The notes beneath the pieces were generated by a model. It had not been told where the DNA came from. It saw only the letters and a program-made list of their open reading frames with translations, and searched no databases. 43,601 nt of DNA, taken from IMG/VR virus record IMGVR_UViG_3300012924_000013, positions 1 to 43,601 of that record; one strand, given 5' to 3'. The position numbers and the translations under genes are program-made. Source of the stretch: a virus. How positions within the stretch are numbered: position 1 is the first letter of the stretch; each line of letters begins with the position of its first letter. Shown here piece by piece: positions 1 to 43,601 of this stretch.

Positions 1-185
1 AATTCATATGCACAATCAGCTAGTGTCTCCTGCGCTAATGTATAGAAAAGTCCCTGTAAGGTTGGTTCGTTACGTTGTTCTTTTGCTTCATTGACGGCCT
101 GAAATAACCAGCGCTTGCCCTGCCTATGCAGTGCCTCGTGTATGTCTTCCCAGCCTTCAGGCGTAATAGAGATTGACCATGCCAT
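1..185 (-). CDS. Hypothetical protein, 3' end cut by window edge
   Basis: The first 61 codons of a leftward gene lie in the window; the rest lies beyond base 1. The start is the ATG at 185, since the nearby ATG at 180 runs into a stop after seven codons. The product begins MAWSISITPEGW and continues as an apparently helical, charged segment (EDIHEALHRQGKRWLFQAV). I recognise no family. By hand count the GC content is about 47%, clearly above the AT-rich genes that follow, so it may have a different origin. Confidence 0.6.
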   Translation of the reverse strand, partial: MAWSISITPEGWEDIHEALHRQGKRWLFQAVNEAKEQRNEPTLQGLFYTLAQETLADCAYE

Positions 186-217
186 AGTAATGTATTTAGA
201 GGTTATAATTAAATATA

Positions 218-391
218 TCAATCTGTCTGTTCAAAATGGGTTATAGTCAAACATTCGTCGTAATACTCCCCATCGTTAAAATATCCCTCATCGAATGAGT
301 CATTTTTTAGATCGGCAGCTATCTTTAAGAGTGTTTCCGCTATCTCTTGGCGTGTGCCCTCCCCTAGTATTTTTATGTTGTAATTTTCCAT
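218..391 (-). CDS. Small hypothetical protein (57 aa)
   Basis: An ATG-started frame on the leftward strand, in line with its neighbours. The product starts MENYNIKILGEGTRQEIAETLL, a short beta strand followed by an amphipathic helix. It ends in a strongly acidic tail rich in Asp, Glu and Tyr. The gene sits 32 bases after the first gene's start and 11 bases before the next gene's end, as expected in an operon of small phage genes. Function unknown. Confidence 0.6.
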   Translation of the reverse strand: MENYNIKILGEGTRQEIAETLLKIAADLKNDSFDEGYFNDGEYYDECLTITHFEQTD

Positions 392-402
392 GGTAAACAG
401 GT

Positions 403-627
403 TTAAAGTTGTCTAAATTTAAAGGTATCTACACATAATCCGCTTTCATTCATGGATAGTTTATATCCCTCTTTTATTAACTTAGTGATTAAGGCTGTGC
501 TACATTTGTGTATTACAACCTGAGACACTGTACTAATACTGTCTGAGGATAATGTGTGAAATGATGCGTGTGTGTCCTCAGTGGTAGATATTATTGTAAG
601 TAAATGATTAAACTCCTGGGTGTGCAT
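403..627 (-). CDS. Hypothetical protein (74 aa)
   Basis: A leftward ATG-started frame in the small-gene cluster at the left edge. The product is rich in Ser and Thr in its first half and ends in an alpha/beta-like segment (ALITKLIKEGYKLSMNESG). No membrane segment or known motif is visible. Function unknown; support comes from position, strand and spacing. Confidence 0.5.
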   Translation of the reverse strand: MHTQEFNHLLTIISTTEDTHASFHTLSSDSISTVSQVVIHKCSTALITKLIKEGYKLSMNESGLCVDTFKFRQL

Positions 628-691
628 TATGTTGGATTTTTAGAGATTATTAGTTAATTACTCAAATATTACAAGGCAATTAACACATTAA

Positions 692-931
692 TTACACATT
701 ATCGTATAAACAACATAGTAGAGTATGATGTACATCTAACACTCCCCAGGATGATGCAAAAGTCTCATATTCCTCATATGGCCTGTTTTTCCGTTCTAAA
801 AACACACGTGCGAACCATTTTATTTTTGTGTAGGTTTTGGTCCCCTGTATATCGGACTCCTTCAAACCTTCTAAAAATTCTTTTAATTGCTGGTCCATTT
901 GCTTTGTTTTAGAAGTGATTGTTTCTATCAA
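692..931 (-). CDS. Hypothetical protein (up to 79 aa)
   Basis: A leftward frame that starts directly at the stop codon of the gene upstream. The outermost start is a TTG at 931. An ATG at 898 would give a 68-residue product beginning MDQQLKEFLEG and is equally likely. The product is charged and probably helical (KIKWFARVFLERK) with a Cys pair near the end. Function unknown. Confidence 0.5.
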   Translation of the reverse strand: MIETITSKTKQMDQQLKEFLEGLKESDIQGTKTYTKIKWFARVFLERKNRPYEEYETFASSWGVLDVHHTLLCCLYDNV

Positions 932-1150
932 TTAACTGATCAGAGATTCCTCAATCTCATCCGGATATAATTTCTTACCGGCAACGACAACAATAACATG
1001 ACCAAACCAACTTTTATCAGCGGGGTATATTTTTAAACGTTTTAAATTATCAATGCTGTTTTTCTTTGGGGAGATTCCACCAATATAACCTTGTAAGGTC
1101 TTTGCATGGGGATTGACGGTAACCAACTGGTTTAAAGAATAATTAGTCAT
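932..1150 (-). CDS. Hypothetical protein (72 aa)
   Basis: First gene of the leftward cluster at the left edge. The frame starts at ATG 1150. Upstream on the same strand lies TACCTTTA (about 1197-1204), one base from the Bacteroidota -7 box TAnnTTTG, so transcription of the cluster may begin here. The product has a beta-rich centre (WFGHVIVVVAGKKLYPDEIEE). No family recognised. Confidence 0.55.
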   Translation of the reverse strand: MTNYSLNQLVTVNPHAKTLQGYIGGISPKKNSIDNLKRLKIYPADKSWFGHVIVVVAGKKLYPDEIEESLIS

Positions 1151-1621
1151 AACATTATTTTTTAATGTTTGTTGTTTATTTCATTTCCTTCAACATTATA
1201 AAGGTACAACATGCCGAATTATTAACCTAATATTTTCTGTCATTTAATTGTCATACTAATATTTCATGTGATTTTATATTATTGATTATCAATTGATTAT
1301 AAATCAGTGTGTAAAAAAGTAATTAAATTAATTAGTGTTTATGATAAATCTCGCTGAAAGCGCACTACCAATACAGTAATGTAGTACACTATCCACAATA
1401 ATAAAGAGTATGTAGATAATAAACATCATGTAGAATATAGTATAAGGACACAGAGTAATGTCGAATGATTAAAGGTACGAATCTTTTATTACCTTGTATC
1501 CTGGATTGTTACATTCATTCCCTGGTGAATGATCTATTGCTGTTGCATTCATTATAATAATAACTAAATTATTATTAATCATTACATTATCATTATTCAT
1601 TCATTGATTCATTATTATTAC

Positions 1622-1702
1622 GTAACCATTTAGTTACTTATTGATATGCAACCATTTGCTTGCGTATTGCTATATCTATTTGGAACGATCATTCCATTAT
1701 TG
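1622..1702. repeat. Three tandem hairpin repeats with compensatory changes
   Basis: Unit 1 is 1622-1647 and unit 2 is 1648-1673, each 26 bases with 20 identical positions. Each forms a small stem (GTAAC/GTTAC in unit 1; GCAA/TTGC in unit 2) followed by TATTGAT or TATTGCT. A third, shorter unit (GGAA/TTCC then TTATTGAT) follows at about 1682-1702. The second stem pair is T:A, C:G and G:C in the three units, so pairing is kept while the bases change. Confidence 0.6.
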
Positions 1703-2295
1703 ATCATTCATTGCCTTATTGATGGGGATTTCATTGTGTTTACGCCCATTCTCTAACATCCACCATTCAAATTGCTAATATAGTATCACTTTCTCCTCAT
1801 TATGACTATAATCTTTGATCTTACCCCCTGTAAAAAGTTATCTTTCCTTTAATTACTGATACTATATTGACATTATTAATTATTTTTTCATTATTAATAG
1901 GGGAAATCATTATTAGATTTGATTTCCTTCCCATACAACAAGGGGGAGATAACGTCATCGACTTTGAGAGGGATGGGAGGGATATGTGAAGTCACCATTA
2001 CTCCAATACACATAATGAATTTTAAGGAATAATTGAATATCAATGAATTAAGTTAATGAAAATGAAAAATATCTGTATAAACCCACGATCCATGAATCAA
2101 TAGGTTGACAACAATAATGAAATTTTTCATCCTTAAAGATATACCTCTCAGAAAAAATGAAATATCACCCCCTTATAAGTCACATCAATGAAATATTTCT
2201 CCTATACACTACTAGTAGGGGGATCTTTAATAGGTTGTAATTACACCCAGGGGCCTTTTATATAAGTACCTCTTTATCTCTTACATATATTTCCT

Positions 2296-2303
2296 TATTT
2301 TTG
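2296..2303 (+). promoter_or_regulatory. Bacteroidota -7 promoter box
   Basis: TATTTTTG matches the Bacteroidota -7 consensus TAnnTTTG exactly. The -33 position has only a weak match (CTTT/TTTA). It lies four bases before the ATG at 2308, so the transcript would be nearly leaderless unless translation starts at the in-frame ATG at 2350. Confidence 0.55.
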
Positions 2304-2307
2304 TAGT

Positions 2308-3093
2308 ATGATACTGGATAATTATTACGGGTACTATTTTGCTATAAATATGGATTTCAAAACTGAAATGTTTGAGAAATGGAAAGCTGAAAAGAAGGTA
2401 GGAATGATATACCTAGATGGTAAAACTGAGGAAGAAGCCGAAGCAACGGATTTCTCAGAGTCTGAATACCTCATAATGACCACCAATGTTCGTCATTACC
2501 ATATCACTAAGGAAGTACTGGACTTCGCTCAACAAATCAAATTAAAGGATACTAAGGACTATAAATGGCTACTCCCAATAAAGGATCAGACCTCTCAGTA
2601 TACATTCGATAACACATTCATTATATTCCAGAAGAAGGGGGATAGAATTATAGCCATAGCCTCTTCAAAGTGGAGAGTATCAGAGAGAGAAAATTACATG
2701 CATTGGGATATGTTTAATATTAATCTCTCAAAAGCTGAATTAAACATTCATGAACATAGTGAATATGCTAATGCTTCCTACAAACTGCTACTCCAGCTAC
2801 TTAGTTTTATAGAACTCTCTGATATTGATGAGATTACGATTAAACCAAATTCTCAACATGGGTTTGGTTCCAAGAGAGATCCGAATACCATCTACAACAG
2901 TAATAGATTCTCTGTAACATGGGTTACCTCCAGATGGGTTACTAGAGTATACAGACCAGGAGAATTTATGGTAACCCGTCATCAAAGATGGCAACCTAAA
3001 GGTCCAGGACGCGCTATGTATGAGTTAATCTGGGTAGAAACCTTTGAGAAAAAAGGTATGACAATAGCAGCTGGGAAAGAAAGAAATACATAA
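2308..3093 (+). CDS. Phage protein of unknown function (261 aa)
   Basis: An isolated rightward gene after the gene-free region, with its own promoter box. The product has an acidic alpha/beta N-terminal half. Its C-terminal part is rich in Arg and Trp, with a compact motif at about residues 227-246 (HQRWQPKGPGRAMYELIWVE) that looks like a conserved phage signature, but I cannot name the family. No membrane segment or signal peptide is visible. The alternative start at 2350 (MDFKTEMF) would remove 14 residues and give the message a normal leader. Its position beside a candidate origin and a candidate non-coding RNA suggests an early or regulatory role, which is inference. Confidence 0.75.
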   Translation: MILDNYYGYYFAINMDFKTEMFEKWKAEKKVGMIYLDGKTEEEAEATDFSESEYLIMTTNVRHYHITKEVLDFAQQIKLKDTKDYKWLLPIKDQTSQYTFDNTFIIFQKKGDRIIAIASSKWRVSERENYMHWDMFNINLSKAELNIHEHSEYANASYKLLLQLLSFIELSDIDEITIKPNSQHGFGSKRDPNTIYNSNRFSVTWVTSRWVTRVYRPGEFMVTRHQRWQPKGPGRAMYELIWVETFEKKGMTIAAGKERNT

Positions 3094-3109
3094 ATCTAAT
3101 ATATTTCAT

Positions 3110-3117
3110 TATCTTTG
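3110..3117 (+). promoter_or_regulatory. -7 promoter box of the candidate RNA
   Basis: TATCTTTG fits TAnnTTTG exactly, 17 bases after the stop of the preceding gene. The -33 region is poor. Transcription would begin near 3124 and could run to the terminator at 3513-3545. Confidence 0.5.
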
Positions 3118-3123
3118 CTATAA

Positions 3124-3545
3124 TTATTACTCCAAAACTTGCTGTTTATGGGGATGGTAATCGGAAATCCTCCGATTTAACCATCAAAATTATACAAAAA
3201 GTAAAGCTATAGCTTTACATAATAAATTATTTGTAAAGTCATAACTTTAAAAACACAATATGTTACCAGAAACCAATAGAACCATTTTTGAAATAATATT
3301 ACCTTTATACTAGCAGTCCCCTTGCAAATAGACTTCGCAGAAACCGGCTCTATAAAATTGAAACATACTGAAAAGGCCGATAGCGGGTGCTGACACATGG
3401 CTGAGGTACTGGTCCAAACAGGTAAATCCAAATCAACCTCCTGAGGGTGGGAACATACCCAAGAGCAATATCAGGCAAGGTGTCATTTGTTTCAATTGAA
3501 TTAAGCTACCATAACCACCTTTAGAAATAAGGGTGGTTTTTTGTT
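3124..3545 (+). ncRNA. Candidate structured non-coding RNA, about 420 nt
   Basis: Bounded by a -7 box and a terminator, with no credible gene inside. The 5' part has three hairpins: GATGGT/ACCATC with ATCGGA/TCCGAT (3153-3185), the palindrome at 3201-3218 (GTAAAGC core), and TAAAGT/ACTTTA (3234-3249). The 3' part shows nested pairing: AATTGAAACA (3356-3365) with TGTTTCAATT (3488-3497), inside it TGACAC (3391-3396) with GTGTCA (3480-3485), then CCTGA (3440-3444) with TCAGG (3471-3475), then GGGT/ACCC (3445-3460). I do not recognise the family. It might be a regulatory or packaging RNA. Confidence 0.6.
3513..3545 (+). terminator. Rho-independent terminator of the candidate RNA
   Basis: Stem AACCACC/GGTGGTT followed by a six-T run and further Ts. 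Confidence 0.8.
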
Positions 3546-3697
3546 TATCTCAATATAATTCCTTATCTTTTCTTATTCAATCAATTTCAATTTAAACTCT
3601 CTAAATTATAGCTGGGTACTCTTACCTGGCTTTTTTATTTGAAAAATTATCCCTAAATTAGTTCTGACAGTAATATTTACCTTCAAATTACCAATCG

Positions 3698-3991
3698 ATG
3701 TCGAAAATTATCTTGGGACAAACTGAAATTGATGAAGAAAATCTCACAATCACCTACCCTAGAACTTCCAGAATACCTAAAGAAGAAGTAACCCTTTTAA
3801 AATTTATGTTAGAAAATCTTGAAAAAGCTGTATTTATAGATGATATCCTTATGGAGGTGTGGGGGGATACCGAATTCTTTACTCACAGGAAACTGGAAGT
3901 ATACCTTACTAGAATTCGGACATATGCAAGAGAGTTTATTATTCAGAAAGATAATACTTACGTTAAAATGTCCCCAAAAGCAAAAGACTAG
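3698..3991 (+). CDS. Stand-alone PhoB/OmpR-type winged-helix DNA-binding protein (97 aa)
   Basis: The whole protein matches the C-terminal effector domain of OmpR/PhoB response regulators. It has a short beta leader, then a helix (EEVTLLKFMLENLEKAVFID), the typical VWG turn, and a recognition-helix region (RKLEVYLTRIRTYARE). There is no receiver domain and no phosphorylation Asp, so it cannot act as a normal two-component regulator. It more likely works as a small phage repressor or activator. It stands alone between the candidate RNA and the hairpin region and has its own terminator. The DNA-binding fold is well supported; the regulatory role is inferred. Confidence 0.8.
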   Translation: MSKIILGQTEIDEENLTITYPRTSRIPKEEVTLLKFMLENLEKAVFIDDILMEVWGDTEFFTHRKLEVYLTRIRTYAREFIIQKDNTYVKMSPKAKD

Positions 3992-4012
3992 GTAAATACC
4001 CAGTCTTATTTC
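3984..4012 (+). terminator. Probable terminator
   Basis: Stem AAGACT/AGTCTT, extended by GG/CC, overlapping the stop codon of the winged-helix gene and followed by a short T-rich tail (ATTTC). Confidence 0.5.
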
Positions 4013-4121
4013 ATTCATTGAATATATTTAATTAGAGGAGGTTCATGCCCTCTATTGTTCTGCAATATCCCCCTTTCTACACTATCTTTTAGTTAATCCA
4101 CTGTTAATCACTATAAAGAAA

Positions 4122-4224
4122 AATCCGCTATCATCCACAAGGAACGATAACGGATTATGATTAGAAAAACAGGCCTGAGACGGCCTAAAACTACGATGAA
4201 AGAGATTAGGGAATTCCCCCTAAT
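4122..4224. repeat. Cluster of three hairpins in a 370-base gap
   Basis: Within the gene-free gap 3992-4363 lie AATCCG/CGGATT extended by TATC/GATA (4122-4156), AGGCC/GGCCT (4171-4186) and ATTAGGG/CCCTAAT (4205-4224). None has a T-run on the plus strand, so they are not simple rightward terminators. They could be operators or part of a small RNA. Confidence 0.5.
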
Positions 4225-4316
4225 ATAAAAAAACAACTCTGCAATATAATAACTCCCCATTCTCCAAGTAGTTAATTCAATGTTAACATAAAATTTTCTT
4301 CAAAAACTAATAATTA

Positions 4317-4348
4317 TTTGATTAATCTAATAATATTGATTATTTTTG
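4317..4348 (+). promoter_or_regulatory. Bacteroidota-type promoter of the 4.4-7.6 kb operon
   Basis: TTTG at 4317-4320 and TATTTTTG at 4341-4348 with a 20-base spacer, a full match to the -33/-7 consensus. It lies 15 bases before the first gene of a twelve-gene rightward run. Confidence 0.8.
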
Positions 4349-4363
4349 CATTAAAATATATCA

Positions 4364-4741
4364 ATGTACAGTCATTCAAAACCTAGATACATAGACTTAT
4401 ATCCTGAACATGAAGATAAAATAACTCCAACCTTTGAAACAATTAAATACGGAGAATTAATAGAATATCATTCAGGGAATGGTGGATATCATACTGGAGT
4501 AAAAGTACATTTCTTTAATAAGAAAGGGGTGTTTATTGGTAATTACTATGAATGGGTTCCCTATGACCTATTGAGATTTAGAGAAGCTCGCAACAGGGAA
4601 CGAGTATTTTATGGTCAGAAATTTGAAAAGCCCAAACAATTCATCTATGAGAATCTCTGTAATGTCACAACCTACCTTATCCGATTAACACAGTATATAT
4701 CTGCGAATGGTAGATTTAGTAGGAAATCTAAACTGAAATGA
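4364..4741 (+). CDS. Hypothetical phage protein (125 aa)
   Basis: First gene of the rightward operon. The product is basic, rich in Tyr and Arg, with a beta-rich middle (YHTGVKVHFFNKKGVFIGNYYEW) and a basic C-terminus. No family recognised. Its stop overlaps the next start in an ATGA arrangement. Confidence 0.7.
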   Translation: MYSHSKPRYIDLYPEHEDKITPTFETIKYGELIEYHSGNGGYHTGVKVHFFNKKGVFIGNYYEWVPYDLLRFREARNRERVFYGQKFEKPKQFIYENLCNVTTYLIRLTQYISANGRFSRKSKLK

Positions 4742-4899
4742 TAAAAGTTAAAGACACAGTATTACATACACTGTCAGGTTTATACTACCTGTGTGAGAAT
4801 ACAAAACATGAAAAATGGATGAATCAAAATCCATACTATAAACTAGTTCAAAAAGACATTGTATCTGAATCTTATTTCTATAAAAGTAAAGGAAAATGA
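4738..4899 (+). CDS. Small hypothetical protein (53 aa)
   Basis: A 53-codon frame that starts inside the stop of the upstream gene (ATGA) and ends inside the start of the next (ATGA), a strong sign of translational coupling. The product begins MIKVKDTVLHTLSGLYYLCEN and is otherwise Lys- and Tyr-rich. Function unknown. Confidence 0.7.
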   Translation: MIKVKDTVLHTLSGLYYLCENTKHEKWMNQNPYYKLVQKDIVSESYFYKSKGK

Positions 4900-5093
4900 A
4901 CACAGAAATAACAACCAAGCTATTAAAAGTAACACTAGAATACGAAGATAAAATAATGACAATAGAAGGGGATGAATGTGGGAAATGGAATAATCACAAT
5001 TTAGCAGTTGCTCAATTAGCTCAGATACACAACATGAACCCTTTCCTGAATGATCCTATCACATGGACTGCGGTTTACTTAAAATCAATTTAA
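4896..5093 (+). CDS. Hypothetical protein (65 aa)
   Basis: Coupled by ATGA overlap to the gene before it. The product has a beta-rich N-terminal half (LLKVTLEYEDKIMTIEGDECGK) and a hydrophobic C-terminal half. No family recognised. Confidence 0.65.
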   Translation: MNTEITTKLLKVTLEYEDKIMTIEGDECGKWNNHNLAVAQLAQIHNMNPFLNDPITWTAVYLKSI

Positions 5094-5133
5094 GGTACTA
5101 ATAGTACCAATTTAATCTATAATTTAAACTAAC

Positions 5134-5460
5134 ATGTCATCATTCTGCTCAGAACACATATTTTATGAAGAGGGATGTCCTTTGTGTAATCCACGTGGTT
5201 CAATAACCATAAGTTCTTCAACAAACTATATAAAAGAATATAATATACAACCCGATAATATCAAAACATGGATATCGGTCAATGACGAGTTACCAAATGA
5301 AGGTGGAAGATACTGGTGCTATGTCAAAGAGTTAAATGATTTAGGAATATCTCATTTCCAATGGAATTGTTCATTCACCCCAGGTGAAGGATTTAGTGAT
5401 CTCTGCCAACGTATGAATGTTACTCACTGGACATACTTATTAGAATCTCCAAAACAATAA
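5134..5460 (+). CDS. DUF551-like phage protein with N-terminal Cys cluster (108 aa)
   Basis: Residues 4-18 hold Cys and His (CSEHIFYEEGCPLC) that could bind zinc. From about residue 45 the sequence follows the DUF551 pattern often seen in phages: WISVNDELPNEGGRYWCYVKE, then a GISHFQWNC segment and VTHWTYLLESP near the end. The function of DUF551 proteins is unknown. The start follows TTTAAACTAAC. It sits in the early small-gene operon. Confidence 0.75.
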   Translation: MSSFCSEHIFYEEGCPLCNPRGSITISSSTNYIKEYNIQPDNIKTWISVNDELPNEGGRYWCYVKELNDLGISHFQWNCSFTPGEGFSDLCQRMNVTHWTYLLESPKQ

Positions 5461-5462
5461 CA

Positions 5463-5774
5463 ATGAATCAAAAAATTAAAGAACACTTAATAAAATATAA
5501 TACCGAAAACGGTTACTCAATCGAAGAGGAATCCCTTATAGAAACTCTTACAGAAGCTAATGTGATTTATGAGAAAGAAACAAAAGGTAGTAGATGGTGG
5601 AATAACTATTTCAGGGTTGTAGAAATAGACGGGATGTTTATAGGGTATGGATGGGCAAAGGCTTTCAGAGATGAGACACCAGCAGACTGCGGATGGGAAT
5701 TTAATACTGATACTATCGGAGAGGTTGAAGCTGAAGTTATCATAACTACTGTTTATCAATATAAAAATAAATAA
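5463..5774 (+). CDS. Hypothetical phage protein (103 aa)
   Basis: Starts two bases after the preceding stop. The product is alpha/beta and acidic, with an aromatic stretch (SRWWNNYFRVVEIDGMFIGYGWAKA) in the middle. It has the look of a small phage accessory protein, but I cannot name a family. Confidence 0.7.
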   Translation: MNQKIKEHLIKYNTENGYSIEEESLIETLTEANVIYEKETKGSRWWNNYFRVVEIDGMFIGYGWAKAFRDETPADCGWEFNTDTIGEVEAEVIITTVYQYKNK

Positions 5775-5783
5775 AATATTTCG

Positions 5784-5984
5784 ATGAAAACTAAAAAGCC
5801 ACAGCCTGTAAAGCAGGTATATGCTGAAACTTATCATAAGGGGGAGAACCCTTTGAATTTTGATGTTTTGAAAGAACTTCTTGAGAATAATCGTATCGAG
5901 GGATATATTACAAAAGCTGGATCTCTGAGTGATGGTAATTCCTTCTGTGACGTTCATCTTACAATAAAAGAGAAAACCAAATAA
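5784..5984 (+). CDS. Hypothetical protein (66 aa)
   Basis: A short basic N-terminus (MKTKKPQPVKQVYAETYHKG) followed by an alpha/beta segment. Nine bases separate it from the gene before and one from the gene after. Function unknown. Confidence 0.6.
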   Translation: MKTKKPQPVKQVYAETYHKGENPLNFDVLKELLENNRIEGYITKAGSLSDGNSFCDVHLTIKEKTK

Positions 5985-5985
5985 T

Positions 5986-6327
5986 ATGGGATGGGATGCA
6001 TATGCAGTAGGGTATGTAGAAACTTTACATCAAAAGGATTTCGATAAAGCTATAAAGAGAATTCTCAGGAAGGGCCAGTATGCAGATGCTGGGTTAACTC
6101 AAGGTTACTTGGACTGTACACCTTGCGCCAAAGCAATGGAGGAAATAACAGGGGTTACATCTTATGGGGAAGGTTACTCCCATCAATCGCTACTTTATAT
6201 AGAAGATAAGATAAACCGTGCTAAACACGAACCTGACTCAGAAGTAGAACTTTGGGCTTTTTATAGTGCTCAAGAATTTCTGAAAATTTGTATTAAACAT
6301 AAACTAGGTATTAAATTCTCATGGTAA
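5986..6327 (+). CDS. Hypothetical phage protein (113 aa)
   Basis: The product begins MGWDAYAVGYVETLHQ and contains a CTPC pair near residue 46 and several short helices. The MGWDA-type opening is common in small phage proteins of unknown function. Its stop overlaps the next start. Confidence 0.7.
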   Translation: MGWDAYAVGYVETLHQKDFDKAIKRILRKGQYADAGLTQGYLDCTPCAKAMEEITGVTSYGEGYSHQSLLYIEDKINRAKHEPDSEVELWAFYSAQEFLKICIKHKLGIKFSW

Positions 6328-6566
6328 TGAATAATAAAACAAAACATATACTATTATTTAGTTCAATCCTCTTAGTTCTGGTGTTGTTTATAACGGGACT
6401 TTGTATTGACCTACTTCTAACTGGAAAGATATTTCTTTGTATAGCTGGGGCAATTGTAGCAGGTATTATTATAGTATATATATGGCTTGAAACAGAAATG
6501 ATGATATACGGGTCTTCCATAGAGACAGTAATTGATAAATCCAAAGAAGAAAATAAATGCAAGTAG
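6327..6566 (+). CDS. Small membrane protein, two transmembrane segments (79 aa)
   Basis: I chose the ATG at 6327, which overlaps the upstream stop as TAATG; an in-frame ATG at 6321 adds two residues. Two hydrophobic helices (about residues 9-28 and 33-54) are separated by a very short loop, and a charged tail follows. It would sit in the inner membrane. Two-helix phage proteins can be holins or superinfection factors, but nothing here decides that. Confidence 0.65.
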   Translation: MNNKTKHILLFSSILLVLVLFITGLCIDLLLTGKIFLCIAGAIVAGIIIVYIWLETEMMIYGSSIETVIDKSKEENKCK

Positions 6567-6829
6567 GATCGTTAGTATTATGTGTAGATGTACTTAATTG
6601 CAAGCACGGAGAAGAAGCACCCATTAAAGAAAGTATTTATACAATTAGAGAAATTTTAAAGGTTTATGGGCAGGAAGCCGTTAGACTCGAAGAAATAATA
6701 AATGCTCCTCAATTTTATTTATTAACTGGTTATGCAGAAATAGCATTTCGTATAGAGCATTTCAAAGAACTCCAACCTCCTATAGAGATAGATATAGAAT
6801 ATTTAATTAAAGAACCTTTGAGTATATGA
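6557..6829 (+). CDS. Hypothetical protein (90 aa)
   Basis: Overlaps the membrane protein gene by ten bases. The product begins MQVGSLVLCVDVLNCKHGEE, reads as a small beta-barrel-like N-terminal part, and ends in an acidic tail. It resembles short phage proteins with a G-x-x-V/L barrel start, but I cannot assign a family. Confidence 0.65.
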   Translation: MQVGSLVLCVDVLNCKHGEEAPIKESIYTIREILKVYGQEAVRLEEIINAPQFYLLTGYAEIAFRIEHFKELQPPIEIDIEYLIKEPLSI

Positions 6830-7098
6830 CACCACAAGAAATAATAGCAGAATACATGAATCATTCGCTTTCTCAAGTGCATCTTTACCATAGCTGCTGG
6901 AATAGTTTAATGGAAGTAATCAAAAAACTAAATGAAACTACTTTGTTTGGATTATTTCCAAAGCTCCATTACATGGACAATACATCAAGGTTAAATTATG
7001 CTCTATCAAGAGCAGACATCGAGACAGCTTACAATGAAGTGATTAATATTATTACAGCATCAAACAAACGGAAAAAGGATGAAAAAATATCAAACTAA
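6826..7098 (+). CDS. Hypothetical helical protein (90 aa)
   Basis: Coupled to the gene before by an ATGA overlap. The product looks all-helical (MTPQEIIAEYMNHSLSQVH at the start) with a basic end. It ends inside the next gene. Function unknown. Confidence 0.65.
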   Translation: MTPQEIIAEYMNHSLSQVHLYHSCWNSLMEVIKKLNETTLFGLFPKLHYMDNTSRLNYALSRADIETAYNEVINIITASNKRKKDEKISN

Positions 7099-7348
7099 AT
7101 TCCCTGAACAAGTAGAAGCAGTTCAATTGACAACTTCAAATTACAAGGAAGTAATCGATTGGACAGAGAAAGAATGCATTGTACATTATCAGGATGCTGG
7201 GAATATGGATTTAATGGGCATTACTGTAATAGATGGAAATACTCACTGGCCGTTATTTTTAGGTATGTACATTTCAAAACATAAAGGGGGTGAGGTTTGT
7301 AACTATACAGAGGAAGGTTTTAAAAAGACTTGGGAGGAAATAATATAA
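7079..7348 (+). CDS. Hypothetical phage protein (89 aa)
   Basis: Starts inside the preceding gene, with AAAAAGG just upstream. The product follows a pattern common in small phage proteins: a Lys-rich start, then VEAVQLTTSNYKEVIDW, a beta hairpin, and a late KGGEV segment. The function of such proteins is unknown. Confidence 0.65.
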   Translation: MKKYQTKFPEQVEAVQLTTSNYKEVIDWTEKECIVHYQDAGNMDLMGITVIDGNTHWPLFLGMYISKHKGGEVCNYTEEGFKKTWEEII

Positions 7349-7350
7349 AA

Positions 7351-7623
7351 ATGACGAAGATTGAACTAGTAGGGTTGACAGTAACAGACCTCCAGAATTT
7401 ATTGGATAATGCCGTTTCTAAGGCAATAGAAAGGTACAAAGAGGAACAAAGGACCCCTTCAGATTGGGAGGAATTGACATTAGATCAAGCAGCTCAAGAA
7501 CTACATTGCTGCAAAGCCACCATACGCCGAAAAATGATTCAGCTTAATATCCAAGGAGCCAAAACAGGAAAGGAGATATTGATTCAACGTAAAGACTTAA
7601 AAAAAATCAAGAAGGCTTCTTGA
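7351..7623 (+). CDS. Excisionase-like helix-turn-helix protein
   Basis: The start is the ATG at 7351, three bases after the previous stop. Residues about 1-40 form a coiled helix. Residues 42-88 match the MerR-like helix-turn-helix of phage excisionases (LTLDQAAQELHCCKATIRRKM, then a short wing and IQRKDLKKIKK). It lies last in the rightward operon and overlaps the integrase gene tail to tail by 17 bases. That is the expected position for a directionality factor that works with the integrase. The fold is clear; the excisionase role is inferred from context. Confidence 0.75.
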   Translation: MTKIELVGLTVTDLQNLLDNAVSKAIERYKEEQRTPSDWEELTLDQAAQELHCCKATIRRKMIQLNIQGAKTGKEILIQRKDLKKIKKAS

Positions 7624-8776
7624 AAAAGGGGCTTTCTAACATCATATTTGCCGCCTCCTGTTTACCAATCTTTATATACTTAAAAAATTCTTTTTCTGAT
7701 TTGTGACCAGTAATCTTCATGATCGCTTTTACCGGAAAGCCCTGCAAGTACATAATAGTAGCAAATGTCCTCCTGGCAGTGTGAGCGCTTACAAGATCAT
7801 ATTTAGCCCAGTATTCTGCCTGTCTTCTCCCTCCTTTGGTAATAGATATCAAATGCTGTTCAGTAATCCCAGCCATTTCACAGATATCAGGCAGGTGATA
7901 ATTTAACCCCTCTGCCGTGGAATATACTGGTAACACCCCATTATATTTTGTATAAATAGCATCGGCCATCCAGTGAACTGGGATAACAACCTTCTCCCCG
8001 GTTTTCTCTGTAAGAACTTCGAATTTATCACCAACACGCTTATACAGGTTGATCCGTCCCAGATCTTCAGCTCTAAGAGCAACCCAGCACCCGAATACAA
8101 AAACATCCCTTGCCCGACCTTTAGCGCCACTCAATGGTAAATTGTAAACAGCGGTCAATTCTTCGATAGTAAGCGCCACAGTATCTGATTCCTCCCATGA
8201 ATACTTAAATTCTGGATTCTCAAAAACTTTGTTCTTATGTTTCTTGGCATCGTACATTTTAACCAGGAAAGCACTGAGTCTGGCAACTACCTCTGCAATC
8301 GAATTTCGGCTATAGTCCTTTTTTATCAGCCACTTCAATAAATTACGATAATCTTCAATATTAAATCGATATGAGAACTTAAAGGCGGAGGCTGCCTCAT
8401 AATTCTGCAACTTCTTGAGGACACTTTCGTAATTTTTGGCTGAAGCCTCACTGAACCGATTTCCATCCTTCTTTTTTAACAATTTCCCAGATCTCATATC
8501 AGCAACCATTTGCCCCCAATCTGATATAAAATCCGAAACATCCTTTTTGACTTTTGCCAAGTGCTCATTCAGGTGTTCTGTTAGCTCTGGTTTTAAGACT
8601 GGCTGATCTTGGATTTTTGCATTGGCAACATATTGCGTTATTAGACGCTTGATTTTGTCAAGTCTAAGTATGTCGCCCTTTTCTTTAGATCCAACTTTTA
8701 TTTTTGTAGGATACCGCAGACGACCATCTTGGCAGTAAAACGAGGCAAGTAAATAACCATTGGCTTTAATAAACAT
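7607..8776 (-). CDS. int: Tyrosine site-specific integrase (389 aa)
   Basis: A full-length phage-type tyrosine recombinase. The N-terminal third is an arm-binding-like domain, followed by a SAM-like core-binding domain (about residues 80-190), then the catalytic domain. Visible catalytic residues are Arg in the WVALRAEDL box, His and Arg in HTARRT, the later His in TGHKS, and the nucleophile Tyr in FFKYIKIG. It would cut and join attP and attB to insert the phage DNA. Length and domain order fit Bacteroidota prophage integrases rather than the shorter host XerC/XerD. The gene converges on the excisionase-like gene; four 12-base repeats lie just upstream of its start. Confidence 0.95.
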   Translation of the reverse strand: MFIKANGYLLASFYCQDGRLRYPTKIKVGSKEKGDILRLDKIKRLITQYVANAKIQDQPVLKPELTEHLNEHLAKVKKDVSDFISDWGQMVADMRSGKLLKKKDGNRFSEASAKNYESVLKKLQNYEAASAFKFSYRFNIEDYRNLLKWLIKKDYSRNSIAEVVARLSAFLVKMYDAKKHKNKVFENPEFKYSWEESDTVALTIEELTAVYNLPLSGAKGRARDVFVFGCWVALRAEDLGRINLYKRVGDKFEVLTEKTGEKVVIPVHWMADAIYTKYNGVLPVYSTAEGLNYHLPDICEMAGITEQHLISITKGGRRQAEYWAKYDLVSAHTARRTFATIMYLQGFPVKAIMKITGHKSEKEFFKYIKIGKQEAANMMLESPFFKKPS

Positions 8777-8782
8777 AAACAG

Positions 8783-8830
8783 AGTATGTCTAAAAGTATG
8801 TCTAAAAGTATGTCTAAAAGTATGTCTAAA
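8783..8830. repeat. Four tandem 12-base repeats upstream of the integrase
   Basis: AGTATGTCTAAA occurs four times in perfect register at 8783, 8795, 8807 and 8819. Two further TATGTCT copies lie at about 9025-9045. Such short direct repeats next to an integrase start fit arm-type integrase sites or operators of the integrase promoter. Confidence 0.75.
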
Positions 8831-9098
8831 AAAGTAAAGTTAAGTGAATTTATGTAGAATGAAGTAAAAATAAAAATTAGCTGAAACGCAGTGGTAATGG
8901 GGTATTCTTGATTTTAATCAATTTATCTTTTATCCTGAATTACATATCTCGGACCAACGCCGGTGGAACAAAATTTCATCAAACCACTGTACAGTGCTCA
9001 ATTCTGAGACGAAGTTATGATTTTTATGTCTTTTTTTATGTCTCCGTTTAGTTCAGGTCGCTTCGGTTATAAGACAAATATACTATCTTTCTATACTA
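8831..9098. other. Gene-free junction between the integrase and host genes
   Basis: 268 bases with no gene. GC content rises towards aroQ. Two TATGTCT copies separated by Ts lie at about 9025-9045. A leftward -7 box (TATATTTG on the minus strand) lies near 9074-9081. The attachment core is probably in this stretch, but no second copy is visible in the window, so the exact edge cannot be set. Confidence 0.4.
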
Positions 9099-9515
9099 TC
9101 ATTTCACAAAATACTCGACTCCCAGCGCATACCCTTTCATGCCTAAGCCGCAGATACTGCCTACGCATTTAGGCGCTATCATGGAAATATGCCGGAAATC
9201 TTCCCGTGCATATACGTTGCTGATATGGATCTCCAGCACCGGCGTTTTGATAGCTGCGATCGCATCCCTGATCGCTACGGATGTATGGGTATAACCTCCG
9301 GCGTTCAGCAGGATACCGTCTACGGTAAATCCTTCCTGGTGCAGGTAATTGATGATCTCCCCCTCCACATTGCTCTGGAAATAGCTGAAGCGTACAGCGG
9401 GGTACTGTGCCTGTAGGGTAGCAAAATATGCCTCAAAGGACTCGCTGCCGTAAATACCGGGCTCCCGCTTGCCCAGCAGATTCAGATTAGGGCCGTTGAT
9501 GATAACGATGTACAT
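9099..9515 (-). CDS. aroQ: Type II 3-dehydroquinate dehydratase (138 aa)
   Basis: Catalyses dehydration of 3-dehydroquinate to 3-dehydroshikimate, third step of the shikimate pathway, in the cytoplasm, usually as a dodecamer. All family landmarks are present: INGPNLNLLGKREPGIYG near the N-terminus with the catalytic Arg and Tyr, the QSNVEGEI segment, NAGGYTHTSVAIRDA, and the substrate-binding EIHISNVYAREDFR with the catalytic His. Its 138 residues are near the usual 140-150. GC content is far above the phage genes on either side. It lies five bases downstream of ubiX on the same strand. This looks like a normal chromosomal gene. Confidence 0.97.
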   Translation of the reverse strand: MYIVIINGPNLNLLGKREPGIYGSESFEAYFATLQAQYPAVRFSYFQSNVEGEIINYLHQEGFTVDGILLNAGGYTHTSVAIRDAIAAIKTPVLEIHISNVYAREDFRHISMIAPKCVGSICGLGMKGYALGVEYFVK

Positions 9516-9520
9516 AGATA

Positions 9521-10084
9521 TTATTTATTTCCCCATCTGTAAGTATGCTGCTCAATTCCTACCAAGTCCAGTACACGGTCTATTACGGTAGCAGCTACCG
9601 CCTCCAAGGTGGTTGGCTTGCTGTAGAAGGAGGGAGTGGCTGGACAGATGATCCCACCAGCTTCTGTAACAGTGAGCATATTGTGCAGGTGTATCAGGTT
9701 ATAAGGTGTTTCTCTTACCATACAGATCAGCTTTCTGCGCTCTTTCAGCATTACATCCGCAGCACGGGTGATCAAGTCATTAGAAACGCCAGTAGCAATA
9801 CGACCCAGGGTGCCCATGGAGCAGGGACAGATGATCATGGTATTGAACTGTCCGGACCCGCTGGCAAAAGGTGCATAAAAATCCTGCTGCGTATAGAATT
9901 TGAATGGCAGCTCCGTATAACTTTTATCCGTCAGCTCTGTTTCCCATACCGTTTTGGCATTCTCCGTCATCACCACAGCCACGGTATCTACCTGGGATAC
10001 CGCTGCACTCAGTTTGTTCAGCAGTTGTCTGGCATATATGGAACCACTAGCGCCTGTAATAGCCACTACTATACGATACTTCAT
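9521..10084 (-). CDS. ubiX: Flavin prenyltransferase UbiX (187 aa)
   Basis: Makes prenylated FMN, the cofactor of UbiD-type decarboxylases, from reduced FMN and dimethylallyl phosphate. The sequence shows the N-terminal flavin loop (VAITGASGSIYARQLL), the CPCSMGTLGRIATGVSNDL motif, and the conserved RRKLICMVRETPYNLIHLHNM segment. The length is normal for the family. A TATTTTTG -7 box lies six bases before the start on the coding strand. A UbiD partner is not in the window. High GC content and intact motifs mark it, with aroQ, as host-type DNA. Confidence 0.96.
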   Translation of the reverse strand: MKYRIVVAITGASGSIYARQLLNKLSAAVSQVDTVAVVMTENAKTVWETELTDKSYTELPFKFYTQQDFYAPFASGSGQFNTMIICPCSMGTLGRIATGVSNDLITRAADVMLKERRKLICMVRETPYNLIHLHNMLTVTEAGGIICPATPSFYSKPTTLEAVAATVIDRVLDLVGIEQHTYRWGNK

Positions 10085-10100
10085 ACCTTACAAAAATAAA

Positions 10101-10126
10101 TAAACCGGATCATATAACCCGGTTTA
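10101..10126 (-). terminator. Hairpin upstream of ubiX, probable leftward terminator
   Basis: A perfect 8-base stem TAAACCGG/CCGGTTTA with a 10-base loop. Read leftward it is followed by a T-rich stretch. It would end a leftward transcript arriving from the right, but the gene now on the right runs the other way. Confidence 0.55.
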
Positions 10127-10163
10127 AAAAATTCCCTACCTTAGTAGTCTAACATATTATAAA

Positions 10164-10604
10164 ATGAAACCATTCATTCTCTCCCTTATTATGGTTCTAT
10201 TGTGCCAATTGGGATTTTCCCAGTATTTATTAGGGTTAAACGAAGAGGAAGTTAAAGAACAAGCCAAAAGATTAGGAAAAGATGATAACATAATATTCGA
10301 TAAGGTTTATAAAGATAAAAAGTACTTCAGTTTAACTTGGCAGGATAATCTCCTTGAATGTAAAGTAATTGTAATGTTTAACGTCTATACAGAAAAATCT
10401 GTCACAACCGTCCTAATTCCTGTTGACCAAATCGTTTTCAAAACCCTTGTTAAAAGATTTGATGAAGATTATGTTAGATTATCCAATACGACCTGGAGGG
10501 CTAGATTTGAAGATCGCACAATTGATATTTCCAGCATGTGGGCTACTATGTACTCTAAGTATGTTATAAACTTTAAGGAAATAAAGCCTGAAGATGATAA
10601 TTAA
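10164..10604 (+). CDS. Exported protein of unknown function (146 aa)
   Basis: Residues 1-19 are a clear signal peptide (basic start, hydrophobic core, ending GFSQ as is common in Bacteroidota), so the mature protein of about 127 residues goes to the periplasm. It is acidic, with alternating strands and no Cys motif or lipobox. TACCTTAG at 10137-10144 is one base off a -7 box. The gene is AT-rich like the phage genes, not like ubiX beside it. Its stop overlaps the stop of the next, leftward gene by four bases. It may be a phage-borne accessory gene or a host gene; unresolved. Confidence 0.75.
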   Translation: MKPFILSLIMVLLCQLGFSQYLLGLNEEEVKEQAKRLGKDDNIIFDKVYKDKKYFSLTWQDNLLECKVIVMFNVYTEKSVTTVLIPVDQIVFKTLVKRFDEDYVRLSNTTWRARFEDRTIDISSMWATMYSKYVINFKEIKPEDDN

Positions 10605-10828
10605 TTTTCGGTTTCATATATTACGGTAGTATTATAATACTTTGCAATACGTTCTACTTCTTTCGCAAATTCTTTTGATCTTACGGTTTTTGAATGCACT
10701 AGATCAAACCCGCCATGTTCGGTGGTTGCCCATACACAAATTGCTCCCAAAGTGGTATCTTTATTATCATACAAATCTGTTGATAAAAAATACTTTTTAG
10801 AGTCTCTGTTTAGTTGTTCCTCTTTCAT
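10601..10828 (-). CDS. Hypothetical phage protein (75 aa)
   Basis: Last gene of the leftward cluster, converging on the exported-protein gene. The product is alpha/beta (TLGAICVWATTEHGGFDLVH in the middle). It starts at the stop of the gene upstream (TAATG-type overlap). Function unknown. Confidence 0.65.
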   Translation of the reverse strand: MKEEQLNRDSKKYFLSTDLYDNKDTTLGAICVWATTEHGGFDLVHSKTVRSKEFAKEVERIAKYYNTTVIYETEN

Positions 10829-11046
10829 TAGTTATTAAAGTTTTTGAACCATTTCAATACTCCCTTTAAAATATTGTTTGTCTCATTCCCATCTTCCCGA
10901 AGAATTAAAGGTGAGGAAGTAATCACATCTTCATTATTTACATTCGGTAAATGTGTGCTGTATTTACCACAAGTATGTATGAATGCTTTCCTTGACTTAA
11001 CTCCAGCTTCATTATATCTACAGGCAATACAACTATTTTTCCTCAT
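10828..11046 (-). CDS. Hypothetical protein with a CxxC pair (72 aa)
   Basis: The N-terminus holds MRKNSCIACRYNEAG and a third Cys with a nearby His (FIHTCGKYS), a possible small zinc site. The rest is low in features. It overlaps both neighbours by one base. Function unknown. Confidence 0.6.
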   Translation of the reverse strand: MRKNSCIACRYNEAGVKSRKAFIHTCGKYSTHLPNVNNEDVITSSPLILREDGNETNNILKGVLKWFKNFNN

Positions 11047-11318
11047 TACAACTTATGTATTAATTGAAACAATTTACCTTTAATAGTTTCAGCTTCACTT
11101 GCATCAAAGATTGACTTATATTTACTCCCGTCTGAAAAAGGAGCGGTATTTTCATCTACTGTAGTCTCAGCCAATAGATGTCTCAGGATATCGATCTTAT
11201 CAATTAATATCCTCTCTCTATCTATTTTAACTTTCTCTTCTATTTCTTCCAATTCCTTTTTCTTTAGCTCCAGGTTTAAAGAGCGTAAAGTAGTAGTTGG
11301 AGTTTTAGGCTTTGTCAT
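11046..11318 (-). CDS. Coiled-coil hypothetical protein (90 aa)
   Basis: I take the ATG at 11318 (MTKPKTPTTT), since the longer frame from 11336 would run into the coupled upstream gene. A Lys/Glu-rich coiled coil fills residues about 14-50 (LELKKKELEEIEEKVKIDRE). Function unknown. Confidence 0.6.
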   Translation of the reverse strand: MTKPKTPTTTLRSLNLELKKKELEEIEEKVKIDRERILIDKIDILRHLLAETTVDENTAPFSDGSKYKSIFDASEAETIKGKLFQLIHKL

Positions 11319-11320
11319 AA

Positions 11321-11488
11321 TTAAACAATTACACACCCTTTACCAGGATGAGTAGTTACGTGATACTCTGTACAGGAAGTACACCAATAAATACCTATCT
11401 GTCTATTTTTGAATTTCTTATTACTACGTAAAGCATCAGCATGTTTAGATGCTCCATATGTGGTTTTATGTTTTATTTTATTACACAT
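11321..11488 (-). CDS. Small Cys-containing protein (55 aa)
   Basis: A 55-codon frame just before the coiled-coil gene, with two bases between them. The product opens MCNKIKHKTTYG and holds a CTSC pair and a late Cys beside two His (YHVTTHPGKGC), which suggests a small zinc-binding fold. Its start lies inside the end of the upstream gene. Function unknown. Confidence 0.6.
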   Translation of the reverse strand: MCNKIKHKTTYGASKHADALRSNKKFKNRQIGIYWCTSCTEYHVTTHPGKGCVIV

Positions 11489-11705
11489 CTCTTGATACAA
11501 TTAAACAATGATTACCTGCTATCTTTGTAGGGAACCCTATATATTTCTTGGGAATATAAAATCTAATGTATCCACAAAATTCTACAAATCCTGTATTACC
11601 ACTATAAGGAACAAATAATACTTTATTTCCACCAATAGTTTTAATAATAGAATTATATCCACGATTATCAAATAATTCTTTTTTCATTTTAGTTAGTGGA
11701 TGCAT
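11481..11705 (-). CDS. Hypothetical protein (74 aa)
   Basis: Starts at ATG 11705, next to the stop of the gene upstream; an internal ATG at 11687 (MKKELFDNRG) is also possible. The product is beta-rich (NKVLFVPYSGNTGFVEFCGY) and may be a small barrel. Function unknown. Confidence 0.6.
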   Translation of the reverse strand: MHPLTKMKKELFDNRGYNSIIKTIGGNKVLFVPYSGNTGFVEFCGYIRFYIPKKYIGFPTKIAGNHCLIVSRDV

Positions 11706-11706
11706 A

Positions 11707-12126
11707 TTATTTTATTTCAAGCCATTTACACAAAGTTCTAAATTCGTTTATTGAGGGAATTTTTCCATCAAATATCTTCCTCCAATCAAATCTTCCCGAT
11801 CCATCTCTGATATGATTCTTCCTGTAAATTTTAGTATTTTGATTAAGTTCCCAGTATTCCAATTTGTACAATTCAAATAAATAGTCTTGTCTAGTAAAAG
11901 TACCTCCCTCATGAACCCATCCTTCAGCTTCTATTTGTTCTTTAGTGAGATAAGGAACACGCACATTACCCAATTCTAAATATTCATAGATATTATTTTC
12001 TTCACACTTCCAATTCTCATCTATTACAACATCCCACATCCATTGTGCATTTTCAATGATTTGCACATGACATTCATAACCAACCCTAATATCTTCTTTA
12101 GATGGTATAAAATATTTATTTTCCAT
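11707..12126 (-). CDS. Hypothetical phage protein (139 aa)
   Basis: The product begins MENKYFIPSKEDIRVGYECHV and is rich in Trp, Tyr and acidic residues. The middle (VPYLTKEQIEAEGWVHEGG) and the following FELYKLEYWEL segment resemble a set of small phage proteins of unknown function. Its start lies inside the gene upstream. Confidence 0.7.
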   Translation of the reverse strand: MENKYFIPSKEDIRVGYECHVQIIENAQWMWDVVIDENWKCEENNIYEYLELGNVRVPYLTKEQIEAEGWVHEGGTFTRQDYLFELYKLEYWELNQNTKIYRKNHIRDGSGRFDWRKIFDGKIPSINEFRTLCKWLEIK

Positions 12127-12235
12127 TCAATCTCATTATTAAGTTAGATAAGTCTTTAAATTCTTCATAAGTCATTTCTATATTTTGTTGAAGTTCAGCT
12201 TCCTTACTGTACTTAGAAAGTGAAATCACACCCAT
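12116..12235 (-). CDS. Very small hypothetical protein (39 aa)
   Basis: A 39-codon frame that overlaps its upstream neighbour by ten bases (ATGGGTGTGA) and its downstream neighbour by eleven. The product is helical and charged (KEAELQQNIEMTYEEFKDLS). The overlaps on both sides are the main support. Confidence 0.5.
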   Translation of the reverse strand: MGVISLSKYSKEAELQQNIEMTYEEFKDLSNLIMRLNGK

Positions 12236-12312
12236 TCTTCTAAATGGGTTATGTCCCAAGTTGAATTAGGAGACTCAGTATTTAATATAGTATCCCACCA
12301 ATTATTTTCCAT
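12226..12312 (-). CDS. Very small hypothetical protein (28 aa)
   Basis: A 28-codon acidic, Trp-rich frame (MENNWWDTILNTESP at the start) that begins in a TAATG overlap with the membrane-protein gene upstream. It fills an otherwise empty slot in a tightly packed cluster; this is its only support. Confidence 0.4.
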   Translation of the reverse strand: MENNWWDTILNTESPNSTWDITHLEEWV

Positions 12313-12488
12313 TACCTTGCTTCATCTATTTTTTTAACAAATAAAAATGCTAACGGTAGAATCGCTAATACACATATTGCAAATTTCTCAAAGTTGTCCA
12401 TAGGTCCCATTTGTGAAGCACAGAGCGCACTAAAAATGAATATCCATATAAACAATAGGATAATATAAAATAATTGTTTGTTATTCAT
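12312..12488 (-). CDS. Small two-helix membrane protein (58 aa)
   Basis: Two hydrophobic segments, residues about 6-25 and 37-51, joined by a short polar loop and followed by a charged end (VKKIDEAR). It would lie in the inner membrane. The start overlaps the upstream gene by eight bases and the stop overlaps the next start. A holin-like role is possible, but the location in an early-type cluster gives no support. Confidence 0.6.
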   Translation of the reverse strand: MNNKQLFYIILLFIWIFIFSALCASQMGPMDNFEKFAICVLAILPLAFLFVKKIDEAR

Positions 12489-12735
12489 GTTCTTTATATT
12501 TTTTTCTCGGTACGATGTCTTTTCCTTGAGTAGCTCTCCTTAAACATATTGAACATAATCCACCTTTACTAATATTACCTCTCCATATAGAGTAACCCGT
12601 ACCGTTATCTCTATTCCATCCTCTTTTACACATAGGTCCATCCGGTTTATCATAATCTCCTTTATAAAGATGGGTTACTTTATGATCATCACTGTGGTCC
12701 CTTGATTGCCCGGTTATATATCCATCTGGTATCAT
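12481..12735 (-). CDS. Hypothetical protein with Cys pairs (84 aa)
   Basis: The product starts MIPDGYITGQSRDHSDDHK and has one Cys near the middle and a CSIC pair later, which could form a zinc site with nearby His. The C-terminus is strongly basic. It overlaps the next gene's start by four bases. Function unknown. Confidence 0.65.
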   Translation of the reverse strand: MIPDGYITGQSRDHSDDHKVTHLYKGDYDKPDGPMCKRGWNRDNGTGYSIWRGNISKGGLCSICLRRATQGKDIVPRKKYKEHE

Positions 12736-13217
12736 ACTTCTGTTCTTGGTTTAGTGTAATCTATTATGAACTGATAGTCTTCTATGGTCAAATCCCCATG
12801 ATCCATATAACCTCCCAATTCCTGCTTAGTTACAGTTCCATGTAAATACCCTTCTGCTAAAGTGAATAACCAATCATTAGCTGGTTTACGCTTTAAATGA
12901 AATTCTGTAGGAGTAACTGCCTCATGAGAGGGAAATCTTATAGGTTCCAATAGGCAATCTTCAATATCTTCATCTAAAATAGGGATAGTATCGAACCCTC
13001 CTACTATTGTACATAAATCGTTGAAAAGAATACTCTCAATTCTCCTGAGCCTTAATTGCAATTCTTTACAATAATTGAAAAGATTTTCTATAACTATATC
13101 TTTATCCGGTTCTCCAGACCAACCTAATGGAACACTGGGTCCATGGTCCCGATGAGCAATTTTCTTACTGTACTCTTTTTCTATATTCTCTAAATATTTA
13201 TTAGATTCCGTTTGCAT
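12732..13217 (-). CDS. Hypothetical phage protein (161 aa)
   Basis: An N-terminal charged helix, a Pro/Gly-rich loop, a central helix (NLFNYCKELQLRLRRIESIL), and a C-terminal helical part. It sits six bases after the next gene in the cluster. No family recognised. Confidence 0.7.
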   Translation of the reverse strand: MQTESNKYLENIEKEYSKKIAHRDHGPSVPLGWSGEPDKDIVIENLFNYCKELQLRLRRIESILFNDLCTIVGGFDTIPILDEDIEDCLLEPIRFPSHEAVTPTEFHLKRKPANDWLFTLAEGYLHGTVTKQELGGYMDHGDLTIEDYQFIIDYTKPRTEV

Positions 13218-13222
13218 ATTAT

Positions 13223-14029
13223 TTATTTTAAAATTGAATCATCTCCTTCCAATCCCCATTTGGTTACTATCAAAAATCCATCTTTTACATAATGAAGTAC
13301 TATAGGATCTGGGATTTCTTTATAGGTAAATACACCTTTCTTTTTTTGCCCTTCCATATTCATGTCAGACTCAGGAGCGCAAATGAAAAAAGGTATTGCA
13401 GTGGTATATCCATCGTTCATATATCTCGATGGCAGATTTTCGTAAATCCACTCCCCACTCATTTGCGCAAGTCTCTGTTCATGCCTCTGATGTTCAGCAT
13501 AACTTATTATGTTTGCTCCCCCATCTGCCAATAACACTATACTAACATCTAAGCTAAAAGATGTGGAATAGTTCCACATTGAATACCTATCTTCATCGTT
13601 TACTTGGAAACTCTCTATTTCCTTCAAATTCTTTAAAGGAATATCTCCCTTATAATGGTTAGAGGGACCACAAAGAAGGTTATACTTAGTACAGATTTCA
13701 ATTACTTGCTCTCTAAATATAAATTTATACTGGGGATACTTGTTTTTATACTTTTTAACAATATTAGCCTTTCTGTCAGCGGATACTTCTTCACGCATTC
13801 TTTCAGAATATTTTGCTGAAACCTTAGTTCCTTGAAATCCATGTTTCTGCATTAACAAGGCTTTCTCTTTCTCCAGTTCGTTAACACCATCTTCACTAAG
13901 TATTCTCCTAGCCTCTGCTAATGCCCTATCTGCTGCTGTATCAAATTCATTGTGAATAGCAGCTATTGTTTCAGCAGCAGTTGCTTGTGAAACGATTTCT
14001 TTTACTTTATTGAATATTTTAAATTTCAT
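13223..14029 (-). CDS. Hypothetical phage protein (268 aa)
   Basis: The largest gene of the leftward cluster. Residues about 10-60 form a long Ala/Glu-rich helical stretch. A globular alpha/beta part follows, with a motif TKYNLLCGPSNHYKGDIP around residue 115 and a C-terminal IPDPIVLHYVKDGFLIVTKWG segment. The IPDPIVL-type ending is familiar from uncharacterised phage proteins of Bacteroidota. Its role is unknown. Confidence 0.75.
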   Translation of the reverse strand: MKFKIFNKVKEIVSQATAAETIAAIHNEFDTAADRALAEARRILSEDGVNELEKEKALLMQKHGFQGTKVSAKYSERMREEVSADRKANIVKKYKNKYPQYKFIFREQVIEICTKYNLLCGPSNHYKGDIPLKNLKEIESFQVNDEDRYSMWNYSTSFSLDVSIVLLADGGANIISYAEHQRHEQRLAQMSGEWIYENLPSRYMNDGYTTAIPFFICAPESDMNMEGQKKKGVFTYKEIPDPIVLHYVKDGFLIVTKWGLEGDDSILK

Positions 14030-14030
14030 T

Positions 14031-14288
14031 TTATTTATTTAATTTTCTAATTACCAATTCTCCTTCTACAGCATTTGGCTCATGCTTTACAAGTAACGTA
14101 CCTTTGCGAGATGTATCAACTTCTTTATACCCGTTATCTAAATAATCTTTTTTACAAGCAAGCATAAAAGCATTAAATTCTTTCTCTGTCATATCAATTT
14201 CAAGATCTACAGGGCCAGTTAGATCATTATCTGTTATATATTTGGCTGCTTTTTCTTCAATTATTTCCAAGATTGATTTATCACTCAT
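14031..14288 (-). CDS. Hypothetical acidic protein (85 aa)
   Basis: I chose the ATG at 14288 (MSDKSILEII) because it overlaps the upstream stop by eight bases, as elsewhere in this cluster; the frame can be extended to 14312. The product is helical then beta (GPVDLEIDMTEKEFNAFML). Function unknown. Confidence 0.65.
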   Translation of the reverse strand: MSDKSILEIIEEKAAKYITDNDLTGPVDLEIDMTEKEFNAFMLACKKDYLDNGYKEVDTSRKGTLLVKHEPNAVEGELVIRKLNK

Positions 14289-14520
14289 AATAATACTGTT
14301 GCTTAACTTCATGCATGATTGGTTCTTTCACTTTTCTTAGTTCATTCCATTCCCATCCATCCTGAAAGTAGGATTGTCCTTTTAAATAGGCTTTAAGGTG
14401 CTTATTTTCAAACTTCCTATCCTTATCAGGAATTAAATTGCCTTCGTTATCCCACTTAGAGGTAATTACCACCCCTAAGAATCTCCTTCGTAATTTTTGT
14501 TTTGATCTACTTTGAGTCAT
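14281..14520 (-). CDS. Hypothetical basic phage protein (79 aa)
   Basis: Starts with a basic run (MTQSRSKQKLRRRFLGVV). A middle segment (LKAYLKGQSYFQDGW) and a Tyr-rich end follow. It overlaps both neighbours. Function unknown. Confidence 0.65.
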   Translation of the reverse strand: MTQSRSKQKLRRRFLGVVITSKWDNEGNLIPDKDRKFENKHLKAYLKGQSYFQDGWEWNELRKVKEPIMHEVKQQYYYE

Positions 14521-14818
14521 AGTTATATTCTTCAGCTTCCGTATATAGGTTAAGTATCTCTCTATCTGTTTTCCAAGATTTCTTTTCTTTCTTTGTATGT
14601 TTCATTCCTAATTTGTGCATTTGAAGACTCACTTCCTGTTCAATATGCCAAACTGGATTAGTAGAAGTAAAAGCACTTGCTATGTCAGGATTTCTCAATT
14701 TGTAGTGATTACAAATCTGGTTATGTACTCCTAAGAAAAGGAACTTTAAATCATTGGGACTACATAATAGAAATTCTTTCTCCCAACTTTTTGGGATGTA
14801 TTTTTTCTTTGTTTTCAT
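14507..14818 (-). CDS. Hypothetical protein, tandem paralogue (103 aa)
   Basis: The N-terminus (MKTKKKYIPKSWEKEFLLCS, then PNDL and a VH pair) lines up with the next gene's N-terminus, so the two look like a tandem duplication with divergent C-termini. The rest is helical and basic. It starts one base inside the upstream stop. Function unknown. Confidence 0.65.
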   Translation of the reverse strand: MKTKKKYIPKSWEKEFLLCSPNDLKFLFLGVHNQICNHYKLRNPDIASAFTSTNPVWHIEQEVSLQMHKLGMKHTKKEKKSWKTDREILNLYTEAEEYNYDSK

Positions 14819-15060
14819 TAAACATTAGCAATTTCTTCTTTAACTTTTTTTGTCTTGCTGTGAGATGCTGGGGTTTTGAGACCTTGTGTATTAATAGTCT
14901 CTGTGATTAGTGTCTTTATAACTCTTTCTGCAAATTCATTACTTGTTCCTGTGGAAACTTCAAAGTGGACATTTAATCCAAATTTTACTAAGTCATTCAC
15001 ACTCATTAAAATAAAGTCTTTGTCATTTGAATTAGGATAAAGTTTACGTTTGATTTTCAT
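14818..15060 (-). CDS. Hypothetical protein, tandem paralogue (80 aa)
   Basis: Begins MKIKRKLYPNSNDKDFILMS followed by VNDL and a VH pair, the same pattern as the gene after it. The C-terminus is Lys- and Thr-rich. It is coupled to the upstream gene by an ATGA overlap. Confidence 0.65.
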   Translation of the reverse strand: MKIKRKLYPNSNDKDFILMSVNDLVKFGLNVHFEVSTGTSNEFAERVIKTLITETINTQGLKTPASHSKTKKVKEEIANV

Positions 15061-15248
15061 TTTTTCTTGTTTTTATATTTAGGTTTCTTTTTCTTGGGTT
15101 GTAAATAAATATAATCCTTCCCCAGTATAGCTCTCAACTCCTCTATTGTAATAATATCTATTGTCTGTAGGCGTTTCAGCTCCCACATTGTTATAAACCC
15201 TTTCTGGTACTTCCTTTTATAGTGTCTTACATAGAGAAAATCTGTCAT
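15057..15248 (-). CDS. Small basic protein, first gene of the leftward cluster (63 aa)
   Basis: The product has an Arg/Lys-rich start, a short helical centre (TIDIITIEELRAILGKDYIY) and a strongly basic tail. A leftward TATCTTTG -7 box lies 19 bases before its start, so transcription of the cluster probably begins here. Possibly nucleic-acid binding by charge alone. Confidence 0.65.
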   Translation of the reverse strand: MTDFLYVRHYKRKYQKGFITMWELKRLQTIDIITIEELRAILGKDYIYLQPKKKKPKYKNKKK

Positions 15249-15266
15249 TGGATTAATTATTCATTA

Positions 15267-15274
15267 CAAAGATA
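15267..15274 (-). promoter_or_regulatory. -7 promoter box of the leftward cluster
   Basis: TATCTTTG on the minus strand, an exact TAnnTTTG match. The -33 region has no clear TTTG. Confidence 0.55.
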
Positions 15275-15314
15275 ATACTATTTTCTTGATTTCTAATAAT
15301 ATTTATTAGTTTTA

Positions 15315-15346
15315 TTTGGAAATCTCAATTGTTTGTCATACATTTG
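15315..15346 (+). promoter_or_regulatory. Strong Bacteroidota-type rightward promoter
   Basis: TTTG at 15315-15318 and TACATTTG at 15339-15346 with exactly 20 bases between, a full consensus. It drives the structured RNA region and probably the first rightward genes. Confidence 0.8.
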
Positions 15347-15351
15347 TCATG

Positions 15352-15735
15352 TAAAAGAAAATCTTCCCCCACTTCACGCCCTCTGTTAGCTGGGAGCAAT
15401 TCCAGGGTTGATGAGGATTCGTAGTAAAGTCGAGTGTGCGGAGATACCTTAAAGCGATTTAAGGTTCATAAATATCAATTGGGTGCTGTATCCGCGTCGC
15501 AATGTTCGGAAACCAACTACAGCCTTAGAATTACCTCAGCCGTCCCTAGTGGATTGTAGAATAAGGGAGAGAAACCGTATTCGTTGGGGGAAGGTGCCTT
15601 TAAAGTTTTTTATGATAATTTTACCTAAACTCTTTTTTAGCGGGTGGAGCACACCTTCTAACCGAAGGTACGTCTACTTAGTACTTAAGTATCCACGCCT
15701 CCGGCTGTATGTGAATATCTGAATAGATATATTAT
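15352..15735 (+). ncRNA. Candidate structured RNA or long leader of the late region
   Basis: About 380 nt with no credible gene, starting at a consensus promoter. Visible helices: CTGG/CCAG (15390-15405), an 8-base stem ACCTTAAA/TTTAAGGT capped by a GCGA tetraloop (15446-15465), GCTGTA (15485-15490) with TACAGC (15518-15523), GCGGA (15438-15442) with TCCGC (15491-15495) which would make a pseudoknot, ACCTTC/GAAGGT (15653-15669), ACTTA/TAAGT (15676-15690) and ATATCT/AGATAT near 15715-15730. I do not recognise the family. It may be a stand-alone RNA or an antitermination or riboswitch-like leader. Confidence 0.6.
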
Positions 15736-15769
15736 ACTAGAACGATTTTACAGAAACATAGTAACTGTT

Positions 15770-16156
15770 ATGTACATAGATAAAAAGAACACAAATACTA
15801 CTTTAGTTGAAGATTACTTAGAACTGCATAAGGAATGCACTGATATAACAAAAAACTATTACAATTATGTTGTAAAAACACAAGCTACTCAGAAATTAGG
15901 AGTGTATTTACCAAAACTATCCACTATTGAAACATACGATGAACTTATCAAATATGTAGAGGAAATGTATGTACATGGTATGATATTAGGAGATGAGTTT
16001 GTGATGAAACCAACAGATGAACAAAGAATTAAAATAGAAAATTCCATACCTAAAAATAGATTTTTTCCTGAAGGTATTATGCATATGTGGAATATTGTTG
16101 ATCATAAATTGAAAATTATATACGCTTCATTTGGTGTTAAAATAATTATAAAATGA
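15770..16156 (+). CDS. Hypothetical phage protein (128 aa)
   Basis: First gene after the structured leader. The product is mostly helical, acidic then basic, with a segment KLSTIETYDELIKYVEEMYV near the middle. No family recognised. Confidence 0.7.
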   Translation: MYIDKKNTNTTLVEDYLELHKECTDITKNYYNYVVKTQATQKLGVYLPKLSTIETYDELIKYVEEMYVHGMILGDEFVMKPTDEQRIKIENSIPKNRFFPEGIMHMWNIVDHKLKIIYASFGVKIIIK

Positions 16157-16163
16157 AATATCT

Positions 16164-16331
16164 ATGTGTCTATTAGAAACCCATTGGGAGCAATATGAAC
16201 AACTAAGTAAAGAAATGGGAATATCGTTTGTAGATGACTCACCTAAACCGGAAGTAAAACCGTTACTGCTAACCCGCTACACATTAGACAATATGGATTC
16301 AGCATGGAATAAATTATTAGAGAATGATTGA
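16164..16331 (+). CDS. Small hypothetical protein (55 aa)
   Basis: A 55-codon frame, MCLLETHWEQYEQLSKEMG at the start, seven bases after the gene before. Its last eight bases overlap the next start (ATGATTGA), which supports translation. Function unknown. Confidence 0.6.
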   Translation: MCLLETHWEQYEQLSKEMGISFVDDSPKPEVKPLLLTRYTLDNMDSAWNKLLEND

Positions 16332-16776
16332 AGAAGTGAGATACTATATTCCGAAAATAAATGAATTTTCAATAGGGTTCAATTACTTAGAGAGATATTG
16401 GACAGCATACCCAGAAATTGATAAGTATGAAAACTGGGAAGAAAGCGTTTTTCCAACAGTAGCATTTAGCATTGAAGGAATAACGGAATCAATAGATAGA
16501 AAATTATTGAAAGTAAAATACCTCAATAAAGAAGATCTCGAATCCCTCAAATGGAAACATACCCATGAAAATGAATTCAAGTATAATATCAAAGAATCTT
16601 TTACAAATACCTATTACAAACTGAATTTTACTTTACTGGGTGAAATCCCCTGGCTGAGGATAGTACTTGTAATACCTCACAACAAAAATTATTCTCCAGG
16701 AAACCAAATATTTGAAGGTAAAGTTAAGAATATCAATGAATTTGAAAAATTAATGGAACAATTAGGAATAAAATAA
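16324..16776 (+). CDS. Hypothetical phage protein (150 aa)
   Basis: Coupled to the small gene before it. The product is mixed alpha/beta with several Trp and Tyr. A short tail of 10 bases separates it from the next start; that gap holds the first copy of the leader motif AAAAACCAAC. Function unknown. Confidence 0.7.
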   Translation: MIEEVRYYIPKINEFSIGFNYLERYWTAYPEIDKYENWEESVFPTVAFSIEGITESIDRKLLKVKYLNKEDLESLKWKHTHENEFKYNIKESFTNTYYKLNFTLLGEIPWLRIVLVIPHNKNYSPGNQIFEGKVKNINEFEKLMEQLGIK

Positions 16777-16784
16777 AAACCAAC
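16775..16784 (+). promoter_or_regulatory. Leader motif copy, AAAAACCAAC
   Basis: The 10-base core of the repeated late-gene leader motif, two bases before the ATG at 16787. Confidence 0.55.
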
Positions 16785-16786
16785 AT

Positions 16787-17074
16787 ATGAGTACATTTAG
16801 AATTGTTAAATCCCATAGGCTTAAAAGACATCAGCTTACTCCCGATTATACAACATTTGGTTATGTAATTCAGCACTTTCAAGAATTTGTAACCATTACT
16901 CAGCCCACATACGCATCACCTACCCTCTCTAATGGATCAAGAGGAATGTGGACCGATTATCATCTTGAAAATTATGCTACTTTCAACGAAGCCAAGAATA
17001 AATTGGATCAAATACTATCAGTTAAGGAACTTGAAGAACTGAAAGAAGAAGTAGTTTTTGAAACTAACAGGTAA
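16787..17074 (+). CDS. Hypothetical phage protein (95 aa)
   Basis: A basic N-terminus (MSTFRIVKSHRLKRHQL), a beta-rich middle and a Glu/Lys helix at the end. It is followed by a clear terminator, so it ends the first rightward transcription unit. Function unknown. Confidence 0.7.
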   Translation: MSTFRIVKSHRLKRHQLTPDYTTFGYVIQHFQEFVTITQPTYASPTLSNGSRGMWTDYHLENYATFNEAKNKLDQILSVKELEELKEEVVFETNR

Positions 17075-17107
17075 ATTTTTTATGTTTTGTCCCCTTATAG
17101 TTAAACG

Positions 17108-17134
17108 CCAACTCTTATCTAGGAGTTGGTTTTT
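17108..17134 (+). terminator. Rho-independent terminator
   Basis: Perfect stem CCAACTC/GAGTTGG with an 8-base loop and a run of five Ts. Confidence 0.85.
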
Positions 17135-17253
17135 ACATTATATAGCTAACTATAATAAGATTGATTAGTTTATACTTGTAAAGTATTAGTTTTATTCTTA
17201 ACTTTACTGGTGAAAAGACAAACCAACCTTCATTAAATTGATGAAACCCAAGA

Positions 17254-17628
17254 ATGGACGAGAAGGTGCTAGTGCAGAAGATTAAAAAAGAGTACGAGTC
17301 CCCTATTGAAATAGCCCTAAAATACTATTCAATAATCCTCAAACTAAATAATATCCCTATCCCAAACCGGGAACTGGAGCTATTGGCTTTTATAGCCGTA
17401 AGAGGTACTATCTCCTCCCCTTCTGCCAGAGATGAATTTATAAAGCAATTTCAGTCCACTCCAGGTACTATCAATAATATGATCTCCAAACTCAGCAAGT
17501 TAAAGTTGATAACCAAAGAGAATAGTAAATATCGTGTAGCATTTCCTTATAATAAAGTTGACTTTAAAAGCAAGCACTATGTATTCAATATAACGATAAA
17601 ATTGAAAGGGAATGACACCACAGAATGA
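17254..17628 (+). CDS. Winged-helix DNA-binding-like protein (124 aa)
   Basis: Residues about 40-95 read as a winged helix: a helical ELELLAFIAVRG segment, a turn, then the recognition-helix region QSTPGTINNMISKLSKLKLI followed by a short wing (TKENSKYRVAF). It starts a new unit after a terminator, with ACAAACCAACC 26 bases before its ATG. It ends inside the next gene. Its place a few genes before the terminase large subunit would allow a small terminase or late regulator role; neither is proven. Confidence 0.7.
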   Translation: MDEKVLVQKIKKEYESPIEIALKYYSIILKLNNIPIPNRELELLAFIAVRGTISSPSARDEFIKQFQSTPGTINNMISKLSKLKLITKENSKYRVAFPYNKVDFKSKHYVFNITIKLKGNDTTE

Positions 17629-17974
17629 ATGGAGAGATAAGGTAATAAAGGAAACGGCTGAGCAATTAAACCAACCGGAAGATATTGTAGCCATAATTGT
17701 AAAAAATCAATGGGTTAAGGCCAAAAAGGCAATAAAGCTAGTGAATCAGGTAGACCTACCAGGGTTAGGTAAGTTTTCAGTTAAGATAGGGAAAATAGAA
17801 AAGTTACTCCCCAAGTTCGAGTACTTTCTGGCTTCCTTTAAAAGAAAACAAGCAGCTACAACTGATCCTATGTTATTACACGGAGCTGCAAAGAAAGTGA
17901 ATGAAATGCAGGAGAATGTAGACAACCTCAAAAATAGACTATCCAAACTACAAGCAAGTGAAAATAAATCTTAA
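17612..17974 (+). CDS. HU/IHF-like DNA-binding protein (120 aa)
   Basis: Residues about 8-62 follow the HU/IHF pattern of an N-terminal helical pair (VIKETAEQLNQPEDIVAIIV) and the strand with LPGLGKFSVK, close to the PGFGKF signature of HU proteins. The DNA-binding beta arms are shortened or absent. The C-terminal half is a Lys-rich segment and a coiled coil (VNEMQENVDNLKNRLSKLQ). HU/IHF-like genes near the terminase are known in crAss-like phages. A role in DNA bending for packaging or gene control is inferred. Confidence 0.7.
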   Translation: MTPQNEWRDKVIKETAEQLNQPEDIVAIIVKNQWVKAKKAIKLVNQVDLPGLGKFSVKIGKIEKLLPKFEYFLASFKRKQAATTDPMLLHGAAKKVNEMQENVDNLKNRLSKLQASENKS

Positions 17975-18254
17975 AAATATATTAGAAGGAGCTAAGAACT
18001 CCATTTTCATTAAGGAAGCTATTGAAATAGTGTCTAAGGAACGTATGAAGATATGTAATGATTGTGAACATGAATCTGACTATGCAAGATTTAGAGGTGA
18101 AAAGTTTATGCGACCAGATAATTTCTGCAAAATTTGCAGCTGTAATCTACACTGGAAAACTAGATGTCTATCAGAAGAATGTCCACTAAAAAAATGGGAA
18201 GCCGAAGTATCTGATGAAGAAGATAAAGCAATACAAGAAAAGTTAAAAGGCTAA
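17958..18254 (+). CDS. Zinc-ribbon-like phage protein (98 aa)
   Basis: The spacing of Cys is that of a small zinc-binding phage protein: CNDC near residue 34, then CKICSC at about 53-58, then a later Cys and CPLKKW at about residue 74. Similar proteins sit near packaging genes in other phages and have no proven function. It overlaps the HU-like gene by 17 bases. Confidence 0.75.
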   Translation: MKINLKNILEGAKNSIFIKEAIEIVSKERMKICNDCEHESDYARFRGEKFMRPDNFCKICSCNLHWKTRCLSEECPLKKWEAEVSDEEDKAIQEKLKG

Positions 18255-18258
18255 TGTC

Positions 18259-18468
18259 ATGACGGCCACCATCAGTAATATCTCAATAGCAGAAATGATG
18301 AAACATTTAGAAAAGATGTCTAAACACTATACACATATTAGTATCAGTGTAGAAGGTTTAGGTGTAAAGGTTTCAACAAAAAGTAAGATAATAATAACTC
18401 CTGAGACAATTCAAATAAATACAGAAGACGAAATTGACCCTACTATAGACTTATATGATCTATTATAA
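18259..18468 (+). CDS. Hypothetical protein (69 aa)
   Basis: A helix at the start (NISIAEMMKHLEKMSKHY) followed by beta strands and an acidic end. Five bases after the zinc-ribbon gene. Function unknown. Confidence 0.65.
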   Translation: MTATISNISIAEMMKHLEKMSKHYTHISISVEGLGVKVSTKSKIIITPETIQINTEDEIDPTIDLYDLL

Positions 18469-18509
18469 CGACATAAAATTCGAGTATTGCGACATATAAG
18501 TGTCGTAAA

Positions 18510-18522
18510 TGAAAAACCAACC
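18510..18522 (+). promoter_or_regulatory. Leader motif copy, TGAAAAACCAACC
   Basis: Full 13-base motif. The G and A bases of an apparent ATG at 18509 belong to it, which argues for the downstream start at 18524. A hairpin CGACA/TGTCG lies just upstream. Confidence 0.6.
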
Positions 18523-18523
18523 T

Positions 18524-18808
18524 ATGAAAGAGAAGATTGATTATTATGATGAAGTATTAAAATTACTCCAAACCCTAAAGATAGAATACCCCCAGTACGA
18601 GATTTCTAAGCATATGGCAACTGCAACTTCAGATTACCAGGATATATGGGGTTTGACCGATAGGCAGCTGTATGACCTCCTAGATAAGTACCAATTTGAA
18701 TTATCCTGTGATTCCAAGCATTTAACCCCAGAGTCAGAGTTGGATAAGATCATAAAGGAGGGAATGAATTTGAGTAATATTTTAGATGAGGAAGATGAAA
18801 ATTATTAA
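18524..18808 (+). CDS. Hypothetical phage protein (94 aa)
   Basis: I place the start at ATG 18524 (MKEKIDYYDEV) because the earlier ATG at 18509 lies inside the repeated leader motif. The product is helical and acidic. The pattern HMATATSDYQDIWGLTDRQLYDLLDKY in the middle and the ending NLSNILDEEDENY are typical of small uncharacterised phage proteins. It overlaps the next gene's start. Confidence 0.65.
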   Translation: MKEKIDYYDEVLKLLQTLKIEYPQYEISKHMATATSDYQDIWGLTDRQLYDLLDKYQFELSCDSKHLTPESELDKIIKEGMNLSNILDEEDENY

Positions 18809-18965
18809 AGATATAATTAGTATCATTCTCTATCTCCCACTTTTTATAATAACATTTCCGGTAGAATATTCATTGTGGAAAGCCTATAAAAATGCTGGGT
18901 ATAAAATGTACCCATATCTAAAGTGGTTTTGGTATCACAACTTCAGAGATCATATTCACCTATAA
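18795..18965 (+). CDS. Small membrane-associated protein (56 aa)
   Basis: A 56-codon frame overlapping the end of the gene before. One hydrophobic segment (IISIILYLPLFIITF, residues 8-21) is followed by a basic, aromatic tail with several Tyr and Trp. It would be anchored in the inner membrane. Function unknown. Confidence 0.55.
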   Translation: MKIIKDIISIILYLPLFIITFPVEYSLWKAYKNAGYKMYPYLKWFWYHNFRDHIHL

Positions 18966-18975
18966 TCCATTTAAA

Positions 18976-19170
18976 ATGGAAATCCGAATTGTTAATGTCT
19001 GGAGAGCATATGAAAAGTATGCCTATGAAGAGTCTGATTTGGATTTAGGCCCAAGATTACTTTACAATAAAGGTAAATATCATAGAAGATTATACATAGG
19101 AATCATCGGATTTGGAATTTCATTCAGTTGGAGGAAACCCCTAAAAATACATAATGGCAAAGAAAAATAA
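18976..19170 (+). CDS. Hypothetical protein (64 aa)
   Basis: The product (MEIRIVNVWRAYEKYAYEES at the start) has a late hydrophobic segment (LYIGIIGFGISFSW) followed by a basic end. It overlaps the next gene. Function unknown. Confidence 0.6.
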   Translation: MEIRIVNVWRAYEKYAYEESDLDLGPRLLYNKGKYHRRLYIGIIGFGISFSWRKPLKIHNGKEK

Positions 19171-19447
19171 TTTCATTACCTATGAAATTGACTGGCTCGA
19201 TAGGAAGTTCAAAGAATTACAAAAATATGTTGACGATAGACCCTTCGATAAGTTAAAAGATAGAACTGACTCAGTAGGTAAAGTTATTTCTAAAATAGAA
19301 GATCAAATTAGAACCCTAAAAGATATTCTTAAAGATCTTCCATCTATGCTCGAAGCATTAAATAACCTAAGAGAGAAAGAAGAAAAGAAGTTAGGGCCAA
19401 TTAGAGGAGATCAAGCATTGTCCCCATTTGAGTCAGGAGATATTTAA
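19154..19447 (+). CDS. Coiled-coil protein just before the terminase (97 aa)
   Basis: Mostly one long coiled coil (about residues 12-80) with an acidic end. Its stop overlaps the terminase start as TAATG, so the two are translated together. That position would suit a small terminase subunit or packaging cofactor, but there is no visible helix-turn-helix, so this is only a suggestion. Confidence 0.65.
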   Translation: MAKKNNFITYEIDWLDRKFKELQKYVDDRPFDKLKDRTDSVGKVISKIEDQIRTLKDILKDLPSMLEALNNLREKEEKKLGPIRGDQALSPFESGDI

Positions 19448-22400
19448 TGAATCATTACACTCAAGATACTGTCAATATATTTTTCCCAGATCAAGAAGAA
19501 CCCATCTATGATCCGACAGATCCTATTTCAGATTATCAGTTCAAGGAATATTGGAAAAGAGAAAGAGATCGGTGTATAAATGGTTTCCATATAGCAGATG
19601 GTCAGGTATATATCCCAGGAGAATTATACAACCATTGTGTTTATTGGAAAATAGCTGCTTATATAGATAATCCAATCTCTGGAAGAAAAAGTCGTAAAAT
19701 TATAACCCCCATTCTTAGAGATATTGAATGGATGATTTTTAAGGATGTAGATACTTGTAGAAGAGATGGTAAGTTTTATAATTTAGTTGGGTCCAGGGAT
19801 TTCGGAAAAGCCTTAATAAATAGTGCTACACTATATACAACAACGGGAGAAATAGAAATAGGAAATTCTAAAGTAGGAGATCAAATATATGGTGCTGATG
19901 GTAAGCTGACTACTATTACAGGTGTGTATCCTCAAGGCAGTATTGATATTTTTAAAATCACTCTCAACGATGGAAGAGTATTGTATTGCTGTGATAATCA
20001 TATTTGGAAAGTTTGGAATTCAAGAAAAAAGAAATACGAAAATTTACCCTTAAATATAATAAGAAAAGATTACCTGCTTCCAAAAAAAGTTTCCTATAAA
20101 AATAGAAAAGGCATAGAATATAAATATGCAATACCTAATAATGAGGCAGTAGAATACAATGACAATGATACAACTCCAATAGATCCTTACTTTCTAGGAT
20201 TGTGGTTGGGAGATGGTGATAATAGGTATATAAGAATTACAACTGTTGATCGTGAAATAAAACAATATGTTGAAAAATATGCTGGTTTAAATAACCTTTT
20301 AGTTAAAGATTCTGGAAAATATGGGTATAGAATAACTTCTGGTACAGTCGGCACAAGAAAATATAGAAGAAACCACGTATACACAAAATTCAAAGATTTA
20401 CAATTAATTCAAAATAAACATATACCAAGTGCTTATTTCTATACATCTATTGAAAATAGAATGAACTTATTGAGAGGGTTGATGGATACAGACGGAAGCT
20501 GTTCAAAAGACGGAACTGTGGAATTCAGTACATCAAATGTAAAATTAGCAAAGGATTTTTATAGACTGGTAAGAAGTTTAGGAATAATAGCTACTTGTAA
20601 AAAGAGAAAATCAGGTTACAAGAAAAATGGTATTTACATACAAACAAAAGATTCATATAGATTTACTTTACTTACAGATAAATTGATATTTAAATTAGAG
20701 AGGAAACTAAAAAACATTAAGAGCCATAGATCAGAGCGAGTTTCAATAGTATCAATAGAAAGTTATGGTAAAGAAAACGCAACTTGTATAACTGTTGATA
20801 ACAAGGATCAATTATTTTTAACTGACAACTATACAGTTACCCATAACTCGATAATAGCTGCTTCATTAGCAGGACACAATTATTCCTTTTTTGATAATTC
20901 AGAGTCTGTAATATCAGGGGGGGAATCTTCCTACATAAAACTTGCTACAAATAAAATAGAAGACGGGTTAACCAATTATCATCCAGTATTCAAAAAGAAT
21001 AGGATTTCCTCCGATTGGAAAAAGGAAGTAAGAGCTGGTTGGAAAGATAAATCTTCTAATCAACCCAGTGATAAATCCTCCAACTCTGCAATAATTGTCC
21101 GAAACTATGAGATGGGGACTAAAACCATGGCCGCAAATGGTACACGTCCTGGATTTCACCTGATTGATGAAATTGGAACCATCCCCAATCTTATAGGTTG
21201 TGTGAAAGATAGTGATGGATGTTGGTGGTCTGGCGGCGGGGATAAGCCTTCATGCCTTGTAATGCTGGCAGGAACAGGAGGGGACATGGAAGTAGGTCAA
21301 GAGGCTGCTGATATATTTTATGCTCCAGATGTATACAATATGTTAGCATTTGAAGATACTTGGGAAACAGGTAAAAAAATAGGCAGGTTTATTCCTGCTA
21401 CAATGGCAAAAATGGCTTTTAAAGAGCCAATGAGATTATCTGATTATTTGGGGATTGATCATCCAGATCTAGATAAAATTACCATACTGGTATCAAATGA
21501 AGAAAAGGCATTTAAAGAATGGTGGGAACCTACTCATGCGAAAGCTAAAAAAGGTGGAGCAAAAACGCTTACAAAATTCTTAGCTTATTGGCCGTTAAAA
21601 CCCTCAGATAGTTTCCTTATAATTCAAGCTAATAACTTTAATATACATGCAGCTAGATTTCAACAATCTAGATTGAAGGAAAATAATATAACAGGTTCTT
21701 CTGTAGAAATAATAAATGATGGAGAAAAGTTAATACACAAATTCATAAATAAACAACCGGTATCCGAATTCCCTATAAAATCAACAGAAAGAGATGGTTG
21801 TGTAGTAATGTACGAAGCTCCTGTAATGGGGGCACCCAGAGGTTTGTACGTGGCGGGAATTGATCCATATAAGCAGGACCAGGCTAAATATTCTGATAGC
21901 CTGGGTGCCGTCTATATTTTTAAGCGTATCCATGATATTAAATCTGAGAAATATCAAGATATGATCGTGGCCCAGTATGTAGGTAGGCCGGAATCAATGA
22001 TTACATGGTATGAAACTACTAGAAACCTATTAAAATACTATAATGCAATTGCCCTATGTGAAAATGAGGATTATGGTTTTATACAGTACATGCTCTCTAA
22101 ACATGAAGGACATTATCTATCAGATCAGCCGGAATGGTTGAAGGATGTAATCCCTAACTCGAAAGTAAACAGGACAAAGGGTATACATGCCAATATAAAA
22201 ATAATCAATTACATAAATGGATTATTAAAAGAGTATACAGAAGAGGTAATTTCTACAGATAGAGATGAATCTGGAGTAATAATAAAAGAAGTAATAGGGA
22301 TGTCGAAGATACTTGACATCATGTTACTTGAAGAAATTATAAAATTTGGAGAAGGAAACTTTGATAGAATCCGGGCTATAGCACTCGCGATAGCAATGGC

Positions 22401-22554
22401 AAGGCACCTAGATCCCATTTATAAAGTATCTGAAGAAAATGGTGATCCTCGTTACAAATCCTATTTTGAAAAGAATAAGAATAAACCTCAATTATTCAAG
22501 GAAACCAGAACCCCAATAAGAGATAAAACAAGAATTAAGCGCTTATTTAAATAG
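19447..22554 (+). CDS. terL: Terminase large subunit with an in-frame intein (1035 aa precursor)
   Basis: The motor that pumps phage DNA into the capsid and cuts it. The intein fills residues 122-467; the spliced protein is about 689 residues. Splicing joins GSRDFGK (115-121) to Ser468 and rebuilds the Walker A loop. Walker B is HLIDE (Asp574, Glu575), with the coupling motif MLAGTGGD later. The nuclease domain shows GIDPYKQD (Asp806), LCENEDYG (Glu872) and FDRIRA (Asp973), as expected for an RNase H-type terminase nuclease. It is followed after six bases by the portal gene. Without splicing the ATPase site is broken, so activity depends on the intein. Confidence 0.93.
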   Translation: MNHYTQDTVNIFFPDQEEPIYDPTDPISDYQFKEYWKRERDRCINGFHIADGQVYIPGELYNHCVYWKIAAYIDNPISGRKSRKIITPILRDIEWMIFKDVDTCRRDGKFYNLVGSRDFGKALINSATLYTTTGEIEIGNSKVGDQIYGADGKLTTITGVYPQGSIDIFKITLNDGRVLYCCDNHIWKVWNSRKKKYENLPLNIIRKDYLLPKKVSYKNRKGIEYKYAIPNNEAVEYNDNDTTPIDPYFLGLWLGDGDNRYIRITTVDREIKQYVEKYAGLNNLLVKDSGKYGYRITSGTVGTRKYRRNHVYTKFKDLQLIQNKHIPSAYFYTSIENRMNLLRGLMDTDGSCSKDGTVEFSTSNVKLAKDFYRLVRSLGIIATCKKRKSGYKKNGIYIQTKDSYRFTLLTDKLIFKLERKLKNIKSHRSERVSIVSIESYGKENATCITVDNKDQLFLTDNYTVTHNSIIAASLAGHNYSFFDNSESVISGGESSYIKLATNKIEDGLTNYHPVFKKNRISSDWKKEVRAGWKDKSSNQPSDKSSNSAIIVRNYEMGTKTMAANGTRPGFHLIDEIGTIPNLIGCVKDSDGCWWSGGGDKPSCLVMLAGTGGDMEVGQEAADIFYAPDVYNMLAFEDTWETGKKIGRFIPATMAKMAFKEPMRLSDYLGIDHPDLDKITILVSNEEKAFKEWWEPTHAKAKKGGAKTLTKFLAYWPLKPSDSFLIIQANNFNIHAARFQQSRLKENNITGSSVEIINDGEKLIHKFINKQPVSEFPIKSTERDGCVVMYEAPVMGAPRGLYVAGIDPYKQDQAKYSDSLGAVYIFKRIHDIKSEKYQDMIVAQYVGRPESMITWYETTRNLLKYYNAIALCENEDYGFIQYMLSKHEGHYLSDQPEWLKDVIPNSKVNRTKGIHANIKIINYINGLLKEYTEEVISTDRDESGVIIKEVIGMSKILDIMLLEEIIKFGEGNFDRIRAIALAIAMARHLDPIYKVSEENGDPRYKSYFEKNKNKPQLFKETRTPIRDKTRIKRLFK
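19810..20847 (+). mobile_element. Class 3 type intein with LAGLIDADG endonuclease
   Basis: 346 residues (122-467 of the precursor). It starts with Ala, not Cys or Ser, and ends with HN before Ser468. The three residues that mark class 3 inteins are present: Trp187 in block B (NHIW), Cys447 in block F (ATCITVD) and Thr465 in block G (VTHN). Two LAGLIDADG motifs (LGLWLGDGD at 250-258 and LLRGLMDTDG at 341-350) show an intact-looking homing endonuclease. The intein interrupts the P-loop, a site that cannot tolerate imprecise loss. Confidence 0.9.
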
Positions 22555-22560
22555 TACTAC

Positions 22561-25131
22561 GTGGCTATTATAACCCATACTAAAGAACAACCTAATTACC
22601 TCCAATACCTAAATAACTACCCCAATCAAAGAGTTTCTGATAAAGTGAAACAATCTGATGATTGGGTGAAGAATACAATGGATTACTTTGAGAGTGAAGG
22701 ATTAAAACAATACTTCAGGAATAAGGAAACATTTGCAAAGAACTACAACCTAGTCAAAGGTATCCTCACCAGGGAAGATTTCTTTGAGGAGCCAGAGGTA
22801 AAATCATTGGTTGATACAATACTTGCCGGAGAAGAACTTCCTTCATATGTAAAACACTACCCTATACTGAACCCTCCTATCAATTCCATGGTAGGAGAAA
22901 TGTCTAAGCGTCCTGACAATGCTAAAGTAAAAGCAGTTGATAGTGATTCCCAAAGTCAGGAATTACAGTTTAAAACCGATATCCTTATACAATATGCAAC
23001 TCAGGTAATTAAGCAAATCAATATAAATAAAGCAGCTCAACAGGGGTTGGATATCAATTCTCCAGAGGTTATGGATCAAGTTGATCAATTAACTTCTCAA
23101 AAAGTACAGGAGGAAATAGATAATTATACATCAACAGCAGAAAAATGGGCCAATAAGATATTAGAATCTTGTAAGATAGATTTCAATATGAAAGAACTCT
23201 CAGAAGAAGGAATGAGAGATTTAACAATTGGCTCCAGGGAATTCTTCCACATTTTTGAAGATAATTCAAATCTTGGATTCAGTGTAGAGTGTGTAAACAC
23301 TAAAAAAGTATGGGGTCTAAAAGTTCAGGATAAAAAATATAGTAGGGATTGGTATGCAGGTGGAATAGTGGATGTGATGGAATTGTCAGAGATTATTCAC
23401 AAGTTTGATCTTACAGAAGAAGAGATAGATAATCTTGAAAATAAGGTAAAGGAAAATAATCTCATCTCCCCCAAAGAGTCCAATTTATTCAATGGTAAAA
23501 GTGGTTTAAGTTCAATTGACTATAATACTTATGACCCAACTGTAGTTAGGGAGAGGATGTTGGCAGAGGCTGACCTAATGGCAGATGGTCCTTCCATCGA
23601 TGACTTCTTAGGGACAAATAGTCGTACTTCAGCTCATGGATCGAAATTCACTGTAAATCAAAACTATTGGATTTCTAAAAAGAAAGTAGGTAAACTTACC
23701 TATGTAGGAGAAAATGATCAAATTCAATCTCTACTTGTTGATGAAAACTATAAAAAAATAGATACTCAGATATCTATTGAATGGACATGGGAAAACCAGT
23801 GGTATAAGGGGGTCAAAATTGGCCCAGAGGTATATAAAGTAGCCCCATTCTATCTCCTGGACTACTTACCTATAATTGGAGTAATTCATGAAATAAAGAA
23901 TGTCGATGAGGCAAGATCCCTTGTGGACTTAATGAAACCTCTCCAAGTTATCTATAACATCTGCTGGAACCAGATATTCAGACTACTAGAGAAGGAAATT
24001 GGTAATGTATTCTTGGGCTCATTGCGACATATCCCTACCGCAAAAGATGGAGATCCACAGGATTCTGAAGAAGTGTGGATGATGGAAGCCATGGAGAAAG
24101 GTATTCTTATGGTGGATGACTCTCCGGAGAACTTAAAAGCTCCTTCAGCATTTAATCAGTTCAAGAATATTGATTTAACTCGTTCTGCTGAAATTCAGTC
24201 AAGAGTCAATCTTGCAGTTCAGGTTAAGCTGGAATGTTGGGAATTAGTCGGCTTCTCTCAGCAACGACTGGGTAAAGTTCAGGCTACCGAGACAGCTACC
24301 TCTACAAATGCTGCCCTTGATGCGTCATATACTCAAACAGCTCCTTATTTCGTGCAACATGAGTATGTAATGAACCAAGTATATCAGGGTATTGTGGATG
24401 CAGCCCAGTATGTACAATCTCAAAATCCCCTGTCTACCCTATCTTATATAACGAATGAAGGTGAAAACTCTTTCATACAGGTAACTGGGGCAGAAATCCG
24501 TCTCCCTGATCTTAAAGTATTTGTTACCTCCCGTGCTGAAGATCAGAAATTCTTCCAGGATCTTAGAAATCTAAGTCAAAGTCTAGTTCAAAATGGAGCT
24601 ACTCCTTATGAAATAGCAGAAGTATATTCTACTAATTCTGTCAGGCAGATAAAGAAGATTTTAAAATCTGTTAAAGAAAAGAATGAGCAACTCCAGCAAC
24701 AAGATTATCAACTAAAAGAAGCTCAACTCCAGCAGCAGCAACAACAATTCATTGCCCAGCAACAAGCCCAATCTGCCGAAAAACAACAAGATATCTTTAA
24801 TGAAAATTATCAAAAACAATTAGACAGAATTTCAGCAGAACGCATCGCAGTTATTCAAACATCAAAAAATCAAGGCTCTAGTGTAAATGCCTCAACGCCA
24901 GTATTGGATATAACTTCTCTAAACTCATTAAATCAGCAAGAAATCAATGCAACTAATCAATATAACCTCCAAACACAAAAATTGGCTGCTGATCAAAAGA
25001 AACAAACAGAACAACATGCAACTGAAAGTGAGTATCTGAAAATAGAAAAAGAAAAATTAAAGTTAAAAGGTGAAGAAATAGCTTCTAAAGAAAGGATAGC
25101 CAAGGCCAACAAAAATAAATTTGATAAGTAG
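22561..25131 (+). CDS. Portal protein (856 aa)
   Basis: Begins with GTG six bases after the terminase stop. Size, position and layout fit a large phage portal, which forms the ring at the capsid vertex through which DNA passes and onto which the tail attaches. The N-terminal half is mixed alpha/beta and acidic. A central segment (YLPIIGVIHEIKNVDEARSLVD) precedes a helical stem region. From about residue 700 the protein is Gln-rich coiled coil, which could form the barrel or crown. I identify it mainly by context and length rather than by a catalytic motif. Confidence 0.85.
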   Translation: MAIITHTKEQPNYLQYLNNYPNQRVSDKVKQSDDWVKNTMDYFESEGLKQYFRNKETFAKNYNLVKGILTREDFFEEPEVKSLVDTILAGEELPSYVKHYPILNPPINSMVGEMSKRPDNAKVKAVDSDSQSQELQFKTDILIQYATQVIKQININKAAQQGLDINSPEVMDQVDQLTSQKVQEEIDNYTSTAEKWANKILESCKIDFNMKELSEEGMRDLTIGSREFFHIFEDNSNLGFSVECVNTKKVWGLKVQDKKYSRDWYAGGIVDVMELSEIIHKFDLTEEEIDNLENKVKENNLISPKESNLFNGKSGLSSIDYNTYDPTVVRERMLAEADLMADGPSIDDFLGTNSRTSAHGSKFTVNQNYWISKKKVGKLTYVGENDQIQSLLVDENYKKIDTQISIEWTWENQWYKGVKIGPEVYKVAPFYLLDYLPIIGVIHEIKNVDEARSLVDLMKPLQVIYNICWNQIFRLLEKEIGNVFLGSLRHIPTAKDGDPQDSEEVWMMEAMEKGILMVDDSPENLKAPSAFNQFKNIDLTRSAEIQSRVNLAVQVKLECWELVGFSQQRLGKVQATETATSTNAALDASYTQTAPYFVQHEYVMNQVYQGIVDAAQYVQSQNPLSTLSYITNEGENSFIQVTGAEIRLPDLKVFVTSRAEDQKFFQDLRNLSQSLVQNGATPYEIAEVYSTNSVRQIKKILKSVKEKNEQLQQQDYQLKEAQLQQQQQQFIAQQQAQSAEKQQDIFNENYQKQLDRISAERIAVIQTSKNQGSSVNASTPVLDITSLNSLNQQEINATNQYNLQTQKLAADQKKQTEQHATESEYLKIEKEKLKLKGEEIASKERIAKANKNKFDK

Positions 25132-25132
25132 T

Positions 25133-25990
25133 ATGTCTATTATTTATAAAACTACAAATCTAATAAATGGTAAAATTTATATTGGACAATCGGTTAGTAA
25201 TCATCAAAACTATTTAGGTAGTGGGGTAGCTTTAGAACTAGCTGTAAAAAAATATGGGAAACCTAATTTTTCAAAAGAAATTTTAGAAGAAGGAGATTTT
25301 TGTATAGAAAAGTTAAATGAGCTTGAAATACATTATATCGATATTTATAACAGTACTAATAAAAAAATTGGGTATAACATTTGCCGTGGTGGGGGAAACA
25401 ACTATCAAAACCACTCCAATAGAAAAAAAGAAAAACCGCGTCCCCCTATGAGCGAAGAGAGAAAACACGCTATCGCCACTGGTATAAAAAAATATTGGAG
25501 TAATTCGGTAACAAGAGAAAGAGAAAGTTTAAATAGAAGCATCAGACTCAAAGGAAGAAAAGTTTCTGAAGAAACTAGACAAAAAATATCCAAAAGTAAT
25601 AAAGGAAGAAAAGGAAGTCAAGAAAAAATACCAACATCTTTATATACAATAAAAGGAGAACAGCTATTAAATTTTGAAAGTATAGTGGAATGTGCTAGTT
25701 ATTTAAATGTCCACGACAGTAACATAGTAAATTGTATAAAAGGAAAGCATTCAAATTGTAAAGGCTATGTGATAGTTAAAAGAGGAGACCCTTTTAAATA
25801 TAATGAACCTGATCCCAGAAGTAGCGTAAAAATAGAAATGGTAGATCGAAGCGGAAATTTAATAACAAAGTTTAAATCGAAAAAAGAAGCCTATAATTAT
25901 TTAGGGGTTAGTAGTCATACTTTTGATAGATACCTAAGCGGTAAACGTACGAGATTTAATACAGACAATATTTTTAGATGTTCAGAATAA
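25133..25990 (+). CDS. GIY-YIG homing endonuclease (285 aa)
   Basis: I use the ATG at 25133 (MSIIYKTTNLINGKIYIGQS), just after the portal stop; the frame could start at 25121 inside it. The GIY-YIG core is intact: the two Tyr-containing strands, a Gly-Gln-Ser, and the catalytic Glu in NELEIHYIDIY. The C-terminal part carries NUMOD-type DNA-binding repeats: two copies of a SEE(R/T)+ helix with KGR motifs, and two later helix-turn-helix modules (IVECASYLNV and KKEAYNYLGVS). It is a free-standing selfish gene. Very AT-rich and Lys-rich codons set it apart from the virion genes. Confidence 0.93.
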   Translation: MSIIYKTTNLINGKIYIGQSVSNHQNYLGSGVALELAVKKYGKPNFSKEILEEGDFCIEKLNELEIHYIDIYNSTNKKIGYNICRGGGNNYQNHSNRKKEKPRPPMSEERKHAIATGIKKYWSNSVTRERESLNRSIRLKGRKVSEETRQKISKSNKGRKGSQEKIPTSLYTIKGEQLLNFESIVECASYLNVHDSNIVNCIKGKHSNCKGYVIVKRGDPFKYNEPDPRSSVKIEMVDRSGNLITKFKSKKEAYNYLGVSSHTFDRYLSGKRTRFNTDNIFRCSE

Positions 25991-25996
25991 AAACCA
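25989..25996 (+). promoter_or_regulatory. Partial leader motif copy, AAAAACCA
   Basis: Eight bases of the repeated leader motif, six bases before the ATG at 26003. Its flank (AATAAAAACCA) matches the copy before 16787. Confidence 0.4.
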
Positions 25997-26002
25997 TATT
26001 AT

Positions 26003-26320
26003 ATGTATTTAGAAGTAAAAGCTAAAAACCTAAAAGTAGACGAATCTAACATTGGTAAGTTATATGATGAAGTAGACTCTCCAGTATTTTTATGGGGACC
26101 ATTACACCTTAAACCAGAAGATATCAATCGGGTATGGGGTACTTCTAAAACTACTTCAGTTATACTCCTATATAGTGGAGAATTAATATTAGCCAAGGAG
26201 TACCATAGGGATTTAGTCAAAAAATTAGATGAATTAGAAAAGTTAGCAAGAGAACAAGGTGAAGAACCAGAAAGTCAATTAGAAGACCTGGAAGATGAAG
26301 ATTTGGAAGAAGAAGACTGA
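26003..26320 (+). CDS. Acidic-tailed virion-region protein (105 aa)
   Basis: The N-terminal 75 residues are beta-rich (LWGPLHLKPEDINRVWGTSKT). The C-terminus is a very acidic run of Glu and Asp. Before the homing endonuclease arrived it would have followed the portal gene directly. Possibly a head-assembly accessory protein; function unknown. Confidence 0.7.
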   Translation: MYLEVKAKNLKVDESNIGKLYDEVDSPVFLWGPLHLKPEDINRVWGTSKTTSVILLYSGELILAKEYHRDLVKKLDELEKLAREQGEEPESQLEDLEDEDLEEED

Positions 26321-26399
26321 GTTATCATCAATTAAATGAATGTAAATTTTCCCTTAGCTATATAATGGTTCATTTCTAATAAATTATATTAGTTTTTAC

Positions 26400-26430
26400 T
26401 TTGTAAAGTAATTAATTCACCATATCTTTG
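26400..26430 (+). promoter_or_regulatory. Bacteroidota-type promoter of the scaffold-capsid unit
   Basis: TTTG at 26400-26403 and TATCTTTG at 26423-26430 with a 19-base spacer. It lies in a 155-base gap before the scaffold-like gene, so the capsid genes can be transcribed separately from the portal. Confidence 0.8.
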
Positions 26431-26440
26431 ATATATCGTT

Positions 26441-26453
26441 TGAAAAACCAACC
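26441..26453 (+). promoter_or_regulatory. Leader motif copy, TGAAAAACCAACC
   Basis: Full 13-base motif, ten bases after the -7 box, so at the very 5' end of the expected transcript. It starts 35 bases before the ATG at 26476. Confidence 0.65.
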
Positions 26454-26475
26454 CCCTATTTAACCCCAAATACAT

Positions 26476-27720
26476 ATGGCAGAAAGAAGAGGTTTTGAAA
26501 CCACTAATGAACTCCCTCTCAATTTAGGTATAGAAGAAACAGAACTAATAGACTCTTCGGATCTTGATTCTTTTCTTTCTGATGCAGACCCCAAAGAAGT
26601 AACCCCCGTTAACCTTGAAAAAGAAGAGTCTCCTAAAGCATCAGAAAAGAAGGAATCCCCTAAAGTTAAATCCATGAAACAATCTCCTATTGAAGAAGAG
26701 GAAGAAGTTGATGTGGATTCATTTTTAGATGATGAGGAAGTTGAAGAAGAGGAAGAAAAACCTAAAGAAAAGAAATCTAAAGAAGAAGAGAAAAAAGACC
26801 CCGAAGAAACTCCTACCACAGAGGATGAATACAATCCCTTCTCAGAATTCGGTAAAGAACTCTATAGTTTAGGTGTCTTAGCAAAAGGTGAAAATGGAGA
26901 AGAACCTGAAATACTTACAGGTGAGCAATTACTTGAAGCAATCCAGGAAGAAAAGAGGAGTGGTGCATATCAGGTATTAGATAGTTACTTAGGTAGGTTT
27001 GGTGAAAAACACAAGAATTTCGTACTGGCTGTATTAGAAGGGGTAGCCCCAGAAGAATACTTTTCTGCATATAGTAAAATAGAAGCCTTTAGCAATTTAG
27101 ATATTACAGTAGAGGATAATCAGAAAGCAATTTTCAGAGAATTTTATAAAGGTCAAGGACTGAAGTCTGAAAAAATTGAAAAACTGCTTCAAAAATCTAT
27201 AGAAGACGGTGATTTAAAGGAAGACGCTACCGATTATCACCAGATACTTGTTGATAAAGAATCTAAATCCCTGGAAGACATTAAAGCTAAAAAAGCTCAG
27301 GAATTAGGTCAAAAAGAACAACAGAAAAGAGTTTACGAAAATAGTATCCGTACCATTCTTACAAATAAAATAAAGGAAAAGGAATTTGATGGTATCCCTG
27401 TAAATAATGATGTAGCTAATAACGCTTACGATTATCTCTACACTGAGAAATACCAACTGCCATCAGGAGAACTACTTACAGAATTTGATAGGTTTTTCTT
27501 GGACTTGAAACGTCCTGAAAATCATGAAATGAGAGTAAAAGTTGCTCTGTTGGCCTTGAACAACTTCAATTTAAGTGTTGTTAAACCCAGTATAATTACG
27601 AAAGAGACTAACGAATTGTTTGCTAATCTTCAGAAGAAAAGTAAAAAATCCCAATCCCCTGCTACAAAACAAACTGCTTCAACTCCTACAAAGAAGTTCC
27701 AGTTTACCCACCCCGAATAA
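26476..27720 (+). CDS. Scaffolding or capsid-assembly protein candidate (414 aa)
   Basis: Sits directly before the major capsid gene. The N-terminal 120 residues are low-complexity and highly charged (Glu, Lys, Ser, Pro; EEEEEVDVDSFLDDEEVEEE), then a helical region runs to about residue 390, and the C-terminus is basic (KSKKSQSPATKQTASTPTKK). Acidic N-terminus, helical core and basic capsid-binding tail are the usual build of phage scaffolds. No protease motif is visible. The assignment rests on composition and position. Confidence 0.75.
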   Translation: MAERRGFETTNELPLNLGIEETELIDSSDLDSFLSDADPKEVTPVNLEKEESPKASEKKESPKVKSMKQSPIEEEEEVDVDSFLDDEEVEEEEEKPKEKKSKEEEKKDPEETPTTEDEYNPFSEFGKELYSLGVLAKGENGEEPEILTGEQLLEAIQEEKRSGAYQVLDSYLGRFGEKHKNFVLAVLEGVAPEEYFSAYSKIEAFSNLDITVEDNQKAIFREFYKGQGLKSEKIEKLLQKSIEDGDLKEDATDYHQILVDKESKSLEDIKAKKAQELGQKEQQKRVYENSIRTILTNKIKEKEFDGIPVNNDVANNAYDYLYTEKYQLPSGELLTEFDRFFLDLKRPENHEMRVKVALLALNNFNLSVVKPSIITKETNELFANLQKKSKKSQSPATKQTASTPTKKFQFTHPE

Positions 27721-27754
27721 GAAAATAATTAAAAAATAAAATCTCTATACTAAA

Positions 27755-29305
27755 ATGGCTTTAAATACAATTGCCGGTTTTAATAATGGTTTTGTTGCCC
27801 GTAGAGTTTCCTCTATGGACAAACGTGTAGTCGGTAAACTGACCGATTCTAACCACTTGGAATCCCTTCATATGGAGTCCCCGACAAAATATGATAAAAA
27901 TGTAATATCTATATACACCCAGTCTTCTCTGTTCTCAAATGATTTGACGGATATGATTAATAAATCACGTCCTTTTTATCTCAAGAGCAACTCTGATTAC
28001 TGGAGCTGGGATGTAGATGTTCCGTTTGCATATCCTAAGATTATAGAGATCCCGGCAGAAACAGATAATCTAGCTAAACCTGGTATCGACGGTCAGGAAT
28101 TTTCTGTGGTGTTGGATACAGGCTATTTTGTAGCAAATGATGTAATTACCTCCCATAGGATATATTCCCAAGAATGGAAAGTAATTTCTGATCCTGCTCC
28201 ATATAATACTGGCTACTTGTATAAATTCACTCTGTTGTCAAACAACCCCAAAGTAGAATTTGTTCCAAAGCAGTGGTTATTGGTAGGTCTTGAACTGGAA
28301 AAAATTAACCACATGACTGGTGAGTTTGATAAGAAGTTGTCAAGCCTTGGTCCTCTTGGTGATAAAATCACATTGTTTGAAAGCCTCTCCGCTGGTTATG
28401 GTGTAGAACATACCGTAACTAAAGCAGCCATGGCTCGTACTTTAAAAGATGATAAAGGCCAACCTTTGGATCTCATTGTGTACATGGAAAATCGCAGGAA
28501 CGAACCTGGGAAGAAATATGACGGTCCTATTTTGTGGGAACCGTTTATCGAATCTCAGATGCGTAGAGAAATGCTCATGATGAGGAATAAGCGAAACATC
28601 TGGTCAAAAGGCGGTACTGCTAAAACCAATGGTAGCAAACAAGAAATTAAAAAGAATCCTAAAGGTATATATTATCAGATCCGTAACAACGGCCATCTGG
28701 TTCAGTATAATCGTGGACAGTTCTCTATAGCATTACTTCGTGATGTATTTGGTGATTTGTTCTATCGTAGGGTTCCTGCTGCCAAACGTAAAGTTAAAAT
28801 GTTTACCAATGAAGCTGGTATGGAAGTTTTCCGTACAGCAGCTAAAAATGATGCTCTGGCGCAAGGTCTGACTATCATTGCCGATGAACGCTTTATTAAA
28901 GGTGGTGGTCAGAGGATGATTCTGGATTGGGGCTTTGATGGTGTCGTAACCGCAGAAACTGGTAATATTGAAGTTGTCCATCTGATGGAACTCGATCTGC
29001 CGCAGTTGAACGGTGAATTTAGCCGCAACAAAAAATCCCCCCCGGTATTCTTAGTATTTAACGTTTCTCCTGATTCTGATGGTACTCTTACAGATAATAT
29101 CCGCGAAGTACGTCATGAAAAAGAAGCAAGTATGACTTGGGGTTATGTAGATGGTCGTATCCATCACTTAGGACATGCTGCATCAAAAGGTATGCAATCA
29201 GCTAACTCCGATCCTTGGTATAAAATCTGGATGGAAGATCGTTCTGACCTGTTTATCGAAGATTTGTCAACCGCAGTATTAATAGAGGAAATTCCTCAGT
29301 TATAA
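27755..29305 (+). CDS. Major capsid protein candidate (516 aa)
   Basis: Follows the scaffold-like gene and is followed by a terminator, as is usual for the most expressed phage gene. Codon use shifts to more CGT, GGT and CTG than in neighbours, which suggests high expression. The sequence has no enzyme motif. It contains repeated beta-rich stretches and long loops (HRIYSQEWKVISDPAPYNTG; RGQFSIALLRDVFGDLFYRR) compatible with a HK97-type shell protein. Size is right for a crAss-like major capsid protein. It would form the head lattice. The role is inferred from context. Confidence 0.85.
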   Translation: MALNTIAGFNNGFVARRVSSMDKRVVGKLTDSNHLESLHMESPTKYDKNVISIYTQSSLFSNDLTDMINKSRPFYLKSNSDYWSWDVDVPFAYPKIIEIPAETDNLAKPGIDGQEFSVVLDTGYFVANDVITSHRIYSQEWKVISDPAPYNTGYLYKFTLLSNNPKVEFVPKQWLLVGLELEKINHMTGEFDKKLSSLGPLGDKITLFESLSAGYGVEHTVTKAAMARTLKDDKGQPLDLIVYMENRRNEPGKKYDGPILWEPFIESQMRREMLMMRNKRNIWSKGGTAKTNGSKQEIKKNPKGIYYQIRNNGHLVQYNRGQFSIALLRDVFGDLFYRRVPAAKRKVKMFTNEAGMEVFRTAAKNDALAQGLTIIADERFIKGGGQRMILDWGFDGVVTAETGNIEVVHLMELDLPQLNGEFSRNKKSPPVFLVFNVSPDSDGTLTDNIREVRHEKEASMTWGYVDGRIHHLGHAASKGMQSANSDPWYKIWMEDRSDLFIEDLSTAVLIEEIPQL

Positions 29306-29404
29306 AATAAACAGAACTCATCACCGCTACCCGTAAGAACAGCGTCCCAGGATGAGGCATTTAAAATCCCTCCTAAAGGATTGAGTATCCTCAGTCGCCA
29401 GGAT

Positions 29405-29440
29405 CTTGGCAGATAATCACATCTTCTGCCAAGGTTTTCT
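29405..29440 (+). terminator. Terminator after the major capsid gene
   Basis: Perfect 9-base stem CTTGGCAGA/TCTGCCAAG followed by GTTTTCT. Probably partial, letting some transcription reach the connector genes. Confidence 0.7.
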
Positions 29441-29446
29441 GGAAAA

Positions 29447-29458
29447 TGAAAAACCAAC
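29447..29458 (+). promoter_or_regulatory. Leader motif copy, TGAAAAACCAAC
   Basis: Twelve-base copy directly after the capsid terminator. An apparent ATG at 29446 is part of it, which argues for the start at 29473. Confidence 0.6.
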
Positions 29459-29472
29459 AAACTAACTACATT

Positions 29473-30435
29473 ATGGGTAAACAAGGTAAAATAAGTATCC
29501 TGAAGAAAGAATACGCTGATCCGAAGAGTATTGAAGGCTCACTTGCAGCACTTGGTCGTCACAAATTTCCTATGACCGCAGATCGTATCGTTCCTTATAA
29601 AGAGAAAGATGGTAGTTATAGAACTGGTTTAGATGAAAACGCTTTATATATTAAGCGAATGAAACCAGAAGAACAAGTTATTGAGAAGGCAAGAGCAAAG
29701 GCAGAGAGAAAAAGATTGGAGGATGCTACTGGTTTAGACTTGGGTCCAAAATCTGACTACTATGTAAAAATGTTTGATGAGAACTTTGGAAATGCTAATA
29801 GGGCAATTATAGTAAGACTTCCAGGTAGTGATACAATATTTAATCTTGAAGATAACAGTGATGCTATCACATATGCATGGGTTAGTAGACATCCTTCAAT
29901 AGCCAGATCATTTGAACACTGGGAAAAAGGAGATGTTGAAGATCATAGAGTAAGGTTTTATGTAAATGACACCAATATCGAAGCTGAACTGGTTTATAAA
30001 AAGGAACATAAGATCAATAAAACCGTTCGTAAAATGGAAGATCTTGATCCTGAAAAGAAACGTAAAGTAGCTCGTTTGTTAGGTCTGCCAGTATCAGACA
30101 ATACATCTGAAATTGTTATCTACAACGAATTAAATAAGTACATAAAAACTGGAGAAGTGCAATTTGGTGAACATAAAGGAAGCGATTCTATTACAATGTT
30201 CGAACTCTTTGCTGACATGCAAAATGAAAATTTGAGTCTCCATGATCTCGCTCATCAGTTACTTACACATTCTGTATACCGCAGGAAACAAGGTGGTAGA
30301 ATTTATGACGGTGAAGTAAAAGTATTTGACTCTCTGGAAAAACTTATTGAATTCCTTGCAATTCCTGAAAACTCAGAAGACTTGTTTGCCCTAAAAGAAA
30401 GATTGAAAGCTAAGAAATCAATATTACAAGACTAA
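29473..30435 (+). CDS. Virion or head-completion protein of unknown role (320 aa)
   Basis: Start placed at ATG 29473 (MGKQGKISILKKEY), 15 bases after the leader motif. The product is charged and alpha/beta, with a helical, Arg-rich stretch near residue 80 (KARAKAERKRLEDATGL), an acidic centre and a Lys-rich C-terminus. Position between capsid and connector suggests a head-associated or internal protein. Its stop overlaps the next start (TAATG). Confidence 0.75.
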   Translation: MGKQGKISILKKEYADPKSIEGSLAALGRHKFPMTADRIVPYKEKDGSYRTGLDENALYIKRMKPEEQVIEKARAKAERKRLEDATGLDLGPKSDYYVKMFDENFGNANRAIIVRLPGSDTIFNLEDNSDAITYAWVSRHPSIARSFEHWEKGDVEDHRVRFYVNDTNIEAELVYKKEHKINKTVRKMEDLDPEKKRKVARLLGLPVSDNTSEIVIYNELNKYIKTGEVQFGEHKGSDSITMFELFADMQNENLSLHDLAHQLLTHSVYRRKQGGRIYDGEVKVFDSLEKLIEFLAIPENSEDLFALKERLKAKKSILQD

Positions 30436-31157
30436 TGATCCCTGCTGAGAGGCTTTATTATAAAACAACGATGAGGTTTAATAACCTAGCCTCCAATGTC
30501 CACCAAGATATTCCAAGAACAGATTGGGCCTTGGCAGCAAATGAAGCACAAATAAAACTTGTAAAAAAGAAGATTGGATTAAATAATAACTACGGATTAG
30601 GTTATGACGGCTTCAGAAAGAGATATGAAGATTTGCAGGGTTTAGTGGTTCCTCATATTAAAGTATCTCTTTCAGATGACAAAACATTAAATAATAGATG
30701 GTCAAGTAGTGAAAAAACTACCGAACTCACCCCAGAATATTTAATGTACAGTGACATCTACATCACAGCAACGAAAGAAAAATGTGTTGATAGAGTGTTA
30801 ACTGTAAATGTAATTAAACACGCTGACCTCCCAGTTCTCTTAAAAAATACCCACTACACCCCATCATTCGAGTATCAGGAAACATTAGGAACTATCTCAA
30901 ATAATAAGTTTGAAGTTTATACTGACAGTTCCTTTACCCCCCAAGATTTATATATCTCCTACATAAAGTATCCTACAAAGATTGATATAGAAGGTTATAC
31001 AGATTTTGATGGTAATGAATCTAAAAATCAGGATTGTGAACTCCCTGAATTTCTTGAAGATGAACTACTCGATTTGATTACAATGGAATTAGGTATGGAT
31101 ACTGAAAATTACAATGCCATACAAAACTCCCAAATAAGATCACAAACTAACGAATAA
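30435..31157 (+). CDS. Head-tail connector (ring) protein candidate (240 aa)
   Basis: Opens MIPAERLYYKTTMRFNNLAS, a helical portal-adjacent style start, and ends in a helical LPEFLEDELLDLITMELGMDTEN segment. This helix, strand, helix pattern and its position after the capsid genes fit the adaptor proteins that sit under the portal in short-tailed phages, including the ring proteins of crAss-like phages. The assignment is by pattern and order, not by a diagnostic motif. Confidence 0.7.
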   Translation: MIPAERLYYKTTMRFNNLASNVHQDIPRTDWALAANEAQIKLVKKKIGLNNNYGLGYDGFRKRYEDLQGLVVPHIKVSLSDDKTLNNRWSSSEKTTELTPEYLMYSDIYITATKEKCVDRVLTVNVIKHADLPVLLKNTHYTPSFEYQETLGTISNNKFEVYTDSSFTPQDLYISYIKYPTKIDIEGYTDFDGNESKNQDCELPEFLEDELLDLITMELGMDTENYNAIQNSQIRSQTNE

Positions 31158-31186
31158 TATAAAACTAACTTAAATCTAAGAATAAA

Positions 31187-32305
31187 ATGGATTTCTCTAT
31201 TACAACTGTATTTGTTGTACCTTCTGGTAACACTTTGCCGACCACTGGTTCCACGCAGGATTTGACAGCTGGGCAGTTTGGTGTATTCGATAACGCGTAT
31301 GTTCCGGCTACTTCGGGTACAGTTGCTACCAAGCCTTATATTTATTTGGCACAAGGTAGGAGTATCGCAGTACCTGGCTTAGGTTCTAAAAGGTCTGATA
31401 AAATCTTCACAAAAAATATACGTCAGTGGTATAAAGTTATCGCTGAACCTCAGATTCCGACTGAAATACTTGAATTCAGTGCATTCAATGCTAAGTGCGA
31501 GGAAGACCTGACTATCACATTGCGTTTGATGTCTAGTTACATCAATGTAGGTTTCTATAATGGCTTGACTGAATCTATTTGGTTGAAGGCTCCCTGCTGT
31601 GATTGTGGTGGTGATCCTTGTGATACTGTTGATGCAGCTGGTATTCAATCCATTGTTGATCAGTTTGCAGCTAAAATTAATGCACACGCATTACTTTCTC
31701 GATTTGTAACTGCAATCCGTGTTGGTACTGGTGCTACCTCTATACTCCGTGTATATGGTAAAGTACTGGACAAATATGGTAATGCTTGTGAACCTAACTC
31801 CTTCTCTTTTGAATATGATCGTTTGAGCTTCTGGGGTTATGCACATAAAGGCCCTGCAACTTCTCAGGATCTGGAAGTAGCTGATGCTTGTGATACCTTT
31901 GCAACTATCACCTATGTACAACGTGCTCAATATGGCCGTGGTTCCAGTGATGAAATTGCTCAGTTAGAACATAACTTCTACAGCTTCCAGACTACCTACA
32001 AACATATCTTCAATCAGACCGGCTTTAATGGTGCTTATGAAAGTTATGTAACTGCTGGTACCTATTACGATACCTACTATCTGAAATTTAAGGAAGAAGA
32101 TAATATCAGTTTTGAAGACGCATCAGATCAGGATGAGACAGTTATTATAGCTGTCCCTACTGGTACTGGTACAGCCTTAGAAGCAATACTGGTTGCATTT
32201 GCTGGAGCTGTAACTGATTACAGTGCTACAGATCGTACCACGACAACTACTACTTCAACTACTTCAACCACTACCACGAGTACCACGACAATTAATATAC
32301 CTTAG
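31187..32305 (+). CDS. Abundant virion protein with a terminal Thr/Ser tail (372 aa)
   Basis: A beta-rich structural protein with a Cys cluster (CCDCGGDPCD near residue 135). Codon use is like the capsid gene and it has its own terminator, both signs of high expression. The last 24 residues are almost pure Thr/Ser ending in INIP, the same kind of sequence that links domains in the fibre genes downstream. The body may be a tail, decoration or head-fibre protein; I cannot decide. Confidence 0.8.
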   Translation: MDFSITTVFVVPSGNTLPTTGSTQDLTAGQFGVFDNAYVPATSGTVATKPYIYLAQGRSIAVPGLGSKRSDKIFTKNIRQWYKVIAEPQIPTEILEFSAFNAKCEEDLTITLRLMSSYINVGFYNGLTESIWLKAPCCDCGGDPCDTVDAAGIQSIVDQFAAKINAHALLSRFVTAIRVGTGATSILRVYGKVLDKYGNACEPNSFSFEYDRLSFWGYAHKGPATSQDLEVADACDTFATITYVQRAQYGRGSSDEIAQLEHNFYSFQTTYKHIFNQTGFNGAYESYVTAGTYYDTYYLKFKEEDNISFEDASDQDETVIIAVPTGTGTALEAILVAFAGAVTDYSATDRTTTTTTSTTSTTTTSTTTINIP

Positions 32306-32334
32306 TAACTAATTGATTATCAACGTTTTAAATC

Positions 32335-32376
32335 AGCCAGAGGATTAAGGGGTTCGGTCCTCCTCTGGCTTTTTTA
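32335..32376 (+). terminator. Rho-independent terminator
   Basis: Stem AGCCAGAG/CTCTGGCT, extended inward by GGA/TCC, then six Ts. Confidence 0.9.
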
Positions 32377-32399
32377 TTGAATAGAAAATATGAATCCAA

Positions 32400-32936
32400 A
32401 TGCCTTCATTAGATATTAACATTCAACCCACTCACAACCCAAAAACCATCGGCATCGCAGACGCCAGTATCTATGAAGTCAATTTTACTATTAATTCTCC
32501 AACAGTAGAAATCACTCCTCCAGGTTTTCCCAAAGTAGCAATTCCATTTATACCCAGATCTGTTAATATACTTAACAGCAATAACCTATTTATCACTGAA
32601 GTAGTAGATGAATCGTTTTTGACAATCCTCCCCGATGGAATTTACAAGGTAAAATATTCTATACAACCAGCAGTATCAACTTATGTAGAGAAGAACTTCA
32701 TCAGGATAGATGCTATTAAATGTTTGTACAGTAAAATAAGATTATCACTTCAGTTAGATGAATGTACAAATTGTTCATCATCTGAATTTAAGAAAAAAGA
32801 GAAAATACTTCAGAGAGTAAGGTTATTAATAGAGGGATCAGTAGCATCAGCAAATATATTCGATGATTTGGATGCAATGAAGAAATATAAACAAGCACAA
32901 GAACTACTTAGATCGATATCAAATTGTGAATGTTAA
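32400..32936 (+). CDS. Tail or virion protein of unknown role (178 aa)
   Basis: The N-terminal 100 residues are beta-rich and Ig-like (YEVNFTINSPTVEITPPGFP; DGIYKVKYSIQP). The C-terminal part is helical with a CTNC pair and a final CEC. The DGIYKVKYS and KCLYSKIRLSL patterns recur in uncharacterised virion genes of Bacteroidota phages. It starts the fibre region after a terminator. Confidence 0.7.
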   Translation: MPSLDINIQPTHNPKTIGIADASIYEVNFTINSPTVEITPPGFPKVAIPFIPRSVNILNSNNLFITEVVDESFLTILPDGIYKVKYSIQPAVSTYVEKNFIRIDAIKCLYSKIRLSLQLDECTNCSSSEFKKKEKILQRVRLLIEGSVASANIFDDLDAMKKYKQAQELLRSISNCEC

Positions 32937-32948
32937 AACCAAATAATT

Positions 32949-33101
32949 ATGGGATGCGGATTAGTAAGTTGTCCTGTTCCGGCATGCGGGAACCAACTCA
33001 AACAATGTCAATTAATTGAAGGAGTATGTCCTTCATGTCATGCAAAAGGTCTTAGACCAAGAATAAAAGCAATCATTAAATCATTCCTCTCTTGTTTTTA
33101 G
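32949..33101 (+). CDS. Small Cys-rich protein (50 aa)
   Basis: A 50-codon frame with seven Cys: one at position 3, then at 8, 13 and 20, a CPSC pair at 27-30, and one near the end. The spacing suggests a zinc ribbon. AAAACCAA lies just upstream of the ATG. The 3' end holds TTTTT before the stop and overlaps the next frame by ten bases. Confidence 0.65.
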   Translation: MGCGLVSCPVPACGNQLKQCQLIEGVCPSCHAKGLRPRIKAIIKSFLSCF

Positions 33102-33364
33102 ATTTTTACATATTAGATAAGAAGAAAGTCAAGCCACTATCTGTTTTATTACAGGAGATAGATAATAAAATTATCAAAATCTCATCAGTCGAGAGTAATA
33201 ATATCAGGTTGGGGATGGATAACAAAGTCAATTATGATCTTTACGAAGATTTAACTTTTTATAAAGAAGTCTTAATTGAAAAGATATGCGACTCAGGTTG
33301 TATCCCTTATCCAATCGGTAAAATAATTTCAAAGATACATCAGTTACTAAATCAAAGTTGTTAA
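33092..33364 (+). CDS. Hypothetical helical protein (90 aa), TTG start or frameshift product
   Basis: The frame opens at TTG 33092 inside the gene before; no ATG lies near its beginning. The product is helical (LLQEIDNKIIKISSVESNNI) and ends with CDSGCIPYPIGKII. Either TTG is used, or ribosomes slip back one base on the TTTTT that precedes the upstream stop and make a fused 140-residue product. It lies four bases before the first fibre gene. Confidence 0.6.
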   Translation: MFLDFYILDKKKVKPLSVLLQEIDNKIIKISSVESNNIRLGMDNKVNYDLYEDLTFYKEVLIEKICDSGCIPYPIGKIISKIHQLLNQSC

Positions 33365-33367
33365 TCA

Positions 33368-34501
33368 ATGGGATCTGGATGCACTCAAAATAATCCTTCC
33401 AAAAACTGTTTAAATCCGGTTTCTTCCAATTGTGTAAAATACGAAGGAGATCCAGTTCCCGCATTAGGCATCTGTACGGGAGATACAATTACGGAAGTAG
33501 AAACTGCAATAATTAATAAGTTATTGGCAGCATTGGAAGGTACTGGTATTACTTTACCCCAAGTAACACTTGAAAATTGTCCCTATTTAAAAGTACTATT
33601 TGCTGGTAAAGATAAAACAATTACCAATTTAGTACAGCTATTAATAGATTCTGATTGCAACTTAAAAGCGTTAATTGATCAGATAAACAGTAAAATAAAT
33701 CAAACAGGGAATAATACAATATTTGATTTAAAATGTTTAAGTGTCCCAGCTTCTCCCGTAACCGTCGATAAAATTATACAAACCCTCATTGATGCAAATT
33801 GTGTCTTAACAACAAGAGTTACAAACCTAGAAGGAGGAAATGTCGATAATACAATAATAAATCAAATAGTTAACACTCTCCTCAATGATCTAATTACTGG
33901 CCCTACTGGTGTCAAAAAGACCGTTACAAATGGTGTTGCACATTATGAGATGCTGGGGATGGTTCCTATAGGTGGAGCTATTCCATACGATGGTCCACTA
34001 TCAAATTTTGACATAGATGGTCAAGGAAGGACTGGGACGGAAGTGGAAAATTGGCGTATATGTAATGGTAAAGGAGGAACAAAGGATTGGAGAGGTGTTA
34101 CTTTAGTTGGAGCAATCCAAGGGGTAGGTGGCGATACATTATCTGGAAACGTTGATCCTTTAGCCAACCAAGATGCAACAATGAACTATGCTGTAGGTGA
34201 TCGTGGTGGGTTTACGAAGGTAACAATAACAAAAGATCAACTACCCAACTATCAAATTACTACTACCGATGTAAAGGTAACTTCTAAAATAAACCTCATT
34301 AAGAAATGGGGGAGAATGCAAGATTCTAACTCTAGGATTTACAGCTTAGGGGATGATTACACTGGCGGTAACCCCACTCCCATTTCAATAAACCTGGATA
34401 ATGTTTTGGGGTCAGTGAAGTTTAATACTGGCGGTGGTGGTAAAGAACATGAAAATAGAATGCCTTATGAGGCAGTAATATATATTAAAAGAGTAAAATA
34501 A
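33368..34501 (+). CDS. Tail fibre protein with collar-like C-terminus (377 aa)
   Basis: The N-terminus carries the shared NCVKYEGDP motif. Residues about 50-170 hold repeated modules of the type Cys, 8-12 residues, then an amphipathic helix (KCLSVPASPVTVDKIIQTLI). The C-terminal 180 residues match phage tail-collar type domains: WRICNGKGGTKDWRG, then GGFTKVTITKDQLPNY and the ending HENRMPYEAVIYIKRVK. Such proteins form trimeric fibres that touch the host surface. Its stop overlaps the next start. Confidence 0.85.
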   Translation: MGSGCTQNNPSKNCLNPVSSNCVKYEGDPVPALGICTGDTITEVETAIINKLLAALEGTGITLPQVTLENCPYLKVLFAGKDKTITNLVQLLIDSDCNLKALIDQINSKINQTGNNTIFDLKCLSVPASPVTVDKIIQTLIDANCVLTTRVTNLEGGNVDNTIINQIVNTLLNDLITGPTGVKKTVTNGVAHYEMLGMVPIGGAIPYDGPLSNFDIDGQGRTGTEVENWRICNGKGGTKDWRGVTLVGAIQGVGGDTLSGNVDPLANQDATMNYAVGDRGGFTKVTITKDQLPNYQITTTDVKVTSKINLIKKWGRMQDSNSRIYSLGDDYTGGNPTPISINLDNVLGSVKFNTGGGGKEHENRMPYEAVIYIKRVK

Positions 34502-35877
34502 TGCCTTGTACTAATACAAATAGTCAATCTCTAGGATATTACCCAAACACAACCGGATGTGTCAATTGCCCATCCCCTTGTCCTGAAGGGTGTGATGCAA
34601 AAGATGCTTCTTGTGTACTTTATACAGGAGCACCTTTGAATTGTATTGGAGCAGATTCTAATACAAATTTAGAGGTTATTTTACAATTAATAGATTCGAA
34701 GGTTTGCACTACTCTAGGGGATTTTAGCGGATACAATTTCTACTGTTTAATAAATTCTGGCCCTATAAATACTCAACAGCAATTTGTTGAGCGTATTTCT
34801 CAATTTGCTTGTCAAACAAGAACAGACTTTGATACTTTTACAAGTACGACTTATGTAAATGGTCTAAGTAATTTACAGACTCAGATAAACAGTCTGAATA
34901 ATCCCGGTATAACTTCCTGTGCAGAATTAAATATTCAAAGTTCAGATGATCAAAATGTCGTTTTAACAAAACTTTCTAATGGTGCATGTGCTATTTATGA
35001 TGCAATTGATCCATCTTCAGCAAACTGGTCACAGTGTTTTACTTTAGTTGGGGATGCTCCAGCTAACATAGTAGAAGGGTTTAATACTGTATTGGATCAA
35101 ATTTGTCAATTGAAGAATGGTGGAGCAAGTGCGTCTCTCCCTACCTTCAATAATGTGGGCAGTTGTTTAGCAACTCCTGTTACAGCAACTGACAGTCTAG
35201 TCGATACTGTTAATAAAATTAAAATAAGACTTTGTCTATCCCCCACTTTCAATGCTGCAAATCTTACAGCAGCTACTTGTGTATCCTATAGTTCATCTTC
35301 CACTTTAGAACAGGTATTGAATGCTACTATATCACAAGTAAACACTTTAAGTACGGAAACAATACGGGGATTTAATAATTCACAATTTATAGTAACCCCC
35401 ATAGATTCCAGTCAACCTTGCCTGGGAAATAAAATATCACTTGCTGTCGCAAATATTGATAGACTGGTGGCTTTGAATTCAGCAGATATTACTCCAAGCA
35501 CATTGGACAATAAATTTGTAGCTGGTACTAATGTTACTTTAGATTTTGGAGTTGCGAATGCTGGAAAAGTAACCATTAATGCTATCGGAGGTTCTTCTGC
35601 TGATGAAAAGGTTAAAGTAAATAGCACTGATACTACCGCTGATTATTTACAAAATAAGATAGTGGGAAGTACAGATATGGTTTCTATCAATGTATTTCCC
35701 TTCAATTCAGATTCTCAGTTAAAGGTTTCAGCAAACTTGGATTTGGAAGCAATAATAGATTCTATAATACAAGAACTTACAGATAATGAAGAACTTAAAA
35801 TCAAATTCTGTACACTAATATCATCTTGCCCCTCTCCTTGCGATCCTCCTACTAATGTACAAGTTATACCCGCATAA
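34501..35877 (+). CDS. Tail fibre protein, Cys-module repeat type (458 aa)
   Basis: Opens with a Cys-rich stretch (GCVNCPSPCPEGCDAKDASC) that contains the shared CVLYTGAP docking-like motif at about residue 37. Four or more modules of a Cys followed by a short loop and a helix come next (for example TSCAELNIQSSDDQNVVLTK and NVGSCLATPVTATDSLV). The C-terminal part is beta-rich. It ends PCDPPTNVQVIPA, which reads like the first strand of a fibronectin type III domain; the next gene continues that fold. Fibre or fibre-adaptor role inferred. Confidence 0.8.
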   Translation: MPCTNTNSQSLGYYPNTTGCVNCPSPCPEGCDAKDASCVLYTGAPLNCIGADSNTNLEVILQLIDSKVCTTLGDFSGYNFYCLINSGPINTQQQFVERISQFACQTRTDFDTFTSTTYVNGLSNLQTQINSLNNPGITSCAELNIQSSDDQNVVLTKLSNGACAIYDAIDPSSANWSQCFTLVGDAPANIVEGFNTVLDQICQLKNGGASASLPTFNNVGSCLATPVTATDSLVDTVNKIKIRLCLSPTFNAANLTAATCVSYSSSSTLEQVLNATISQVNTLSTETIRGFNNSQFIVTPIDSSQPCLGNKISLAVANIDRLVALNSADITPSTLDNKFVAGTNVTLDFGVANAGKVTINAIGGSSADEKVKVNSTDTTADYLQNKIVGSTDMVSINVFPFNSDSQLKVSANLDLEAIIDSIIQELTDNEELKIKFCTLISSCPSPCDPPTNVQVIPA

Positions 35878-37223
35878 TGGCTTTTGTAACCAGGAATGTA
35901 ACATTTAACCCGACTGCTGGGTCTACTGGTACTCTTATCGAATATAAGAAGTATGGGGAGACTATGTGGGTAGTACCAACCGTTCCATCGAATCCCACCT
36001 CTTTAACTACATATCCGTTGAGTTTAGAGGAAGGATATAGTTATTATATAAGAGCTTCGGCGATTGGTCTAAACTGTTCAAAAGGATCAGTAATCACTAC
36101 TGTAAGTATTCCTGCAATTACCACCACTACAACCACTTCTTCGACGACAACCACCACTACTACTGGTATACCAATTCCGGTACAGGAGATAATAAATCTG
36201 GGAACCCCCAATGGAATAGCATTTAATCAGAATAATAATAGAATGTATTATATAGACTTCGATACTATAGGTACGCTGTCTATAACTGATGGTGGAGTAG
36301 GGTATTATAATCCGTTAACTGCAACTAGTATTTCCGATATCACTTATCCTGTATCTGCAAGAGGAATGATGCTTGAACACATGGCATATGATTCCACAAA
36401 CAATAAGTTATTCATTCATGGTAGGAAGTCCGGAGGCATGTTAATTTATAATTGCGCTACAAATATTGTAGATACAACTATTGCATATGGTTCCAATGGG
36501 AATTCTGTAGCAACCCGCCAAAAGGTTTATTCAATAGGTAATAGAATATATGGAGGCTACTCTGCTATTGGGGGTTTCGTAGTGGTAGATCCTACAACTA
36601 ATACAAGGTTGACTGATTTTATACCCCCCAATACAGGCTCATTTGCAACCTTTAGAATGGTAGTAGCAGGATCAGAGCTTTGGTTATTCGAAACATCTTC
36701 CGCATCAACCCCGTCTAGGGTACTGATATACTCAATGTCTGATCTCTCTTCCCCTATAGCAACAATTAATAATATTGATACTGTTCAGATACCAGGAGGC
36801 ACATATGAAATATCAGATAGTATTTATTATGATGCACCTACAAATAGTGTATGGTTTGTTTCTTTTGGAAGTTTGCAAATAATAGCAATAAGTGCATCAT
36901 CCAGAACTATAATTCACACTACAACTATTCCATCTGAAGGTAAGGCTATGGCTTTAATGAATCCAGTTTACAGACAAAGCAGCGATACTCTTTATATGAG
37001 TGGTATACTTGCTAATTCATTTACAGATTCCGGCTTACCAAGAATTTACCAAATAGATAAAACTACTGGTAATATCATCGCAACATTTACAACATTCTCA
37101 ATCGGATCATTAACATATTGTCCTCTGAATAATAGCAATTATGCTGTTGTACCCGGATTAGCCAGTTACAGTATCCCCAATACCGGATATGACACAGACG
37201 GTAAAATAATAACTTATAATTAA
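35877..37223 (+). CDS. Fibre-associated protein: Fn3-like domain, Thr/Ser linker, beta-propeller (448 aa)
   Basis: Residues 1-80 look like a fibronectin type III fold (SYYIRASAIGLNCSKGSVITTVSIP). A Thr/Ser linker follows (about 82-97). Residues 100-448 show five to seven repeats of the YVTN/NHL propeller type (NGIAFNQNNNRMYYIDFDT; YDSTNNKLFIHGRK; YDAPTNSVWFVSF). Propellers bind proteins or sugars, so this may be a receptor-binding part. Its ATG overlaps the stop before it. Confidence 0.8.
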   Translation: MAFVTRNVTFNPTAGSTGTLIEYKKYGETMWVVPTVPSNPTSLTTYPLSLEEGYSYYIRASAIGLNCSKGSVITTVSIPAITTTTTTSSTTTTTTTGIPIPVQEIINLGTPNGIAFNQNNNRMYYIDFDTIGTLSITDGGVGYYNPLTATSISDITYPVSARGMMLEHMAYDSTNNKLFIHGRKSGGMLIYNCATNIVDTTIAYGSNGNSVATRQKVYSIGNRIYGGYSAIGGFVVVDPTTNTRLTDFIPPNTGSFATFRMVVAGSELWLFETSSASTPSRVLIYSMSDLSSPIATINNIDTVQIPGGTYEISDSIYYDAPTNSVWFVSFGSLQIIAISASSRTIIHTTTIPSEGKAMALMNPVYRQSSDTLYMSGILANSFTDSGLPRIYQIDKTTGNIIATFTTFSIGSLTYCPLNNSNYAVVPGLASYSIPNTGYDTDGKIITYN

Positions 37224-37224
37224 T

Positions 37225-37470
37225 ATGCCCGACGCTTCAACAGGAACCACCACTATAAAATTTGGATCAGTGCTAAGGATAGGCTATAGACCCTTTGGCT
37301 CTACGGCCGCATTTACATATATTCTGAGTTATCCCGGACCAAATGATCTCCCTCATACTTTTTCAGTACCTACAGCAGGTACATGGGAAATAGAGTATAC
37401 TGAAATATGTTCCTCATGTGCAAATAATAAATATTCTACCCCTATAGTCGAAACTATTTCTCTTTCCTAG
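37225..37470 (+). CDS. Single Fn3-like domain protein (81 aa)
   Basis: One beta-sandwich-like domain (VLRIGYRPFGSTAAFTYILS; GTWEIEYTEICSSC) resembling the N-terminal domain of the gene before, including a late Cys pair. It starts one base after that gene and is followed by a strong terminator. Possibly a leftover of a longer fibre. Confidence 0.7.
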   Translation: MPDASTGTTTIKFGSVLRIGYRPFGSTAAFTYILSYPGPNDLPHTFSVPTAGTWEIEYTEICSSCANNKYSTPIVETISLS

Positions 37471-37514
37471 AGAACCATATTCGGGTTTTTGGTTTCCCTG
37501 AATAATAGGTGAAC

Positions 37515-37547
37515 GAGGGGAAATTTCTACTTCCCCTCTATTTTTTT
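37515..37547 (+). terminator. Rho-independent terminator
   Basis: Perfect 8-base stem GAGGGGAA/TTCCCCTC with seven Ts after it. Confidence 0.93.
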
Positions 37548-37567
37548 AAATACGTAATGTAAAATAT

Positions 37568-40500
37568 ATGCTAATCCCAACAAATGGTTGTTTGATCATA
37601 ATGCCAGGACAATGTGTTAGATACACAGGTCCAGATACTCCCTTTTTACATATTCACAATGGGATGAATCTTAATGAGATAATTGGCATTATTGATGCAG
37701 CTATTGCGGCAGGGGGAATAACCACGACAACTACTTCCACTAGTACTACTTCAACTACCTCATCAACCACTACTACTACAACTACGATTAATACCATCCC
37801 TGTAACAGTAAGTTATTTGGATGCAAGTAATGTTACTTCATATCAAGTACAATTGATACAGGGTAGTAACGTAATAGGTAACTATTTGGTAAATACCCCT
37901 ACAGGATCAGATTTCACGAATCTAAATATTCCTCCTGGTATATATGATGTAAGAGCTATTGTTAATCTTTCAAGTAATCAAAGAGTATTACAGTTTCAAT
38001 CAAACTCCATTACTCCAGTAATTGATACAACATTTACTTCAAGTATAAACAGGCTGTTTTCTGGAAGGTTGATCACTAATCCAAGCCAATTGGTATTGAG
38101 TGATTTGGGTAATACTACAACGACATCGACTACTACCACAACGTCTACGACTCAACCTCCGACGACTACCACTACTACAAGTTCTTCAACCACCACTACA
38201 ACTACTACAGCTCCTCCAACAACAACGACTACTAGTACATCTACTTCCACAACCAGTACTTCTTCAACCACCACAACGAGTTCAACAAATTCACAAGGAG
38301 GTAATGTTTATACAATTGTCGGAACGAATAATACACTCTCTATAAATGGTGCTCAGTATGCTTGCGGTGATACAATAATTCTTTCTGGTTCATTTAAAGC
38401 CGTAGAGTTTGTAAACCTTAATGGATGTAATGGTAATTACATAACAGTAACAAACCCCGTTGGTCAGACAACTTTCATTGGAGATACAGCATGGAGCAGT
38501 GGATCTTGGTCAACAGCATTTGCATTTAGAAATTGTCATTACGTAAGACTTGTAGGTACTACCAAGAATAATTTCATAGTAAATGGTTCACTTACTGCTA
38601 CCAGAACTGCGTATTTCAATTTAGCAATTGTAGCCCTCTCTGATAATTTTGAAGTATCAAATATTACTATACAAGATGGTGGTACTGGATTGTATGCTAA
38701 AACTGAACCAGTTCCTGGGGATGCAAATACATATGATCCTGTTGGCGGTCCTTATACTTATCTGAATAACTTCAAATTCCATGATGTAAACATCATAAAT
38801 ACTTACAATGAGGCTACTTATATAGGTCACACTGGTCCGTATTGGGATTTAACATCTAATACTCAGTTTAACGGTACTCAGTCTCAATTTGTGCCCGGTC
38901 ATAGTTACGCCGAACCTAAACGTTTAAATAACGTAGAAGTCTACAATATTTATGCTGAAGGATCTGGAGCTGATGGTATTCAAACCGCAGCTGCTGAAAA
39001 CATGGTTATCCACCATTGTGAAGTAAACACTTGGGCAATAAGACAAGATCCTAACCATTGCGGAGGTATATTAATAGGTGGAAAATGTAGAAATGTAGAA
39101 GCCTATTGCAACTATGTACATGATGGATGGGGAGAATTACTGCAAATCTCTAGTGCAGATGGTACAGGTGGAGCTTTCATGAAAATCCACAACAACCTAT
39201 TCAAAAACAACTTTATAACAAATGGTGGAAATGATGGTTGTACATTTAAAGGAACCAATGGTTTAATTGTACAATTCTATGATAATACCGTTGTTCAAAC
39301 TGGTGGAAACAATTTAAGATTCTATACTGGTAATGGACATTTAATAAACAGGAATGTACTTATTCAGCCGAGAATGGCAGGTGGTACGATTTCCAGTAGA
39401 GCATATATCTATGATGAACCTGGAGTAACCTGGATAGAAGGTACTGGTGCTAATTCAAATGGTAAATACCCCGACATCGCAACTGCAAACGTTGATCCGC
39501 TGAATTGGTATCAGCCGAATTCTGGATCTCCTGCTATTGGAAAAGGATATGTGAGAGGAGTATGTGATGGTACAGGTACAACAACTACCTCTACTTCCAG
39601 TACGACTACTACAACTACTACATCAGGTGGTCCCACAACAACGACAACTTCAACCAGTACATCAAGCACTTCCACTACAAGTACTTCGTCTACTTCTAGT
39701 ACGACTACTACTTCAACAACGAATCCTCCCGGAACCGCATCGTTTACAAAAGTGAATGGCTGGTGGACTGGAGCACCTTCTGCACAATACGGATGGTTAT
39801 ACTTACCGGCAGATTATAGTCCTGTAGGTCCGGCATTCCCCTTTGTGATATTCTTACATGGTCAAGGTGAAACTGGTACTGGTTCTGGAGCTGGTGGAGC
39901 AGATGATTTGTTAGTAGCTGGTCCTCCTAAATTCCTCAATGCTGGAGATAGGCCAACAGGGGTTGTTATATTCTGTCCCCAAACGTCTATTAATACATGG
40001 GAACCTAACTGGGTAGAATCTGCAAGGCAGTTTGTATTGAGTCATTATAATGTAGACGTTAATAAGTTCTATTTAACAGGATTGTCATTGGGAGGATCTG
40101 GAACTGCTAAATATACAGGTCAGAATCCTGATAAAGTAGCTGCATTCCTTTGTGCCACTGCTGATACACAATACTTGAGAAACGGTGCTGAAGATGACGT
40201 GATAAATGGAATTAGGGTAGCGGATGTACCTGGATGGGTATTGGCTGGCGTAGCGGATACTACCATATCATTCAATAACTGTTATGGTTATATGACTGCT
40301 GGTAATTCTCTTGCAACTAAACCTACTTATCCTCCTTTAGTAAATACTTTCTGGGGAGTTACCCATAGTGCATCTTTGTGGGATACTCAAGTATATAATA
40401 GAAAAAATAGAACGGATGCAACTGGTACAGCTGCTTTTGATTATATAGCATGGTTTAAGAGATTCAAATCAAATGATTTAGAGTTTGGTGCTACCTCACA

Positions 40501-41932
40501 TGTAGTTGTCGCAGAAACTTCAGTTACAACAGACAAAACAATTGCTTGGAAAGATTACAGAATAGCAGCTGTTTTAGTAAATAAATTGAGTGCAGGGACA
40601 GTTAAAACTGATCTCTTGAGTAGGTTAGCAGTAGTAAAATCAAGCATACAAGCTGATTGGAAAGTTGTTGAACTTAGTTTTGGTAGCACTGCAATAGCGG
40701 GTGTTAACATATTAGCAAGTGTAAATGACAATCAGACAGTAAGTGATATGTTTGATATTAGCGCCAATGCAACTACTATAGATTTCACGTTGAATGCTAC
40801 AGTGTGGGATGGTCAGGTAAATATTGGAACTGGTAATGAATATTTAGGTATGCCTACTGCCTTCTGGGCAAACGGATGGAGAATATACAGTACTTCAGCA
40901 AATACTTGTACCATTGCAGGTTTGAGTAGTACTTCAAGCAAAGTAGTGAGATTCATTTATGGTGATATGACCCAAGTGAATACTACCCATTACGGAGCCA
41001 GAGTTACTATTAGTGCGACAACTAAGGATTTAGATAATGAAATTCAAAATACTAATAATTACGTAGATTTTACAATAGCTCCAGGCAGTACTACAATATC
41101 TGCAACACTTCAACCGATAGTTGCTGGTCAACAGGGTGATCTCGCAGGTATTATAATCTTTGAAAGCGTGGCCCCTGGTACTACGACGACTACCACTACC
41201 ACCTCATCTACAACCACTACTAGTACTACGGCTGGTCCAACCACGACAACTACATCAACCAGTAGTACGTCTACTACCAGTACTTCAAGTACTTCGTCCA
41301 CTTCCACAAGTTCTACTACGACGACTACCACAACGGCAAGTGCTTCTATAGCTCAGTTTAACTTCAACCTTACAGCACAGAGTGTTCCAGGTTGGGTAGA
41401 TATCACTGGTAATCCTAGTGATGCTATTAGAACTGGTACGCATGTTGGATCTGGTGTAACGGTTAGTTCTGTAGCAACAAACAGATGGGGTACGATCGGC
41501 GGTACAACTGCAAATAATGCGAATGGTCCAGTTGGGAGTAATGCAGAATTCCCAGCAACAGTGCTTGTGAGTTTCTTCTTCAGTGGGTTCCTTGTTTCTG
41601 CAACTACTGCAAATAATTTGGAAATTAGTGGTTTAACTCCTGGCTCTCTTTATGATATTCATTTGATCGGAGGTAGATCATCTACAGCAGGTGCAGGTAT
41701 ACCAGTAGGTCAAAATAGGTTAATGGAATGGGTATGTACTGACAATGTTGGTACAGTGAAAGTAGAAGACTACGCTTGTAGAGACAATACAACAAATATA
41801 CAAGTATTTAGTAATAAAGTGGCTAATGGTACGGGAAGGATAACCATTGGAGTATTCCAAGATCCTCAAGGAGATGGAACGAATGGTGATCAGGTTGGGT
41901 ATATTAATGGTATGAGGGTTATTCCTGTATAA
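37568..41932 (+). CDS. Giant modular tail fibre with beta-helix and esterase domains (1454 aa)
   Basis: Residues 1-50 carry the shared docking-like motif (QCVRYTGPD). Four Thr/Ser linkers (about 53-75, 181-245, 670-723, 1204-1259) separate the modules. Residues 76-180: a beta-sandwich. Residues 246-668: a right-handed beta-helix of pectate-lyase type (repeated NFEVSNITIQDG-like turns, IHHCEVNTWAIRQDPNHCGG). Residues 727-957: an alpha/beta hydrolase with FLHGQG (764-767), the nucleophile elbow GLSLGG (Ser840), Asp897 and His933 as the likely triad; it resembles feruloyl-esterase or PHB-depolymerase type enzymes. Residues 960-1200: beta-rich. Residues 1260-1454: a carbohydrate-binding-like jelly roll ending in GYINGMRVIPV. 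It likely breaks down and de-esterifies surface polysaccharide during adsorption. Confidence 0.88.
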   Translation: MLIPTNGCLIIMPGQCVRYTGPDTPFLHIHNGMNLNEIIGIIDAAIAAGGITTTTTSTSTTSTTSSTTTTTTTINTIPVTVSYLDASNVTSYQVQLIQGSNVIGNYLVNTPTGSDFTNLNIPPGIYDVRAIVNLSSNQRVLQFQSNSITPVIDTTFTSSINRLFSGRLITNPSQLVLSDLGNTTTTSTTTTTSTTQPPTTTTTTSSSTTTTTTTAPPTTTTTSTSTSTTSTSSTTTTSSTNSQGGNVYTIVGTNNTLSINGAQYACGDTIILSGSFKAVEFVNLNGCNGNYITVTNPVGQTTFIGDTAWSSGSWSTAFAFRNCHYVRLVGTTKNNFIVNGSLTATRTAYFNLAIVALSDNFEVSNITIQDGGTGLYAKTEPVPGDANTYDPVGGPYTYLNNFKFHDVNIINTYNEATYIGHTGPYWDLTSNTQFNGTQSQFVPGHSYAEPKRLNNVEVYNIYAEGSGADGIQTAAAENMVIHHCEVNTWAIRQDPNHCGGILIGGKCRNVEAYCNYVHDGWGELLQISSADGTGGAFMKIHNNLFKNNFITNGGNDGCTFKGTNGLIVQFYDNTVVQTGGNNLRFYTGNGHLINRNVLIQPRMAGGTISSRAYIYDEPGVTWIEGTGANSNGKYPDIATANVDPLNWYQPNSGSPAIGKGYVRGVCDGTGTTTTSTSSTTTTTTTSGGPTTTTTSTSTSSTSTTSTSSTSSTTTTSTTNPPGTASFTKVNGWWTGAPSAQYGWLYLPADYSPVGPAFPFVIFLHGQGETGTGSGAGGADDLLVAGPPKFLNAGDRPTGVVIFCPQTSINTWEPNWVESARQFVLSHYNVDVNKFYLTGLSLGGSGTAKYTGQNPDKVAAFLCATADTQYLRNGAEDDVINGIRVADVPGWVLAGVADTTISFNNCYGYMTAGNSLATKPTYPPLVNTFWGVTHSASLWDTQVYNRKNRTDATGTAAFDYIAWFKRFKSNDLEFGATSHVVVAETSVTTDKTIAWKDYRIAAVLVNKLSAGTVKTDLLSRLAVVKSSIQADWKVVELSFGSTAIAGVNILASVNDNQTVSDMFDISANATTIDFTLNATVWDGQVNIGTGNEYLGMPTAFWANGWRIYSTSANTCTIAGLSSTSSKVVRFIYGDMTQVNTTHYGARVTISATTKDLDNEIQNTNNYVDFTIAPGSTTISATLQPIVAGQQGDLAGIIIFESVAPGTTTTTTTTSSTTTTSTTAGPTTTTTSTSSTSTTSTSSTSSTSTSSTTTTTTTASASIAQFNFNLTAQSVPGWVDITGNPSDAIRTGTHVGSGVTVSSVATNRWGTIGGTTANNANGPVGSNAEFPATVLVSFFFSGFLVSATTANNLEISGLTPGSLYDIHLIGGRSSTAGAGIPVGQNRLMEWVCTDNVGTVKVEDYACRDNTTNIQVFSNKVANGTGRITIGVFQDPQGDGTNGDQVGYINGMRVIPV
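37719..37794 (+). repeat. Thr/Ser linker 1 of the giant fibre
   Basis: Codes for about 23 residues of Thr and Ser followed by INTIPV. The ending matches the tail of the abundant virion protein (INIP). Confidence 0.75.
38107..38295 (+). repeat. Thr/Ser linker 2 of the giant fibre
   Basis: About 63 residues of Thr/Ser with three Pro-containing breaks (QPP, APP). All four Thr codons are used, so the DNA is not a simple repeat. Confidence 0.75.
39574..39725 (+). repeat. Thr/Ser linker 3 of the giant fibre
   Basis: About 50 residues with a GGPTTTTTSTS core that recurs in linker 4. Confidence 0.75.
41175..41341 (+). repeat. Thr/Ser linker 4 of the giant fibre
   Basis: About 55 residues; the AGPTTTTTSTS segment parallels linker 3, which suggests the two derive from one another. 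Confidence 0.75.
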
Positions 41933-41949
41933 AAAATAAGTTAATTTAA

Positions 41950-43601
41950 ATGCAAAAATGTAGCTCACATACTGGCTGTACTTTTACCGTACCAAGTAAT
42001 TGTGTAATATATACTGGTTCATATTTACCGAACTATGGAATATTAACTAGTACTACTTTAACCGATATTCTAAAAATAATTGATCTTGCTAAGGTTGATA
42101 TATCGAGTGATGTATTAACAAATAACACAAATTCAATTCAATTTTTCGGTACAGGAAGTACCACTTCACCTTTATATGCAAATGTTTTAATTTCCACAGC
42201 TTCCAATAACAACTTATCAATAGTTGCTGGGAATGGATTATTTGTACCCAAAGAGAATCTTCAACAAGTTACAACTACTGGGAATGTAACTAATAATGCC
42301 ATTTTAGTAAATGGTCAAAACAATTTTTATAATTCAGAATCAGGTTTACAATTTTATTATAATTCGTTAGGTTACGGAGTTATTGAATCCAAGGATGATA
42401 ATAACTTAAATAGACTTGATATACGTTCTAGTATAACAAATTTCTACAGTTCAATTGTAGGGGTTACTGAAGTACAATCTGAAAATTCAGGGAAGTTAGC
42501 CTCTACCGCTTGGGTGAAGTTACAGAATTATATTTCAACTGAATCTGATCCTGTAGCATTATCCAGAACTGTATCTCTATCAGCAGGTACAGGGGTATCT
42601 ATATTAGGGGCTACTCAAACAATTGGTAGTAACCCGTCATTTACCATATCTGCTACTAATGATGCTGCAATATGGAATGCCGGTAAAATACAAAGTATTA
42701 CTGTATCTAATACTACCCCTACAAATGGACAAGTACTAGTATTTAATGGAACGCAATGGACACCTGGAGCAGGTAGCGGTGGAGTAAGCTCCGTAGGTAT
42801 TACTTCTTCAGATATTACGGTATCTGGATCTCCTATTACAGGTAGCGGCACAATAACGCTTTCTTTACCAAATGTCGTAACTGCTGGTAATTATAATAAT
42901 GTAACTGTTAATTCAAAAGGATTAGTAACTGCTGGGACACTTCAAAGTTATATAACTACTGAAACTGATCCAACTGTCCCCACAATTGTTAAAAATATCA
43001 CTCAAACTGATATCGACAATTGGAATAATGCTTTTGATAAATATACTTCTGCATTAAGTGTAACAGGAACCACTACAAAAACCATTACGATTACTTTAAA
43101 TGACACCTCTACAGTACAAGGTGCGTTTACCGATGATAATAACTACCCTACCTCTATTAGCTTTAATAGCTCCACTGGAGACTTTACCCTTAATAGAAAT
43201 GGACTTTCCGCACTAACAGCAAATTTAACTGATAATAGATATGCGCTTAAAACCACCACTATTCTACCATCTGGTAATGGAATATTGGGAGGGGGCGATT
43301 TATCTGCTAGTAGGACATTTTCTCTGGATTTTACCTACTTAGATAACAGGTATCTTGGGGGGTATAAACAACGTGCAGCAGTACGGGTAGCTACAACTGC
43401 TAATATTACTTTATCAGGATCACAAACTATTGATGGAGTAACTTTAACGAATGGGGATAGGGTTCTGGTAAAAGATCAGACTGCTGGTGCAGAGAATGGT
43501 ATTTACATATACAATAGTGGTGGAGCTTGGACTAGAGCTACAGATTTTGATCAAGCGACTGCTGATGAAGTATCTCAAGGTTCTCAAATATTTGTACAAG
43601 A
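41950..43601 (+). CDS. Tail fibre protein, 3' end beyond the window
   Basis: Open from ATG 41950 through the last base (550 codons seen). The N-terminus has the shared docking-like motif (NCVIYTGSY at about residue 17). The middle is repetitive beta-strand-rich sequence typical of trimeric fibres (LSAGTGVSILGATQTIGSNP; GGVSSVGITSSDITVSGSP). Near the right edge a recognisable fibre repeat appears: VRVATTANITLSGSQTIDG, then VTLTNGDRVLVKDQTAGAEN and WTRATDFDQA, common in tail fibres of many phages. No stop occurs in the window. Confidence 0.88.
   Translation, partial: MQKCSSHTGCTFTVPSNCVIYTGSYLPNYGILTSTTLTDILKIIDLAKVDISSDVLTNNTNSIQFFGTGSTTSPLYANVLISTASNNNLSIVAGNGLFVPKENLQQVTTTGNVTNNAILVNGQNNFYNSESGLQFYYNSLGYGVIESKDDNNLNRLDIRSSITNFYSSIVGVTEVQSENSGKLASTAWVKLQNYISTESDPVALSRTVSLSAGTGVSILGATQTIGSNPSFTISATNDAAIWNAGKIQSITVSNTTPTNGQVLVFNGTQWTPGAGSGGVSSVGITSSDITVSGSPITGSGTITLSLPNVVTAGNYNNVTVNSKGLVTAGTLQSYITTETDPTVPTIVKNITQTDIDNWNNAFDKYTSALSVTGTTTKTITITLNDTSTVQGAFTDDNNYPTSISFNSSTGDFTLNRNGLSALTANLTDNRYALKTTTILPSGNGILGGGDLSASRTFSLDFTYLDNRYLGGYKQRAAVRVATTANITLSGSQTIDGVTLTNGDRVLVKDQTAGAENGIYIYNSGGAWTRATDFDQATADEVSQGSQIFVQ

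Follow-up and report, generated by a model that had tools for sequence, protein, structure and literature searches.

A two-part leader at the start codons of the genes flanking the capsid gene in a clade of crAss-like phages

What does a short motif do that recurs between genes of a viral contig, close to the starts of its late genes? The window (the whole stretch of 43,601 nt that was analysed) contains TGAAAAACCAAC three times, at 18510, 26441 and 29447, all on the + strand. The original prediction had placed exact copies of TGAAAAACCAACC at 18510–18522 and 26441–26453, of TGAAAAACCAAC at 29447–29458 and of AAAAACCAAC at 16775–16784, and all these coordinates are correct. As it had also anticipated, so many copies are not expected by chance: the 9-mer AAAACCAAC occurs five times, counting both strands, against 0.8 expected, a number reached in none of 100 shuffles, and the reversed 12-mer pattern has no copy in the window. 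From homologous terminase, portal and capsid genes in syntenic order, without formal phylogeny, we assign the window to the crAss-like phages (Crassvirales). A near-identity search of phage records returned no match; the relatives were gathered through alignment queries, which yielded 80 and 8 loci, and single-protein scans, which yielded one relative.

Motif copies and true gene starts in the window

Several copies precede genes outside the immediate capsid region. The leader AAAAACCAACAT (16775–16786, +) overlaps the stop codon of the preceding ORF and lies 2 nt 5' of the start at 16787; a search for homologues of this gene, with whose leaders it could be compared, found none. AGACAAACCAACC (17216–17228, +) is located upstream of the start at 17254 and 3' of a weaker promoter-like sequence, TAACTTTA, and just 5 of 42 homologous leaders of this gene have an AAACCAA-type motif. 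Together with the copy at 18510, which belongs to the leader ATGAAAAACCAACCT (18509–18523, +), these copies at 16775 and 17216 are without conservation in relatives. AAACCAA is also present at 32936–32948 (+), upstream of the start at 32949, and the − strand copy of AAAACCAAC at 17125–17133 is one arm of a terminator-like inverted repeat. That no copy precedes the leftward genes or the left module nearly stands, with two exceptions. One is AAACCAA at 5974–5980, part of AAACCAAATAAT (5974–5985, +), 5 nt 5' of the left-module gene at 5986 and missing from the original list; the other is AAACCAA at 12752 (−), upstream of the leftward gene start at 12735 and inside the preceding gene. A structured RNA suspected at 15365–15690 was unsupported (fold z-score −0.04).

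The motif had been proposed to move two start codons, which the homologues support. Alignments to the ORF beginning at 29446 start at its codon 10 (29473) in 84 of 88 homologues, and codon 6 (18524) is the most frequent alignment start for the ORF beginning at 18509 (18/42 homologues). These homologue starts put the true starts at 18524 and 29473, so that the motif is an untranslated leader, and they rule out a coding explanation based on MKNQ N-termini.

In the capsid region, the leader of the pre-capsid gene (26441–26475, +) extends from TGAAAAACCAACC to AATACAT, with AAACCAA at 26445–26451, and has homologous leaders in relatives; the fold predicted for 26433–26480 amounts to −0.9 kcal/mol. 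The gene itself (26476–27720, +) encodes a protein of 414 aa with 82 homologues (median identity 37%) and no Pfam or PHROG match, which we call scaffold-like only from its position and its acidic, lysine-rich composition. The major head protein gene follows (27755–29305, +; phrog_11589) and has no leader. Next comes the leader of the post-capsid gene (29443–29472, +), with AAACCAA at 29451–29457 and AACTACAT at 29464–29471, and then the gene (29473–30435, +), whose true start is MGK at 29473 and not 29446.

A two-part leader conserved at two capsid-flanking genes

In the relatives, the homologues of these two genes are preceded by a leader of the form AAACCAA-N(~10)-AACTACAT-ATGG. Both parts are present in 48 of 58 distinct pre-capsid leaders and in 44 of 65 distinct post-capsid leaders, as expected if the motif were conserved at the same genes in related phages, and this conservation persists although the proteins are only ~40% identical. 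AACTACAT lies 0–3 nt 5' of the start codon, with zero spacing in 44/53 pre-capsid leaders; in the common form it directly abuts the ATG and has C at −3 and −6. The initial observation is confirmed, and it is larger than first seen: the AACTACAT half, the fixed position behind a promoter, structured RNA or tRNA and the restriction to two genes had all been overlooked.

This restriction rules out a general late-gene element, the scope originally envisaged. AAACCAA precedes none of the relatives' capsid (0/59), portal (0/54) or terminase (0/52) genes, and the leader is also missing from most of the clade's remaining late genes. A third gene, phrog_4417, carries it; in 5 of the 8 genomes no clear promoter accompanies it. 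AAACCAA by itself is the commonest A5C2 7-mer 5' of closely packed operon-internal starts. In phi14:2, Fpv1, crAss001 and Lbo-JY46 the element is absent at the corresponding genes.

Could such leaders arise from base composition, A-rich sequences readily yielding AAACCAA, or be ordinary host leaders? The clade leaders do contain 42% A, and the half motif AAAACCAA before ATG has about equal density per Mb in six bacterial genomes, so this half is not phage-specific. However, both parts exceed their frequency in shuffles of the same leaders (AAACCAA 78 versus 16.5; AACTACAT 27 versus 2.9), and the same two genes keep them while their proteins diverge. Among the listed matches of the exact two-part pattern in viral sequences, 132 of 146 precede the two capsid-flanking genes, and a rearranged control pattern was found in 21 stretches versus at least 120 for the real one. 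In bacterial and archaeal genomes (257 Gb) the pattern matched 40 times, which looks like chance; for the two-part form this rules out a bacterial leader and agrees with the absence from host leaders that had been proposed as a test. A chance or host origin is thus very improbable overall: it is refuted for the two capsid-flanking genes, whereas the copies that the window has at 16775, 17216 and 18510 may have arisen in this way.

Promoters, folded RNAs and tRNAs upstream of the leader

AAACCAA in the relatives is usually located 5–9 nt 3' of one of three devices: a Bacteroidota-type promoter, a covarying three-way-junction RNA or a tRNA. The distance to AAACCA is 6–9 nt from the promoter in 91 of 100 cases, 5–8 nt from the stem in 95 of 107 and 6–7 nt from the tRNA in 9 of 10.

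The promoter of the Bacteroidota primary sigma factor consists of TTTG at −33 and TAnnTTTG at −7. The element upstream of the pre-capsid gene, and of that gene only, fits it with a spacer of 19: TTTG-N-TAnnTTTN is found in 52/62 relatives, and the spacer is 19 in all 51 placed cases. In the window, TTTG-N19-TATCTTTG (26400–26430, +) is the sole match to TTTG-N19-TAnnTTTG. The −7 box TATCTTTG occupies 26423–26430; the motif at 26441 begins 10 nt past its end, as predicted, and AAACCAA lies 14 nt beyond it. The leader motif differs from this promoter in lying 3' of it and in occurring at the post-capsid gene, where only 1 of 67 relatives has a promoter; a promoter element is ruled out at that gene.

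Upstream of the post-capsid gene, the relatives possess instead the covarying three-way-junction RNA, with one variable arm and a hexaloop UUCRAU. It is not a canonical tRNA, and its 3' hairpin is no T-loop since the loop has 6 nt and not 7. This RNA appears to be undescribed: Rfam covariance models gave no match at E up to 1 in the relatives L044, L025 and L018 and none in the window. A search of openly accessible journal articles on crAss-like promoters, leaders and tRNA-like elements found no prior report. In 10 contexts of relatives a tRNA precedes the post-capsid leader, its 3' end 0–7 nt before AAACCA. The devices of the window are the promoter at 26400–26430 and two plain hairpins, both predicted folds. 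One (29398–29442, +) abuts the post-capsid leader, in the position of the relatives' three-way-junction RNA or tRNA; the other, of 9 bp (18487–18508, +), ends 5 nt before AAACCAA. The three-way-junction model R1 has no match in the window, which also has no tRNA directly 5' of the leader. The signal for a general hairpin 5' of other AAACCAA sites is weak (at 11 of 60 sites, at most 2/40 shuffles were as stable).

A candidate translation leader and its alternatives

The original prediction had offered a phage translation enhancer, a site for an RNA-binding protein or the start region of late transcripts, and it is partly supported. We favour with moderate confidence a clade-specific 5' leader of capsid-region mRNAs that promotes translation without Shine-Dalgarno pairing, with 5' ends that a promoter or RNA processing would set; the leader probably helps the two capsid-flanking messages to be translated. 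What the sequences establish is the build of the leader and its conservation; where the mRNAs begin, that they are cleaved and what the leader does for translation are deduced from them. AAACCAA would usually follow the device that makes the 5' end by 5–9 nt, and AACTACAT would precede the start codon by 0–3 nt. A host-type promoter would set the 5' end of the pre-capsid mRNA, in keeping with the transcript-start position originally suggested, here predicted for the gene at 26476. The post-capsid 5' end would come from cleavage beside the tRNA or folded RNA within the capsid transcript. This would resemble tRNA punctuation, known from mitochondria, where tRNA excision produces mRNA ends; here too, the space between two genes holds a tRNA or folded RNA whose end is a few nt 5' of the leader, but the folded RNA is not a canonical tRNA and the cleavage is a prediction. 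The G-poor, unstructured, sequence-specific leader would then promote ribosome loading in hosts that do not use Shine-Dalgarno pairing. The phrog_4417 leader without a clear promoter and the AAACCAA at operon-internal starts fit an action at the RNA level near start codons. Against a general enhancer stands the capsid gene, which is probably translated most and has no such leader.

In F. johnsoniae, initiation relies on leaders that are unstructured and sequence-specific, and does without Shine-Dalgarno pairing (PMC6847099). Those Kozak-like leaders and the phage leader are A-rich and unstructured, without Shine-Dalgarno sequence, and in both the bases abutting the start codon matter; here, however, a specific two-part sequence serves few genes, its spacing to ATG varies from 0 to 3 nt, and the common form has C, not the A favoured in F. 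johnsoniae, at −3 and −6, which counts against the translation reading. The predicted lack of anti-Shine-Dalgarno complementarity was upheld in three Flavobacteriia-type 16S genes, which may not be the host's: TTGGTT is absent from them. The best 16S pairing, near position 941 of this possibly different host type, has 10 bp with G–U (shuffled means ~8, maxima 9–13). In the model of ribosome takeover by phage-encoded bS21 (PMC9723584, PMC9976891), Bacteroidota ribosomes are likewise redirected to late phage mRNAs, whereas the signal here sits in the mRNA; no bS21 gene (PF01165) was found in 20 contigs, all possibly incomplete. Other observations count against the translation leader: in the window a plain hairpin replaces the folded RNA and AAACCAA is 14 nt past the −7 box, the copies at 16775, 17216 and 18510 are unconserved, and AAAACCAA before ATG has about the same density per Mb in bacterial genomes.

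As a possible alternative, the leader may be bound by a putative RNA-binding protein of the phage, which would repress or couple the translation of the pre- and post-capsid genes in the manner of translational repressors in other phages. The limitation to two, sometimes three genes, the strictly conserved bases next to the start codon and the lack of a leader on the capsid gene in between would all agree with it, although many unrelated starts also show an enrichment of AAACCAA alone. The translational operators of phages, to which repressor or coat proteins bind, are likewise sequence-specific elements at the start codons of selected genes, but the leader here is not a hairpin operator. A signal for mRNA stability or processing, marking or protecting a processed 5' end without acting on ribosomes, seems unlikely: it could account for the constant spacing from the 3' ends of tRNAs or stems, but the start codon, and not the 5' end, fixes the position of AACTACAT, and phrog_4417 carries the leader with no evident device 5' of it. 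Even less probable is an action on DNA, where the motif would belong to a late promoter or be the initial transcribed sequence. The pre-capsid AAACCAA does lie 6–9 nt past the −7 element in most relatives; however, the post-capsid gene has a promoter in only 1 of 67 relatives and a tRNA or folded RNA immediately upstream, four other genes with TTTG-N19-TAnnTTTG lack AAACCA, and many sites are directly 3' of a preceding gene.

More tentatively, we may extend the translation leader to a large Bacteroidota-type phage clade that would possess in it a ribosome-recruitment signal of its own, with three interchangeable devices (promoter, tRNA excision and the new three-way-junction RNA as processing signal or ribozyme) placing the leader at 5' ends beside the capsid gene. 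How Bacteroidota ribosomes select mRNAs without Shine-Dalgarno pairing is an open question, for which a phage leader kept almost base by base while the proteins drift to ~40% identity is a ready, testable signal. The adjacent covarying RNA would represent a new family of structured RNAs from a phage group that is abundant, and contigs with a tRNA at the post-capsid position are a natural experiment on the making of mRNA 5' ends.

The window as a crAss-like phage contig

The linear 43.6-kb contig (IMG/VR) carries genes with PHROGs matches to terminase, portal and major head protein. A tblastn search with the portal retrieved uncultured crAss-like phages, phi14:2 and an Azobacteroides phage, and the gene block terminase, portal, pre-capsid gene (26476-27720, + strand), capsid and post-capsid gene (29473-30435, + strand) corresponds to that of phi14:2. 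Its relatives included contig L004 (terminase 59%), 80 capsid loci at 57-59% and 8 portal loci. Promoter type and the hosts of related phages point to a Bacteroidota host, and the 26476 product may, judging by position and composition, be a scaffold protein. The terminase (19447-22554) is 1035 aa long versus a 704-aa ORF in L004, and its residues about 113-470 match terminase, primase and hint-type proteins from unrelated phages, so it likely contains an intein. A homing-endonuclease gene not found in the relatives (25121-25990) lies between the portal and the capsid region. On the - strand, 7607-8776 has a PHROGs match to a tyrosine-recombinase-like integrase, unexpected in crAss-like phages, which are usually thought lytic. 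At 15315-15720, a promoter-like TTTG-N20-TAcaTTTG precedes a gene-poor stretch that looked RNA-like by eye; its predicted fold was not better than shuffles and it had no Rfam match.

All copies of the leader motif reported in the original prediction were recovered at their positions, and the motif is indeed above chance (AAAACCAAC, 5 copies versus 0.8 expected); TGAAAAACCAAC occurs three times, always on the + strand. The claim that none precedes the left module or leftward genes required small corrections: AAACCAA also precedes the left-module gene at 5986 and the leftward gene at 12735, in the latter case from within the preceding gene. Two copies resemble the codons ATG AAA AAC CAA. Homologue alignments ruled out the ATGs of ORFs 29446 and 18509 as start codons, as 84 of 88 homologues of the former align from codon 10 (29473) and the commonest alignment start of the latter is codon 6 (18524). 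Since homologues do not use these upstream ATGs, the motif is an untranslated leader, as first supposed. As far as relatives have homologues of the genes that follow the window copies at 16775, 17216 and 18510, the motif is not conserved before them.

A two-part leader flanking the capsid gene

In the relatives, the leader of the pre-capsid and post-capsid genes consists of AAACCAA, a spacer of ~10 nt and AACTACAT 0-3 nt before ATGG. Among 58 distinct pre-capsid leaders, 49 had AAACCAA or AAAACCA, 56 a AACTACAT-type motif and 48 both; the 65 post-capsid leaders gave 52, 52 and 44, respectively, the contigs being fragments, related ones not independent, and genes called as simple ATG ORFs. The AAACCAA type was absent before capsid (0/59), portal (0/54) and terminase (0/52) genes and before homologues of 31187 (0/62) and 32400 (0/55), and occurred once before those of 30435 (1/66); matches at 17958 (21/42) apparently coincide in part with the tail of the preceding coding sequence. 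Across ten genomes used in full or almost in full, the 50 nt before starts contained AAACCAA 78 times and AACTACAT 27 times, against 16.5 and 2.9 when these leaders were dinucleotide-shuffled. A third gene, phrog_4417 (function unknown; 338 aa, L103:13014-14030, - strand, and homologues), has a full, short-spacer leader in 5/8 genomes and no clear promoter or hairpin. At the equivalent genes of phi14:2, Fpv1, crAss001 and Lbo-JY46 the leader is absent.

The exact pattern AAACCAAN{3,14}AACTACATATGG matched at least 120 stretches in viral contigs, versus 21 for a rearranged control of equal composition. Among 146 viral matches listed, 72 lie before homologues of the post-capsid gene and 60 before homologues of the pre-capsid gene. 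The remaining 14 comprise five before apparently cut-off pre-capsid genes, six before small ORFs that likewise have such an RNA or tRNA upstream, and three that look random. Across the genome collection as a whole (84,980 species) there were 40 matches, none in front of a relative of these genes, and a shorter two-part pattern had 1-5 copies in each of six bacterial genomes, about like its reversed control. At about 50 per Mb in phages and bacterial genomes alike, the half motif AAAACCAA-ATG is not specific to phages, though its excess over the reversed control is larger in them. Small ORFs with a full leader and upstream RNA or tRNA were seen in L185, L187 and L224 (MGKKE..ILRLRSEGKKYREI, 144-148 aa) and in L202, L246 and L254 (MGKEKWNTYTIQ.., 105 aa); these may be genes that inserted downstream of a duplicated leader.

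Promoter, folded RNA and tRNA upstream of the leader

Upstream of the pre-capsid gene, TTTG-N-TAnnTTTN was present in 52/62 relatives and in 0.7% of shuffles, and every one of the 51 placeable copies had a spacer of 19; the post-capsid gene had a promoter in only 1/67. The window's only TTTG-N19-TAnnTTTG match is a perfect copy at 26400-26430 (+ strand), its -7 box lying 14 nt from AAACCAA. In relatives, AAACCA usually follows the promoter by 6-9 nt and, because the Flavobacterium johnsoniae -7 element lies 4-5 nt from the transcription start (PMC6847099), most pre-capsid transcripts should start just before AAACCA.

Directly upstream of the post-capsid leader, relatives carry a three-way-junction RNA (e.g. 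L044:11653-11728 and L025:11650-11725), whose outer stem (CAGAGUG/CACUCUG) encloses a variable arm and a hairpin with the conserved loop UUCRAU. Across 42 sequences, 94.4% of cells paired versus 37-47% when slid, and 16/18 pairs had compensatory changes (111 such cells versus 28.9 in shuffles); the structure was drawn from the sequences scored and relatedness inflates the contrast, yet both controls are exceeded by a wide margin. It has no Rfam match and is an undescribed RNA with strong covariation. The model built from it occurs once per genome at this place, including in contigs outside the building set, many of them close to contigs inside it; it has no match in the window, where plain hairpins end at 18508 and 29442, 5 and 8 nt before AAACCAA. 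In 10 distinct contexts a tRNA lies between folded RNA and leader, or replaces the former, ending 0-7 nt before AAACCA; nine read as tRNA-Met (CAT), a few bases from each neighbour (L153, L155, L168, L184, L185, L190, L223, L241, L257). Distances to AAACCA (promoter, 6-9 in 91/100; stem, 5-8 in 95/107; tRNA, 6-7 in 9/10) thus make its spacing alike for all three.

How the leader may act

The favoured role of the leader is to enhance translation initiation: its second part abuts the start codon, it is unstructured and G-poor, Bacteroidota ribosomes disregard Shine-Dalgarno pairing (PMC6847099, PMC9976891), and AAACCAA alone outnumbers every other A5C2 7-mer before tightly spaced starts inside operons, also when the two capsid-flanking genes are left out. 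We found no significant 16S pairing for the leader and no phage bS21. A general enhancer is disfavoured by the capsid gene, which has no leader, and by the bases at -3 and -6, which are C, not A. The same two observations make a phage RNA-binding regulator, acting through the leader on the two capsid-flanking genes, a serious rival. The simplest account is a doubly anchored leader acting at the RNA level, whose first part would be tied to the mRNA 5' end, presumably set by the promoter at the pre-capsid gene and by cleavage at the post-capsid gene, and its second to the start codon.
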